Source: an uncultured Geobacter sp.
Lineage (GTDB): Bacteria; Desulfobacterota; Desulfuromonadia; Geobacterales; CAIOGM01
Direction of reading: 5' to 3'
NCBI GenBank assembly: GCA_903857795.1
Contig: CAIOGM010000004.1
Span: forward strand, 1-46,577
DNA length: 46,577 nucleotides
A program made the position numbers and the translations under genes. The notes under the pieces are model-generated. The model had not been told where the DNA came from, ran no database searches, and saw only the letters and a program-made list of their open reading frames with translations. Positions 1-46,577 of this stretch are shown here, piece after piece; the stretch's first letter is position 1; each line of letters opens with the position of its first letter.

Positions 1-127
1 AGCCTGCGTGATGTGCCCCCGTTCGCCCGCTTAAGTATCCCAAATGGGTAAGCCGATGCGTTTAGTGCTGATTATCAAAAACTAACCGGGAGTAGTTGTG
101 ACATTGATGTGACTATGTACTATTTCT

Positions 128-168
128 AACGGCAGTTGGCCCGACATTAAGCCAATTGCCGTTTCTTC
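128..168 (+). terminator. Hairpin with T-rich tail just upstream of the first gene
   Basis: Positions 128-140 (AACGGCAGTTGGC) pair with 151-163 (GCCAATTGCCGTT) over 13 bases with one G-T wobble and a 10-base loop, followed by a T/C-rich tail. It has the form of an intrinsic terminator of a transcript entering from the left, but it ends only 5 bases before the ATG at 169. It could therefore also fold over the ribosome entry site of that gene. No gene was recognised in 1-127. Confidence 0.5.
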
Positions 169-1851
169 ATGCCCATGGAACTAGTGAACTGCAAATCCGC
201 TCCGTATCGTCTGGCCGCTCTCCTTGCACTGATCACGCTGGTCGTCTATCTGCCGACACTCGGGAATGACTTCGTCAACCTGGATGACGAGATTTATGTC
301 TACGGAAATGCTCAGATCCGTTCCCTGGATCCATCCTTCCTCGCCTGGGCGTTCACCGATCTTTCTGCCGGGTTCTGGCACCCCCTCACCTGGATATCCT
401 ACGCTAGCGATTACGCCGTCTGGGGTCTGAATCCCCTGGGGTATCATCTTACTGCTCTCCTCCTTCATGCCGGCAACACGTTTCTCGTGGTCTCCTTGGT
501 TGTCAGAGTATTGCACTCCGTTCATAACCCCGTGCCAGGAGGGGCTGGTCCTTCGGCTTTTCCGGAACGCAGGGATATCTGGATCGCAGCAGGGGTAACG
601 GGACTGCTGTTCGGCCTCCATCCGCTTCATGTAGAATCGGTGGCCTGGGCCAGCGAGAGAAAAGATCTTCTCTGTGCACTGTTTTCCCTGCTGAGCGTCC
701 TCACGTATCTCACATACTCTCAACAGGCAACGGCTACATGGTATCTGAACCGGCAGTACCTCCTGTCGTTTATCTTTTTTGTTCTTGCCTTATCCAGTAA
801 AACAATGGCGGTCACTCTCCCGGTCGTCTTGCTGCTTCTTGACTGGTATCCATTGAGAAGGTTCGGAGCCCGGGGAACTGCGCCTACCTTGTTTATGGAA
901 AAGATCCCCTTCTTCACCGCCGCTGTCGTGATATCGGTAGTAAGTATCGTCGCGCAGCAAGCAACCGGGGCAGTGGAATCACGGGAATCCATCTCATCAG
1001 GGGTGCGCATACTGGTCGCCTGCAAAGCGTTGATCATGTATCTCTGGAAGATGCTCTATCCGGTACATCTGATCCCTTTTTATCCCTATCCGCACAACGT
1101 GACCATTTTTTCACCGGAATATCTGGCGGCGGTAATCGCAGTGAGTGGAGTGACCGCATACTCGCTTGTCACCGTCAGGAAGCGAAAACTGTTATTGGCA
1201 CTATGGGGTTACTATGTTATTACGTTGCTTCCGGTGCTCGGTTTTGTTCGTATAGGTTCCTTTTATCTGGCCGACAGGTTTACCTACCTCTCCAGTATCG
1301 GACCATTTTTGCTCGTGGGATTAGGCGCTGCAGCTGTTTGGGGCAGGGTTGTTTCGCGGCTCTGGAGACAGTGCCTGGTGGTTTCGGCCTTGACACTGGG
1401 TATCACATTTTCATTTCTGACTGTTAGACAGACTCTATTCTGGAAAGACACTGTTACCCTGTTCACTCATACCCTGGACGTCTGTCACGATAACTGGGTC
1501 GCCCATAACAACCTGGGTTCCTACTATCTTAAAACCGGTGATATCACGAAAGCGCGCTATTACATCAACGAATCTATTCGCTGTAACCAGAACAATCCCG
1601 ACGCTTATCTGAACCTTGGTGTGATCAACAATAACCTGGGCAATCATCACCAGGCAATATACTGTTTCAAAAAGGCGTTGGGAATTCAGCCTGAGCTCGT
1701 ACCGGCTCACTTGCATCTGGGATTGGCTCTCATACTTGTTGGTGACAGGGAGGCCGCAACAGAAGAGTACAGAATCATGCAAAGACTTAATCCGGGGCAG
1801 GCCGATGTACTCTTGAATGTTCTTACTCAAACCAGCGCGACCACGAGATAA
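169..1851 (+). CDS. TMTC-like multipass membrane protein with C-terminal TPRs (paralogue 1)
   Basis: A 560-residue integral membrane protein. The first ~425 residues hold about ten hydrophobic segments; an acidic pair in the first external loop (D39-D40 in VNLDDEIYVY) and the HPLHVESVAW...SERKDLLC segment (151-169) match the conserved elements of the TMTC/GT-C family, whose eukaryotic members transfer mannose from dolichol phosphate to proteins. Residues ~443-545 form about three TPRs, normally protein-binding. Inference: a lipid-linked-sugar transferase working at the periplasmic face; donor and acceptor are unknown. The start has no Shine-Dalgarno and sits against a hairpin; ATG at 175 is an alternative. 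It is followed after 9 bases by a close paralogue. Family assignment is good, enzymatic role is not proven. Confidence 0.8.
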   Translation: MPMELVNCKSAPYRLAALLALITLVVYLPTLGNDFVNLDDEIYVYGNAQIRSLDPSFLAWAFTDLSAGFWHPLTWISYASDYAVWGLNPLGYHLTALLLHAGNTFLVVSLVVRVLHSVHNPVPGGAGPSAFPERRDIWIAAGVTGLLFGLHPLHVESVAWASERKDLLCALFSLLSVLTYLTYSQQATATWYLNRQYLLSFIFFVLALSSKTMAVTLPVVLLLLDWYPLRRFGARGTAPTLFMEKIPFFTAAVVISVVSIVAQQATGAVESRESISSGVRILVACKALIMYLWKMLYPVHLIPFYPYPHNVTIFSPEYLAAVIAVSGVTAYSLVTVRKRKLLLALWGYYVITLLPVLGFVRIGSFYLADRFTYLSSIGPFLLVGLGAAAVWGRVVSRLWRQCLVVSALTLGITFSFLTVRQTLFWKDTVTLFTHTLDVCHDNWVAHNNLGSYYLKTGDITKARYYINESIRCNQNNPDAYLNLGVINNNLGNHHQAIYCFKKALGIQPELVPAHLHLGLALILVGDREAATEEYRIMQRLNPGQADVLLNVLTQTSATTR

Positions 1852-1860
1852 CGAAAACGA

Positions 1861-3669
1861 ATGACCAGACGAAAAACTGTTGACAAGGGTTCCCCGACAA
1901 GCAGCAAGAGTCCCATAGGCAAACTGACCACGGCAACGGGCATCATGCCTGGTTTTAACTATCTGGCTGGTTTCATTGCTCTGGCGGTACTGGTGGTATA
2001 CCTCCCAACCCTCAGGAACGATTTCGTGAACTGGGACGACTACATCTACGTAGTGGACAATGTCCGCATCCGCTCCCTGAATCCCGCCTTTTTTTCCTGG
2101 GCATTCACCGATCTCTCCGCCGGATTCTGGCACCCCCTCACCTGGATTTCCTATGCTGTCGATTATGCCCTCTGGGGTCTGAACCCGCTGGGGTATCATC
2201 TGCAAGCCATTCTGCTACACGCCGGCAACACTTTCCTGGTCACCAGGCTGGTCATCAGGATTCTCGATTCTCAGAAGGGAGCAGCGACGGCGTACTGGCT
2301 GCGGCCTCTCCCCGAGGGGCGAGGGATTCTGATAGCAGCAGGGATAACCGGTCTGCTCTTTGGCCTGCATCCCTTGCATGTCGAATCGGTGGCCTGGGTC
2401 AGCGAGCGGAAGGACCTTCTCTGCGCCCTGTTCTTCCTGTTGAGCATCAGGTCATACCTGGATTATGTTCAGCGTGACGAGGGCGATGCGGGTTCCTTCC
2501 GGCTGAATGGCAGATATCTCCTCTCCCTCATGTTATTCGTCTGCGCCCTTGCTTCCAAGACCATGGCCGTGAGCCTCCCGCTGGTCCTGCTGATCCTCGA
2601 CTGGTATCCCCTCGGCAGGATCAGGTCACTGAATGATGCGACCGTCAGAGTTATGGAGAAGATTCCCTTCCTGGCGGCCAGTCTCGGGATTGCGGTCATC
2701 AGCATCGTTGCCCAGAAATCGTTGGGCGCCCTGTCCATGATGGCGACCACGCCACTCTGGTCGCGGCTGCTGGTGGCGTTCAGGGCTCTGGCCGCGTACC
2801 TGGTGATGATGCTCTTCCCGGTTCATCTCATCCCGATTTATCCGTATCCCCGGGTGATTTCTCTCCTCTCCGCGGAGTACGCCACTGCCATTGTCGTGTT
2901 CCTGGCCATTACCGCCGGGTGCATCCGGTCCGCCAGGAAGCAGCCGGTCTGGCTCGCAGCGTGGAGTTACTATCTGGTTACCCTGTTTCCCACCCTTGGC
3001 ATCGTCCAGGTGGGGGTTCACTCCATGGCGGACCGCTACACCTATCTTCCCAGCATCGGGTTGTTCCTGCTGACAGGCTTGGGCGCCGCATGGCTCTGGG
3101 GCGGGGCGAAGTCCCGGAAAGCGCCTCAACGAATTATCACTGTTTCGGCGCTCGTTCTTGTTGTTGTCCTGTCATTCCTGACGTTGCATCAGATCTCGGT
3201 ATGGCGGACCAGCGCGGAGCTCTGGAACCATGTCATAGGGAGCGGGACTTACAACCCCATGGCGTATAACAGTCGTGGCCATATGTACAAGGACCGGGGT
3301 GACTTCGACAGGGCCATCGCCGACTATGGCGTCGCCATTGCCCAGGAACCGGCGCAGGCCGAATACCTGGTCAACCGTGGTGTCGCGTACGCTGAAAAAG
3401 GCGATTTCCAGCGCGCCCTAGTCGACCTCGACCGGGCGATCGCCCTGAATCCGAAGGAGTATATGGCCTATAACAACCGCGCCAATGTCTGGTACCGTCG
3501 AGGTGATTACGACCGGGCCATTGAGGAGTTCACCCGGGCCATTGTCCTGAACCCCTTGGAGCCATTGGCGATTCAGAACCGCGGCGCCGTGTTTGAGAAG
3601 AAAGGGGACCTGGAGCGGGCGGCCAGCGATTTCAGGGAAGCGGACCGGCTTGTTGGAAGGGGCCGATAA
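1861..3669 (+). CDS. TMTC-like multipass membrane protein with C-terminal TPRs (paralogue 2)
   Basis: A 602-residue paralogue of the preceding gene. The acidic pair is at residues 59-60 (VNWDD), and the blocks FTDLSAGFWHPLTWISY, HPLHVESVAW and SERKDLLCALF are almost identical to paralogue 1, so the membrane half is strongly conserved. The TPR tail (about 470-602) differs: it has repeats of the YNNRANVWYRRGDYDRAIEEF type, closer to paralogue 3. Known family: GT-C fold/TMTC. Inference: a second transferase with a different protein partner or acceptor, selected by the TPRs. It starts 9 bases after the previous stop and is followed after 12 bases by the YfhO-like gene, so all three are probably one transcript. 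The N terminus has about 30 polar residues before the first membrane segment; an internal ATG at residue 29 is a possible alternative start. Confidence 0.8.
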   Translation: MTRRKTVDKGSPTSSKSPIGKLTTATGIMPGFNYLAGFIALAVLVVYLPTLRNDFVNWDDYIYVVDNVRIRSLNPAFFSWAFTDLSAGFWHPLTWISYAVDYALWGLNPLGYHLQAILLHAGNTFLVTRLVIRILDSQKGAATAYWLRPLPEGRGILIAAGITGLLFGLHPLHVESVAWVSERKDLLCALFFLLSIRSYLDYVQRDEGDAGSFRLNGRYLLSLMLFVCALASKTMAVSLPLVLLILDWYPLGRIRSLNDATVRVMEKIPFLAASLGIAVISIVAQKSLGALSMMATTPLWSRLLVAFRALAAYLVMMLFPVHLIPIYPYPRVISLLSAEYATAIVVFLAITAGCIRSARKQPVWLAAWSYYLVTLFPTLGIVQVGVHSMADRYTYLPSIGLFLLTGLGAAWLWGGAKSRKAPQRIITVSALVLVVVLSFLTLHQISVWRTSAELWNHVIGSGTYNPMAYNSRGHMYKDRGDFDRAIADYGVAIAQEPAQAEYLVNRGVAYAEKGDFQRALVDLDRAIALNPKEYMAYNNRANVWYRRGDYDRAIEEFTRAIVLNPLEPLAIQNRGAVFEKKGDLERAASDFREADRLVGRGR

Positions 3670-3681
3670 AAGGCGTGCTCG

Positions 3682-6114
3682 ATGAGAAAGCAGACGAATA
3701 AAAAATCACCTCTTCTCGAACGGAGGGAAACCACGCCGATTGAGGGCGCGGACGCCGGCCCGATCCACCAGATCTCCGATCTGGCGTCCGTGCTGTTTCT
3801 GGCGCTGCTGCCGATCCTCTACCTGGGCGCCGGCCTGTTTTCCGGCACGAACATCTTCGGCAGCCCGCTGGCTGACGCCAAGAGCCAGTTTTTTTACACG
3901 AGACTGTTCGGGTTCAGCTCGCTCGCCGAATTCTCCATCCCCCTCTGGAACCCCTACGTCTTCGCCGGGACCCCCTTTGTGGGGACCTTGCAATCCTCGC
4001 TCTTCTACCCCCCCAACCTGATCTTCGCCCTCCTGCCGATCGCTGTCGCCATGAACTGGAGCATCGCCCTGCATCTGGCGCTGGCGGGGATTTCCACCTA
4101 TTTCCTCCTCCGGCGCTACGGTGTGAGCGCTTTTGGGGCGACCCTTGCGGGGATGGTCTACACCCTGTCCGCGCCGCAGGTGATGCACATCTATGCCGGT
4201 CACCTGAATGCCCTCTCCTCCATGGCGTGGACTCCACTCATGTTCCTCTTGCTGGATCGGATGATCCGGGAAACGGACCTGAGGTACTGCATTTGGCTGG
4301 GGCTGACTATCTGTCTCCAGTTCCTGGCGGGGCAGCCCCAGTATCTGTTCTACACGATGATGGCCTTGACCGCGTATCTGCTGCTGTTCGGTTATATCGA
4401 AGGTAACGAGGCCGGCCGGTTCCGGATGACCTCCCGGCCCCTGATGCTGTTCGTCGCGGCAATCGCCATCGGCGTCGGTCTCTCTGCCATCCAGATTGCA
4501 CCCACCTTTGAGATGACCCGCTATTCCACCAGGGAGAATCTGACCTATGAGTGGGTGTCGCAATTTTCCTTTCCGCCCGCGCACCTGATAACCTTTCTGA
4601 TCCCGGATTTTTTCGGGGAGATGCTGAAGGTTCCGTACTGGGGGAGGAACTACTTGTGGGAGATGACGGCCTACGTCGGAATCGCTCCCCTGCTCCTGGC
4701 AATCGTGGCCGTCTGTCGTGTCCGGCAGAAGAGAGTCTGGTTCTTTGCCGGGCTGGCGGTGGCTTCGCTCCTCCTGGCGTTGGGAAAATTTACGCCGCTG
4801 CTGAAGATCGCGTACACCGTCGTGCCGGGATTCAACCTCTTTCGGGGGAACTCAAAGTTCATCTTCCTGACAGCCTTTTCCCTGGCGGTTCTCAGTGGTT
4901 TCGGGGCGGACCTGCTGCTCCGCAGCTGCCGGGACAAGGCGATGAAGCTGGTGATGCTGACCGTGGCCGGAGTTGCGGCGGTGGTGGTTCTGGTTCTACT
5001 TCAATCGTGCAGTGCCGAATGGTTCAGGCTGGCCATCAACGGTTCGGTCCGCTCTGGTGATTTCTATTCCGACGCCATGCAGATCATGACGAACGGGTTC
5101 GAGCAGGTCGCAGTCGGCAATTTCCAGAGCGGCGCCATCCTTACCCTGGGACTGCTCGCTGCAACCGTGCTGATCCTGCTGCTGACCAATTTCGACTGGC
5201 TGGACCAAAAGATCGTCATGCTCCTGCTCTTGGTGGTGGTCGGATTCGACCTGTTCACCTTCGGCAGCCGTTACATGGTTTCCTTCGACAGCAGGGGCGC
5301 CTATTGGAACCAGGAGGCCGTTGATTTTCTCAGGAAAGATCGGATGCCGTTTCGGGTCATGGCGCCGGAGATGGAAGCGAACTGCGGCATGGCCAGCAGG
5401 ATAGAGACTCTGGGGGGCTATGACACCATCATGCTCAAGCGCTTCAGTGAATACATCAACCTGGCGCATGGGACGCCGCCGGAAGAGCCTGACCTCTATG
5501 TCAATCTCACCGCTACGAATAAGCTGACCGACCTCCTGACGGTGAAGTATCTCCTGCTTGGTCCAAAATCCTCCATTGCGGAGGGAGGGCCATTCACTCT
5601 GGTCTTCAGCAACGGCGCGGCAAAGGTTTATCAGAACAAAAATGTCTTCCCCAGGGCGTTTATCGTCCATGGGGTCAAGCAACTCTCCGGTAAGCAGGCT
5701 ATTTTTCAGGAACTGGTGAAAAGTGATTTCGATCCCTGGTCGTACGCCATTGTGGAAGAAGAGGTCCCGGCTGTTTCCGGCTCGCCGGGAGAGCGGGAGC
5801 CGGTCCCGACAGTTGTGAGTCATGCCGCCCAGCGGGTGGTGATCGATGCGGTTCTCTCCCGCCCGGGCCTCCTGGTACTGGGAGACACGTACTATCCGGG
5901 GTGGAAGGTTTTTGTGGATGGCCGGGAGTCGAAGCTGTATCGCGCCAATTACCTGATGCGGGGGGTCACTCTGCCCGGTGGCAGGCACCGGGTCGAGTTC
6001 CGCTATGAGCCGTCTTCTTTCAGGATCGGCGCCCTGATCACTCTGGGGACCCTCGGTGGAGCGGCGCTCCTGTTGGCGCGGTGTCGGCGCCGCCGGCTCG
6101 AACAGAAGCTATGA
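3682..6114 (+). CDS. YfhO-family integral membrane protein
   Basis: An 810-residue protein with about 12 hydrophobic segments between residues 30 and 550, and a soluble C-terminal domain ending in the YfhO signature (DTYYPGWKVFVDGRE... then a final membrane helix and RCRRRR). YfhO proteins are GT-C-like membrane proteins; in Gram-positive bacteria they decorate teichoic acids or lipids with sugars from undecaprenyl-phosphate donors. The first external loop, after the helix near residue 50, carries DAKSQFFYTRLFG, in the place where GT-C enzymes have their acidic residue. Role here is inferred: sugar transfer on the periplasmic side, in one operon with two TMTC-like proteins. The stop overlaps the next start (ATGA at 6111-6114), indicating translational coupling to the radical SAM gene. 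Confidence 0.82.
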   Translation: MRKQTNKKSPLLERRETTPIEGADAGPIHQISDLASVLFLALLPILYLGAGLFSGTNIFGSPLADAKSQFFYTRLFGFSSLAEFSIPLWNPYVFAGTPFVGTLQSSLFYPPNLIFALLPIAVAMNWSIALHLALAGISTYFLLRRYGVSAFGATLAGMVYTLSAPQVMHIYAGHLNALSSMAWTPLMFLLLDRMIRETDLRYCIWLGLTICLQFLAGQPQYLFYTMMALTAYLLLFGYIEGNEAGRFRMTSRPLMLFVAAIAIGVGLSAIQIAPTFEMTRYSTRENLTYEWVSQFSFPPAHLITFLIPDFFGEMLKVPYWGRNYLWEMTAYVGIAPLLLAIVAVCRVRQKRVWFFAGLAVASLLLALGKFTPLLKIAYTVVPGFNLFRGNSKFIFLTAFSLAVLSGFGADLLLRSCRDKAMKLVMLTVAGVAAVVVLVLLQSCSAEWFRLAINGSVRSGDFYSDAMQIMTNGFEQVAVGNFQSGAILTLGLLAATVLILLLTNFDWLDQKIVMLLLLVVVGFDLFTFGSRYMVSFDSRGAYWNQEAVDFLRKDRMPFRVMAPEMEANCGMASRIETLGGYDTIMLKRFSEYINLAHGTPPEEPDLYVNLTATNKLTDLLTVKYLLLGPKSSIAEGGPFTLVFSNGAAKVYQNKNVFPRAFIVHGVKQLSGKQAIFQELVKSDFDPWSYAIVEEEVPAVSGSPGEREPVPTVVSHAAQRVVIDAVLSRPGLLVLGDTYYPGWKVFVDGRESKLYRANYLMRGVTLPGGRHRVEFRYEPSSFRIGALITLGTLGGAALLLARCRRRRLEQKL

Positions 6115-7511
6115 CCCCCCTCAAAGTTCTCCTCTTGAGCCCTCCCGGGAAACAGGTCTATATCAGGGACTATTACTGCAGCAAGGTTTCAAAATCCAAC
6201 TACCTGTTTCATCCGGTGGATCTGCTCATGATGAGCGGTCGGCTGGCGGAGTGCTGCGAGGTGCGGGTGCTTGACGCCATGGCGGAGCGTCTCGACAGCG
6301 CTGCTGCCGTGGCGAAGGTGGATGCCGTGGCCCCGGATCTGGTCATTGTGATGGTTGGGGCGGTATCGGCGGACGAAGACGACGCCTTCCTGGCCCGGTT
6401 GCAGAAATCCGGCCGCAGAATAGCCGTGAGCGGTGACATCACCCTGGAACAGACAGAAGAGTGGTTGCAGCGGCATCCGGGTGTTCATGCGGTGCTGCTC
6501 GACTTCACCAGCGTGGATGTCCCCAGGTACGTGGAAGATCCAACCGTGACGCTCCCCACTGTCGTGACGCGCGCCGATATCGGCCAGGCCAGAGGGTATG
6601 CCCGGCCATGCAACAAGGAATACCTGCTGCCGGCGCCCCGGCACGACTTGTTTGATTCCCGGCGGTACCGGTTTCCCTTTGTCAAAGACCGCGAATTCGC
6701 CACGGTACTGACGGATTATGGCTGTCCCTATGCCTGCACCTTCTGCAACATGAGCCGGATCGGGTATCAGTACCGCCCGGTGAGCAACGTCATGGAGGAG
6801 CTGAGAGTCCTCAAGAAGCTGGGGAAAAGGGAGCTATTTTTCATAGATCAGAGTTTTGGCGTCGACAGGACGCGGACCCTCGAACTCTGTGACCGGATGG
6901 AGGCGGAGGGATTCAATTTCGGATGGGCCTGCTTTTCGCGGGTAGACCTCCTGACGAAAGAGCTGATTGCCGGCATGCAGCGGGCCGGCTGCCATACGAT
7001 CATGCTTGGCGTGGAAACAGCCAGTCCCGAAATTCTGGAGCTCTACCGGAAAGGGTATACAAAAGCCCAGATCCGGGACGCCTTCCGCCTCTGCAAAGCG
7101 ATGAAGATCCGGACTGTCGCCACGTTTATCCTTGGGCTTCCCGAGGAAACGGAGGAGTCTGCCCGGGAGACCATGGCGTTTGCCCGGGAACTCGATTGTG
7201 ATTTCGCGTCGTTCAATATTGCGGTGCCACGAGTCGGGACCGGCCTGCGCGAGAAGGCAATCCGTGAATGTCTGATTTCACCCGACCTGGCGACCATGGA
7301 CCAGACCGGCGAACAGATTGCCATGCCGACCCGGCACCTGACGCGACACCAGGTAAAAAAAATCCGGCGCCGGGCCTTGATCGGTTTTTATCTGAGACCG
7401 GGATATCTGTGGCGGCGGGCAATGAGTATTTCCACATGGTACGAACTGGGCGAGCAGCTGTCAGAGGGGTGGTACCTTTTCAGCGGGCTCTGGTCTCAGG
7501 TTAAAGAGTGA
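6111..7511 (+). CDS. B12-binding-type radical SAM protein
   Basis: A 466-residue protein when started at the ATG that overlaps the YfhO stop; the reading frame stays open 30 bases further upstream, but the overlap and the family-typical start (MTPLKVLLLSPP) favour 6111. Residues 1-~150 look like the cobalamin-binding Rossmann half of class B radical SAM proteins, though no clear DxHxxG motif is visible, so B12 may not be bound. The radical SAM CxxxCxxC motif is C205, C209, C212 (GCPYACTFC), followed by the usual TIM-barrel blocks (FIDQSFG, MLGVETASPEIL, FILGLPEETEES). These enzymes methylate or rearrange lipids, cofactors and sugars. Substrate unknown; the setting between YfhO and a family 9 glycosyltransferase suggests modification of a lipid or glycan. 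High confidence in family, none in substrate. Confidence 0.87.
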   Translation: MTPLKVLLLSPPGKQVYIRDYYCSKVSKSNYLFHPVDLLMMSGRLAECCEVRVLDAMAERLDSAAAVAKVDAVAPDLVIVMVGAVSADEDDAFLARLQKSGRRIAVSGDITLEQTEEWLQRHPGVHAVLLDFTSVDVPRYVEDPTVTLPTVVTRADIGQARGYARPCNKEYLLPAPRHDLFDSRRYRFPFVKDREFATVLTDYGCPYACTFCNMSRIGYQYRPVSNVMEELRVLKKLGKRELFFIDQSFGVDRTRTLELCDRMEAEGFNFGWACFSRVDLLTKELIAGMQRAGCHTIMLGVETASPEILELYRKGYTKAQIRDAFRLCKAMKIRTVATFILGLPEETEESARETMAFARELDCDFASFNIAVPRVGTGLREKAIRECLISPDLATMDQTGEQIAMPTRHLTRHQVKKIRRRALIGFYLRPGYLWRRAMSISTWYELGEQLSEGWYLFSGLWSQVKE

Positions 7512-7543
7512 AGAGTGAAGAGAATTAGGAAAACGGAAGAGTC

Positions 7544-8776
7544 ATGAATATCGAATTGGTACGCAAGCTCGATTATTACCTGGGAGTGCCGCTCTGCTTT
7601 CTGGGCGCCATGCTGAAAAAATTGTGCAGCGTTGTTGTCCCTTGTCGTCACCACGGCGGGCCGAAAAACGTTCTCTGTATCGAGCTGTCCGAGATGGGGA
7701 GCGTGATCCTCGCCGATCCCGCCATGATGAAACTGAAGGAATCCCTGTCGGCTAACCTGCATTTCGCCATTTTCCGGAAGAACAGCCCAAGTCTCGATTT
7801 CCTGAACACCGTGCCGAAAGAGAACATCTTCATCATGGGCGATTCGGGTCTGTGGGATGTGGCTGCCGGTGCGGTGCGGTTCGTGTTCTGGGTCAGGAGC
7901 AAGCGGATCGATACCGTCATAGACTTGGAACTCTTTTCCCGCTTTACCGCACTCTTGACCGGAGTTTCGGGCGCCGCGTACACCGTGGGCTTTCATGCAT
8001 TTTTTAATGACGGACTCTACCGTGGCGATTTTTTGACCCACAAGGTAGCCTATAATCCCCATCAGCATATCAGCAAGAATTTCCTCGCCCTCGTCAACGC
8101 CCTGCTGAGTGATAACGGAGAAACACCCTATTCAAAAACAGTTATCAGGGATGAAGAGCTCGTTCTCCGGAAGGTGGCCGTAAGCCAGGGGGCCAGGGGG
8201 GCGATGCTGGATAAGATCCGGAGTGCGTACCCGACTCTTGATGCCGGACGGAACCGGATCATACTGCTCAATACCAATGCGTCGGATCTTATCCCCTTGC
8301 GGCGCTGGCCCCAGGAGTATTACATCTCCCTGGCTCGGAGGATTCTGGCAGAGTACCCCGCGGCGGTCATCCTCCTTACCGGGAGTCCGGAGGAACGTTT
8401 CGCCAAGGAGGCCATCGTGGCTGCGGTGGGGAACGGGCGCTGTCTCAATTTTGCCGGTATGACAAGCCTCTCCGAACTTACCGCGCTTTACTCCGTCAGT
8501 TTGTTCATGTTGACCAATGATTCCGGGCCGGCGCATTTTGCTTCTGTCACCCATATGCCGGTTTTTGTGCTGTTCGGGCCGGAAACCCCGGCGCTCTACG
8601 GGCCATTGGGCAATATGACCCCCATATATGCCGGTCTGGCCTGCTCTCCGTGCGTTTCCGCGACGAATCACCGCAAAAGCGCGTGTAACGATAATGTCTG
8701 TCTGCAGGTCATCACCGTGGAGCAGGTTTTTCAAATTCTTCGACCTATAATGCAGTGCCCTGGACACCCTGACTAG
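7544..8776 (+). CDS. Glycosyltransferase family 9 (heptosyltransferase-like)
   Basis: A 410-residue soluble or peripheral protein of the ADP-heptose:LPS heptosyltransferase family. Visible blocks are the N-terminal Rossmann half (NVLCIELSEMGSVILADP) and the C-terminal nucleotide-sugar half (LTNDSGPAHFASVTHMPVFVLFGPE), then a Cys-rich tail (ACSPCVSATNHRKSACNDNVC) typical of family members from deltaproteobacteria. Family role: adds heptose or another sugar to lipid A core or a related acceptor at the inner face of the cytoplasmic membrane. A GGAAG sequence precedes the ATG. It lies 32 bases after the radical SAM gene and probably ends the operon, as a hairpin follows at 8783-8808. The exact sugar cannot be read from sequence. 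Confidence 0.85.
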   Translation: MNIELVRKLDYYLGVPLCFLGAMLKKLCSVVVPCRHHGGPKNVLCIELSEMGSVILADPAMMKLKESLSANLHFAIFRKNSPSLDFLNTVPKENIFIMGDSGLWDVAAGAVRFVFWVRSKRIDTVIDLELFSRFTALLTGVSGAAYTVGFHAFFNDGLYRGDFLTHKVAYNPHQHISKNFLALVNALLSDNGETPYSKTVIRDEELVLRKVAVSQGARGAMLDKIRSAYPTLDAGRNRIILLNTNASDLIPLRRWPQEYYISLARRILAEYPAAVILLTGSPEERFAKEAIVAAVGNGRCLNFAGMTSLSELTALYSVSLFMLTNDSGPAHFASVTHMPVFVLFGPETPALYGPLGNMTPIYAGLACSPCVSATNHRKSACNDNVCLQVITVEQVFQILRPIMQCPGHPD

Positions 8777-8782
8777 TCGTAG

Positions 8783-8808
8783 GGTGCGCACGTTTTTTAG
8801 TGCGCACC
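8783..8808 (+). terminator. Nine-base-pair hairpin after the GT9 gene
   Basis: GGTGCGCAC (8783-8791) pairs perfectly with GTGCGCACC (8800-8808) around a T-rich loop. The stem begins 7 bases after the glycosyltransferase stop. There is no T-run after the stem, so it may be a repeat-derived transcript end or processing hairpin and not a classical terminator. 8809-8992 shows no gene I can support. Confidence 0.4.
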
Positions 8809-8992
8809 ATGAACCCGATGCACACCCCACGACAGAATTATGAAACGGTTGCGTAAATTGACCGTCACACCGTAGCGGCGCTATCTCTCGTGAACGGTCA
8901 CGAGCATCTGCTGAACTCTTGAAAAAAAATCTGCTCATCCGACTCCTGCCGTAGCCTGCTACCGTGATGCTCAAACCGGGAGGGGGCTTTTT

Positions 8993-9076
8993 ATGAACCG
9001 ACTACCCCACGTAAAAAAACATCCGCTAAAATATTTCTTGAACGATAGCAGAGATAACTGTATGATTTACGAATGA
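8993..9076 (+). CDS. Putative 27-residue leader peptide coupled to the next ORF
   Basis: ATG at 8993 is preceded by a strong ribosome-binding sequence (GGGAGGGGG, 8978-8986) at a spacing of 6 bases. It opens a 27-codon frame (begins MNRLPHVKKHP) whose TGA (9074-9076) overlaps the ATG of the following ORF at 9073 (ATGA). The following ORF has no ribosome-binding site of its own, so the peptide may exist mainly to bring ribosomes to it. No similarity recognised. It is too short to prove as a protein from sequence alone. Confidence 0.4.
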   Translation: MNRLPHVKKHPLKYFLNDSRDNCMIYE

Positions 9077-9273
9077 AAGTTAAAAGTGGATTTACGACAA
9101 CCTCATCTTTTTTTGTCGGCATGCAACTCCCGAAAAAGCTTTCGCGGGAGGCCCGCCGACAACTAGCCATCTCTCTAGCCCCTCCTGAAGCATTAGCTCT
9201 TGCGGCCAAAGCTGCAGCTATAGCAAAGCGTTCAGCCGAGCAAAATCAAGCAACGGTATATCGTGACTATTGA
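9073..9273 (+). CDS. Small protein paired with a GNAT acetyltransferase, possible antitoxin
   Basis: A 66-residue frame with a basic N-terminal half (LPKKLSREARRQ) and an alanine-rich predicted helix (PPEALALAAKAAAIAKRSAEQ). I do not recognise a family; it is not an obvious ribbon-helix-helix DUF1778 antitoxin. It overlaps the next start by 11 bases (GTG at 9263), the tight arrangement seen in toxin-antitoxin pairs whose toxin is a GNAT enzyme. It appears to depend on translation of the 27-codon frame upstream because it lacks its own Shine-Dalgarno. The function as antitoxin or partner is inference from layout only. Confidence 0.5.
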   Translation: MKVKSGFTTTSSFFVGMQLPKKLSREARRQLAISLAPPEALALAAKAAAIAKRSAEQNQATVYRDY

Positions 9274-9751
9274 GGTTATACCTGTAACCGGGAAAGACCT
9301 TATTACCGGTCCCTTTATGTCTCGGTGGCAATGTGAACGGACACGACCGGGAGAGAAGGCGGACATAAGGGCCTGTGTTGCGCTTGCCAAGAAGCATCAG
9401 GTCAAAATCCATGCGCTTCAAATCGGCAGAAGAGATTATGGTTTCGTTTCTGTAAACATTCATCAGTTACCTGATGAAAACCCTAATAAGTTCTACTTGT
9501 CAGTAGATCTTCTTTTTGTATCAAAACAATTTCGCGGGAAACCCATCGATGCACTGGAAGGAATGACCGCTTCTGCTTACCTCATGTCGATCATATTTGA
9601 AAAAGCACTTGAGGCAGCCAAATTTTTCCCTTTTGACACTATTGTTCTCTTCCCCGCTGATCCAAAGTTAATCCCTTTTTACGCCTCAATTGGTTGTACC
9701 CCGCTAATAAAAAGCAAGGGCTTCATGTTTATTTCTCTTCGTTCACAATAG
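9263..9751 (+). CDS. GNAT-family N-acetyltransferase
   Basis: A 162-residue protein starting with GTG inside the previous frame. A GNAT core is visible: strand beta-4 with KFYLSVDLLFVSKQFRGKP (about 79-97), which includes the acetyl-CoA pyrophosphate loop variant FRGKPID, a helix (AYLMSIIFEKALEAAK), and the C-terminal LIPFYASIGCTPL, equivalent to the usual FYxxxGF motif B. Family role: moves acetyl from acetyl-CoA to an amine on a small molecule, protein or aminoacyl-tRNA. Base composition is more AT-rich than the flanking glycosyl genes, suggesting acquisition as a small cassette between TMTC paralogues. It may be a TacT-like toxin with the upstream ORF as partner, but ordinary GNAT metabolism is equally possible. 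Confidence 0.7.
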   Translation: MTIEVIPVTGKDLITGPFMSRWQCERTRPGEKADIRACVALAKKHQVKIHALQIGRRDYGFVSVNIHQLPDENPNKFYLSVDLLFVSKQFRGKPIDALEGMTASAYLMSIIFEKALEAAKFFPFDTIVLFPADPKLIPFYASIGCTPLIKSKGFMFISLRSQ

Positions 9752-9985
9752 CCCTGTGTCAAGCTTGACATTCAAACATTCTCACTTGTGGTTCGCGCGG
9801 AATTCAGACAGACCAATGCAATGGTGCTGTTCGGGAAATGCCGTGTGAACGATTCCCGTCACGGGACAGCCACCGACGCCGACTACCGGGTGGAAAAGAT
9901 CAAATACGGGAAGAGCGGGAAAGAGAAGGATTTGACGACGCTCCACTGCAACGGCAAGATCACCCTCTCCGGCATACCGACAACT

Positions 9986-11929
9986 ATGAAACAAAAATCC
10001 TCCAAATCACCACGTTCTCCGGCAGTCGTCCTGCGGGAAGTTGACGATACCGCCAGGAAGGGGCGTATTCTTGCCGCCGGCGTGGCTCTCCTGACGTTCC
10101 TCGTCTACTGTCCGGCCCTTCTTAACGGATTTGTCAACTGGGACGACGATCTCTACGTGTATGGCAACCCGCACATCCTCTCCTTGAAACCGGCCTTCTT
10201 TGCCTGGGCGTTCACCGATCTTTCCGCGGGCTTCTGGCACCCGCTCACCTGGATCTCCTATGGGGTGGATTACGCCCTCTGGGGGCTGAACCCCCTGGGG
10301 TATCACCTGACCGCCATCCTCCTCCATGCGCTCAACACCGCTCTTGTCGTCCTGGTGACCGGCGCTCTCCTGGATGCGGCCCGGCGCCGGAGGGTTGCCT
10401 CCACTTTTCCGGATAATCACAACCCATGGGTAGTCGCCGGTATCACCGGACTGCTCTTCGGTCTTCATCCGCTGCACGTGGAGTCGGTGGCCTGGGTCAG
10501 CGAGCGAAAAGACCTGCTCTGCGCCTTGTTCTTTCTGTTGAGCCTTATCGCCTATGTCAACTATGCGGTTCTCAAGACGGGCGGGCAAGAACGGCGGCCG
10601 TTCCCCGGCTTTCCCCGGAGCAGGTGGTATTTCATCGCATTCCTGCTCTTCATCTGCGCCCTGTCCGCCAAGACGATGGCCGTCTCTCTGCCGCTGGTCC
10701 TGATTATCCTGGACTGGTATCCACTGGGTCGGATCCGGACGGCAGGCGACTCGGTCACCCTGCTCCTGGAGAAGATCCCCTTCGTGCTGGGCACTCTTGT
10801 TATCGCCGTTATCAGCATCATGGCCCAAAAATCCATCGGAGCTCTCGAGCTGATGGAGTCGAAACCATTTGGAACACGGTTGCTGGTGGCGTGCAAGGCG
10901 CTTGCGACCTATCTCTGGAAGATGCTGATCCCCGTGGACCTCCTCCCGTTCTATCCCTATCCGCAGCAGGTCTCACTCCTGTCGGCCGACTATCTGCTCT
11001 CCGTGCTCGTGGTGGTCGGCGTTACGGCCGGATGCATTTTCGCGGCGGAAAAAAGAAAGGTGTTGACGGCTTCCTGGCTCTATTTTCTGGTCACCCTGTT
11101 GCCGGTACTCGGTTTTGTCCAGGTCGGCATCTATGCCATGGCCGACCGTTTTACCTACCTTCCCACTCTTGGCCCTTTTCTGCTCATGGGGTTGGGAGCG
11201 GCAATGATCCGGGAGAGGCTGGCGGTCCACCGCTTGGTTGAACGTGGCGCCATGGTCGCGGCAGTTGTGCTGATAGTCGCCCTCTCTTATGCGACCGTCA
11301 AGCAGATCGCCATATGGAAGAGCAGTATCGGCCTCTGGAATTACGTCATTGAGAAGGAACCACGGCGTATTCTCTATGCCTATCTCAATCGCGGCGTGGC
11401 GTTTGGTGACAATAAGGAGTTTGGCCGCGCCGTCGAGGATTTTACCATGGCGATCAGCATGGATCCCAAATCCGGAAGTGCCTATCTCAATCGCGGAATG
11501 GCGTTCGTGGCGCAGGGAGAGTTTGATCGGGCGATCATGGATTACGATACGGTGCTAGCCCTGAACCCTTCTTCTGTTGATGCATATTCAAATCGCGGCG
11601 GCGTATGGTACCGGAAAGGTGAACTTGAGCGGGCAATCGACGACTATAACCGGGCGTTGTCCCTGCAGCCGGATTTTTTGCCTGCTCTTATCAACCGTGC
11701 CATTGCATTCAAGAAAAGGGGAGCGACGGATCGGGCTATCGAAGATTATTCCCGGGTGATCTCCTTGAACCCCGAGGCCAAGTTTTTCATCGGCCGTGGC
11801 GATTTGTATATGAAAAAAGGGGACGTGGAACGAGCCGTCAAAGATTACCGGAAGGCATGCGACCAGGGAAGCGGGGAAGGGTGTCGCAAGGCCTTTTTCC
11901 CGGTCCAGGCCTTGTTGCCCCAGCAGTAA
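9986..11929 (+). CDS. TMTC-like multipass membrane protein with C-terminal TPRs (paralogue 3)
   Basis: 647 residues from ATG 9986. The frame is open back to 9788, but those 66 upstream codons are polar and absent from the two paralogues, so I start where the family similarity begins. It has the acidic pair (D53-D54 in VNWDDDLYVY), FTDLSAGFWHPLTWISY and HPLHVESVAWVSERKDLLC, about ten membrane helices, then roughly six TPRs (about 460-640) of the AYLNRGMAFVAQGEFDRAI type. Role as for paralogues 1 and 2: probable GT-C sugar transferase with a protein-docking tail; substrate unknown. It is separated from paralogue 2 by about 6.3 kb and probably arose by duplication. The ribosome-binding site is weak. 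The 234 bases between the GNAT stop and this ATG hold only the upstream extension of this frame. Confidence 0.8.
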   Translation: MKQKSSKSPRSPAVVLREVDDTARKGRILAAGVALLTFLVYCPALLNGFVNWDDDLYVYGNPHILSLKPAFFAWAFTDLSAGFWHPLTWISYGVDYALWGLNPLGYHLTAILLHALNTALVVLVTGALLDAARRRRVASTFPDNHNPWVVAGITGLLFGLHPLHVESVAWVSERKDLLCALFFLLSLIAYVNYAVLKTGGQERRPFPGFPRSRWYFIAFLLFICALSAKTMAVSLPLVLIILDWYPLGRIRTAGDSVTLLLEKIPFVLGTLVIAVISIMAQKSIGALELMESKPFGTRLLVACKALATYLWKMLIPVDLLPFYPYPQQVSLLSADYLLSVLVVVGVTAGCIFAAEKRKVLTASWLYFLVTLLPVLGFVQVGIYAMADRFTYLPTLGPFLLMGLGAAMIRERLAVHRLVERGAMVAAVVLIVALSYATVKQIAIWKSSIGLWNYVIEKEPRRILYAYLNRGVAFGDNKEFGRAVEDFTMAISMDPKSGSAYLNRGMAFVAQGEFDRAIMDYDTVLALNPSSVDAYSNRGGVWYRKGELERAIDDYNRALSLQPDFLPALINRAIAFKKRGATDRAIEDYSRVISLNPEAKFFIGRGDLYMKKGDVERAVKDYRKACDQGSGEGCRKAFFPVQALLPQQ

Positions 11930-11992
11930 TATGTGGTAACCACTCGAGGTGTGACGTGAAATCTGCAAGTACCCCTTCATTGCCGCTTTCCG

Positions 11993-12106
11993 TAACCCCT
12001 CCTGTCCCCTTAACCCAAGGGGGAGATGCTAAGGGAATGTGGCGGAGAATAGTCCCCCCCTTGAGACAAGAGGATCAACAGGGCCTGAAGGGGACAGGGG
12101 GAGTTA
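11993..12106. repeat. C/G-rich imperfect inverted-repeat element
   Basis: The element begins TAACCCCTCCTGTCCCCTTA and ends in its imperfect complement, finishing GTTA at 12106; CCTGTCCCCTT (12001-12011) and AAGGGGACAGG (12088-12098) pair exactly. An inner pair of C and G tracts (AAGGGGGA and TCCCCCCCTT) adds to the structure. It resembles the other C-rich blocks in this window near 28258, 32043 and 32401. The rest of the 388-base gap 11930-12317 (12107-12317) shows no gene or clear signal apart from the ribosome-binding site of the kinase gene. Confidence 0.6.
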
Positions 12107-12317
12107 TGAAAACAGTGATGCCGCTGACCTGAGTAGTTACCGTTTTTTTAATTACATTTTGCCGGAGTCAATGGTATGTTGCGGAGTTAAGCGGCGGAGA
12201 GCGCCCCATGACAGGAGAACTTTTTAGCGAATTTTCGACCCGCGTTTACCACCTTAAGCACTGAGAGCGGACTTTGTTGGTTTCCGACTGAAGAGCCGAG
12301 GCGCAAGGAGAGAGCGG

Positions 12318-13634
12318 ATGCCGCGAGAAGCACAGAGGATACTGGTCATCGATGACTCGTCCACCACCATCGATATTCTCAGCGAGGTGATGGGGGAGGA
12401 GTGTGAGCTGCTGTTCGCCCTGAACGGGGTCGATGGGCTCGCGCTGGCCCGGCGAGAGCAGCCCGAGCTGATCCTTTTGGACGTGGTGATGCCCGGCATG
12501 GACGGCTATGAGGTCTGCAACCTGCTCAAGGGGGACCCGTTGACCAGGGCGATCCCGGTCATCTTTATTACGGCCTTGAATCATGACGAGGACGAGGGGA
12601 AAGGGCTCGAAATGGGGGCCATCGACTATGTGAGCAAGCCGATCAACCCCCCCATCTTCCGCGCCCGGATCAGGAACCATCTGGCGCTCAAGCGGACCGA
12701 AGCCGCCCTCCATGAACAGGCGGCGCTGCTGCAGCAGGAGGTCAGCCAGCGGACTCGCGCCCAGGAGTTGCTGCTGGCCCAGCAACAGCAGCTGGAGGCG
12801 CTGGTGGATGACGAGGTGCGCAAGAACCGGGAGAAGGACAGCGCCCTCATGCAGAGCGACAAGATGGCCTCCCTCGGCCAGATGGCGGCGGGGGTGGCCC
12901 ATGAGGTCAACAACCCCATGGGGTACATCTCCGTCAACCTGGGGATCCTGGCCCGCTATTTCGATGCGCTCGTCCGGTTCGACCGGAGCCTTCGGGAGGA
13001 GGAGGGAGCGCTGTCGCCGGAGAGCCGCCGGTTCATTGACCTTCGCAGAGAGGAGCTGGGGATCGAGCATATCCTGGAGGATGGGGTTGACCTGCTCGAC
13101 GAGACCCGGGAGGGGGCGGAGCGGGTCATCGACATCGCCCGGAACCTGAAGAATTTTTCCCGGCGGGACGCACCGGAGTACGAGGCGGTGCTGCTCACCA
13201 GCTGCCTGGAGAGCGCCCTGACCATCGTGCAGTACGAATTGAAATACAAGGCCACCATCCGGAAGGAGTACGGAGCAGTGCCGCCAGTCCTCTGTCATCC
13301 GGGCCAGCTGAACCAGGTCTTCCTGAATCTGCTGGTCAACGCCGGCCAGGCCATCGTCGCCCCGGGGGAGATCGTGCTCCGCTGCTGGCATGATGACGCC
13401 TCTGTCCATGTCTCCATCGGCGACAGCGGGCCGGGGATGTCGGAGGAGCTGCGGGAGCAGATCTTCGAGCCGTTCTTCACCACCAAGGGGGTGGGGGAGG
13501 GGACCGGCCTGGGCTTAAGCATCTCCTCGGAGATCATCCGGAATCACCGGGGAGAGCTCCGGGTGGAGAGCCGCGTGGGTGAGGGGAGCACCTTCACCGT
13601 CAGCCTCCCCCGCATGGCCGAAGAAGACGACTGA
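12318..13634 (+). CDS. Response regulator-histidine kinase hybrid
   Basis: 438 residues, no membrane segment, so cytoplasmic. Order: receiver domain at 1-~125 with acidic pocket D12-D13, phosphoacceptor D55 ([14 protein letters not shown]) and K107; coiled-coil linker ~125-180; HisKA dimerisation domain with H195 ([14 protein letters not shown]); HATPase domain with N-box ([15 protein letters not shown]), GDSGPGMS and GTGLGLSI. The receiver-first order is that of kinases steered by another kinase or that pass phosphate to a separate regulator. AAGGAG lies 7 bases before ATG. It stands alone: no response regulator with an output domain is adjacent, so its partner must be elsewhere. Signal unknown. 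Confidence 0.9.
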
Positions 13635-13768
13635 GCCGCGTGGAGAGGCGCTCTCTTGAGGCAAGGTCTTTATTTCTCGGTTGCTCCGTGTTATTCGAAC
13701 TGCCGTGTTCGGAATGAATTCTCCCCGTGGAGTGGTGCAGCTATCTCTCCCTCCCATGAACTCTTGCG

Positions 13769-13797
13769 TTGATTTATGGAGAGCTTTTGTATAGATT
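13769..13797 (+). promoter_or_regulatory. Possible sigma-70-type promoter of leuC
   Basis: TTGATT at 13769-13774 and TATAGATT at 13790-13797 could be -35 and -10 boxes with 15 to 17 bases between them, depending on the -10 register. It lies 47 bases before the leuC start. Pattern match only. 13635-13768 shows nothing else I can support. Confidence 0.3.
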
Positions 13798-13843
13798 GCC
13801 CCGAGTGCCGTTTATCACCCGCTACCTGAAAGGAACCTGTCCC

Positions 13844-15127
13844 ATGGGGATGACCACCGCCGAAAAAATTTTTGCCAGTCACGTGATTGATGAGCCGTTC
13901 CCCGGAACCATGGTGCTCCGCCTGGACGTGGTCATGTGTCACGAGATTACGACCCCCATCGCCATCGCCGATCTCATGGCGCGGGGGAAAGACCGCGTCT
14001 TCAAAGGGGAGAACATCAAGGCGGTGATAGACCACGTCACGCCGAGCAAGGACACCAAGACCGCCACCCAGGCCAAGATCCTCCGGGAGTGGGCCCAGCG
14101 CCACGCCATCAAGGACTTCTTCGATATAGGGGCCAACGGGGTCTGTCACGCCCTCTTCCCGGAGAAGGGGTTCATCCGCCCCGGCTACACCGTCATCATG
14201 GGGGACTCCCACACCTGTACCCACGGCGCCTTCGGCGCCTTCGCCGCCGGGGTGGGAACCACCGACCTGGAGGTGGGGATTCTCAAGGGGGTCTGCGCCT
14301 TCCGGGCGCCCAAGAGCATCCGGTTCAACCTGACCGGCACGCTCCAGACGGGGGTCTACGCCAAGGATGTCATCCTCCACGTGATCAGCCGGATCGGCGT
14401 CAACGGCGCCACCGACCGGGTCATGGAGTTCAGGGGAGCGGTGGTGGACGCCATGAGCATGGAATCCCGCATGACCCTCTGTAACATGGCCATCGAGGCC
14501 GGCGGCACCTCGGGGATCTGCATGCCGGACCTGACCACGGTGGAGTATCTCTGGCCCTTCATCTCCGGGGAGTACGCCACCAGGGAGGCGGCCCTGGCCG
14601 ACTTCGTGAAGTGGCGCTCCGATGATGACGCCCTCTATGATCAGATCCTGGATATCGATATCACGACCCTGGAGCCGATGGTCACCTACGGCTACAAACC
14701 GGATCTGGTCAAGCCGGTGAGGGAGATGGCCGGGACTCCGGTCAACCAGGTCTACATCGGCTCCTGCACCAATGGCCGGATCGAAGACCTGAGGATCGCC
14801 GCGGCGATCCTGAAGGGGCGTAAGGTCTCGCCGCTGGTGCGGGCGATCCTCTCTCCGGCCACGCCGCAGGTCTATAAGGACGCCCTTCACGAAGGGCTCA
14901 TCGATATCTTCATGGACGCCGGCTTCTGCGTCACCAACCCCACCTGCGGCGCCTGCCTCGGGATGAGCAGCGGCGTGCTGGCCGAGGGGGAATCGTGCGC
15001 CTCCACCACCAACCGCAACTTCATGGGACGGATGGGGAAGGGGGGGATGGTGCACCTCATGTCCCCGGCCACCAGTGCGGCCACGGCCATCGAAGGGGTC
15101 ATCACCGATCCCCGGAAATATCTCTGA
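13844..15127 (+). CDS. leuC: 3-isopropylmalate dehydratase large subunit
   Basis: 427 residues from the ATG at 13844, which follows AAGGAA at normal spacing; the frame is open 75 bases further upstream but without similarity. It carries the aconitase-family [4Fe-4S] ligands C308 (GSCTNGR), C368 and C371 (NPTCGACLG) and the substrate loop GDSHTCTHGAFGAF. The length, about 40 residues shorter than the enterobacterial enzyme, fits the archaeal-type LeuC found in Geobacter and relatives. With LeuD it isomerises 2-isopropylmalate to 3-isopropylmalate in leucine synthesis; this subtype can also act on citramalate or homoaconitate, so substrate is not certain. leuD follows after 15 bases. No leuA or leuB is in the window. 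Confidence 0.92.
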   Translation: MGMTTAEKIFASHVIDEPFPGTMVLRLDVVMCHEITTPIAIADLMARGKDRVFKGENIKAVIDHVTPSKDTKTATQAKILREWAQRHAIKDFFDIGANGVCHALFPEKGFIRPGYTVIMGDSHTCTHGAFGAFAAGVGTTDLEVGILKGVCAFRAPKSIRFNLTGTLQTGVYAKDVILHVISRIGVNGATDRVMEFRGAVVDAMSMESRMTLCNMAIEAGGTSGICMPDLTTVEYLWPFISGEYATREAALADFVKWRSDDDALYDQILDIDITTLEPMVTYGYKPDLVKPVREMAGTPVNQVYIGSCTNGRIEDLRIAAAILKGRKVSPLVRAILSPATPQVYKDALHEGLIDIFMDAGFCVTNPTCGACLGMSSGVLAEGESCASTTNRNFMGRMGKGGMVHLMSPATSAATAIEGVITDPRKYL

Positions 15128-15142
15128 TAAAAGGAGTCTGCA

Positions 15143-15670
15143 ATGAAAACCTTTGGCGGACCGGCCCTCTTTCTCGACCGGTCGGACATCAATACCGACG
15201 AGATCATCCCGGCCAAGTATCTCACCGAGATCACCAAGAATGACCTGAAGCCGTATATCCTGGAGGACCTGAAGCTTCCCGGGTTCGATCCCAAGGGGGA
15301 GAAGTGCCGCAACGCCCGGGTCATCGTCTCCCGGAACAACTTCGGCTGCGGCTCATCCCGGGAGCATGCCCCCTGGGTCTTCGAGGTGAACGGCATCACG
15401 GCGGTCATGGCCGGCTCCTTTGCCCGGATCTTCCGGCAGAACATGTTCAACTGCGGCATGGCGGCCATCGAACTCCCGCCTGCGACCCTCGACCTGCTCT
15501 TCTCCTTCGAGGCGTGCGACGACACGGTCATCGACCTGGATATCCAGCTGCAGAGCGGGAGCATCCGCGGCGGCGGCCAGGAAGAGCGGTTCAGCTTCGA
15601 GTTGGCCCCCTTTGATCAGGCCCTCGTCTCGGCCGGCGGCTGGGTCGACTATGCCGACGGGAAATATTAG
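15143..15670 (+). CDS. leuD: 3-isopropylmalate dehydratase small subunit
   Basis: A 175-residue swivel-domain partner of LeuC. Visible are the start block (FGGPALFLDRSDINTDEIIPAKY), the active-site serine loop NFGCGSSREHAPW and FARIFRQNMFNCG. Substrate choice in this family is set by a loop that here reads YLTEITKNDLKPYI. Known role: completes the isomerase active site in leucine (or citramalate) synthesis, in the cytoplasm. AAAGGAG lies before the ATG. Its 3' end overlaps the next gene by 20 bases (ATG at 15651), so an exported protein of unrelated type is translated in step with leucine synthesis, which is unexpected. Confidence 0.93.
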   Translation: MKTFGGPALFLDRSDINTDEIIPAKYLTEITKNDLKPYILEDLKLPGFDPKGEKCRNARVIVSRNNFGCGSSREHAPWVFEVNGITAVMAGSFARIFRQNMFNCGMAAIELPPATLDLLFSFEACDDTVIDLDIQLQSGSIRGGGQEERFSFELAPFDQALVSAGGWVDYADGKY

Positions 15671-17165
15671 ACAGATCTTTCGCATACTTACCGCGCTGCT
15701 GCTTCTTGCCTCCCCGGCTGCGGGGGCCGATCTCCCGGCGGACGAGGGGACGATCTTCACCCTCTGGCCGCTGATGGAGTACCGGAGCAGCCCTCAAGAG
15801 GGGTTCAGCAACCTGTCGATCCTGGGGCCGCTCATCAAGTACCAGCAGGGGCGGGAGAAGAATCTTCTCGTTGTACGGCCGTTTCTCTACCGGGACGATG
15901 ACCTTCCCAGCAAGACGGTCAGGAGCGATTACCTCTATCCGATCTTCTCCTCAGAATCTGGGCCCGACGTGGAACGGGTTCAGGCGGCCCGGGGACTCTT
16001 TCAGGTCAACACCTACCGGAAGAGCGAACCGGGGGGCGAGGAGGAGAGTTCCATGTTCTTCCCCTTCTACGTGAAGGGGAACTCTCCCACCCACGGGCCG
16101 TACCTCTGGCTTTTTCCCTTCTATGGCGATGTCTACGACCGGTTCTGGAAGGACGAATACCACTTCGTCATGTTCCCCCTCTACGGCAGGACCGTGAACA
16201 AGGGGCTCACGACCCGCAATTTTATCTATCCGTTTTTTTCCCTGATGGAGGGGGAAAAGGAGAGCGGCTTCCAGCTTTGGCCCCTCTACGGTCAGTCGCA
16301 GAAGGAGGGGGTCTACCGGAAGCAGTTTCTGGCCTGGCCGTTCTGCTCCTACGAAAAGCTCGATCTGGACACGGAAAACCCGGTGACCAAGATCACGGCC
16401 CTGCCACTCTTCAGCTTCGTGGAGAGCCCCCAGCGCAGCTCCCGCCGCGTCCTCTGGCCCTTCTTCGGCTATACGGACGACCGGAAGGGCGGGGTCAGCG
16501 AGGTCGACTGGTTCTGGCCCTTCTGGGTGACGGCGCGGGGGGGGGGAGTGGAGGTTGACCGCTTTCTCCCCTTCTACGCCGACGAACGGGCGCCCGGCAA
16601 GAGCAAACAGTGGCTTCTCTGGCCCCTCTATCGTCACGACCGGATCGACACCGACCACTTCCAGCAGGACCGGCGCCGGGTGATCTACTTTCTCTTCAAC
16701 GATTTTCAGGAACGGTGGCCCCAGGCCGACAAGAGCCGGCGCAGGACCATGCTCTGGCCGTTCTTCGTCTATCGCCGGGACGAGCGGGGGGTCAGTTCGT
16801 TCTCTTTCCCCGCGCCGGTGGAACCGGTGCTGGACCGGGAGGGGATAGAGCGGAGCTGGGCCCCCTTGTGGCGACTCTATCAGCAGCGTTGGAATGACAC
16901 CGGTGATTCGGCGGCCACCCTCTTCTGGAATCTCTACTGGCATGAGGCCCGGGGGGAAGAGCTGACCTATGAGCTCTTCCCTTTCCTCTCCTACCAGGGA
17001 GGAGGAGCGGAGACCGATCTGAAGTTGCTTAAAGGGATGATCCGCTACAAAAGCGGGGCACACGGGACGAAGCTCAGCTTCTTCTGGCTCCCCTTCGGCA
17101 TCTCCTGGGGCGCAGCGGTAACGACGGAACAGGGCGAGGGGAGCGGCGGTGAGCGGAGTGATTGA
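15651..17165 (+). CDS. Exported WPFF-repeat protein of unknown function
   Basis: 504 residues from ATG 15651, inside the end of leuD; the frame extends upstream but only as a leuD shadow, whereas 15651 gives a clean signal peptide (IRQIFRILTALLLLASPAAGA). The mature protein is built from about 18-20 copies of a short strand-like unit of the form hydrophobic-W/F-P-F/L-F/Y-x-Y, with the proline at about 40, 60, 77, 97, 138, 156, 176, 194, 211, 230, 252, 270, 290, 307, 325, 370, 405, 444 and 481, that is every ~19 residues. Charged turns separate the units. This suggests a beta-barrel or beta-solenoid in the periplasm or outer membrane. It overlaps the mlaE start by 17 bases, so a role in lipid transport is a reasonable inference. 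I know no function. Confidence 0.75.
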   Translation: MPTGNIRQIFRILTALLLLASPAAGADLPADEGTIFTLWPLMEYRSSPQEGFSNLSILGPLIKYQQGREKNLLVVRPFLYRDDDLPSKTVRSDYLYPIFSSESGPDVERVQAARGLFQVNTYRKSEPGGEEESSMFFPFYVKGNSPTHGPYLWLFPFYGDVYDRFWKDEYHFVMFPLYGRTVNKGLTTRNFIYPFFSLMEGEKESGFQLWPLYGQSQKEGVYRKQFLAWPFCSYEKLDLDTENPVTKITALPLFSFVESPQRSSRRVLWPFFGYTDDRKGGVSEVDWFWPFWVTARGGGVEVDRFLPFYADERAPGKSKQWLLWPLYRHDRIDTDHFQQDRRRVIYFLFNDFQERWPQADKSRRRTMLWPFFVYRRDERGVSSFSFPAPVEPVLDREGIERSWAPLWRLYQQRWNDTGDSAATLFWNLYWHEARGEELTYELFPFLSYQGGGAETDLKLLKGMIRYKSGAHGTKLSFFWLPFGISWGAAVTTEQGEGSGGERSD

Positions 17166-17925
17166 GAAAATCGGCAAAAAGATCCTCGACTTCCTGCAGA
17201 CCGTAGGTGAGTTCATGACCCTCCTGGTGGAGATTCTCTTCTCTGTCCGGGAGGCGCCCCGCAACCTGCCGGCCATACTCCAGCAGATGGCGATCTTCGG
17301 CTACGAGACGGTCCCCATCGCCACGGTGATGGCCTTCTTCGTGGGGATGGTGCTGGCGCTCCAGACCGGCGCGGAGCTCTACAAGTACGGGGGGCAAAAT
17401 ATCATCGGCGCCATCGTCGGCCACTCCATGGTGCGGGAGCTGGGACCGGTGATGACCAGCTTTCTTGTGGCCGGCCAGGTCGGTTCGGCCATGGCCGCGG
17501 AGATCGGGGTCATGAAGGTCTATGAGGAGATCGACGCTCTCAAGACCCTGGATATCGACCCCGTCCGGTACCTGGCCATGCCCCGGTTCCTGGCCAGCAT
17601 CATCTGCGTGCCGGTCCTGATTGTCTACGCCGATGTGGTCGGGATGTTGGGGGGCGCCATGATCAGCCACCTCCATCCGAAGATCTTCATCTCCTACTCC
17701 ACCTATTACGACAGTCTCAAGACGGCCCTCACCTTCCACGAGGTGGGGACCGGGATGGTGAAGGCCTTCGTCTTCGGCGGCACCATCGCCCTGGTCTCGT
17801 GCTACATCGGTTTCCGGACAACGGGGGGGGCCCGGGGGATCGGGGTCTCCACCACCCGTTCCGTGGTGCTGTCGTTCATGCTGATTCTCGCCTTGGACTA
17901 TTTCCTGACGAGGCTCATGATGTAG
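17149..17925 (+). CDS. mlaE: MlaE-family ABC permease
   Basis: 258 residues, GTG start at 17149 overlapping the previous stop and preceded by a G-rich ribosome-binding sequence. About five membrane helices and the MlaE signature are present (VPIATVMAFFVGMVLALQTG, then VRELGPVMTSFLVAGQVGSAMAAEIGVMKV). In the Mla system this permease sits in the inner membrane with ATPase MlaF and the MCE protein MlaD and moves phospholipids between inner and outer membranes. The usual mlaF ATPase gene is absent: upstream is the WPFF-repeat gene and leuD, downstream is mlaD. The ATPase must be encoded elsewhere. Family call very secure. Confidence 0.92.
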   Translation: MSGVIEKIGKKILDFLQTVGEFMTLLVEILFSVREAPRNLPAILQQMAIFGYETVPIATVMAFFVGMVLALQTGAELYKYGGQNIIGAIVGHSMVRELGPVMTSFLVAGQVGSAMAAEIGVMKVYEEIDALKTLDIDPVRYLAMPRFLASIICVPVLIVYADVVGMLGGAMISHLHPKIFISYSTYYDSLKTALTFHEVGTGMVKAFVFGGTIALVSCYIGFRTTGGARGIGVSTTRSVVLSFMLILALDYFLTRLMM

Positions 17926-17969
17926 GGCGCCTGACGAGTCGCCTGTTTCAATCCTGGAGGTCTTAAGCA

Positions 17970-19019
17970 ATGTCGTTATCAACGGAAAAGAAAGTCGGCT
18001 TCTTCTTCATCGCGGGAGTCATCCTCCTGGGGGTCGTCCTGGAGTTGGGGGAGAAGTGGAATCCCTTTACGAAAAATGTCCCCTACCGGACCTACCTCTC
18101 CAGCACCACCGGGCTCAAGGTTGGAGATTCGGTTCGTCTGGCCGGGGTAGAGGTAGGAGCCATCAGGACGATCGGCCTGGATGGGGACAAGGTCCGGATC
18201 GACTTCGAGGTGAAACCGGGGACCGCCATCAAGGCTGATTCGGTGGCGACCCTGCGTCTCACCAACCTGTTGGGAGGGCAGTTCCTGGGGATCTCCTTCG
18301 GCAGCGGCGGCGCTCCGCTCCTCCCCGAGGGGGGGACCGTCAAGAGCCGGGATGTGGCCAATATCGACATCATCGTCGACAACGTGAGCGATCTGACCAA
18401 GGACGCCAAGCTCCTCATCACCGACCTGAACCGGAACCAGAACGACATCATGGGGAAACTTTCGTCGGTCCTGGACGAAAACCGGGGGAGCATCAAGGGC
18501 TCTCTGGCAAACATCGACCAGATCACCAGGAAGATCGACCGGGGCGACGGCTCCCTGGCGTTGCTCCTCAACGACCGGGCGCTCTACGCCAACGCCAGTG
18601 AGATGACCGCCAACCTGAGGAGTCTCTCCGGGAAGATCGAGCGGGGGGAGGGGAGCCTCGGCAAGCTCATGAAGGATGATGCTCTCTACGACAATGCCAG
18701 GACAGCCATGGCGGGGCTCAACGATGGGGCAAAGGAGATCACCGCCATCGCCGCCAAGCTCAACCGGGGGGAGGGGAGCCTGGGGAAGCTGATGAACGAC
18801 GACTCCCTCTACCTGGAGGCCCGGGATGCCTCCAAAAATGTGAAGGAGATCGCCGCCAAGATCAATTCGGGTGAGGGGACCATCGGCAAGCTCGTGAACG
18901 ACGACAAGCTCTACCTGGAGGCCACGGCCGCCCTCAAGAAGACCGAAAAGGCGATGGACGGTCTGGCCGATACCGGTCCCATCTCGGTGCTCGGCAGCAT
19001 CATCGGGACCCTCTTCTGA
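17970..19019 (+). CDS. mlaD: MlaD/MCE-domain lipid-transport protein with repeated tail
   Basis: 349 residues: one N-terminal membrane anchor (11-25), an MCE domain at about 38-115 (TGLKVGDSVRLAGVEVGAI), then a long C-terminal helical tail. The tail holds four copies of a unit like RGEGSLGKLMNDDSLY beginning near residues 189, 223, 264 and 298, spaced 34-41 residues. MCE proteins form hexamer rings that bind lipids in the periplasm and dock on MlaE; tails of this kind can form the tube through which lipid passes. A GGAGG precedes the ATG. Next to mlaE but with no mlaF, mlaB or mlaC nearby. Confidence 0.9.
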   Translation: MSLSTEKKVGFFFIAGVILLGVVLELGEKWNPFTKNVPYRTYLSSTTGLKVGDSVRLAGVEVGAIRTIGLDGDKVRIDFEVKPGTAIKADSVATLRLTNLLGGQFLGISFGSGGAPLLPEGGTVKSRDVANIDIIVDNVSDLTKDAKLLITDLNRNQNDIMGKLSSVLDENRGSIKGSLANIDQITRKIDRGDGSLALLLNDRALYANASEMTANLRSLSGKIERGEGSLGKLMKDDALYDNARTAMAGLNDGAKEITAIAAKLNRGEGSLGKLMNDDSLYLEARDASKNVKEIAAKINSGEGTIGKLVNDDKLYLEATAALKKTEKAMDGLADTGPISVLGSIIGTLF

Positions 19020-19024
19020 CCAGG

Positions 19025-19924
19025 GTGAGCGCTCTGCTTGACATCGCGGTGGGGACCGTCTCTCTGCGCCCCTATGTCGGTGCGTTCTTCGCCGCCTATC
19101 TCCTGGCGGCGGTGCTCCACCTGGGGTGGCGGGCGGTCCTCTCATTCACCCTGGTCGGCTACCTGATCTCCTTCGCCTCGGAGGTCGCCTCCATCAACAC
19201 CGGGTTCCCCTACGGCTGGTACTATTACATCGACGCCACCAGCAACCGGGAGCTCTGGATCGCCGGCGTCCCCTTCTTCGACTCCCTCTCCTACGTCTTC
19301 CTCTCCTACTGCAGCTACAGCATGGCCCTGTTCATCCTCGCCCCTCTGCGCGGGTGGCGCTGGAACCTGGTCCCCCTGGAGAGCCGCGCCCTCAGGCGTT
19401 CCTTTTCCGTGCTTCTGGTCGGCTCCCTCCTCCAGGCCTATCTGGACATCATCATCGATCCTGTCTCGCTGCAGGGGCACCGCTGGTTTCTGGGGCAGAT
19501 CTACGGCTACCGGGAAGAGGGGCACCACTTCGGGGTCCCCCTCTCCAACTACCTGGGGTGGTGGCTCGTCAGTGCCGTGATGATCTTCGCCCTCCAACGG
19601 ATCTCTACCCGGGACAGCGGGGGGGATATGCCGGCAGGGGTCCGGCCGGTGACCGGGGGGGCGCTCCTCGGGCCGCTCCTCTACCTCTCGGTGATCGCCT
19701 TCAATCTGACCATGGCCTTCCTCATCGGCGAGACGACCATCGCCGTGACCGGCCTCTTCATCGTCTTTCTCCCCCTGATGCTGATGGCCGTCTCCCTGTT
19801 CCGCCGGACCAACCGGTACCATCCGGAGGAGCTGGCGGAGTCGCTGCGGGATTACCCCTGGCAGCCGACGCCGGAGAAGAGGGGCGTCACCCCCGGCGAT
19901 GGGACGGCAGCCGCCGCCCCATGA
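19025..19924 (+). CDS. Carotenoid biosynthesis (CruF/DUF422-type) membrane protein
   Basis: 299 residues, GTG start 5 bases after the mlaD stop. Seven or so membrane helices. Family features are the acidic-aromatic loop (SEVASINTGFPYGWYYYID) and the second one (LDIIIDPVSLQGHRWF). Members of this family hydrate carotenoid end groups (CruF, bisanhydrobacterioruberin hydratase). No crtB, crtI or other pigment gene lies nearby, so a true carotenoid substrate is not supported by the setting; a different prenyl lipid is possible. Its stop overlaps the next start (ATGA at 19921). Confidence 0.72.
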   Translation: MSALLDIAVGTVSLRPYVGAFFAAYLLAAVLHLGWRAVLSFTLVGYLISFASEVASINTGFPYGWYYYIDATSNRELWIAGVPFFDSLSYVFLSYCSYSMALFILAPLRGWRWNLVPLESRALRRSFSVLLVGSLLQAYLDIIIDPVSLQGHRWFLGQIYGYREEGHHFGVPLSNYLGWWLVSAVMIFALQRISTRDSGGDMPAGVRPVTGGALLGPLLYLSVIAFNLTMAFLIGETTIAVTGLFIVFLPLMLMAVSLFRRTNRYHPEELAESLRDYPWQPTPEKRGVTPGDGTAAAAP

Positions 19925-21495
19925 CTGAAGAGAAGGGTCCGGAGGGGACCACCGGAGGCGGCGCCGTCTGGGTCGGGCTGTTCAGGAACAGCGCCGTGGC
20001 GCTCCTCTGCCGGATCATCACCGCGCTCTCCGCCTTCTGCCTCATTCCGTTCATCATCGGCAGGGTGGGGATCGCCGGGTACGGGCTCTGGGAGACCATC
20101 GTCTCCCTGGGGAGTATCGTCTTCCTGCTGCAGAGCGTCATCAGCAGCACCCTGCTCTGGTGGATGTCCCAGGCCTACGGCCGGGGAGATCATGACGCCA
20201 TTCGCCGCTCCGCCGGGATCGGGCTGGCGTGCCTGGGGTTGATTCTTCTGGTGACGCTCCCCCCTGTCTGGCTCTTCCGTGAGCCGCTGGCCGCGTTCAT
20301 TCAGGTCCCTGCGGCGGAGCTGCCGGAGCTCTCCCGGCTCCTGGCGCTCTATCTGACGCTCTCCGTGGCCGGGGGCGTCACCGAGATTCTTGCCGCCATG
20401 GTCGCCGCCTCCCAGCGGATGGGGGAGGCTCAACTCATGCAGACCGTGGGGCGGGTGGCCAACTACGGCTGCGCCATCGCTCTGCTCCTTGCCGGGTACG
20501 GGCTGGGGAGCATGGTCATCGGTCAGGCCGTGGGGAGTTTGATCTATGGGGCGCTCCTGATCCGGACGCTCCGGCGACTCTATCCTGGGGTGCGGTTCTT
20601 CCCCCAGCTTCCTTCACGGGGTGAGGTGACGGCGCTCTACCGGTATGCGGGGTTCATGGCCATCGGCAGCAGCGCGTCGCTGTTGCGGGAGCAGACCGAC
20701 AAGATCATTCTCGCCGTGTATGCCTCTCCTACCTGGGTCGGCTATTACGGCATCGCCATCAGGTTGGCCATGCTCCTCCTGGACTTCAACCGGTTCTTCT
20801 TCCCGCCGTTCACCGCTGCCGCCGCGGCGCTCCATGCCCGGGGGGAGTGGGCGGAGCTCTGCGCCATCTACGGCCGGGTACTGCTCACGGTGGCCGTCTG
20901 TACGGGGATGGTCTTCATCGGGGTGATGGCGGGGTATGACCGGTTGATGCTGTTCTGGCTGGGGAACTCCTTTCCCCAGGTCACGGAGATCCTCCTGCTG
21001 CTGGTTCTCGGGAACTCCTTCTCGGTGATCCTGGCCGGACCGCAGAGCGCGCTCTGTCGGGGGATCGGTCGGGCAGGAATCGAGACCGGCTACGTGGTGG
21101 TGAGCATCGTGCTCAATCTGCTGGCCACCCTGCTGTTGGTCACCCTCATGGGCCCCCTGGGAACGGTCTATGCGTCTGCCGGGAGCAGCGTCGTTGGGGC
21201 GCTCCTCTTTGTCTGGCTCTTCCACCGGAATCTGAAGGTTCCGCTGCGGGCTCTGCTCACCGCCGTCTCTGCGTTCGCCCTGGCCCTGCCGGTGGCTGGG
21301 GCCTTGCGGTGGCTCTTCCTCATGGGAACGCTTCCCCAAGGGAGGAGCGCCGCGCTCCTGTCGCTCCTGGCCGGGACCGTGCCTGCCTGCCTCCTCTATA
21401 TGGGGCTCCTTCTCTTGGGCGGCATCGTGACGCGGAGAGAGCTGCGAGGTTTCATGGGAAGGGGAGGGGATGGGGCGCGAACGGCCCGGGGATGA
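19921..21495 (+). CDS. Wzx-type oligosaccharide flippase
   Basis: 524 residues from ATG 19921; a longer open frame exists upstream but only as a shadow of the preceding gene. About 12-14 membrane helices in the MATE/MVF polysaccharide-exporter arrangement, starting with FRNSAVALLCRIITALSAFCLIPFIIGRVGIAGYGLW, a classic opening of this family. Known role: flips undecaprenol-linked oligosaccharide across the inner membrane for O-antigen or exopolysaccharide assembly. It is followed by convergent glycosyltransferase genes that could make its substrate. No wzy polymerase was recognised. Confidence 0.85.
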   Translation: MTEEKGPEGTTGGGAVWVGLFRNSAVALLCRIITALSAFCLIPFIIGRVGIAGYGLWETIVSLGSIVFLLQSVISSTLLWWMSQAYGRGDHDAIRRSAGIGLACLGLILLVTLPPVWLFREPLAAFIQVPAAELPELSRLLALYLTLSVAGGVTEILAAMVAASQRMGEAQLMQTVGRVANYGCAIALLLAGYGLGSMVIGQAVGSLIYGALLIRTLRRLYPGVRFFPQLPSRGEVTALYRYAGFMAIGSSASLLREQTDKIILAVYASPTWVGYYGIAIRLAMLLLDFNRFFFPPFTAAAAALHARGEWAELCAIYGRVLLTVAVCTGMVFIGVMAGYDRLMLFWLGNSFPQVTEILLLLVLGNSFSVILAGPQSALCRGIGRAGIETGYVVVSIVLNLLATLLLVTLMGPLGTVYASAGSSVVGALLFVWLFHRNLKVPLRALLTAVSAFALALPVAGALRWLFLMGTLPQGRSAALLSLLAGTVPACLLYMGLLLLGGIVTRRELRGFMGRGGDGARTARG

Positions 21496-21507
21496 CGGGG
21501 GAGCGGG

Positions 21508-22698
21508 TTACTCGGTGACAACGAAATCCGGCCGTTCCCCGGCGCCACAGAGCCATCGATACAGGCGCACGGTTTTTTCCGCAGCGGATGGCCAGGTATA
21601 GCCCTCCTGGACAACTCTCCGGCCGCGCTGCCCCATGATGATGAGTCTCTCTGCGGGGAGGGGCAATGCTTGGGCCAACGCGTGCCGCAGCGCCTGGGCG
21701 CTGATGTCGACCCACCAGCCGCACTGTCTGGTGTTGAGCTCTTCCCACGGGGAGGCCGTGGTCGTAATGACGGGGACCCCCGCCGCAAGGCTTTCCAGGA
21801 TGACCAGCGGTGCGCCTTCGCTGTGAGACGGGAGAACGAAGAGTTCCGCAGCGGCAAAGGCGTCCTCCTTGAGGCGGTCGTAGAGCGGGCCGATTATTTT
21901 TATCTTCGCAGTCAGCTTATGCCGTTCCAGCAGCTGTTCAATCTCTGCCCTATGGTTGAACTCGTCTTCGCCGGCAATGAGCAGCAGCCACCCGGCGAAC
22001 GTCTCGCCCAGTGACTGTATTGCCTCGATCAGCAGAGGTAACCCTTTCTTGGGGGTGATCCGCGAGAGAAACAGCACGATGCGGGTATCGGTGCTCAGGT
22101 TAAACTGCCGCCTGAACCGTTCCGGGCAAGGGGGGACAGTACCGTGATTCGCTACCGCGCCATTGGGGATGACCGCAATGGGGTTCTTGAGTCCGAACCG
22201 ACGGAACCGCTCTACTTCCGATTGGGCCAGGGCATGAAGGCAGGAGGCGCTCTCGAGGTTGTCCCGCTGGTAGGCGGTCAGGGCGATCCGTTTCTTCAGC
22301 CGTGAATTGTTAAGCGCCCATTCGTCCAGGGAACCATGGGGGGCAATGATGGTGGGGAGACCATATTTCTTGCGGAGGATGTTCGTGGCAATGGAGCAGC
22401 TTGTCCAGAGACAGTGTTGATGGATGATGTCAAGGCCCCGCCCGTCGGGCCCGTACGCCGCCTTGATCATCCGGGGAGAAAACCAGAGCCTGCGTGAGCC
22501 GAATAACGGAAAACCGGATATCGCGCCGGTCGCCAGGCCGGCCTGTTGTGAAGCCCAGATGATCTCATCCTGTGAGTCGAAGCTCCAGATTCGCGCGTTG
22601 TTGCCGAGAATCCCCTGCTCTTTTACCAGGTTCAGGGCGACAGGGCCCAGGCCGTAGGACTCCTTGCCGACGAGCATGGTCGTGTGCAGGATGTTCAT
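21508..22698 (-). CDS. Glycosyltransferase family 4
   Basis: 396 residues with a GT-B two-domain fold: N-terminal acceptor half with IIAPHGSLDEWAL (about 139-151), linker VIPNG, then LFLSRITPKKGLPLLIEA and the donor-sugar motif SEGAPLVILESLAAGVPV with the EX7E pair. The APHG...W block is typical of WcaI/PelF-like polysaccharide transferases. Role: adds a sugar from a nucleotide donor to the lipid-linked repeat unit in the cytoplasm. It is translated from the same minus-strand transcript as the next gene; its ATG overlaps that gene's stop (ATGA at 22695-22698). Sugar and linkage are unknown. Confidence 0.88.
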   Translation of the reverse strand: MNILHTTMLVGKESYGLGPVALNLVKEQGILGNNARIWSFDSQDEIIWASQQAGLATGAISGFPLFGSRRLWFSPRMIKAAYGPDGRGLDIIHQHCLWTSCSIATNILRKKYGLPTIIAPHGSLDEWALNNSRLKKRIALTAYQRDNLESASCLHALAQSEVERFRRFGLKNPIAVIPNGAVANHGTVPPCPERFRRQFNLSTDTRIVLFLSRITPKKGLPLLIEAIQSLGETFAGWLLLIAGEDEFNHRAEIEQLLERHKLTAKIKIIGPLYDRLKEDAFAAAELFVLPSHSEGAPLVILESLAAGVPVITTTASPWEELNTRQCGWWVDISAQALRHALAQALPLPAERLIIMGQRGRRVVQEGYTWPSAAEKTVRLYRWLCGAGERPDFVVTE

Positions 22699-23819
22699 GG
22701 AGTGGAGACGGAACGTACCGCCTGCTCGAACGACTCTACCATTGACTGGATGGAGAACTCTCCCTCAATCTTCTGCACTCCGCGGGAACTCATGGCCGCC
22801 AGCCCCGCCTGGTTGCGCCACATCCTGACAAGCGTTGCCGCGAGATCGTCCGGGTCGTTGCCGGTGAACGAGCATCCGGTCACGCCGGGTTCGAAGACAA
22901 CGATCTCCGGGCTGTGGGGTTCACCCTCCGCCACCAGGAGCGGCACCCCGTAGGCCAGCGCATGTACGGCGCTCAGCCCCAGATACCCCGGTGAGACCGC
23001 CACCCAGCTGCTGTTGAAAAATGGGGCCAGGTCGGCTTCCTCGGTGAGTTTCCCGGTGAACTGCACCCGATCATGGATGCCGAGCTCTTGGGAAAGCCGC
23101 ATCAGGCTTTCGAGCTCCGGACCATCGCCGATCAGGGTAAGGCAGACGTCGGAAGGGAGTCCCGCCGTCGCGCGGGCAAAGCCGTGAAGGAGGAGCCCGA
23201 CCCGTTTTTCAGAAATGAGCCGCCCGGAACAGATGATGTTCGTGCGGAGGTCGTTCTCCCACGGATGGGAGAGGCGCCGGATGGTCCGGGTATCCAGTGA
23301 ATTTGCGGCGATGAATACATATCGTCGGGGCAGCCCCCAGGAGATAACCTCCCGGGCGCGGAGCTTGTCGTAGAAGATGTAGCCGTGCAGCAGCCTCGGG
23401 ATCCAGCTCCTCAGCTTACGAACGGGCCATGTCTGCCGGGAACCGATGCCGTGTCCCCAGAGCAGGATTTTCTTTCCCAGGAGTCGCCCAAACAGGCAGA
23501 GGCACAGGTTTGACAGGATCTGAGGGTCGGACTCCAGGATGAGAACGTCGATGTTCTTATCCCACGCCAGGCGGATCGCGCCCCTCTGCCAGACCCATCG
23601 GCCGCTCTTCCCCAGCCAGACATTTTCCAGGGGGAGATGCCGGATCCCGTCAGGGGCGACGCTCTGCAGGGAATCTCCGGGAAGGGCTGAACCGAAGGCG
23701 ACCGAGAAGCTGACGGAGCAGGAGTGGGTCAACGCGGTGTAGAACTGCTTCCGGTAGTGGGGGCAGATCCTTTGGAGCACAACAGCCCGCAACGTGGTAT
23801 GGTCATGGTCACCGGCCAT
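22695..23819 (-). CDS. Glycosyltransferase family 4 with altered EX7E site
   Basis: 374 residues, first gene of the minus-strand pair. GT-B features: SGRLISEKRVGLLLHGF, LTLIGDGPELESL, and the donor block SPGYLGLSAVHALAYGVPLLV. The usual EX7E acids are replaced by G and A/H (PGYLGLSAVHA), a variant seen in a sub-branch of GT4; either that branch uses another residue or the enzyme is unusual. Likely adds a sugar to the same polysaccharide as its neighbours. Divergent from the methyltransferase gene; 79 bases separate them and must hold both promoters. Only a weak ribosome-binding site is visible. Confidence 0.85.
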   Translation of the reverse strand: MAGDHDHTTLRAVVLQRICPHYRKQFYTALTHSCSVSFSVAFGSALPGDSLQSVAPDGIRHLPLENVWLGKSGRWVWQRGAIRLAWDKNIDVLILESDPQILSNLCLCLFGRLLGKKILLWGHGIGSRQTWPVRKLRSWIPRLLHGYIFYDKLRAREVISWGLPRRYVFIAANSLDTRTIRRLSHPWENDLRTNIICSGRLISEKRVGLLLHGFARATAGLPSDVCLTLIGDGPELESLMRLSQELGIHDRVQFTGKLTEEADLAPFFNSSWVAVSPGYLGLSAVHALAYGVPLLVAEGEPHSPEIVVFEPGVTGCSFTGNDPDDLAATLVRMWRNQAGLAAMSSRGVQKIEGEFSIQSMVESFEQAVRSVSTP

Positions 23820-23898
23820 CTGGAGTTCTCATGGGCGGTAGTGTACGCATCTTTCCAGCAAGAGACAAGTTCGTTTTTTCACCGGAGGCGGTACGCGG

Positions 23899-24696
23899 AT
23901 GGACAAAATCGAGTGGAAAAACAGCAGCTATGAGACGGTCGGTGGTGAACTGATACCTCAGGCCCAGACCCTTGGCGCCGGATATAATCAGGAGTCGGGG
24001 ATCAGCCGAAACTCACCGATGAAACTGCTGTTGAAACGGCTGCTCTGGCCTCTGGTCAATCTGCGCAATTATCTGGTGATAGACGGTTTCATCCAACGGG
24101 AAGCGGGGAGGCTGATCACCGGATACCTGACGGCGGGCTCGGTGTTTCTGGAAATCGGTTGTGGAGACATGAGCCTGAGAAAATATCTGCCGGAAAATTT
24201 CTGGTACAACGCCCTGGATCTCAATCTGTCGGATTTTCATATTCTCAGGGCTCTCGGGAGCAGGGAGAGAACCAACATTGTCGTGGCTTCGGCCACCGAG
24301 ATTCCTGCTTCCTCGAACGTTGCGTCACTGCTCGTCTCAACCGAAACATTCGAACATATTCCGGACATAGACAGGGCAGTGGACGAAATTCATAGAGTGG
24401 CAAAACCGGGTGCGGTGCTGATCTGCAGCATCCCCAACAACTACTGCCGCAAATATGAAGTCAAGGGGCCTCACCCCGGACATATTCAGGCGTGGAGTTA
24501 TGATGAATTCAAAGCATATATGGAAAAACGGAACTTCGAATTTATTGAAGGATTCATGAAGGGTAAATGGCTTCCCTTCCCCCTGTGGCTAACGAAGAGC
24601 TCTTACCAACTGCCGCTTTCATCGGTGTCGGAGAAAGACAATACAAATTTTTTCTATGTGTTTCGTGTCCGAAAAACCGGGACCATTGACCGGTAA
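23899..24696 (+). CDS. Class I SAM-dependent methyltransferase
   Basis: 265 residues. Motif I is SVFLEIGCGDMS (about 77-88), then the acidic strand end ALDLNLSD and the post-motif ASATEIPASSN and FEHIPDIDRAVDEIHRVAKPGAVLI, the type 11 methyltransferase arrangement. Genes of this sort in polysaccharide clusters methylate a sugar or cap the chain. GGAGGCGG precedes the ATG by about 8 bases. A short gap of 85 bases leads to the GT11-like gene. The first 40 residues are polar and weakly conserved; internal ATG at residue 41 (MKLLLKRLLWPL) is a possible alternative start. Substrate not known. Confidence 0.82.
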   Translation: MDKIEWKNSSYETVGGELIPQAQTLGAGYNQESGISRNSPMKLLLKRLLWPLVNLRNYLVIDGFIQREAGRLITGYLTAGSVFLEIGCGDMSLRKYLPENFWYNALDLNLSDFHILRALGSRERTNIVVASATEIPASSNVASLLVSTETFEHIPDIDRAVDEIHRVAKPGAVLICSIPNNYCRKYEVKGPHPGHIQAWSYDEFKAYMEKRNFEFIEGFMKGKWLPFPLWLTKSSYQLPLSSVSEKDNTNFFYVFRVRKTGTIDR

Positions 24697-24781
24697 AGCT
24701 TGACGGAAAATGCCGAGGCATGTCACTGTTGTTCCGCTAAATGCGCACTACTGGCGGGATGAGTGCCGGGAAAGGGAGAGG

Positions 24782-25687
24782 ATGAACAGTTCGGAAAAGG
24801 ATATTTACGGCTTTCCCCGGCTGGGACGAGGGGGCCTCGGTAATATGCTCATGTTATGGGCTGACTGTTATCTCTGGTGCCGTGACAACAATCTGAGAAT
24901 GATAGCTCCCTTCTGGAGAACGCTCCGCCTGGGACCTTATCTGCGCGGGGAGCGGGACAGACGCGCCTATCACCGGCTGTTTGCGGACTCGGGGCAGATA
25001 GCCGGCCTCTCCCGGCTGCTGGTGCTGCTGACTTCGAAGCGGGTTCGGTTTTCTGAATTGTTAGAGCCGGCGGCGCTCCCAGGGAAAACCGTGGTCGTCT
25101 TTGCCGCCGAGGTATGCTTCAGGGAGCTGTCGTTCTTTCGTCGCCTGGCGGGGAGGCAGGACGAGCTTCGGGCGGGCCTCGCCACCATGACCAGGCCCGA
25201 GTATCTCCCGACTCTCCGGGGCGGGCCGACCATCGGAATCCATGTCCGGCTGGGCGATTATCTCCCTTCAACGGAGGCCTCGCTCCCCGACGGCCACTAT
25301 CGCCTTGAACTCTCCTGGTATCGGGCGGCGCTCCGCGAGCTCCGGCGGGTCGCCGGGTCGTCGGTTGCCGCCGTGGTCTACTCCGACGGCGCCGACCATG
25401 AGCTGGGGGAGTTGCTCTCCGAGGAGAACGTGACCCGTTCCCTGGGGCGCTCTGCAGTCACCGATCTGCTGGAGCTCTCTGCTTCCGGGGCCGTCATCGC
25501 TTCCCGCTCCACCTTTTCCCTGTGGGGATCATTTCTTAGCCAGGCGCCCACCGTGTGGCATCCCGGGAGCCGGATTCTCACTGCGGTCGAGTCCGAGCTC
25601 CCCTTCGGGCTCGAACCCGAATGGGCGCCAGGCTGCCGGTTGCCGGCTCTCTTCACGGAGACAGTCAGGAAGCGTCTTCTCCCATGA
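24782..25687 (+). CDS. GT11-like (fucosyltransferase-type) glycosyltransferase
   Basis: 301 residues from ATG 24782. An in-frame ATG at 24710 adds 24 residues but the GT11 N-terminal block (GRGGLGNML) normally lies near the start, so I prefer 24782, though GGGAGAGG is unusually close to it. Features of alpha-1,2-fucosyltransferases: GGLGN, the nucleotide-binding HVRLGDYL (about 163-170), a later VYSDGADHE and ASRSTFSLWGSFLS near the C terminus. Likely adds fucose or a similar deoxysugar to the repeat unit. The stop overlaps the next start (ATGA at 25684). The start is the main uncertainty. Confidence 0.68.
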   Translation: MNSSEKDIYGFPRLGRGGLGNMLMLWADCYLWCRDNNLRMIAPFWRTLRLGPYLRGERDRRAYHRLFADSGQIAGLSRLLVLLTSKRVRFSELLEPAALPGKTVVVFAAEVCFRELSFFRRLAGRQDELRAGLATMTRPEYLPTLRGGPTIGIHVRLGDYLPSTEASLPDGHYRLELSWYRAALRELRRVAGSSVAAVVYSDGADHELGELLSEENVTRSLGRSAVTDLLELSASGAVIASRSTFSLWGSFLSQAPTVWHPGSRILTAVESELPFGLEPEWAPGCRLPALFTETVRKRLLP

Positions 25688-26913
25688 ACGTCGTGATCAT
25701 CACGCATATCTTCTGGCCCGAGTCGGAAGACTTCCGTAACCGGGCGTTGGCCGAGGAGCTGGTCCGGCGGGGGCACCGGGTCACGGTGATCGCACCGTTT
25801 CCCAACTACCCGTTGGGGCGAATCTATGACGGCTACCGGATGCGCTGGCGACAGTGGGAAGAGCTGGAGGGGATCAGGGTGCTCCGGCTCCCCCTCTACC
25901 CGGATCACAGCTCCTCCGGGTTCCGTCGGGCGCTGAACTACGGCTCTTTTACCCTGGCGGCCTCACTGCTCGGTCCGCTCCTGGTGAGGAGGCCCGATGT
26001 CATCTTCGTGCATGCGTCCCCCATGACCCTGGGGTTTCCCGCGGCGATCTTTCGACTCCTTTACGGAACTCCGATCCTGCTGGATGTGGTGGATCTCTGG
26101 CCCGACGCCGTGGCCGGGAGCGGCATGACGTCATCGCGGCTGGTCCTTGCCGCGGCTGGCGCCATCGCCCGGTTTGCCTACCGGGTCTCCAGCCGGATTA
26201 TCGCCCTTACGGAGGGATTCAGTGTCAGGCTCCGGGAGGCCGGAATCAGCGCCGAGCGGATCACCGTCATCCCCCCCTGGGCTGACCGGGCCGAATTTCA
26301 CCCGTCGGCTCCGGATCTCGATTTCTACAGGGAGCACGGACTCCAAGGCAAGAGCTGTATCATGCATGCGGGGAATATCGGCCCGTACCAGGACATCGCC
26401 AATGTGCTTGCGGCGGCGGAGCTGCTCCGGGACGATGATCGGCTTCTGTTTGTCTTCATCGGTAACGGTCAGCAGTTTGAGCTGATGAAGCGGCGGGCAG
26501 AGGAGCTGCGGTTGGATAATGTGCTGTTCGTGGGGAGGGTCCCTCGGGAGCGTCTTGCAGGGGTCCTCTCCCAGGCAGCGGCGCTCCTGGTGAGTATGTC
26601 CGACGATCCCTATCTGTCGATCAACCTCCCCAGCAAGCTGGCTGCCTACCTCGCCATGGAACGTCCCCTCGTCGCCGCCGCGGGAGGAGATGTCGCGGCT
26701 CTCATGGAAAAGCATCGCCTCGGACCGGTGGCGGAACCGGGGCGCCCGGCCTCCCTGGCCGCGGCGGTGAGAGAGCTTCTGGCCATGAGTGACGGGGAGC
26801 GGCGAGCGGCGGGGGAGCGGGCCGGGGAGCTCTTTAGCGGAAGTTTCGAGAAGGAACTCCTCCGGGACCGGTATATAGCGATTCTGGAAGAGCTGGCCGA
26901 GGCGCGCCGATGA
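25684..26913 (+). CDS. WbuB-like glycosyltransferase family 4
   Basis: 409 residues from ATG 25684; an open frame from 25555 is only a shadow of the previous gene. N terminus VVIITHIFWPESEDFRNRA and RRGHRVTVIAPFPNYP, then DVVDLWPDAVAGSG, VIPPWAD and the donor half with NIGPYQDIANVLAAAELL and INLPSKLAAYLAMERPLV mark the WbuB/WcaI group that builds O-antigen or colanic-acid-like polymers. In this group the EX7E motif is replaced by the LPSK...Y arrangement seen here. It ends the plus-strand polysaccharide segment; the following ABC-2 genes are on the other strand. Confidence 0.88.
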   Translation: MNVVIITHIFWPESEDFRNRALAEELVRRGHRVTVIAPFPNYPLGRIYDGYRMRWRQWEELEGIRVLRLPLYPDHSSSGFRRALNYGSFTLAASLLGPLLVRRPDVIFVHASPMTLGFPAAIFRLLYGTPILLDVVDLWPDAVAGSGMTSSRLVLAAAGAIARFAYRVSSRIIALTEGFSVRLREAGISAERITVIPPWADRAEFHPSAPDLDFYREHGLQGKSCIMHAGNIGPYQDIANVLAAAELLRDDDRLLFVFIGNGQQFELMKRRAEELRLDNVLFVGRVPRERLAGVLSQAAALLVSMSDDPYLSINLPSKLAAYLAMERPLVAAAGGDVAALMEKHRLGPVAEPGRPASLAAAVRELLAMSDGERRAAGERAGELFSGSFEKELLRDRYIAILEELAEARR

Positions 26914-26952
26914 TCCGCTTTCACCCCTCACACTCCACACTTCACTCTTTAC

Positions 26953-28083
26953 TCACTCCATTGTCTTCCTGAACCGGCCGATGGCGAAGCCGAGGATGAC
27001 CGTCCCCAGCAGCAGCAGGGCGGCCAACTGGGGCCAGAGCAGGTCGACCCCCACCCCCTTGAGAAAGATCCCCCGGATGATGACGAGATAGTAGCGCAAG
27101 GGGTTCAGGTAGGTGAGCCACTGGGCCGGTTCCGGCATATTCTCGATGGGGAAGGCGAACCCCGACAGGAGCATGGCGGGGAAGATGAAAAAGAATGCGC
27201 TCATGAGGGCCTGCTGCTGGGTGCGGCTGACCGTGGAGATGAAGAGCCCGCACCCCAGGGAGCTGAGCAGGAAGAGGGCGGTTGCGCCGAAGAGGAGGGG
27301 AATGCTCCCCCGGATGGGAACCTGGAACCAGAAGGTGGCCACCAGGGTGATGAACCCCACATCCATGAAGCCGATGAGGGCGAAGGGGATACTCTTGCCG
27401 AGGATGAATTCGCTCCGGGAGAGCGGGGTGACCACGATCTGCTCCATGGTGCCGAGCTCCTTCTCCCGGACCACGGCCATGCTGGAGAGGACCATGGTGA
27501 TGATGAAGACGATATTGGCGATGACCGCCGGGACGTAGAAGTAGCGGCTCTCCAGGTTTTCGTTGAACCAGCTCCTGGTTTTCAGCACCACCTGTCCTGG
27601 AGGGGGGACGGTTCCCGCCAGACGGCCACTCCTGGAGACCAGCGCCTCCCTGTTGTATCGGCCGACGATGCTCCCCGCATAGCCGAGGATGATGCCGGCG
27701 CCGTTGGCGTCGGTTCCGTCCAGGAGGATCTGGACCGGAGCGGTGCGGCCGCCGGTCACCGTCGCACCGAACCCCTTCCCCAGCTGCAGGACCATCCTGA
27801 CCTCCCCCCGATCCAGCAGTTCCCTGATCCGGCCATCGCTCTCCACCCGCTCCACCAGGGTGAAGTAGCCGGAGTCGAGAAACCGGTTGCTCAGGTCGCG
27901 GCTCTCCGGGCTGTTGTCCTGATCGCAGAGCGCCGTGGTGATCTGCCGGACATCGGTATTGACGGCATAGCCGAAGACGATGGTCTGGAAGAGGGGGATG
28001 ACAAAGAGGACGAACCGCATGCGAGGGTCGCGCAGCGCCTGGATGAACTCTTTCTTCAGCATGCTGTTGAGGCGCTGGAACAT
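26953..28083 (-). CDS. ABC-2 family permease (YbhR/YbhS-like)
   Basis: 376 residues: first membrane helix at about 25-45, a large periplasmic domain (about 45-175), then five helices with the ABC-2 block (VVREKELGTMEQIVVTPLSRSEFILGKSIPF) and the end segment GFAFPIENMPEPAQWLTYLNPLRYYLVIIRGIFLKG. This is the permease subtype of drug or lipid exporters with an HlyD-type adaptor. The partner permease is 472 bases upstream on the same strand. No ATPase or membrane-fusion gene is within the window. The upstream region is filled with GAACCC-type repeats and no clear ribosome-binding site is visible. Confidence 0.88.
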   Translation of the reverse strand: MFQRLNSMLKKEFIQALRDPRMRFVLFVIPLFQTIVFGYAVNTDVRQITTALCDQDNSPESRDLSNRFLDSGYFTLVERVESDGRIRELLDRGEVRMVLQLGKGFGATVTGGRTAPVQILLDGTDANGAGIILGYAGSIVGRYNREALVSRSGRLAGTVPPPGQVVLKTRSWFNENLESRYFYVPAVIANIVFIITMVLSSMAVVREKELGTMEQIVVTPLSRSEFILGKSIPFALIGFMDVGFITLVATFWFQVPIRGSIPLLFGATALFLLSSLGCGLFISTVSRTQQQALMSAFFFIFPAMLLSGFAFPIENMPEPAQWLTYLNPLRYYLVIIRGIFLKGVGVDLLWPQLAALLLLGTVILGFAIGRFRKTME

Positions 28084-28554
28084 GACAATCCGGGTTCTGG
28101 GTTCGGGTTCTAGGTTCGGGGTTCAGGGTTCTGGGTTCAGGGTTCTGGGTTCAGGGTTCTAGGTTATTGGTTTAGGGCTGTTTAATTTTCGTTTTATTTT
28201 TAGAAGTGATAGAAAAAATCAACGTTGTCCGGTTAGATGACTGCATCAAAGTTAAAACCTTGCTTTAACCCCTCACCCGGCCTTCGGCCACCCTCTCCCG
28301 GTGGGCGAGGGTATGATTTTAATCCTTCTCCCCGGGGGAGAAAGTGCAACATGTAAGGACCTACTCGGACAATGCTGATAAAAAATAATATAATTATAAA
28401 TAAGTTAGTTCTATTGCTGATATATAAACAAATATCATATAGTGCGGTCATGCCACATATTTAACCCAAAATCCTGAACCACTAACCTGGAACCCGGAAC
28501 CCGGAACCCGGAACCCGGAACCTCGAACCTCGAACCTCGAACCTGGAACCCCGC
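28084..28554. repeat. Inverted blocks of GGGTTC/GAACCC repeats flanking an AT-rich core
   Basis: 28091-28164 is a run of six- to seven-base units of the form GGGTTCT/GGGTTCA. 28484-28553 is a run of CCGGAAC and CTCGAAC units on the opposite sense. The two runs are therefore inverted and about 320 bases apart. The core holds a C-rich interspersed block (28265-28320, containing CCGGCCTTCGGCC), a perfect hairpin TTCTCCCCGGGGGAGAA (from 28325) and an AT-rich stretch (28376-28460). No gene is visible. It sits exactly between the two permease genes. Confidence 0.65.
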
Positions 28555-29688
28555 CTATTCAATCTTCTTCCGGAACTTTTTGATGGAGAGGGTGATGACG
28601 GTAACGCCGAAGAGGAGGAGCAGCAGGATGTTCCCCCACAAGAGCGCCGGTCCGGACTCTTTCAGATAGATCCCCCGAAGCATGGTCACCAGGTAACGGG
28701 CGGTGACCAGATGGGTGATGAGCCGGATGGGGTATGGCATGTTCTCGATGGGGAAGATGAACCCCGACAGGAGGAAGGCGGGGAGCATGGTGGTGACCAG
28801 GGCCAGCTGGCTCGCCATGAACTGGCTCTTGGTGACGATTCCCAGGAGCATGCCGAAGGCCAGCGCCCCGATGAGGAAGATGACCGAGACCACGAGGAGG
28901 AGCAGGAGAGCTCCCCGCAACGGTACCAGGAAGATGAATCTCCCCGCCAGGATGGCGAGGGTCAGGTCGAGGACGCCGATGGCGAAGTAGGGGATGAGCT
29001 TGCCGATGACCAGCTCCGCCGGAGTCATGGGGGTGGCGATGAGCTGCTCCATAGTCCCGCACTCCCATTCGCGAGCCACGGTGAGGGAGGTGAGGAGCGC
29101 CGCGATGACCATCATGATGATGGCGATGAGCCCGGGGATGATGGCGTTTCGCGAGAGGAGGTCGGCATTATACCAGACCCGGGGGCGGAGCTCCAGGGCT
29201 GCAGCCGGGGGAGTGCGCCCCATCCGCCGCGTCTGCCGTATCAGGAGGTCGCGGTTGAACCGCTGGACAATGCTCTCGGCATATGCCGCGGTGAGGGTCG
29301 CTGTGGTGGAGTCGCTCCCATCCAGGATCAGCTGCAGCTGGGCGCTCTTCCCTGCCTGGAGTTTTCGGGCGAAGTCGGCCGGGATGACCAGGGCACACCC
29401 GACCTTACGGCTGTCGATAGCCTGTTCCAGAGCCGGGTAGCCGTCAGCGGTCAGCTTCAGGGAGAAGAAGCGGGAGCCGGCGAAGCGGCTCACGAACTCC
29501 CGGCTGACCGGGGTGGCGCTCTGATCCCAGAGCGCCAGCGGGACCCGGTCCACGTCCAGGGTCAGGGCGTAGCCGAAGAGAAAGAGGAGGAGCATGGGGA
29601 GGGCGATCCCCAGCCCGAGGCTGCGGGGGTCACGGCGGATCTGGATAAGCTCTTTACGAGCTATGGCGGTGAGTCGTTGGAGTTTCAT
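28555..29688 (-). CDS. ABC-2 family permease (YbhS/YhhJ-like)
   Basis: 377 residues with the same plan as the neighbouring permease: a first helix (LGIALPMLLLFLFGYAL), large periplasmic domain, then helices with the EWECGTMEQLIATPMTPAELVIGKLIPY block and FIFPIENMPYPIRLITHLVTARYLV. In E. coli the pair ybhS/ybhR works with ATPase ybhF and adaptor ybhG; only the two permeases are here. Role inferred: export of an amphipathic compound. The phosphorylase gene lies 24 bases upstream on the same strand. About 45% identity to the paired gene can be seen by eye in the conserved blocks, but I have not computed it. Confidence 0.88.
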   Translation of the reverse strand: MKLQRLTAIARKELIQIRRDPRSLGLGIALPMLLLFLFGYALTLDVDRVPLALWDQSATPVSREFVSRFAGSRFFSLKLTADGYPALEQAIDSRKVGCALVIPADFARKLQAGKSAQLQLILDGSDSTTATLTAAYAESIVQRFNRDLLIRQTRRMGRTPPAAALELRPRVWYNADLLSRNAIIPGLIAIIMMVIAALLTSLTVAREWECGTMEQLIATPMTPAELVIGKLIPYFAIGVLDLTLAILAGRFIFLVPLRGALLLLLVVSVIFLIGALAFGMLLGIVTKSQFMASQLALVTTMLPAFLLSGFIFPIENMPYPIRLITHLVTARYLVTMLRGIYLKESGPALLWGNILLLLLFGVTVITLSIKKFRKKIE

Positions 29689-29712
29689 CCGCGGCCGCCG
29701 GGTTGGATCCGG

Positions 29713-30474
29713 TCAGGCGAGAGTTTCGCGAAGGCGGGTGAAGACGATGCAGAGGTTCCTGCCGGCCTTGCGGGTGTTGAGGGCGAGACGGCAGAGTTGG
29801 GGGATGATCCACGGTTTGCGGACCACGGTCATCAGGACCCTGGGGATGCTGACCTGCATGGAGCTGTTCATGAATTCGTCCATGGAGAAGCCGAGTTCCT
29901 CGTCGAGAGCGTCGCTGACGCTCCGGATGGCCATGAGCGGGGTCCGGGTCACCGTGGCGAACCGGACAATGGCGCCGGTCTCCATATCCACGACCCCCCG
30001 CGTCACATGGCCGGGCAGCTGTCCGGCGATGACGGTCTTAGATTGGACGCCGGCGGTGGAGATGATGGTCCCCTCGCCGATGCTGAGGCCGCGCTGTTTC
30101 AGCTCCGCGACCAACGCCTCGGGGAGAGGGGCTAATCTTACCCCGTTCTCCTCGATCATCCGTTTCCCCTTATGGACGAGAAAACGGACGCCGATCACGA
30201 TGTCCCCCGCCTGGAGTCCGGGGGAGACTCCGCCGCCGAATCCCATGGAGATGAGCAGCTCCGGGTTGAGCGCCTCCGTGAGTGTCTGAGCCGCGGTCAG
30301 CGCCCGGTCGGCCCCGATCCCCGATTCGATGACGGCAAAGCGGTGGTTGTGCTGGGAAAAAGAGTAGAGCGGGAAGATTCCGAGCTGCTCCCGGACAACC
30401 TGGGGCGCCCCCTTGAGGAGCGGTTTTATCTCTTCGGGCATGGCGACGATGATGCCGATTGTGCGCTGAGCCAT
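29713..30474 (-). CDS. PNP/UDP-family nucleoside phosphorylase (MTAN/HpnG-like)
   Basis: 253 residues from ATG 30474, which gives the family-typical start (QRTIGIIVAMPEEIKPLL); an open frame runs to 30588 without similarity. Visible are the phosphate/ribose loop ESGIGADRA, the SMGFGGGVSPGLQAGDIVIG strand-turn and the ribose-binding VVDMETGAIVRFA (catalytic MEME-like position). Family members cleave nucleosides such as MTA or SAH, or are hopanoid-associated (HpnG, removing adenine from adenosyl-hopane). Hopanoid synthesis is common in Geobacteraceae, but no other hpn gene is here, so I leave the name blank. Possible operon with the ABC-2 permease. Confidence 0.7.
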   Translation of the reverse strand: MAQRTIGIIVAMPEEIKPLLKGAPQVVREQLGIFPLYSFSQHNHRFAVIESGIGADRALTAAQTLTEALNPELLISMGFGGGVSPGLQAGDIVIGVRFLVHKGKRMIEENGVRLAPLPEALVAELKQRGLSIGEGTIISTAGVQSKTVIAGQLPGHVTRGVVDMETGAIVRFATVTRTPLMAIRSVSDALDEELGFSMDEFMNSSMQVSIPRVLMTVVRKPWIIPQLCRLALNTRKAGRNLCIVFTRLRETLA

Positions 30475-30672
30475 CTGTGTTACCACCGTTATAGTTTTGG
30501 CACACCCTAACAGAATTTCGGCGTCAGCGCAATTTTCCCGTATGATCCTCCACACTCCTTGATGAAATATAATAACCGGCAACGGCATAGATACTTTTCG
30601 CTTGCGTTGCCCCGTGAAATATACTAGGTTTCGGACTGTTACGAGAATTCAATCACAACGGGGGGTAGAAAC

Positions 30673-31620
30673 ATGGCCAAGGAGCCGGGTACTTCGAAGT
30701 TTCAGGTCGACCTGCGGGCGCACCTGAGAAGCAAAGGGGTCGCCAACAATCTGACCCATCTGATCTGCGAAATCGCCGAGGCGTGCAAATACGTCATCAA
30801 CGCGGTCCGCACCGGTGACCTGGGCGTGGCCGGTACCTCGAACCTCTACGGGGAGGAGCAGCTGGCTCTGGACGTCCTCTCTGATCGGATCATCCGGAAG
30901 CGGCTGGTTCATTCCGGGGTGGTCTGCAACATCGCCTCCGAGGAGATGGAGAACATCTATCAGGCCAAGGCCAACGCCGGCGGTCTCTATTCGGTGGCCT
31001 ACGATCCGTTGGACGGCTCCTCGCTGGTGGACGTGAATCTGGCCGTGGGGACCATCGTCTCCATCTACCAGGGGCCTGAACTGCTCCAGCCGGGGCGCAA
31101 TCAGGTTGCTGCGCTCTATATTCTCTACGGCCCCCGGGTCTCCCTGGTCTACTCCGTCGGTGACGGAGTTCATGAATTCACCATGAATCATCTCATGGAA
31201 TTCACCCTCTCCCGGGAATATATCACCATGAAGCCGTCCGGCGATATCTACTCCCCCGGCGGGCAGCGGAACAAGTATCTCCCCGGCATCGAGCAGTACG
31301 TCCAGTATCTGGAGGCCAAGGGGGCCAAGCTCCGTTATTCGGGCGGGTTTGTCCCGGACATCAACCAGATCCTCATGAAGGGCAAAGGGGTTTTCATGTA
31401 CCCCATGCTCCAGGGATCACCTAACGGCAAGCTCCGGATTCTCTTCGAGCTCAATCCCATGGCGTTTCTCATCGAGAATGCGGGGGGGGCGGCCAGTGAC
31501 GGCACCCGCCGGATCCTCGATATCCATCCCGAAGGGCTCGATCAGCGGGCGCCGGTCTTTATCGGCTGTACCGAAGATGTGGCCAAGGCCGTCGAATTCC
31601 TGAACGGTGCTCCGACCTGA
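30673..31620 (+). CDS. fbp: Fructose-1,6-bisphosphatase class I
   Basis: 315 residues, slightly shorter than the usual ~330. Metal and substrate motifs of the class I enzyme are intact: NIASEEME, YDPLDGSSLVDVNLAVGTI, RYSGGFVPDINQIL, GKLRILFELNPMAFLIENAGG and the C-terminal DIHPEGLDQRAPVFIG. It hydrolyses fructose-1,6-bisphosphate to fructose-6-phosphate in gluconeogenesis, in the cytoplasm. Divergent from the phosphorylase gene; the 198-base gap holds the promoters, with TATAAT at 30568 and TATACT at 30620 as candidate -10 boxes but no convincing -35. GGGGG precedes the ATG. It is probably co-transcribed with the small acidic protein that follows. Confidence 0.94.
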   Translation: MAKEPGTSKFQVDLRAHLRSKGVANNLTHLICEIAEACKYVINAVRTGDLGVAGTSNLYGEEQLALDVLSDRIIRKRLVHSGVVCNIASEEMENIYQAKANAGGLYSVAYDPLDGSSLVDVNLAVGTIVSIYQGPELLQPGRNQVAALYILYGPRVSLVYSVGDGVHEFTMNHLMEFTLSREYITMKPSGDIYSPGGQRNKYLPGIEQYVQYLEAKGAKLRYSGGFVPDINQILMKGKGVFMYPMLQGSPNGKLRILFELNPMAFLIENAGGAASDGTRRILDIHPEGLDQRAPVFIGCTEDVAKAVEFLNGAPT

Positions 31621-31649
31621 AGAGCTCCACGCCGTAAACGGAGGAAAAC

Positions 31650-31934
31650 ATGAGCGAAGAGAAAGTCATCCACCCCCCTGTCCCACGGCTCTGCAGCGAG
31701 ATCCAGCTGTTCGATCTCTGCGAGGAAGAGGCCTGCCATCACAAGAGCGGGAAGTTCTGCGGCAAGGGGGAGCTTCTGGACAAGTTCGAGATCATCCTGG
31801 CCAAGGAGGACGAGCGTTCTCCTGAACAGTATCTGGCCGAAGAGCTGGATGAGGTCGAAGGTGAAGGGGAGCTGGCCTACGACGAGGCCTTTGGCGTGGA
31901 TGAGTATGAGGACGAGGAGGAAGAAGAGGGGTAA
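31650..31934 (+). CDS. Small acidic protein with four cysteines, unknown function
   Basis: 94 residues, GGAGG before the ATG and 29 bases after fbp. Residues C15, C24, C29 and C37 with two histidines (CEEEACHHKSGKFC) could bind zinc or a metal centre; the last ~30 residues are almost all Asp/Glu, ending DEYEDEEEEEG. I do not recognise a named family. Its place between fbp and the terminator suggests one two-gene unit, perhaps a regulator or partner of the phosphatase, but this is only inference. Confidence 0.7.
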   Translation: MSEEKVIHPPVPRLCSEIQLFDLCEEEACHHKSGKFCGKGELLDKFEIILAKEDERSPEQYLAEELDEVEGEGELAYDEAFGVDEYEDEEEEEG

Positions 31935-31978
31935 GGAGATTCCCTGTTTCTTCCCATAGCCGTATCGATACAGTGCAG

Positions 31979-32008
31979 GGCCGCTCTTTTTCAGGAGCGG
32001 CCTTTTTT
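31979..32008 (+). terminator. Intrinsic terminator of the fbp unit
   Basis: GGCCGCTC (31979-31986) pairs with GAGCGGCC (31995-32002) around an eight-base loop, followed at once by six T residues. It closes the fbp and acidic-protein transcript. Downstream, 32009-32193 contains a half copy of the C-rich repeat (from 32043, GTAACCCCACCTGTCC) and no gene. Confidence 0.85.
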
Positions 32009-32193
32009 GTGTATCTACGAGTTTTCCTTATTGCCTCTTCCCGTAACCCCACCTGTCCTAACCGGACAACGCTGAGAGAAAGTATCTGATTTAAATGGCA
32101 TATAATGTTCAATTCTGGTAGTTATAGCGGGGGGTTGGGAGAGCAACCCGGTCACGCGTCGTTGGAAATAGAGAGGGAGCAGGTGAGTACGGA

Positions 32194-32736
32194 ATGCCGA
32201 CGTTACACCGGATAGGAAAAGAAAAGGTCGTCAAGCATCACCACGACGACAAGTGGCTCTGCATGATTTATCCACGGCTGAAGTTGAATGCCAAGGACGG
32301 CGGGAATCGTCGGTTCATTCTGACGGAAATGATGGAGTATGCCGAAACCATCACCGCCGAGAAAGTCCGTCGCGTCATGGGTGGCTACGGCGGGAATCAA
32401 CCCCATCCCCCTCCTAACCTCCCCCTTGAAGGGGGAGGAACTGAAAGACAAGCTGACCTTTCGCTTGAACTCCCTCCCCTTCAAGGGGAGGGCCGGGGTG
32501 GGGGTATGGGCGATTATGGTGACGACGCCAATAAGGGCGCATGCCATGCGCCCCTACAAATTCCGCACCACGCCACAACTCTGGATCACGAATTCCTCTC
32601 AACCCTGACCTTCCCCGACAACAGGAAACCGGCGACATCGGTAATCTGTGCCGATAACTGTCTCCTTTCCCAGGAGCAGCCCCGGAAGCACGGCATCATC
32701 TTCAAAAAAATCCCGCGTGACATCTCGAGGTTTTAG
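32194..32736 (+). pseudogene. Collapsed type III DNA methyltransferase (mod) remnant with inserted repeats
   Basis: One open frame of 180 codons carries short pieces that occur far apart in type III modification methyltransferases: the N-terminal MPTLHRIGKEKVVKHH, directly joined to HDDKWLCMIYPRLKL (normally about 80 residues further on), joined to GGNRRFILTEMMEYAETITAEKVRRVM (normally about 200 further on). Around codons 68-120 the frame runs through repeat DNA (PHPPPNLPLEGGG...), and the end (KPATSVICADNC...KIPRDISRF) looks like the C terminus of a restriction-modification protein, less surely placed. The catalytic DPPY and most of the target-recognition region are missing, so it cannot be an active methyltransferase. 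Confidence 0.6.
32401..32553. repeat. C-rich double-hairpin repeat and adjacent GGGCGCATG hairpin inside the mod remnant
   Basis: Two near-perfect hairpins, CCTCCCCCTT/AAGGGGGAGG (32418-32438) and CCCTCCCCTT/AAGGGGAGGG (32472-32492), lie inside longer CCCCATCCCC and GGGGTGGGGGTATGGG outer arms. About 40 bases later GGGCGCATG/CATGCGCCC (32535-32553) forms another hairpin. The first unit belongs to the same C-rich family as 11993-12106. The whole insert lies within the open frame of the collapsed methyltransferase without breaking it. Confidence 0.65.
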
Positions 32737-32746
32737 GGAGGCGTCT

Positions 32747-33103
32747 ATGGCGACGGTCAGCTTGAAGCAGCAAAAATACGGCGAACTGATTGATCCCGAA
32801 ACTATTGACGGTGTTGCAAAGGCTATTGTCGAAAACTTCCATCCGGAAAAGATTATCCTGTTCGGCTCCTACGCATCCGGCAACCCTACACCGGACAGTG
32901 ACCTGGATTTCTTGGTGGTGATGGATTCGGAACAACCAAAAATTCATCGCTCACACCCGATTCAACTCATGTTTCAGCCGTACCCCTGCGCTATGGACAT
33001 TTTAGTCTATACGCCCCAGGAAGTGAATAAATGGAACGGCGTCATTAATCATATTGTGACAATTGCTCATAAAACCGGAAGGATACTGTATGACCGCCAC
33101 TGA
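32747..33103 (+). CDS. MNT-type minimal nucleotidyltransferase
   Basis: 118 residues from ATG 32747, with AGGGAGG 5 bases upstream; an earlier in-frame ATG (32648) lies inside the mod remnant and has no ribosome-binding site. Nucleotidyltransferase signature FGSYASGNPTPDSDLD gives G40-S41 and catalytic D52, D54, with the third acid near D84 (AMDILVY). MNT proteins pair with HEPN proteins as type VII toxin-antitoxin systems, in which MNT adds AMP to the HEPN toxin. The next gene, a HEPN protein, overlaps it by 14 bases. Intact by eye. Confidence 0.83.
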   Translation: MATVSLKQQKYGELIDPETIDGVAKAIVENFHPEKIILFGSYASGNPTPDSDLDFLVVMDSEQPKIHRSHPIQLMFQPYPCAMDILVYTPQEVNKWNGVINHIVTIAHKTGRILYDRH

Positions 33104-33479
33104 AGAGTTTATTCTCGATTGGCTGAAAAAAGCTGATCACGATTTGCAAGTCGCCCGACTCCTTTTGGCATCGGGAGAAGAGTTATATGACTCGATATGC
33201 TTTCATACGCAACAGAATGCAGAAAAAGCGATTAAAGCCCTGTTTACCGCAAGGAATATCGAATTTCCCAAAACACACAACCTGCTCTTACTTTCCAATT
33301 TATTACACGACGCAGACATATCGAAGTTCAATGAGGAGTTGGAACGCTATTGGGATGACCGTGGCGCGGTCAAAATGGAGGGGTGCAAGAATAACGTTCC
33401 CGGCGTGCCCCATGTCTGCGTCAAAGTGCCGCCTGCCGGAGGGAATACGTATCTCGCCGCCAATGCCCTCAGAGGTTGA
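33090..33479 (+). CDS. HEPN-domain protein, C-terminal end altered
   Basis: 129 residues from ATG 33090, which has GGAAGGA upstream and overlaps the MNT gene. The N-terminal ~100 residues match HEPN proteins of the COG2250 group (WLKKADHDLQVARLLLASGE, YDSICFHTQQNAEKAIKALF, PKTHNLLLLSNLL). The last ~30 residues (KNNVPGVPHVCVKVPPAGGN) do not look like the expected C-terminal helix that ends in an RYP-type motif, so the gene seems to have been cut and fused to unrelated sequence. Whether it is still toxic is unknown. The setting next to a dead methyltransferase fits a degraded defence island. Confidence 0.7.
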   Translation: MTATEEFILDWLKKADHDLQVARLLLASGEELYDSICFHTQQNAEKAIKALFTARNIEFPKTHNLLLLSNLLHDADISKFNEELERYWDDRGAVKMEGCKNNVPGVPHVCVKVPPAGGNTYLAANALRG

Positions 33480-33546
33480 GTACCCACTTCTGGCCACCCT
33501 GCGAAATAACAGCAATGAACGGTGAGCAGTTGACAAAAACTTAGGT

Positions 33547-34330
33547 ATGTGCCAGCTTTTTTATATTACGTTACTCCTGATTGCGTCTGTGTCTGTACCG
33601 GGGAAGGCCGCACCGGCTGAGGCCGCAACTAAGGAGACGAAGCGGGTCCTGCTCCTCTTTAGCCTGGACAAGGGGCATCCTGGCCACATATTGACCGATA
33701 AGGGGATCGTCGAAGTATTACGGGTGAACAAGGCATTCGATGTCCAGATCTTTGCCGAATACCTGGATATGAACCGTTTCCCCGATCCGGCCCAGACCAG
33801 GTCGGTTGCCGATTTCCTGCGCCAGAAATATGCGCACCTTAAAGTCGACGCCATTATTACTCTCTACCCGTCAGCCGTGAACTTACTGCTGACTCAACGT
33901 CCTACCCTCTTCCCCGACGTGCCGATAGTCGCCGGTGAGGTTACCCGGAGCTATGCAGGGAGTCTGGACCTGGTCCCGGCCCGTCGCCGGATCACAGGCA
34001 CCATCCTGGGGGACAACGCAGCCGGGGTGCTGGAAGCGGCCCTCCGGGCAAAACCCATAGTTTTTTATTGTGGTGCAGACGGCCCTGATCGCCGTCCTGG
34101 TTATGCAACTGCGGCGGAAAAAGATTGCCGAGTCGGCCCTGCTAAAAGCGGAAGATAAATATCGACGCATCTTCGAGGGCGCCCTGGAAGGCATATTTGA
34201 AACATCACCCCAAGGAGAGCTCCTGACTGCCAATCTGGCCCCGGCTCGGATGCTCGGTTACGAATCAACAGATGATATCATCACGTCGGTCAAGGATATG
34301 GCAACCCAGGTGTGGATAACCTCCGGGATC
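33547..34330 (+). pseudogene. Broken sensor histidine kinase (ABC-type substrate-binding sensor plus PAS)
   Basis: The first frame (33547-34158) starts with a signal peptide and an ABC-type substrate-binding domain of the kind used as periplasmic sensors by Geobacter kinases (KRVLLLFSLDKGHPG..., DVPIVAGEVTRSYAG). At about 34050 similarity jumps, in another frame, to the next parts of such kinases: a membrane helix and arginine-rich end (ALIAVLVMQLRRKKIAESAL) then a PAS start (YRRIFEGALEGIFETSPQGELLTANLAPARMLGYEST). This ends near 34330 just before the cytochrome gene. About half the sensor domain and all of the kinase domains are missing, and the pieces are out of frame, so this is a remnant. 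Confidence 0.72.
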
Positions 34331-34352
34331 CGGGAGGAGAAGAGGAATCATT

Positions 34353-36695
34353 ATGAAAATCGTGGCATTCCTGTTTGTCATCTGCATGTCCTTCTCTGCT
34401 CCGGCACACTCCGAGGAAAATTCCTATGCCGGCTCCAAGAGTTGTCGAGAGTGTCATGAACGGTTTTACGGGCTCTGGTCCACCTCGTTCCACGGTCTCG
34501 CCATGCAGCCTATTACCGAGACGCTGGCACAAGAGAAACTTTCTCCCCAGAGAGATGATGTGGTCATCAACAAGAGCCGCTATCGGGCCGAGATTGGCGC
34601 CGGCAAGGGTTATATTCTGGAGAGCGGGCCCGATGGCAAGGGGAAGAAATACCGGATCGAGTACGCCCTTGGCGGCAAGAATGTTTTCTATTTTTTAACT
34701 CCACTGGACAAGGGGAGGCTCCAGACCCTGCCGGTGGCCTACGATGTCCGGAAGAAAGAGTGGTTTGACACCGCTCTCTCCGGGCTGCGCCATTTCCCCG
34801 GACAGCAGGGGGGCGAGACGCCGGTGGGGTGGCAGGAATATCCCTACACCTTCAATACCTCCTGTTACGGCTGCCACGTCAGCCAACTCGCCACCAACTA
34901 CGACCTGAAGAGCGACAGCTATGGCACCACCTGGAAAGAGCCGGGGATCAACTGCGAGAGCTGTCACGGCCCGTCGGAACCGCACAACAGGGCCATGCGC
35001 CTGCTTCCCAAGGGGGAGAAACCGGCCAACGACGCCGCCCTGAAGCTCATCCGGACCAAGATGTTCACCCCGGCCCAGCACAACGACGCCTGTAACTCCT
35101 GCCATTCCAAGGCCATGCCCCTTACCGCGGGGTACCGGACGCCGGAGCGCTTCTTTGACCACTTCGACCTGGTGGCCCTGGAAAACAGCGATTTCTACCC
35201 GGACGGTCGTGACCTGGGAGAGAACTACACTCAGAGCTCCTGGCGCATGAGCCCCTGTGCCGTCGCGGGCAAGATCCACTGCGTCACCTGCCACACCTCC
35301 AGCGGCCGCTACCGGTTCAAGAAGGAGAAGTTCAACAACGCGTGCCTCCCCTGCCATGAAGAGCGGGTGAAGAACGTGGCCGCCCACAGTCACCACCCGG
35401 CAGAGAGCGAAGCGAGCCGTTGTATCTCTTGTCATATGCCGACCACCGAGTTTGCCCGGATGCGGCGCACCGATCACTCCATGCTCCCCCCCACTCCGGC
35501 AACCACCCTCGCTTACCACTCCCCCAATGCCTGCAACGGTTGCCACGGAGACAAAGATGCGGCCTGGGCCGATAACGTGGTCCGGCGGTGGCGTCCCCAT
35601 GACTACCAGGCGCCGCTCCTCAAGCGGGCGGCGCTCATCGATGCGGCCCGCAAACGGGAGTGGACAAAACTGCCGGAGATGCTGGCGTATATCAATGACC
35701 CCACGAGCAACGAAATCTTCGTCACCTCCCTCATCCGGTTGCTGGCCCGTTGTGACGACCCGGTCAAGATCCCGGCGCTGCTCAAGGCGCTCAATAATCC
35801 GTCACCACTGGTGCGGGGGGCCGCCGTAGAGGGGCTCGGCCAAAGTCCCAGCCTAGAGGTGCTACAGGAGATTGCCGCCGTCACCAGCGATGAGTATCGT
35901 CTGGTGAGAGTCCGGGCCGCAGCGGCTCTGGCCCAGTTTCCCAACATGAAACCTCAGGGAAAGGCGAAGGAGCGACTGGACAGGGCCACCGAAGAGTATC
36001 TGGCTGCCCTCATGGCCCACCCCGACAGTTGGGACGCCCACTATAACCTGGGGAACTACTACCTTGGCCAGAAAAAACCGACGGAGGCGCTGGCCGAGTA
36101 TAACGAGGCCGTGAAGCGGGAACCGCAGGCGCTCCTGGCCCTGGTCAATGCCGCTATGGCCCATGCCCAACTCGGTGAGAGCGCTCAAGCCGAGCAGAAA
36201 CTGAACGAGGCCCTGAAGATCACTCCGGACAGCGCCGCAGCCCGCTACAACCTGGGGTTGATCAAGGCCGAACAGGGGGATTTACCGGCAGCGGAACAGA
36301 ACCTGAAAGCGGCATTCCGGGCTGACCCGCAGCTGGCCGGCGCAGCCTACAACCTCTGCGTCATCCTTGCCAAAGAGCGCCCAGCCGAGGCCCGGGAGTG
36401 GTGCAAAAAGGCCGCCCTGCTTCGGCCCCAGGAGCCGAAGTACGCCTGGACCCTGGCTTATTACCAGCAGCAGGGGGGGGACAGCGCCGGGGCCATAGCG
36501 ACACTTGAGACACTCACCAATAGGGCTCCTTTCTTTTCTGACGGCTGGCTGCTCCTGGAGGACATCTACGAGCAGCAGGGGAAGAAGCCGGAAGCCGCCA
36601 GGATCTGCTCACGGGTGTTGGAGGTGCCGGGGCTGCCGGAGCGGGCCAGGACGTACTTCAAACAACGGTTGGAAGCCTTGCAGGGTAATCAATGA
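34353..36695 (+). CDS. Eight-heme c-type cytochrome fused to HEAT-like and TPR repeats
   Basis: 780 residues with a signal peptide (1-~20). Eight CXXCH heme sites lie between C31 (CRECH) and C394 (CNGCH): CRECH, CYGCH, CESCH, CNSCH, CVTCH, CLPCH, CISCH and CNGCH. The order resembles the cytochrome c554/octaheme folding pattern. Residues ~430-530 look like HEAT repeats (VRGAAVEGLGQSPSLEVL), then about six TPRs (YNLGNYYLGQKKPTEALAEY). Exported electron-transfer protein with a partner-binding tail; donor and acceptor are unknown. GGAGAAGAGG precedes the ATG. Its stop overlaps the ATG (36692) of the next gene. Confidence 0.9.
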   Translation: MKIVAFLFVICMSFSAPAHSEENSYAGSKSCRECHERFYGLWSTSFHGLAMQPITETLAQEKLSPQRDDVVINKSRYRAEIGAGKGYILESGPDGKGKKYRIEYALGGKNVFYFLTPLDKGRLQTLPVAYDVRKKEWFDTALSGLRHFPGQQGGETPVGWQEYPYTFNTSCYGCHVSQLATNYDLKSDSYGTTWKEPGINCESCHGPSEPHNRAMRLLPKGEKPANDAALKLIRTKMFTPAQHNDACNSCHSKAMPLTAGYRTPERFFDHFDLVALENSDFYPDGRDLGENYTQSSWRMSPCAVAGKIHCVTCHTSSGRYRFKKEKFNNACLPCHEERVKNVAAHSHHPAESEASRCISCHMPTTEFARMRRTDHSMLPPTPATTLAYHSPNACNGCHGDKDAAWADNVVRRWRPHDYQAPLLKRAALIDAARKREWTKLPEMLAYINDPTSNEIFVTSLIRLLARCDDPVKIPALLKALNNPSPLVRGAAVEGLGQSPSLEVLQEIAAVTSDEYRLVRVRAAAALAQFPNMKPQGKAKERLDRATEEYLAALMAHPDSWDAHYNLGNYYLGQKKPTEALAEYNEAVKREPQALLALVNAAMAHAQLGESAQAEQKLNEALKITPDSAAARYNLGLIKAEQGDLPAAEQNLKAAFRADPQLAGAAYNLCVILAKERPAEAREWCKKAALLRPQEPKYAWTLAYYQQQGGDSAGAIATLETLTNRAPFFSDGWLLLEDIYEQQGKKPEAARICSRVLEVPGLPERARTYFKQRLEALQGNQ

Positions 36696-37845
36696 ATCAA
36701 TTCAGCGTGACCTGGGGGGGGATGGGCAGGCGTTCCTGGTGGCGGCGCACGATTCACCTGTCGATGCCGTCCGGGCTGCCACGGAATCCTACGGTCAGAT
36801 CGCAGCTACGCTTGCCCGGCATAATCTTGCAATCGTCCACGAGCGACTGTTCTGCAGTCGCTCCGTCGAACATGGTGTCAGAGCGGAACGGAGGAGGGCA
36901 TTCCAGACGCATAGTGTTTTCGATGACACCTCCGTTACCTGTATCCAGGGTAATCCGCCCTGGGGTGCGGGGCTTGCCGGGGTGATCATCCATGCCGTCC
37001 CTGCCGGAGAGCTCCGGACGTTGATGGATGGCGATATGCCGTGCGGTCGGGCATGGCGAAGCAACGGAGCAGAGTTTCTGGTGCTCCAGAACCTGAACGG
37101 TCTGGGCGATGGCCTGCAGGTGGGCAGGGCAACTCAGCTGCGTCGACTCCTGGAGCGTGCGGAACAGATCCTGCGGGCAGAAGGGAGCTCGTTTCGCGAT
37201 GTTCTCCGTACCTGGTTCTATCTCTCAGACATACTGGAGTGGTATCCCGAGTTCAACAGGGTGCGCAATGAACAGTACGGGAGGTTCGGTATCATGCCTG
37301 GCCCCGGCGATGGCGAACTGCTGCTGCCGGCCAGCACCGGGGTTCGGGGTGACAACCACTCCGGCGCGGCGGCGACTATGGACCTGATCGCCGTCACCGG
37401 TGACGCGGCCTCCCGTCCGGTGATCACGCAGCTCACCAATAGGGGCCAACTGGACGCTTTCCGGTACGGCGCCGCCTTTTCCCGGGGGACGCTCATCCGG
37501 GGAGCGGTGGGGGCGCTCTTCCAGTTGTCGGGTACCGCGGCCATCGACGAACAGGGGAAGAGTTTGTTTGTCGGTGACATCCGCGGCCAGATCAACTGCA
37601 CCCTCGACAAGGTCGAGGCGCTCATGGCCCAATCAGGATTGAGTCTTGAAGAGATAACGGCCGCGACGGTCTTCATCAAGTACGCCAGGCATGCCGGGAT
37701 TTTCCGGGAGGTGGCAGCTGCCCGGGGCCTGGTAGCCTTTCCCGCAGTCTGTATTGTTGCCGACATCTGCCGAGAGGAGCTCCTATTCGAGATCGATGCG
37801 GAAGCAGCGGCGCCTTCTGTTCCCCAACTGACGGCGATACTTTAA
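36692..37845 (+). CDS. RidA/chorismatase-like protein with probable frameshift near the start
   Basis: The similarity begins IQRDLGGDGQAFLVAAHDSPV and continues for about 380 residues; RTWFYLSDILEWYPEFN, LLLPASTGVRGD and GTAAIDEQGKSLFVGDI match the RidA-fold chorismatase group (FkbO/XanB2 type), which converts chorismate to hydroxybenzoate or a related diene. No start codon with a ribosome-binding site exists in this frame; the only coupled ATG is at 36692 in another frame, giving MNQFSVTW. Adding one G to the eight-G tract at 36714-36721 would join the two as MNQFSVTWGGDGQAFLVAA. So there is either a sequencing error, a slippery switch or a fresh mutation. An internal GTG start in the longer frame is a weaker alternative. 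Confidence 0.6.
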
Positions 37846-37849
37846 ACGA

Positions 37850-37928
37850 AAGGAGGTGGATAACTCTGTTGTTACGCGGCATCAAGCTGTTTTACCGAAC
37901 CATTAAAAAAGGAGGACAAAAAACATGA
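37850..37928 (+). promoter_or_regulatory. Strong ribosome-binding sequence and possible short leader before the sulfatase
   Basis: AAAGGAGGTGGAT begins 4 bases after the previous stop and closely matches the complement of the 16S rRNA 3' end, yet no ATG follows. A TTG at 37869 opens a 19-codon frame whose TGA overlaps the sulfatase ATG (ATGA, 37925-37928). The sulfatase also has its own AAAGGAGG at 37907-37914. Possible translational coupling or a remnant site. Confidence 0.35.
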
Positions 37929-39526
37929 GAAAATTTTTTGTGATACTGTCCGCGCTGCTGGTCATGGCTGCCATTCCGGCTGCTGCGGCGGACAAACCGA
38001 ACATCCTCATCATCTGGGGCGATGACATCGGTCAGTTCAACGTCAGCGCCTACAACATGGGCATGATGGGCTACAAAACGCCGAACATCGACAGTATCGG
38101 TAAGAGCGGCGCAGTCTTCACCGACTGGTACGGCCAGCAGAGCTGTACCGCCGGCCGCGCCGCATTCATCACCGGCCAGTCGCCCATTCGCACCGGCCTC
38201 ACCAAGGTCGGCCTGCCTGGCGCACCGGAAGGTCTGACCAAGGACGATCCGACCCTTGCCGAACTGCTCAAGCCGCTCGGCTACGCCACCGGCCAGTTTG
38301 GTAAGAACCACCTGGGCGACCGCAACGAGATGCTCCCCACGGTCCACGGCTTCGATGAATGGCTCGGCAACCTCTACCACCTGAACGCCGAGGAGGAGCC
38401 GGAGCATGTGGACTATCCGGGCGACAAAATAATGGCCAACGGCAAGACCTTTAAAGAGAACTTCGGTCCTCGGGGCGTCTTCCACTGCTATGCCACGGAA
38501 AAGGACGATCCTACGGTTGACCCGCGCTTTGGCAAGGTCGGCAAGCAGAAATGCGAAGACACCGGCCCGCTGACCAGAAAGCGGATGGAGACGGTGGACG
38601 AGGAAGTCACCGCTGCGGCGCTGAAGTTCATGAACAAATCGGTGAAAGACGGCAAGCCGTTCTTCGTCTGGTGGAACTCCTCACGCATGCACGTCTTCAC
38701 CCACCTCAAGAAGGAAAGTGAAGGCAAGACCGGTCTCGGCATCTATGCCGACGGCATGGCCGAGCACGACGCCATGGTCGGGCAATTGCTCAATGAGCTG
38801 AAGAAGCTCGGCATCGAGGACAACACCATTGTCATGTATTCCAGCGACAACGGCGCCGAAATGCTCTCCTGGCCGGACGGCGGTACAACGATGTTCCGCG
38901 GCGAAAAGAACACGCCTTGGGAAGGCGGGTTCCGGGTGCCGACGCTCATCCGCTGGCCCGGCGTCATCAAGCCCGGCATGGTCATCAACGACATAGGTGC
39001 CCACGAGGACATGATGCCGACACTGCTGGCAGCGGTGGGAGACCCTAAGGTCAAGGAAGACCTGCTTAAGGGGAAGAAAGTCGGCGACATGACCTACAAG
39101 GTCCACCTTGACGGCTACAATCTGCTGCCCTTCCTGAAGGGCGAAGCGAAGGAATCGCCGCGCGAATCGTTCATCTACTGGACCGACGACGGCAGTGTTG
39201 CCGCTCTGCGCTACCGCGACTACAAGATAATGTTCCTGAAGCAGACTGCCGTCGGTCTTCGCGCGTGGCAGCATCCTTTCGAGGCGCAGCGCGCACCGCT
39301 GCTGACCAATCTGCGCATGGACCCGTTCGAACGCGCGGAAGCTGAGAACGCGGAGGGCTACCAGAAATGGTACATTGAGCACATGTTCGCGTTTGCACCC
39401 GCAGGCTTCCATGTGGGGCAATGGCTGCAGAGCTTCCGTGAGTTCCCGCCGCGCATGAAACCCGGCAGCTTCAACCTCGACCGCGTGATGGAGTCGATAA
39501 CCGCACCCCATAAAGGGCAAAACTGA
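37925..39526 (+). CDS. Exported type I sulfatase
   Basis: 533 residues: signal peptide (about 1-22), then DKPNILIIWGDDIGQ with the metal-binding D33-D34, and the sulfatase signature C74-TAGR (QQSCTAGRAAFITG), whose Cys must be converted to formylglycine. Other active-site blocks are HDAMVGQLLNEL, YSSDNGAE and NTPWEGGFRVPTLIRWPG. It hydrolyses sulfate esters, here probably aryl or small-molecule, in the periplasm. The first signature with CTAGR instead of CxPSR is common in arylsulfatase A-like bacterial proteins. No sulfatase-maturing enzyme is in the window unless one lies elsewhere in the genome. A very strong hairpin terminator follows. Confidence 0.9.
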   Translation: MRKFFVILSALLVMAAIPAAAADKPNILIIWGDDIGQFNVSAYNMGMMGYKTPNIDSIGKSGAVFTDWYGQQSCTAGRAAFITGQSPIRTGLTKVGLPGAPEGLTKDDPTLAELLKPLGYATGQFGKNHLGDRNEMLPTVHGFDEWLGNLYHLNAEEEPEHVDYPGDKIMANGKTFKENFGPRGVFHCYATEKDDPTVDPRFGKVGKQKCEDTGPLTRKRMETVDEEVTAAALKFMNKSVKDGKPFFVWWNSSRMHVFTHLKKESEGKTGLGIYADGMAEHDAMVGQLLNELKKLGIEDNTIVMYSSDNGAEMLSWPDGGTTMFRGEKNTPWEGGFRVPTLIRWPGVIKPGMVINDIGAHEDMMPTLLAAVGDPKVKEDLLKGKKVGDMTYKVHLDGYNLLPFLKGEAKESPRESFIYWTDDGSVAALRYRDYKIMFLKQTAVGLRAWQHPFEAQRAPLLTNLRMDPFERAEAENAEGYQKWYIEHMFAFAPAGFHVGQWLQSFREFPPRMKPGSFNLDRVMESITAPHKGQN

Positions 39527-39534
39527 TGCAGTAA

Positions 39535-39580
39535 CTGCGGCGGGGCGCTTCGCAGGAAGCGCCCCGCCGCAGCTTTATCT
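39535..39580 (+). terminator. Strong intrinsic terminator after the sulfatase
   Basis: CTGCGGCGGGGCGCTTC (39535-39551) pairs perfectly over 17 bases with 39556-39572, loop GCAG, followed by a T-rich tail (CTTTATCTTCT). It ends the sulfatase transcript 34 bases before the next gene. Confidence 0.85.
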
Positions 39581-39613
39581 TCTACAATCCAGCAGAACTG
39601 GAGGACACAAACA

Positions 39614-41566
39614 ATGTCTACAACCGATAAAAATCCGGCTGAATCTGCGGCTGGGACCTTCAATCTAGGCGAAACAATCTCCCGGCGCGAGTTTCTGGCT
39701 GTCTCGGCGGCAGTCGGCGTAACCATATTGTTGCCCGGCGGACTCTCCGCAGCAGTGAACGGCAAGAAGAGTTTCACCATCCTCCATACCAACGATATGC
39801 ATTCAAGCTTTATCGGTATGGGTCCGGCCGCGGACTATACCCCCTTTACCCTCAACGATGACAATACCCGCGGCGGTTATGCGCGTTTGGCAACACTTAT
39901 AGCCATGAAGAAGGACTCTCGCAAAGGCCAGGGCCCGGTGCTGGTGCTGGATGCCGGCGACTACAGCATGGGGACCGCCTTTGCCGCCGCTACCCGCGAG
40001 ATCGGCGGCGAACTGAAACTCATGGGGATGATGGGCTACGACGCCACCACCTTTGGCAATCATGAATTCGACCTCGGACCCGACGGCCTTGGCAGGTCGA
40101 TCAGCGTGGCTGCCAAGGCGGGTAAGGTTCCGGCGGTGGTCGCCTCGAATAGCGATTTCAGCAAAAAGGACCCGACTCTGGCCGATCTGCAGCGCTTGGC
40201 CAAAACCGGGGTGATCCGCCGCTACACCGTTATCGAACGGGGCAGTCTCCGCTTCGGCATCTTCGGCTTGCTCGGCAAAGAAGCCCAGCATTATACCAGC
40301 GGCGGTGCGGTTACCTATGCCGATCCGGTTGAGACCGCCAGAGAGATGGTGAAGACCCTCCGTGACAAGGAGAAAGTTGATCTGGTCATCGCTCTCAGCC
40401 ATGGTGGCATGGAGAAAGGGAAGGACGGGCGCTTTACCGAAGGTGAGGACGCGCATCTGGCCGAGTCGGTGCCGGGCATCGATGTGGTGATCAGCGGCCA
40501 CAGCCACACCTTCCTCGAAGAGTCGACCATTGCCAACGGTCGCACCCCGGTGGTGCAGGCCGGCAAGGAGAGTAAATGCCTCGGCGAACTGACCATCACC
40601 ATTGACAACAACAAGCTGACGGTCGAGTCGTACAAGCTGCACCCGATCGACGACAGCATCAGCGGCGATCGGGCCATTGCCGCCGAGATTGACAAACTGA
40701 AGAAGGGGGTCGATGCGGCTGTATTTGCCTCCCGCGGTTACAGTATCGATCAACCGCTGGCAATAGCTCCGCAGGATCTGCCCAACACCTACTTCGATAT
40801 CGCTGCCAGCACGCTCCTGGCCAATCTCTGCACTGATGCCTTCAGAAAGGCCACAAAATCCGATATCGGCTTCACCGCCAACGGGACGATGCGCGCTGGC
40901 TTGGCCAAGGGGAAGACCGGCGTGCAGACGGTCTATGACGTCTTTGCCATGGCGCCACTGGGCGCAGGCGTTGTGGATACAACGGCCGGCAGCGCCCTGG
41001 TGACCGGGTACCTGAACGGCCTGGAGCTGAAGAATTTGCTCGAATACTTCCTTGTTGACAACCCGACCCACCCCGGTGAGTTCTTTCCGCGCGCTTCCGG
41101 TATGCGGTTCCGCTACGACCCGTCGCGCCCGCAGTATGACGCCGTCACGGCCATCGAACTGGGAGACATCGATCGCGGCTACAGGGTCATCGATATCAGC
41201 GGCAAGAGTGAGAAGCTCTACAGTCTCACCTGCCCCCTGATGGTCGCTCAGTTAATCGTCGCCATCCCCAAATTCAGCAAAGGCAAGCTGCAGCTTGTCG
41301 CCAAAAACCGGAAGGGCCAGCAGCTCAAGTCGAAGGTCGAGGCGCTCGAAGACCCGCGCAGCGGCACTCCCGATCTGCTGTCACCGACCGGTACGACGGA
41401 CAGGAAGAGTGTCGCCACCGGCGGTAAAACCAAAGCGGCCAAAGAGATCAAGGAGTGGCAGGCGATCATGGATCACCTTCGTACCCTCCCGGCCAAAAAG
41501 GGCGAACTGCCGGTGATCCCGGTGGATGAGCGGGCCGCCGAGGTGCGGGCGATCAAGGAGGGGTAA
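39614..41566 (+). CDS. Tat-exported 5'-nucleotidase/metallophosphoesterase
   Basis: 650 residues. The N terminus has a twin-arginine signal (SRREFLAVSAAVGVTILL, R24-R25), so the folded enzyme is exported by Tat. Metallophosphatase metal motifs: ILHTNDMHS (about 57-64), DAGDYS, FGNHEFD, SHGG and SGHSHTF; then the 5'-nucleotidase C-terminal domain (about 370-540) with NGTMRAGL and ASGMRFRYDP. Family members release phosphate from nucleotides or UDP-sugars. The last ~80 residues are an extra lysine-rich tail. ACTGGAGG precedes the ATG. It stands in its own transcript after the sulfatase terminator, and likely scavenges phosphate in the periplasm. Confidence 0.9.
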   Translation: MSTTDKNPAESAAGTFNLGETISRREFLAVSAAVGVTILLPGGLSAAVNGKKSFTILHTNDMHSSFIGMGPAADYTPFTLNDDNTRGGYARLATLIAMKKDSRKGQGPVLVLDAGDYSMGTAFAAATREIGGELKLMGMMGYDATTFGNHEFDLGPDGLGRSISVAAKAGKVPAVVASNSDFSKKDPTLADLQRLAKTGVIRRYTVIERGSLRFGIFGLLGKEAQHYTSGGAVTYADPVETAREMVKTLRDKEKVDLVIALSHGGMEKGKDGRFTEGEDAHLAESVPGIDVVISGHSHTFLEESTIANGRTPVVQAGKESKCLGELTITIDNNKLTVESYKLHPIDDSISGDRAIAAEIDKLKKGVDAAVFASRGYSIDQPLAIAPQDLPNTYFDIAASTLLANLCTDAFRKATKSDIGFTANGTMRAGLAKGKTGVQTVYDVFAMAPLGAGVVDTTAGSALVTGYLNGLELKNLLEYFLVDNPTHPGEFFPRASGMRFRYDPSRPQYDAVTAIELGDIDRGYRVIDISGKSEKLYSLTCPLMVAQLIVAIPKFSKGKLQLVAKNRKGQQLKSKVEALEDPRSGTPDLLSPTGTTDRKSVATGGKTKAAKEIKEWQAIMDHLRTLPAKKGELPVIPVDERAAEVRAIKEG

Positions 41567-41864
41567 GTTCTTCCTGGTGGTACGGAACAACTTCTGGTAA
41601 GCAATAGTGAACGCCACTTTCCTTCAGCCTTTTGTTTCGTTCACCACGAAGACATTCACGACGGTTGGCCTGAACACCGAGTCAACCTATGACTGGGAGC
41701 ACCGCCTGTGGACGGTGCCGCTGAACCTGAAGGCCTCCCAGTTGGTCAAGATTGGTACGATGCCCATCCAGTTCCAGGTCGGCGGCAGCTACTACGCCGA
41801 GAAGCCGGACGGCGGTCCAAGCTGGGGCCCGCGCTCCGCAATCACGTTACTGTTCCCGAAATAA
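41567..41864 (+). pseudogene. 3' remnant of an outer-membrane channel gene
   Basis: A stretch beginning immediately after the phosphoesterase stop reads, in one frame, FFLVVRNNFW-stop-AIVNATFLQPFVSFTTK...GPRSAITLLFPK. It matches the last ~95 residues of deltaproteobacterial outer-membrane transporters of the MetA-pathway/phenol-degradation kind, whose end is usually NNLWS...LQPFV...LNTESTYDWE...LLFPK. There is a TAA in frame at 41598 and the first ~200 codons are missing. A GTG at 41607 opens 85 codons but these are the tail of a barrel only. A deletion probably fused the phosphoesterase gene to it. Confidence 0.65.
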
Positions 41865-41901
41865 ATTCTCAGGCACTCAACCCCAAAAGGAGATCAACAT
41901 C

Positions 41902-42390
41902 ATGAACTGTAAAAAAGTCGCACTCACCCTGGCCCTGTTCACCGCAGCGACAATTGTCACATCACTACCGGTAACTCCTGCAGGTGCGGTGGAGCCAATC
42001 ATCTACCCTGCCAAAGGGCAGAGTAAAGACCAGATTGAAAAAGACAAGTATGCCTGCTACTCGTGGGCCAAGGAGCAGACCAAGTTCGACCCGATGCAGG
42101 CCCCGGCGCCATCCGCTGCCGCAACAACTTCGCAAGGTGGCGCCGTAAAAGGGGCAGCCAAAGGGGCCGCGGTCGGAGCCGTTGGGGGAGCTATTGCCGG
42201 TGACGCCGGCAAGGGCGCCGCCATTGGTGCCGGTGCCGGAGGGACAGTTGGGATGTTGAAGAAAAAGAAGGGGCAGAAGGATCAGCAGGCTGCTGCTCAA
42301 AATCAAACTGCCGCTGCCGAGCAGAAGAGGGCCGAATATAACCGGGCCTGGGGTGCCTGTCTGGAAGGAAAAGGGTACACCGTCAAATAG
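41902..42390 (+). CDS. Exported glycine-zipper (YMGG-like) protein
   Basis: 162 residues from ATG 41902, preceded by AAAAGGAG at a usual distance; the open frame upstream is shadow. A signal peptide (KKVALTLALFTAATIVTSLPVTPAGA), a short segment with DQIEKDKYACYSWAKEQTKFDP, then a glycine/alanine zipper (VGAVGGAIAGDAGKGAAIGAGAGGTVG) that can lie in or against a membrane, and a C-terminal YNRAWGACLEGKGYTVK block. The two short YACYxWA and WGACLEGKGY segments are common to this family of envelope proteins of unknown role. It lies 73 bases before the MipA-like gene and may be co-transcribed. Confidence 0.8.
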   Translation: MNCKKVALTLALFTAATIVTSLPVTPAGAVEPIIYPAKGQSKDQIEKDKYACYSWAKEQTKFDPMQAPAPSAAATTSQGGAVKGAAKGAAVGAVGGAIAGDAGKGAAIGAGAGGTVGMLKKKKGQKDQQAAAQNQTAAAEQKRAEYNRAWGACLEGKGYTVK

Positions 42391-42463
42391 CCATGACAGC
42401 AGGAACAGTCGATTCGTACGGCAAAATCAGCGTTCGCAGACGGCATCGAACAAGGAGATGTAC

Positions 42464-43291
42464 ATGAAGGAGTGCCCACTGTTACGTATTACGGTCACCT
42501 TGGCGGCGATCATGCTCGTAGTGGCTCTTACCCTGCCCGGGAGGGTGGCGGCGATGGGGATGTCGGTTGATATCATGCCCAATTTCATCGGCGGCGGCAT
42601 CGGCGTCACGTCGGAGTGGTCGGGTTCACGGGAGAGCATGGTCGGCGTCGTGCCGGCGGCGCGCGTCAAATGGGACAACAACCGCTTCGTGGAGTGGTAC
42701 GCCCTCTATGCAGGAGTAAACCTCATCGACAGCGGCGGCTGGGAGTTCGGACCGGCTGCCGTGTACCGGCTCGGCCGCAAGAACGTCAAGGACGATGTGG
42801 TGAAGCTGCTGCCGGAAATAGGCAGCGCCTTTGATCTTGGCCTGTTCGGCGGCTACTCCTATGTGAACGCCGGGGATATCCCGTTCCGGGTGAGGGTCGG
42901 GATCACGGCAACAGCCATTGTCCTCGGCAGTTACAGCGGCACCAACGTCTCTCCCTACCTCACCACCTGGGTCCCGCTGCATCCAAAGGTCTTTGTCGGC
43001 TTGGGGGTTGGCGCTACCTGGGCCAATGCGAGCTACATGAATACTTACTACGGGGTAACCCCTATGGGCAGTGCGGCCAGTGGCTTACAGGAGTACTCGC
43101 CGGGGGGGGGATTCCGCCAGGTCTATGCCTGGCCGGCGCTCCTGGTCAAGGTGAGCGACGCCTGGTATGTCGGCACCGGTGCCTACTACCAGAGACTCAC
43201 CGGCGGCGCCGCCAACAGTCCCATCGTTGAGCAACGCGGCAGTTGCAACCAGTGGACCTACGGCGCTGGCCTCGGATACTCGTGGCAGTAG
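42464..43291 (+). CDS. MipA/OmpV-family outer-membrane protein
   Basis: 275 residues from ATG 42464, six bases after AAGGAG; an ATG two codons earlier is less well spaced. Signal peptide ends near MAAMG, then beta strands alternating aromatic and glycine residues, typical of the MipA/OmpV barrel: VVPAARVKWDNNRFVEW, GVNLIDSGGWEFGPAAVYRLGRKN, and the C-terminal strand ending in W-Q. Family members are outer-membrane proteins, one of which is a scaffold in peptidoglycan turnover. The last residue is not the usual F but the aromatic W before it fits BAM recognition. Probably co-transcribed with the glycine-zipper gene. Confidence 0.78.
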   Translation: MKECPLLRITVTLAAIMLVVALTLPGRVAAMGMSVDIMPNFIGGGIGVTSEWSGSRESMVGVVPAARVKWDNNRFVEWYALYAGVNLIDSGGWEFGPAAVYRLGRKNVKDDVVKLLPEIGSAFDLGLFGGYSYVNAGDIPFRVRVGITATAIVLGSYSGTNVSPYLTTWVPLHPKVFVGLGVGATWANASYMNTYYGVTPMGSAASGLQEYSPGGGFRQVYAWPALLVKVSDAWYVGTGAYYQRLTGGAANSPIVEQRGSCNQWTYGAGLGYSWQ

Positions 43292-43348
43292 AATGCATGA
43301 TCTCTGAGGGCAGTGATCTGAACAATTAACCTAGAAAAAGCAGTCCAT

Positions 43349-43478
43349 CACGGAGACACGGAGAATAATCTCTCATGGTTTCGTATTGTTGCACTAACGT
43401 GAGTGCTGATACAGGTCAAACCTTTTGGGTTGAAACCAAGAATCAAACATTCTCAGTGATTTCCTCCGTGTCTCCGTG
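43349..43478. repeat. Inverted repeat CACGGAGACACGGAG around a 100-base spacer
   Basis: CACGGAGACACGGAG (43349-43363) and CTCCGTGTCTCCGTG (43464-43478) are perfect complements separated by exactly 100 bases that contain no gene. This sequence type occurs as a short interspersed repeat in many environmental bacteria. It sits between the MipA-like gene and the carbonic anhydrase start and may act as a transcript-end hairpin. The remaining gap sequence 43292-43514 shows nothing else. Confidence 0.6.
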
Positions 43479-43514
43479 GTTCAAATGCCGTTTTTAGGAT
43501 TAAGGGGAGAGTTG

Positions 43515-44132
43515 ATGATCGATCACGGTAAAGAGATACCAGTCGGCGCCGACGAGGCACTTGCGCGTCTGATGGATGGCAACGCACGTTTTCTTCGTGG
43601 TGAGCCGTGTAATTCCCTGACGCCCAGAGAAGTTCTCGCAAATCTTGCCAAAGGGCAGCGGCCCTACGCGATCATCCTGGGCTGCAGCGATTCGCGAGTG
43701 CCGCCGGAGCTGATTTTTGACGCGGGATTTGGTGACCTATTCATAATTCGTGTGGCAGGCAATGTCATGTCGCCCGAGGTCTGGGGGAGCATTCAGTATG
43801 CGGGGGCGCACTTGAAGAGCCAACTGATTATGGTCCTTGGACACGAAGGTTGCGGCGCCGTACAAGCAGCGGTTGCTGCGAAATTTCAAGGTGTAATTGA
43901 GCGTTCGCGCATTGAGGTACTGCTCCAAAATATGCTGCCGGCTCTTGGCGATATCGATCCGGAGCTATCGACACAGCAACAGCTGGAGCACGCCGTCGAA
44001 GCTAACGTCCGCTGGTCCATGAGCCAGCTTCTTGATTCACCGGAAGGGCGCGCGCGATTGGCCGAAGGGCGCATGAAGCTGGTAGGGGGGGTATGCGAGA
44101 TTGCAACCGGGCGAGTGCGGCTGCTCAAGTGA
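43515..44132 (+). CDS. Beta-class carbonic anhydrase
   Basis: 205 residues from ATG 43515, which has AGGGGAGA upstream; an open frame from 43476 includes repeat DNA and is rejected. Zinc ligands C57 (GCSDSR, with D59 and R61), H110 and C113 (LGHEGCGAV) are all present, as is the FIIRVAGNV strand. It interconverts CO2 and bicarbonate, in the cytoplasm since no signal peptide is seen. It may supply bicarbonate to carboxylases. Alone: next gene begins 70 bases later with its own ribosome-binding site. Confidence 0.93.
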   Translation: MIDHGKEIPVGADEALARLMDGNARFLRGEPCNSLTPREVLANLAKGQRPYAIILGCSDSRVPPELIFDAGFGDLFIIRVAGNVMSPEVWGSIQYAGAHLKSQLIMVLGHEGCGAVQAAVAAKFQGVIERSRIEVLLQNMLPALGDIDPELSTQQQLEHAVEANVRWSMSQLLDSPEGRARLAEGRMKLVGGVCEIATGRVRLLK

Positions 44133-44202
44133 TCACACAAAAGGCGTAAATTGACCGGCAGTACCCCTGTATATACAACTTTTACAGCATCCAGGAGGTG
44201 CC

Positions 44203-46185
44203 ATGGCCACCGTGTTCGTATATCCCGTTTCACCGCGCTCCGGTTTAAGAGGTGCACCTTTCCGGCGTCTCCTGTTCGCTCTGGCTCTGCTGCTGGCGCC
44301 ACTATTGTTTACCGGATGCTCCACCCCTGCGGGTATTACCCGTATTTCCACCACAGAGTCTTATCGACAAAGCACCAGCAATCCGCTTAACGATGGGGTC
44401 CTGAGTAACGCTACACGTGTGGTGCTCCAGCGCTACGATCTTATCAACACGTACGCTGATGAACCGGTTTCCACACTCCGCCTGCTCCACGAGACTGCGC
44501 TGAGTGACGAACGTCGGGATCTTCTCTTCGCCCTGGCGGAACTCTCGTATCTCCATGGGGAACGACTCCATGGCAGCAATTCCTGGGACGATGTGGCACA
44601 CGCTCAGGATTATTTTCTCCTGTCGGCACTCTATGCCTATCTCTACCTCCTCGATGAGGGTAAAGAGTCGCCACCAACTGCGTGGGACATAAAGTTCCGG
44701 GAGGCGTGCGATCTTTACAATCGTGCTCTTGGCAGGGGGTTTCCGGCGGACGAAGATGGCGCCTTGTCCATCGGGTCCAGGGTGCGCCATCTCCCCATGG
44801 GTGAGTTGACCATTGTCCCGAATCTGGACTCCTTCAACTGGAAGTTCGATGACTTCGAGAGCTTTCTGCCGGCGAACAACTATGAAGTCTATGGTTTTAT
44901 GGTGCGCAACAGGACCTCGGGGCTGGGTCTCCCGCTGATTGCGGTGACAAAGCAGAGCCCGGAAGCGCCCAACGGCGGGGCGCTCCCCGTAACCGCTTTT
45001 CTTAGAATTACCGGTGGAGTTGCGGCGTTAGGGAGTGGTAATGCCAGTGCCACCATGGAGCTGTACTCGGCCTACGATCGGACGGAAGTCACGGTCAACG
45101 GTCGAACCGTCCCCCTGGAAACCGATTCCACCGCTCCGCTGGCGTATCGGCTCAACAGTTCTGCCGTCTGGAACCTTGGCCTTACGCGGTTTCTGGGCGG
45201 CGGCAGAATTGACAACCACCTGCTCCTCGTTCAACCATACGAACCGGGGCGAATCCCGGTGGTGTTCGTGCATGGCACCGCCAGCAGCCCGGTCTGGTGG
45301 GCGGAGATGCTCAACACGCTGCGCGCAGACCCGGTTATCCGCAAGCGTTTTCAATTCTGGTTTTACCAGTATAACAGCAGCAACATGATCCTCCTTTCGG
45401 CGGCAGACCTGCGGGACTCCTTGACCGACATGGTGAAACAGCTCGATCCGGAGGGGAAGGACCCGGCCCTGCGCCAGATGGTGGTTGTCGGCCACAGCCA
45501 GGGGGGGCTCCTGACCAAAATGGCGGTGGTGGCGCCGGGAAACAAGCTCTGGGAAGGCATCAGCGACAAGAATCTTGACGAAATGGACGCGAACGAGGAG
45601 CTCAAGGGGATGGCCCGCCGGATGTTCTTCTTCGAACCGCTCCCCTTTGTCAAAGAAGTTGTCTTTATCTCCACTCCCCATCGGGGCAGCTTCCTGACGC
45701 ACGAATGGGTACGAAACCTTGTCCGGAAGCTTGTAAGCATTCCCTTCGACATTATGACCCTGGACCCAAAGCTGTTTATTCAGGCAGCAGCCCAACTCAG
45801 ACTCCCCCCGATGATGCGCAGTATACCCACGAGTGTCGACGGGATGTCGGCGGACAACCCGAACCTGAAGACCCTTATAACCCTCCCCCTGGCGCCGGGG
45901 GTAATCGGGCACTCGATCATCGCCGTTTTACCGGGAATGGAGATCAAAAGCGGAAACGACGGGGTGGTAGAGTATCAGAGCGCCCATCTCGACGGGGTGG
46001 AGTCCGAGTTCATCGTCCGCTCTGGTCACTCTTGTCAGGGACACCCTTTTGCTATTGAGGAGGTCAGGAGAATCCTCAGGAAACATATCGGGGTTGGAGT
46101 GACAGGTCCGGAAGAGTTTGCTGCGACCAAAATAAAGTTCGACAAAGTGACACCGGAGTCTGCCGCTAAAACCAGTCCCGAATAG
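44203..46185 (+). CDS. Lipoprotein with alpha/beta-hydrolase domain
   Basis: 660 residues, AGGAGGTG before the ATG. The N terminus carries a signal with a lipobox (LLFTGC, C39), so it is a lipid-anchored envelope protein. The C-terminal half is an alpha/beta-hydrolase: VVFVHGTASSPVWWAEML (oxyanion region), the nucleophile Ser432 in GHSQGG, and a late GHSCQGHPF His candidate. The first half (about 45-330) resembles nothing I can name and may hold a lid or substrate domain. Likely a lipase or esterase acting on outer-membrane lipids; substrate unknown. A catalytic acid is not clearly visible by eye. Confidence 0.85.
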   Translation: MATVFVYPVSPRSGLRGAPFRRLLFALALLLAPLLFTGCSTPAGITRISTTESYRQSTSNPLNDGVLSNATRVVLQRYDLINTYADEPVSTLRLLHETALSDERRDLLFALAELSYLHGERLHGSNSWDDVAHAQDYFLLSALYAYLYLLDEGKESPPTAWDIKFREACDLYNRALGRGFPADEDGALSIGSRVRHLPMGELTIVPNLDSFNWKFDDFESFLPANNYEVYGFMVRNRTSGLGLPLIAVTKQSPEAPNGGALPVTAFLRITGGVAALGSGNASATMELYSAYDRTEVTVNGRTVPLETDSTAPLAYRLNSSAVWNLGLTRFLGGGRIDNHLLLVQPYEPGRIPVVFVHGTASSPVWWAEMLNTLRADPVIRKRFQFWFYQYNSSNMILLSAADLRDSLTDMVKQLDPEGKDPALRQMVVVGHSQGGLLTKMAVVAPGNKLWEGISDKNLDEMDANEELKGMARRMFFFEPLPFVKEVVFISTPHRGSFLTHEWVRNLVRKLVSIPFDIMTLDPKLFIQAAAQLRLPPMMRSIPTSVDGMSADNPNLKTLITLPLAPGVIGHSIIAVLPGMEIKSGNDGVVEYQSAHLDGVESEFIVRSGHSCQGHPFAIEEVRRILRKHIGVGVTGPEEFAATKIKFDKVTPESAAKTSPE

Positions 46186-46550
46186 TGAATCCGAGGAAAA
46201 GGCTTAAAGTCCTTGGGGATAAAACAATGATTTTGCCGTTGTCGTTCTTAGCGTCCTTGCGACTTGGCGTCTTTGCGTTGGGCGCTCTATAATCCTTCAG
46301 CTATTCCCGCTGACGCTGTAACCATCTAAAAACGTGATTGTTTTGAAATATCGCTTCTTAATAAAATTCCAAGAAAAGCTGCGACATCGATTTGTCCCGT
46401 ATGAATCACAGTCGTAAGTTTCAGAGGCTAGGCAAAACGTAACTTTCTTATATTATTCGTAAAAACAGCTTATGGTGGCGATTTTTTACTTGACACCGGG
46501 CCTATAGGGTGGCGGCATTTTCTCGTTGACTCATTTTAATCTACGAGGTA
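46186..46550. other. Non-coding region with GCGTC-type repeat fragments
   Basis: 365 bases without a gene. 46244-46281 reads TTAGCGTCCTTGCGACTTGG followed by CGTCTTTGCGTTGGGCGC, a tandem-like pattern (complement CGCAAAGACGC) found as interspersed repeats in many genomes. The rest is AT-rich with no clear promoter. Confidence 0.45.
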
Positions 46551-46577
46551 ATGAGAATGCCCAAAGCACGACTTGTC
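46551..46577 (+). mobile_element. Start of a REP-associated (Y1) transposase, cut by the window end
   Basis: ATG at 46551 (or 46557) with GAGG upstream begins MRMPKARLV. Short tyrosine transposases of the IS200/REP-associated group start with this kind of sequence (MPRKARL or MPKARL before a Y1 domain). Only nine codons are in the window, so this rests on a brief match and on AT-rich flanking DNA with repeats. Confidence 0.4.

Follow-up and report, generated by a model that had tools for sequence, protein, structure and literature searches.

A TMTC-like, YfhO, radical SAM and GT9 gene unit of a Geobacter relative as a possible O-glycosylation cassette with links to multiheme-cytochrome loci in some relatives

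The animal TMTC1-4 proteins (CAZy family GT105) are O-mannosyltransferases of cadherin EC domains, and both AprD4, the radical SAM diol dehydratase of the apramycin pathway, and HpnJ act on sugar-like substrates. In the CsbB-GtcA-YfhO systems of Bacillus, Listeria and Staphylococcus the acceptors are teichoic acids, which Firmicutes YfhO glycosylates, according to excerpts of PMC8035078. Bacterial TMTC homologues, including a deltaproteobacterial one, have been noted before, in sections of PMC7801869 from which we also take the meaning of the DD motif in TMTC; its placement in an extracytoplasmic loop in the proteins studied here is predicted. Multiheme-cytochrome clusters of Geobacter that carry ResB/ResC pairs have likewise been described, and such pairs may be dedicated to the adjoining cytochromes (excerpted text of PMC2700814, in which neither a TMTC-type insert nor a PMT-like gene is mentioned). 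Filaments of the cytochromes OmcS and OmcE are glycosylated, as stated in part of PMC9473688. Our literature search found no paper naming the glycosylating enzymes of OmcS/OmcE-type filaments, and in a 2026 review of cytochrome nanowires (PMC12954529) the word stem 'glycosyl' occurs only in the reference list.

The window that we analysed is the whole of contig C4 of an uncultured Geobacter sp., 46577 bases in length. Three TMTC-like genes, all on the forward strand, surround a YfhO/radical SAM/GT9 set, an arrangement already proposed in the first-pass annotation and borne out by BLASTP homology and Pfam domains. TMTC_A (169..1851, +), which starts 168 bases in from the end of the contig, is followed by TMTC_B (1861..3669, +), a gene for an 810-aa YfhO-family membrane protein (3682..6114, +), a gene for an AprD4/HpnJ-like radical SAM enzyme (6111..7511, +), whose start overlaps the YfhO stop (ATGA), and a gene for a GT9, heptosyltransferase-like protein (7544..8776, +). 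TMTC_C (9986..11929, +) lies 1.2 kb beyond the GT9 gene. Its frame is open from a GTG at 9788 to 11929, and we judge the ATG at 9986 to be the likelier start. The intervening stretch is AT-rich and holds a 162-aa ORF that matched no family (9263..9751, +; 43% G+C), which is probably an intruder outside the unit; because of this stretch, it is doubtful that GT9 and TMTC_C form one transcription unit in the window. The unit is bounded by the contig end on one side and by unrelated genes on the other. Script-called ORFs were mechanical (longest ORF) and sometimes antisense frames; statements about neighbourhoods rest on tblastn.

TMTC_A, B and C are homologous, with full-length BLASTP identities of 50% (A/B), 47% (A/C) and 51% (B/C). 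Their GT-C halves, initially described as nearly identical, are in fact 55.4-58.5% identical. We modelled the GT-C half of TMTC_B alone with AlphaFold (AF2; pLDDT 93.0), as the fold matches of the full-length model were filled by TPR proteins. The model resembles oligosaccharyltransferases, PMTs and ArnT (VIA Z 16-20), with 327 residues aligned at 4.6 A to 8agb_A (Z 20.2), 345 at 4.9 A to Pmt4 (9i5l_A; Z 19.0) and 323 at 4.8 A to ArnT (5f15; Z 16.3). Judging by titles and by recall, we take all 50 structural matches listed to be GT-C-fold proteins, of the families STT3/AglB/PglB, Pmt, ArnT, ALG9/12, DPY19, Aft, Emb and PIG-U. Foldseek alone gave weak E-values for this half (5.5e-4 at best), and PDB sequence searches with it returned no match. 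The assignment of the membrane half to the GT-C class is thus upheld by the AF2 model, and a GT-C fold is predicted for all three proteins, as modelled for TMTC_B.

The similarity to animal TMTC1-4 extends beyond the N-terminal GT-C half to a DD pair in the first loop (within FVNWDD in TMTC_B), an arginine before a late helix, C-terminal TPRs and several paralogues per genome. The bacterial members differ in being without PF08409 (TMTC_DUF1736) and in belonging to a gene set with YfhO, radical SAM and GT9. PF08409 was absent from TMTC_A, B and C at E 0.001, was matched by none of 52 GT-C halves at E values of up to 1 and was not found in a search of the genome; 14 control genomes gave no match either. 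Across 163 homologues, from loci found through the window TMTC proteins, ResB or two conserved motifs (neither of them the DD pair), the acidic pair is retained as the first annotation expected (first D in 163/163, second D in 159/163), and Lys204 (163/163) and Arg363 (158/162) are also kept. It is very improbable that these proteins have kept the fold and now serve as TPR-carrying membrane scaffolds or chaperones. Such a role would fit the TPR tails, which are typical of scaffolds, and our literature search found no tested activity of a bacterial member; however, the near-invariance of the acidic pair, Lys204 and Arg363 among such divergent homologues argues against it, as does the finding that, by a loose criterion, 17 of 78 TMTC-like loci have DPM-synthase-like GT2 genes within the flanks that we fetched.

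The C-terminal tails of TMTC_A, B and C comprise 128, 147 and 196 residues. By inspection they hold about 3, 4 and 5 repeats, which agrees with the earlier counts for the first two proteins and replaces the count of 6 given for the third. Pfam TPR matches were found in all three, and residues 463-601 of TMTC_B match TPR proteins structurally. Among orthologues from different genomes, the tails are 52-61% identical between B proteins and 49-57% between C proteins, compared with 34-42% between B and C, while the identities of the GT-C halves overlap (53-60% within the B or C groups, 48-58% between them). In a quick tree of GT-C halves, the B genes group together and so do the C genes (91 for either group), both within a single 8-row clade (SH-aLRT 97) in which TMTC_A branches alone. 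This orthologue-specific divergence of the tails is as expected for acceptor-specific paralogues, in line with the original suggestion.

The YfhO protein of the window scores 105.2 bits against PF09586 (cut-off 28.5) and is 54-55% identical to its orthologues in G147 and G132, two relatives that share the unit. We take this family to be GT-C-type glycosyltransferases. As in the CsbB-GtcA-YfhO systems, YfhO would be expected to draw on a polyprenyl-phosphate sugar; unlike those systems, the unit includes no CsbB- or GtcA-like gene. The radical SAM protein matches PF04055 (81 bits), and its CxxxCxxC motif (C205/C209/C212 of the 466-aa form) is invariant in 7/7 aligned sequences. Its best PDB match is AprD4 (6fd2; profile positions 24-413, E 7.6e-46), and AprD4 and HpnJ are also its two best NCBIfam models. 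As it scores below the cut-offs of both the AprD4 equivalog NF033070 (148 bits; cut-off 500) and the HpnJ model (140 bits; cut-off 577.6), neither function is assigned. The initial description of this enzyme as 'class B' (cobalamin) was not supported, for PF04055 was the only match at E 0.001 and the B12-binding domain PF02310, which the same kind of scan detected in a different protein encoded by the cytochrome clusters, was not found. The GT9 protein, with 70 bits against PF01075, lies above the cut-off and can be aligned with 3tov, 1psw and 2gt1. It departs from the WaaC/WaaF heptosyltransferases in that the Asp after the Gly of the MGD-type motif, a position with a catalytic role in HepI (D13; part of PMC5713226), is Ser in the window and Ser or Thr in 6/6 aligned sequences.

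These gene families raise the alternative that an envelope glycan or lipid (LPS core, O antigen or exopolysaccharide) is decorated rather than protein: YfhO and the TMTC-like proteins would add polyprenyl-phosphate sugars, GT9 and the radical SAM enzyme would build or alter a core sugar, and the TPR tails would organise the complex. ArnT modifies lipid A, GT9 proteins include LPS-core heptosyltransferases, the teichoic acid-modifying YfhO of Firmicutes points the same way, and in G010, G167 and G187 a radical SAM homologue lies close to GT9 genes with no TMTC gene in the fetched stretch. However, the lasting difference between B and C tails across genomes is easier to reconcile with protein acceptors, the highest Z values of the fold comparison belong to OST and PMT enzymes, which glycosylate proteins (with ArnT close behind, and fold showing no function), and in G147 and G132 the cassette lies within a cytochrome-maturation cluster. 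Taken together, we consider decoration of an envelope glycan or lipid somewhat unlikely.

As to possible sugar donors, the search for a polyprenyl-phosphate mannose synthase suggested at the outset yielded L225 of the same genome, which resembles DPM synthase (best PDB match 5mlz, E 2.5e-26), together with two ArnC/PgfS-like polyprenyl-phosphate-sugar synthases that both score below the cut-offs.

We searched 141 genomes of the order and found the arrangement TMTC_B-YfhO-radical SAM-(GT9)-TMTC_C in two others, G147 and G132, so that the order B-YfhO-radical SAM-C is common to three genomes. This agrees with the proposed coupling as one unit and with linkage of the paralogues to YfhO and radical SAM genes elsewhere. 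TMTC_C follows GT9 by 6 bases in G147; in G132 there is no GT9 gene, and the radical SAM gene and TMTC_C overlap. Orthologues of TMTC_B occur in G147, G132 and G159, those of TMTC_C in G147 and G132. G147 and G132 belong to one genus (g2) and G159 to another family (f3). The TMTC-like family itself is widespread and expanded, with at least 465 matches in 99/141 genomes. Among 78 named TMTC-like loci, whose surveyed flanks of at most 10 kb were often ended by contig ends, radical SAM-like genes were found in 5, GT9-like genes in 6 and a YfhO-like gene in 1; the unit is therefore a rare arrangement of a widespread family.

In both G147 and G132 the cassette is part of a cytochrome-maturation cluster, in which CcsA and a SPASM radical SAM gene flank it; the gap between these two genes (9.3 kb and 8.2 kb, respectively) contains the cassette. 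Among 13 clusters whose ResB is at least 52% identical to that of G147, CcsA and the SPASM gene lie no more than 482 bases apart in nine, and the region is arranged differently in the remaining two, G161 and G124. In one of the nine, G136, the pair is separated by a 154-aa ORF. The cytochrome, ResB and CcsA genes are all beside the unit in G147; in G132, where the contig begins at PMT, ResB and CcsA are beside it and the stretch contains no cytochrome. The TMTC_B orthologue of G159 follows cytochrome-like genes and a CcsA, with no ResB match beside it, and in G181, G138 and G161 other TMTC-like genes lie between cytochrome and ResB-side genes on the same strand. None of these last four genomes belongs to g2.

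The window itself contains nothing that matches ResB, CcsA, PMT or the SPASM gene, and a G147-type ResB is absent from its assembly. Five CcsA hits are present in the genome, on five contigs, one of which (C111) carries a cut cytochrome ORF, CcsA and rSAM502 (77%). A comparison by exact prefixes, aimed at joining the window's left end to one of these contigs, did not locate its first bases in any of them apart from one exact 15-base match, inside C171.

ResB-like hits were found in 36/141 genomes. We fetched 42 ResB-anchored regions, two of which, from G018, overlap; they cover 44 of 50 ResB rows, those of G220 (two), G038, G063, G001:C435 and G136:C188 being left out. All 42 have a CcsA match, 33 contain an ORF with at least four CxxCH motifs (34 when the G147 cytochrome cut by its region is counted), and 16 a PMT-like gene; the TMTC-YfhO-radical SAM-(GT9)-TMTC insert is present in 2/42. 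A TMTC gene occurs in six regions (G147, G132, G181, G161, G124 and G138) and not in the other 36, compared with an expectation of 0.92 (P 2.5e-4). A 21% match to TMTC_C in G245:C231 was left uncounted, as no profile match at E 1e-25 was listed for G245. Because G147, G132 and G181 were originally found through TMTC and are hence ascertained, we repeated the count without them and obtained 3/39 regions against 0.87 expected (P 0.055), an independent enrichment that is marginal. With at most 12 candidates per genome scored, TMTC counts are minimum values in many genomes, so that are lower bounds and both P values optimistic.

The cytochrome neighbourhood might be coincidental, a mobile or often shuffled island having settled between CcsA and the SPASM gene before G147 and G132 diverged. 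The marginal excess outside the ascertained loci, the shared genus of G147 and G132, which may reflect a single event, and the window, which shows no cytochrome link but starts at a contig end, would all fit such an accident. Nevertheless, G159, of another family, has a TMTC_B orthologue after a CcsA, and the TMTC-like genes between cytochrome and ResB-side genes in G181, G138 and G161 lie outside g2, which makes pure coincidence distinctly unlikely in our view.

We also compared IPT/TIG domains, scanning part of the cytochromes of each locus and leaving aside the cytochrome-free stretch of G132. They occur in 3/6 cytochrome loci with TMTC (G147, G161 and G124; not G181, G138 or G159) and in 1/6 without (G003), numbers too few to claim these domains as a mark of TMTC-bearing clusters.

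We tentatively propose, as a reading to which we give slightly less than an even chance, that the unit is an inner-membrane/periplasmic O-glycosylation cassette whose acceptors may be multiheme cytochromes. Polyprenyl-phosphate sugars would be made elsewhere in the genome by the DPMS-like and ArnC-like GT2 proteins and then flipped outward. TMTC_B and TMTC_C, and in the window TMTC_A, would each attach a sugar to Ser/Thr residues in exported proteins, with the TPR tail choosing the acceptor, and YfhO would transfer a further sugar from polyprenyl phosphate. The radical SAM enzyme and GT9 may be cytoplasmic enzymes that act on the sugar or on its carrier, the radical step being possibly an AprD4-type dehydration or a rearrangement. 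In genomes that carry the cassette inside a multiheme-cytochrome cluster, such as G147 and G132, the acceptors might be the giant cytochromes or their partners; this arrangement in one genus may be one event.

A more specific proposal, which we regard as rather unlikely, is that an optional O-glycosylation cassette has been slotted into giant multiheme-cytochrome loci of Geobacter relatives, and that the TMTC paralogues use their TPR tails to select distinct regions or components of the cytochrome assembly, to which they add a sugar altered by the radical SAM enzyme. The parallel would be with the animal TMTC/TMEM260 enzymes, whose targets are Ig-like domains; some giant cytochromes carry Ig-like domains of the IPT/TIG type. 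If true, this would identify the glycosylation machinery that is still missing for some cytochromes of the cell surface.

The link to cytochrome clusters in relatives is the best clue to the acceptor. With the cassette in two clusters, one of its genes beside cytochrome-cluster genes in a third relative and most sister clusters without it, a natural comparison with and without the cassette is available. The unit would also offer a bacterial system for the TPR-directed choice of acceptors proposed for the animal TMTC enzymes, and it would associate an AprD4-like radical SAM enzyme with glycosylation.

In the window (contig C4 in its entirety, 46,577 bases, from a 4.05-Mb genome in 179 contigs), TMTC_A, TMTC_B, YfhO, a radical SAM gene (rSAM), GT9, a 162-aa ORF, and TMTC_C follow one another from base 169, all on the + strand. 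TMTC_A and TMTC_B lie 9 bases apart, TMTC_B and YfhO 12, and rSAM and GT9 32; YfhO and rSAM share an ATGA overlap. The GT9–TMTC_C interval (8777–9985, 1.2 kb) is AT-rich, with a G+C content of 0.43–0.49 compared with 0.55–0.59 for TMTC_B to GT9 and for TMTC_C, and 0.52 for TMTC_A. It contains the unrelated-looking 162-aa ORF (9263–9751, + strand), which gave no match in Pfam, NCBIfam, PADLOC, or plasmid sets, and, just upstream, a 66-codon ORF (9073–9273). In the relative G147, the gene order is TMTC_B–YfhO–rSAM–GT9–TMTC_C, and the interval looks like an insertion missing from that genome. Elsewhere in the window, two GT4-type glycosyltransferase ORFs (− strand) and a GT11 fucosyltransferase-like ORF (+ strand) at 21508–25687 possibly form a second glycan locus, and a short ORF matching a stretch of type III methyltransferase, together with a HEPN-domain ORF (32194–33479), are possible remnants of a restriction or toxin–antitoxin locus.

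To a threshold of E ≤ 1e-100, close rSAM homologues were found in six of 141 genomes of the order, namely the window genome, G147, G132, G010, G167, and G187. TMTC genes accompany rSAM in the first three, and G132 has the gene order of G147 minus GT9. In the other three, rSAM lies near a GT9 gene (32–36% identity), with no TMTC gene within the fetched stretch. The window's genus is represented by three further genomes, none of which has the close rSAM gene. TMTC-like genes, by comparison, are a strongly expanded family in the order, with at least 465 matches in 99 of the 141 genomes, frequently in tandem arrays, and at least 12 matches in each of six genomes. No report on the function of the bacterial family was found in the literature searched. 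The window's own genome also carries two more distant, convergent TMTC-like genes with a 912-aa ORF between them (contig C176, 5055–11200); the match of the first extends beyond a TGA.

The three window paralogues are 47–51% identical over their full length, 55–59% in the GT-C halves, and 23–40% in the tails. The GT-C half of TMTC_B was modelled from 52 rows with a pLDDT of 93.0 and a pTM of 0.93, and its best fold match in VIA-align was OST/STT3 (8agb_A; Z 20.2, 327 aligned, 4.6 Å), alongside Pmt4 (9i5l_A; Z 19.0, 345, 4.9 Å), Pmt1–Pmt2 (6p25_B; Z 18.5, 344, 4.5 Å), and ArnT (5f15; Z 16.3, 323, 4.8 Å). Judging from titles, we take all 50 structural matches listed to be GT-C-fold proteins. Among the TMTC-like homologues, the first Asp of the acidic pair is present in 163/163 and the second in 159/163, as are Lys204 in 163/163 and Arg363 in 158/162. 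For animal TMTCs, the residues marked are a DD pair and an Arg ahead of TM10, and prokaryotic homologues with TPRs have been noted previously (PMC7801869). No match to PF08409, the Pfam domain specific to TMTCs, was obtained with any of 52 GT-C halves; we therefore say that the cassette proteins work like a TMTC, without filing them under GT105.

In a rapid maximum-likelihood phylogeny built from 77 GT-C halves, one clade (support 97) unites TMTC_A, TMTC_B, and TMTC_C of the window with TMTC_B and TMTC_C of G147 and G132 and TMTC_B of G159. Window TMTC_B joins the B genes and window TMTC_C the C genes, each with a support of 91, below the 95 mark; the B and C groups that leave out the window genes have 97. 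Tail identities fall into disjoint ranges, 52.4–60.5% for B–B (6 pairs), 49.0–56.5% for C–C (3), and 33.5–41.5% for B–C (12), and the tail of TMTC_A is 22–32% identical to the others. In the GT-C halves, the ranges within groups (53.2–60.2%) and between them (48.4–58.3%) overlap, although in the tree these halves, too, sort into a B group and a C group. By these comparisons, the TPR tails separate B from C most sharply, the pattern that acceptor-specific paralogues would show. In animals, TMTC1–4 and TMEM260 act on Ig-like domains (EC and IPT), and TPR-based acceptor recognition has been proposed for these enzymes (PMC11292533).

The best PDB match of the rSAM profile was AprD4 (6fd2, E 7.6e-46), and the best NCBIfam models were AprD4 and HpnJ, with scores far below the cut-offs. 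AprD4 and HpnJ both act on sugar-like substrates, so our best guess, by analogy, is that the cassette rSAM modifies a sugar. In heptosyltransferase, D13 is the catalytic Asp (PMC5713226), whereas this position is Ser or Thr in the GT9 proteins of the window, G147, G010, G167, G187, and a Nitrospirae MAG (L066; GT9 65% identical, TMTC genes nearby); these proteins may use a different base or catalyse a different reaction. In Gram-positives, YfhO proteins catalyse sugar transfer from polyprenyl phosphate (PMC8035078). Among the proteins encoded in the genome are a DPMS-like one (5mlz, E 2.5e-26) and two ArnC/PgfS-like ones with scores below the cut-offs, which makes the availability of polyprenyl-phosphate sugar donors plausible, with mannose, proposed in the first-pass annotation, as a candidate sugar only.

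In G147, the cassette lies downstream of ORFs with 23 and 13 CxxCH motifs, a lipoprotein-like ORF, p256, a PMT-like GT-C gene, ResB, and CcsA, and in G132, whose contig starts at PMT, downstream of PMT, ResB, CcsA, and a 156-aa ORF. ResB of G147 has 13 matches of at least 52% identity in the order, itself included. CcsA and the SPASM radical SAM gene are at most 482 bases apart in 9 of these 13 loci; the gap is 9.3 kb in G147 and 8.2 kb in G132, filled in both by the cassette, and the other two loci (G161 and G124) are arranged differently. In G159, TMTC_B follows cytochrome-like genes and CcsA (37% identity), the contig stops after it, and no ResB match was found in the stretch beside it. Cytochrome clusters of G181, G138, and G161 also contain more distant TMTC-like genes, and in G124 one sits at a cluster edge. 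Of the at least 465 TMTC matches, nine were seen in cytochrome clusters, G147 and G132 contributing two apiece and G159, G181, G138, G161, and G124 one apiece; surroundings were viewed for a minority of matches. Weighing against the link, no TMTC gene is present in 36 of 42 ResB-anchored regions, and with regions found via TMTC left out, the TMTC excess has P 0.055, a value whose expected count is a lower bound. In the window, no ResB, CcsA, PMT, or SPASM gene of these clusters was found, nor was a ResB of the G147 type in its assembly; the cytochrome link is therefore a property of the relatives. Contig C111 of the same genome holds a cut cytochrome–CcsA–rSAM502 cluster (1–9089), with a cut cytochrome ORF (15 CxxCH), CcsA, a second rSAM, a LuxE-like protein, and a BchE-like rSAM cut at the contig end.

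Several further features were observed. The window encodes a cytochrome c554/c7-like protein with 8 CxxCH and TPR and HEAT repeats (34353–36695), 22 kb downstream of the unit. Multiheme-cytochrome clusters often have a BchE-like B12 radical SAM enzyme, with copies 74–83% identical to that of G120 (contig C53, 11630–15729; 412.9 bits, cut-off 481), and close-ResB clusters also carry a SPASM radical SAM enzyme of the NirJ/MoaA-like kind, in many cases together with a PRK07208 FAD oxidoreductase; these are possible tetrapyrrole or quinone modifiers. In G181, a 738-aa PMT_2 and TPR protein (L057, 4668–6881), another TPR-tailed GT-C enzyme in a cytochrome setting, has a giant cytochrome on one side and a TMTC-like gene on the other. 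Some giant cluster proteins with 13 CxxCH (L061, 5051–10579; L178, 14727–19607; L181, 10774–15804; L177, 934–6594) bear IPT/TIG (Ig-like) domains, a domain kind modified by animal TMEM260.

The individual enzyme kinds are known; no report of their combination was found in the literature searched. Taken together, the cassette, read in the first-pass annotation as one glycosylation pathway, is a real, conserved glycosylation unit whose TMTC paralogues look acceptor-specific, and its possible tie to giant multiheme cytochromes is suggestive.
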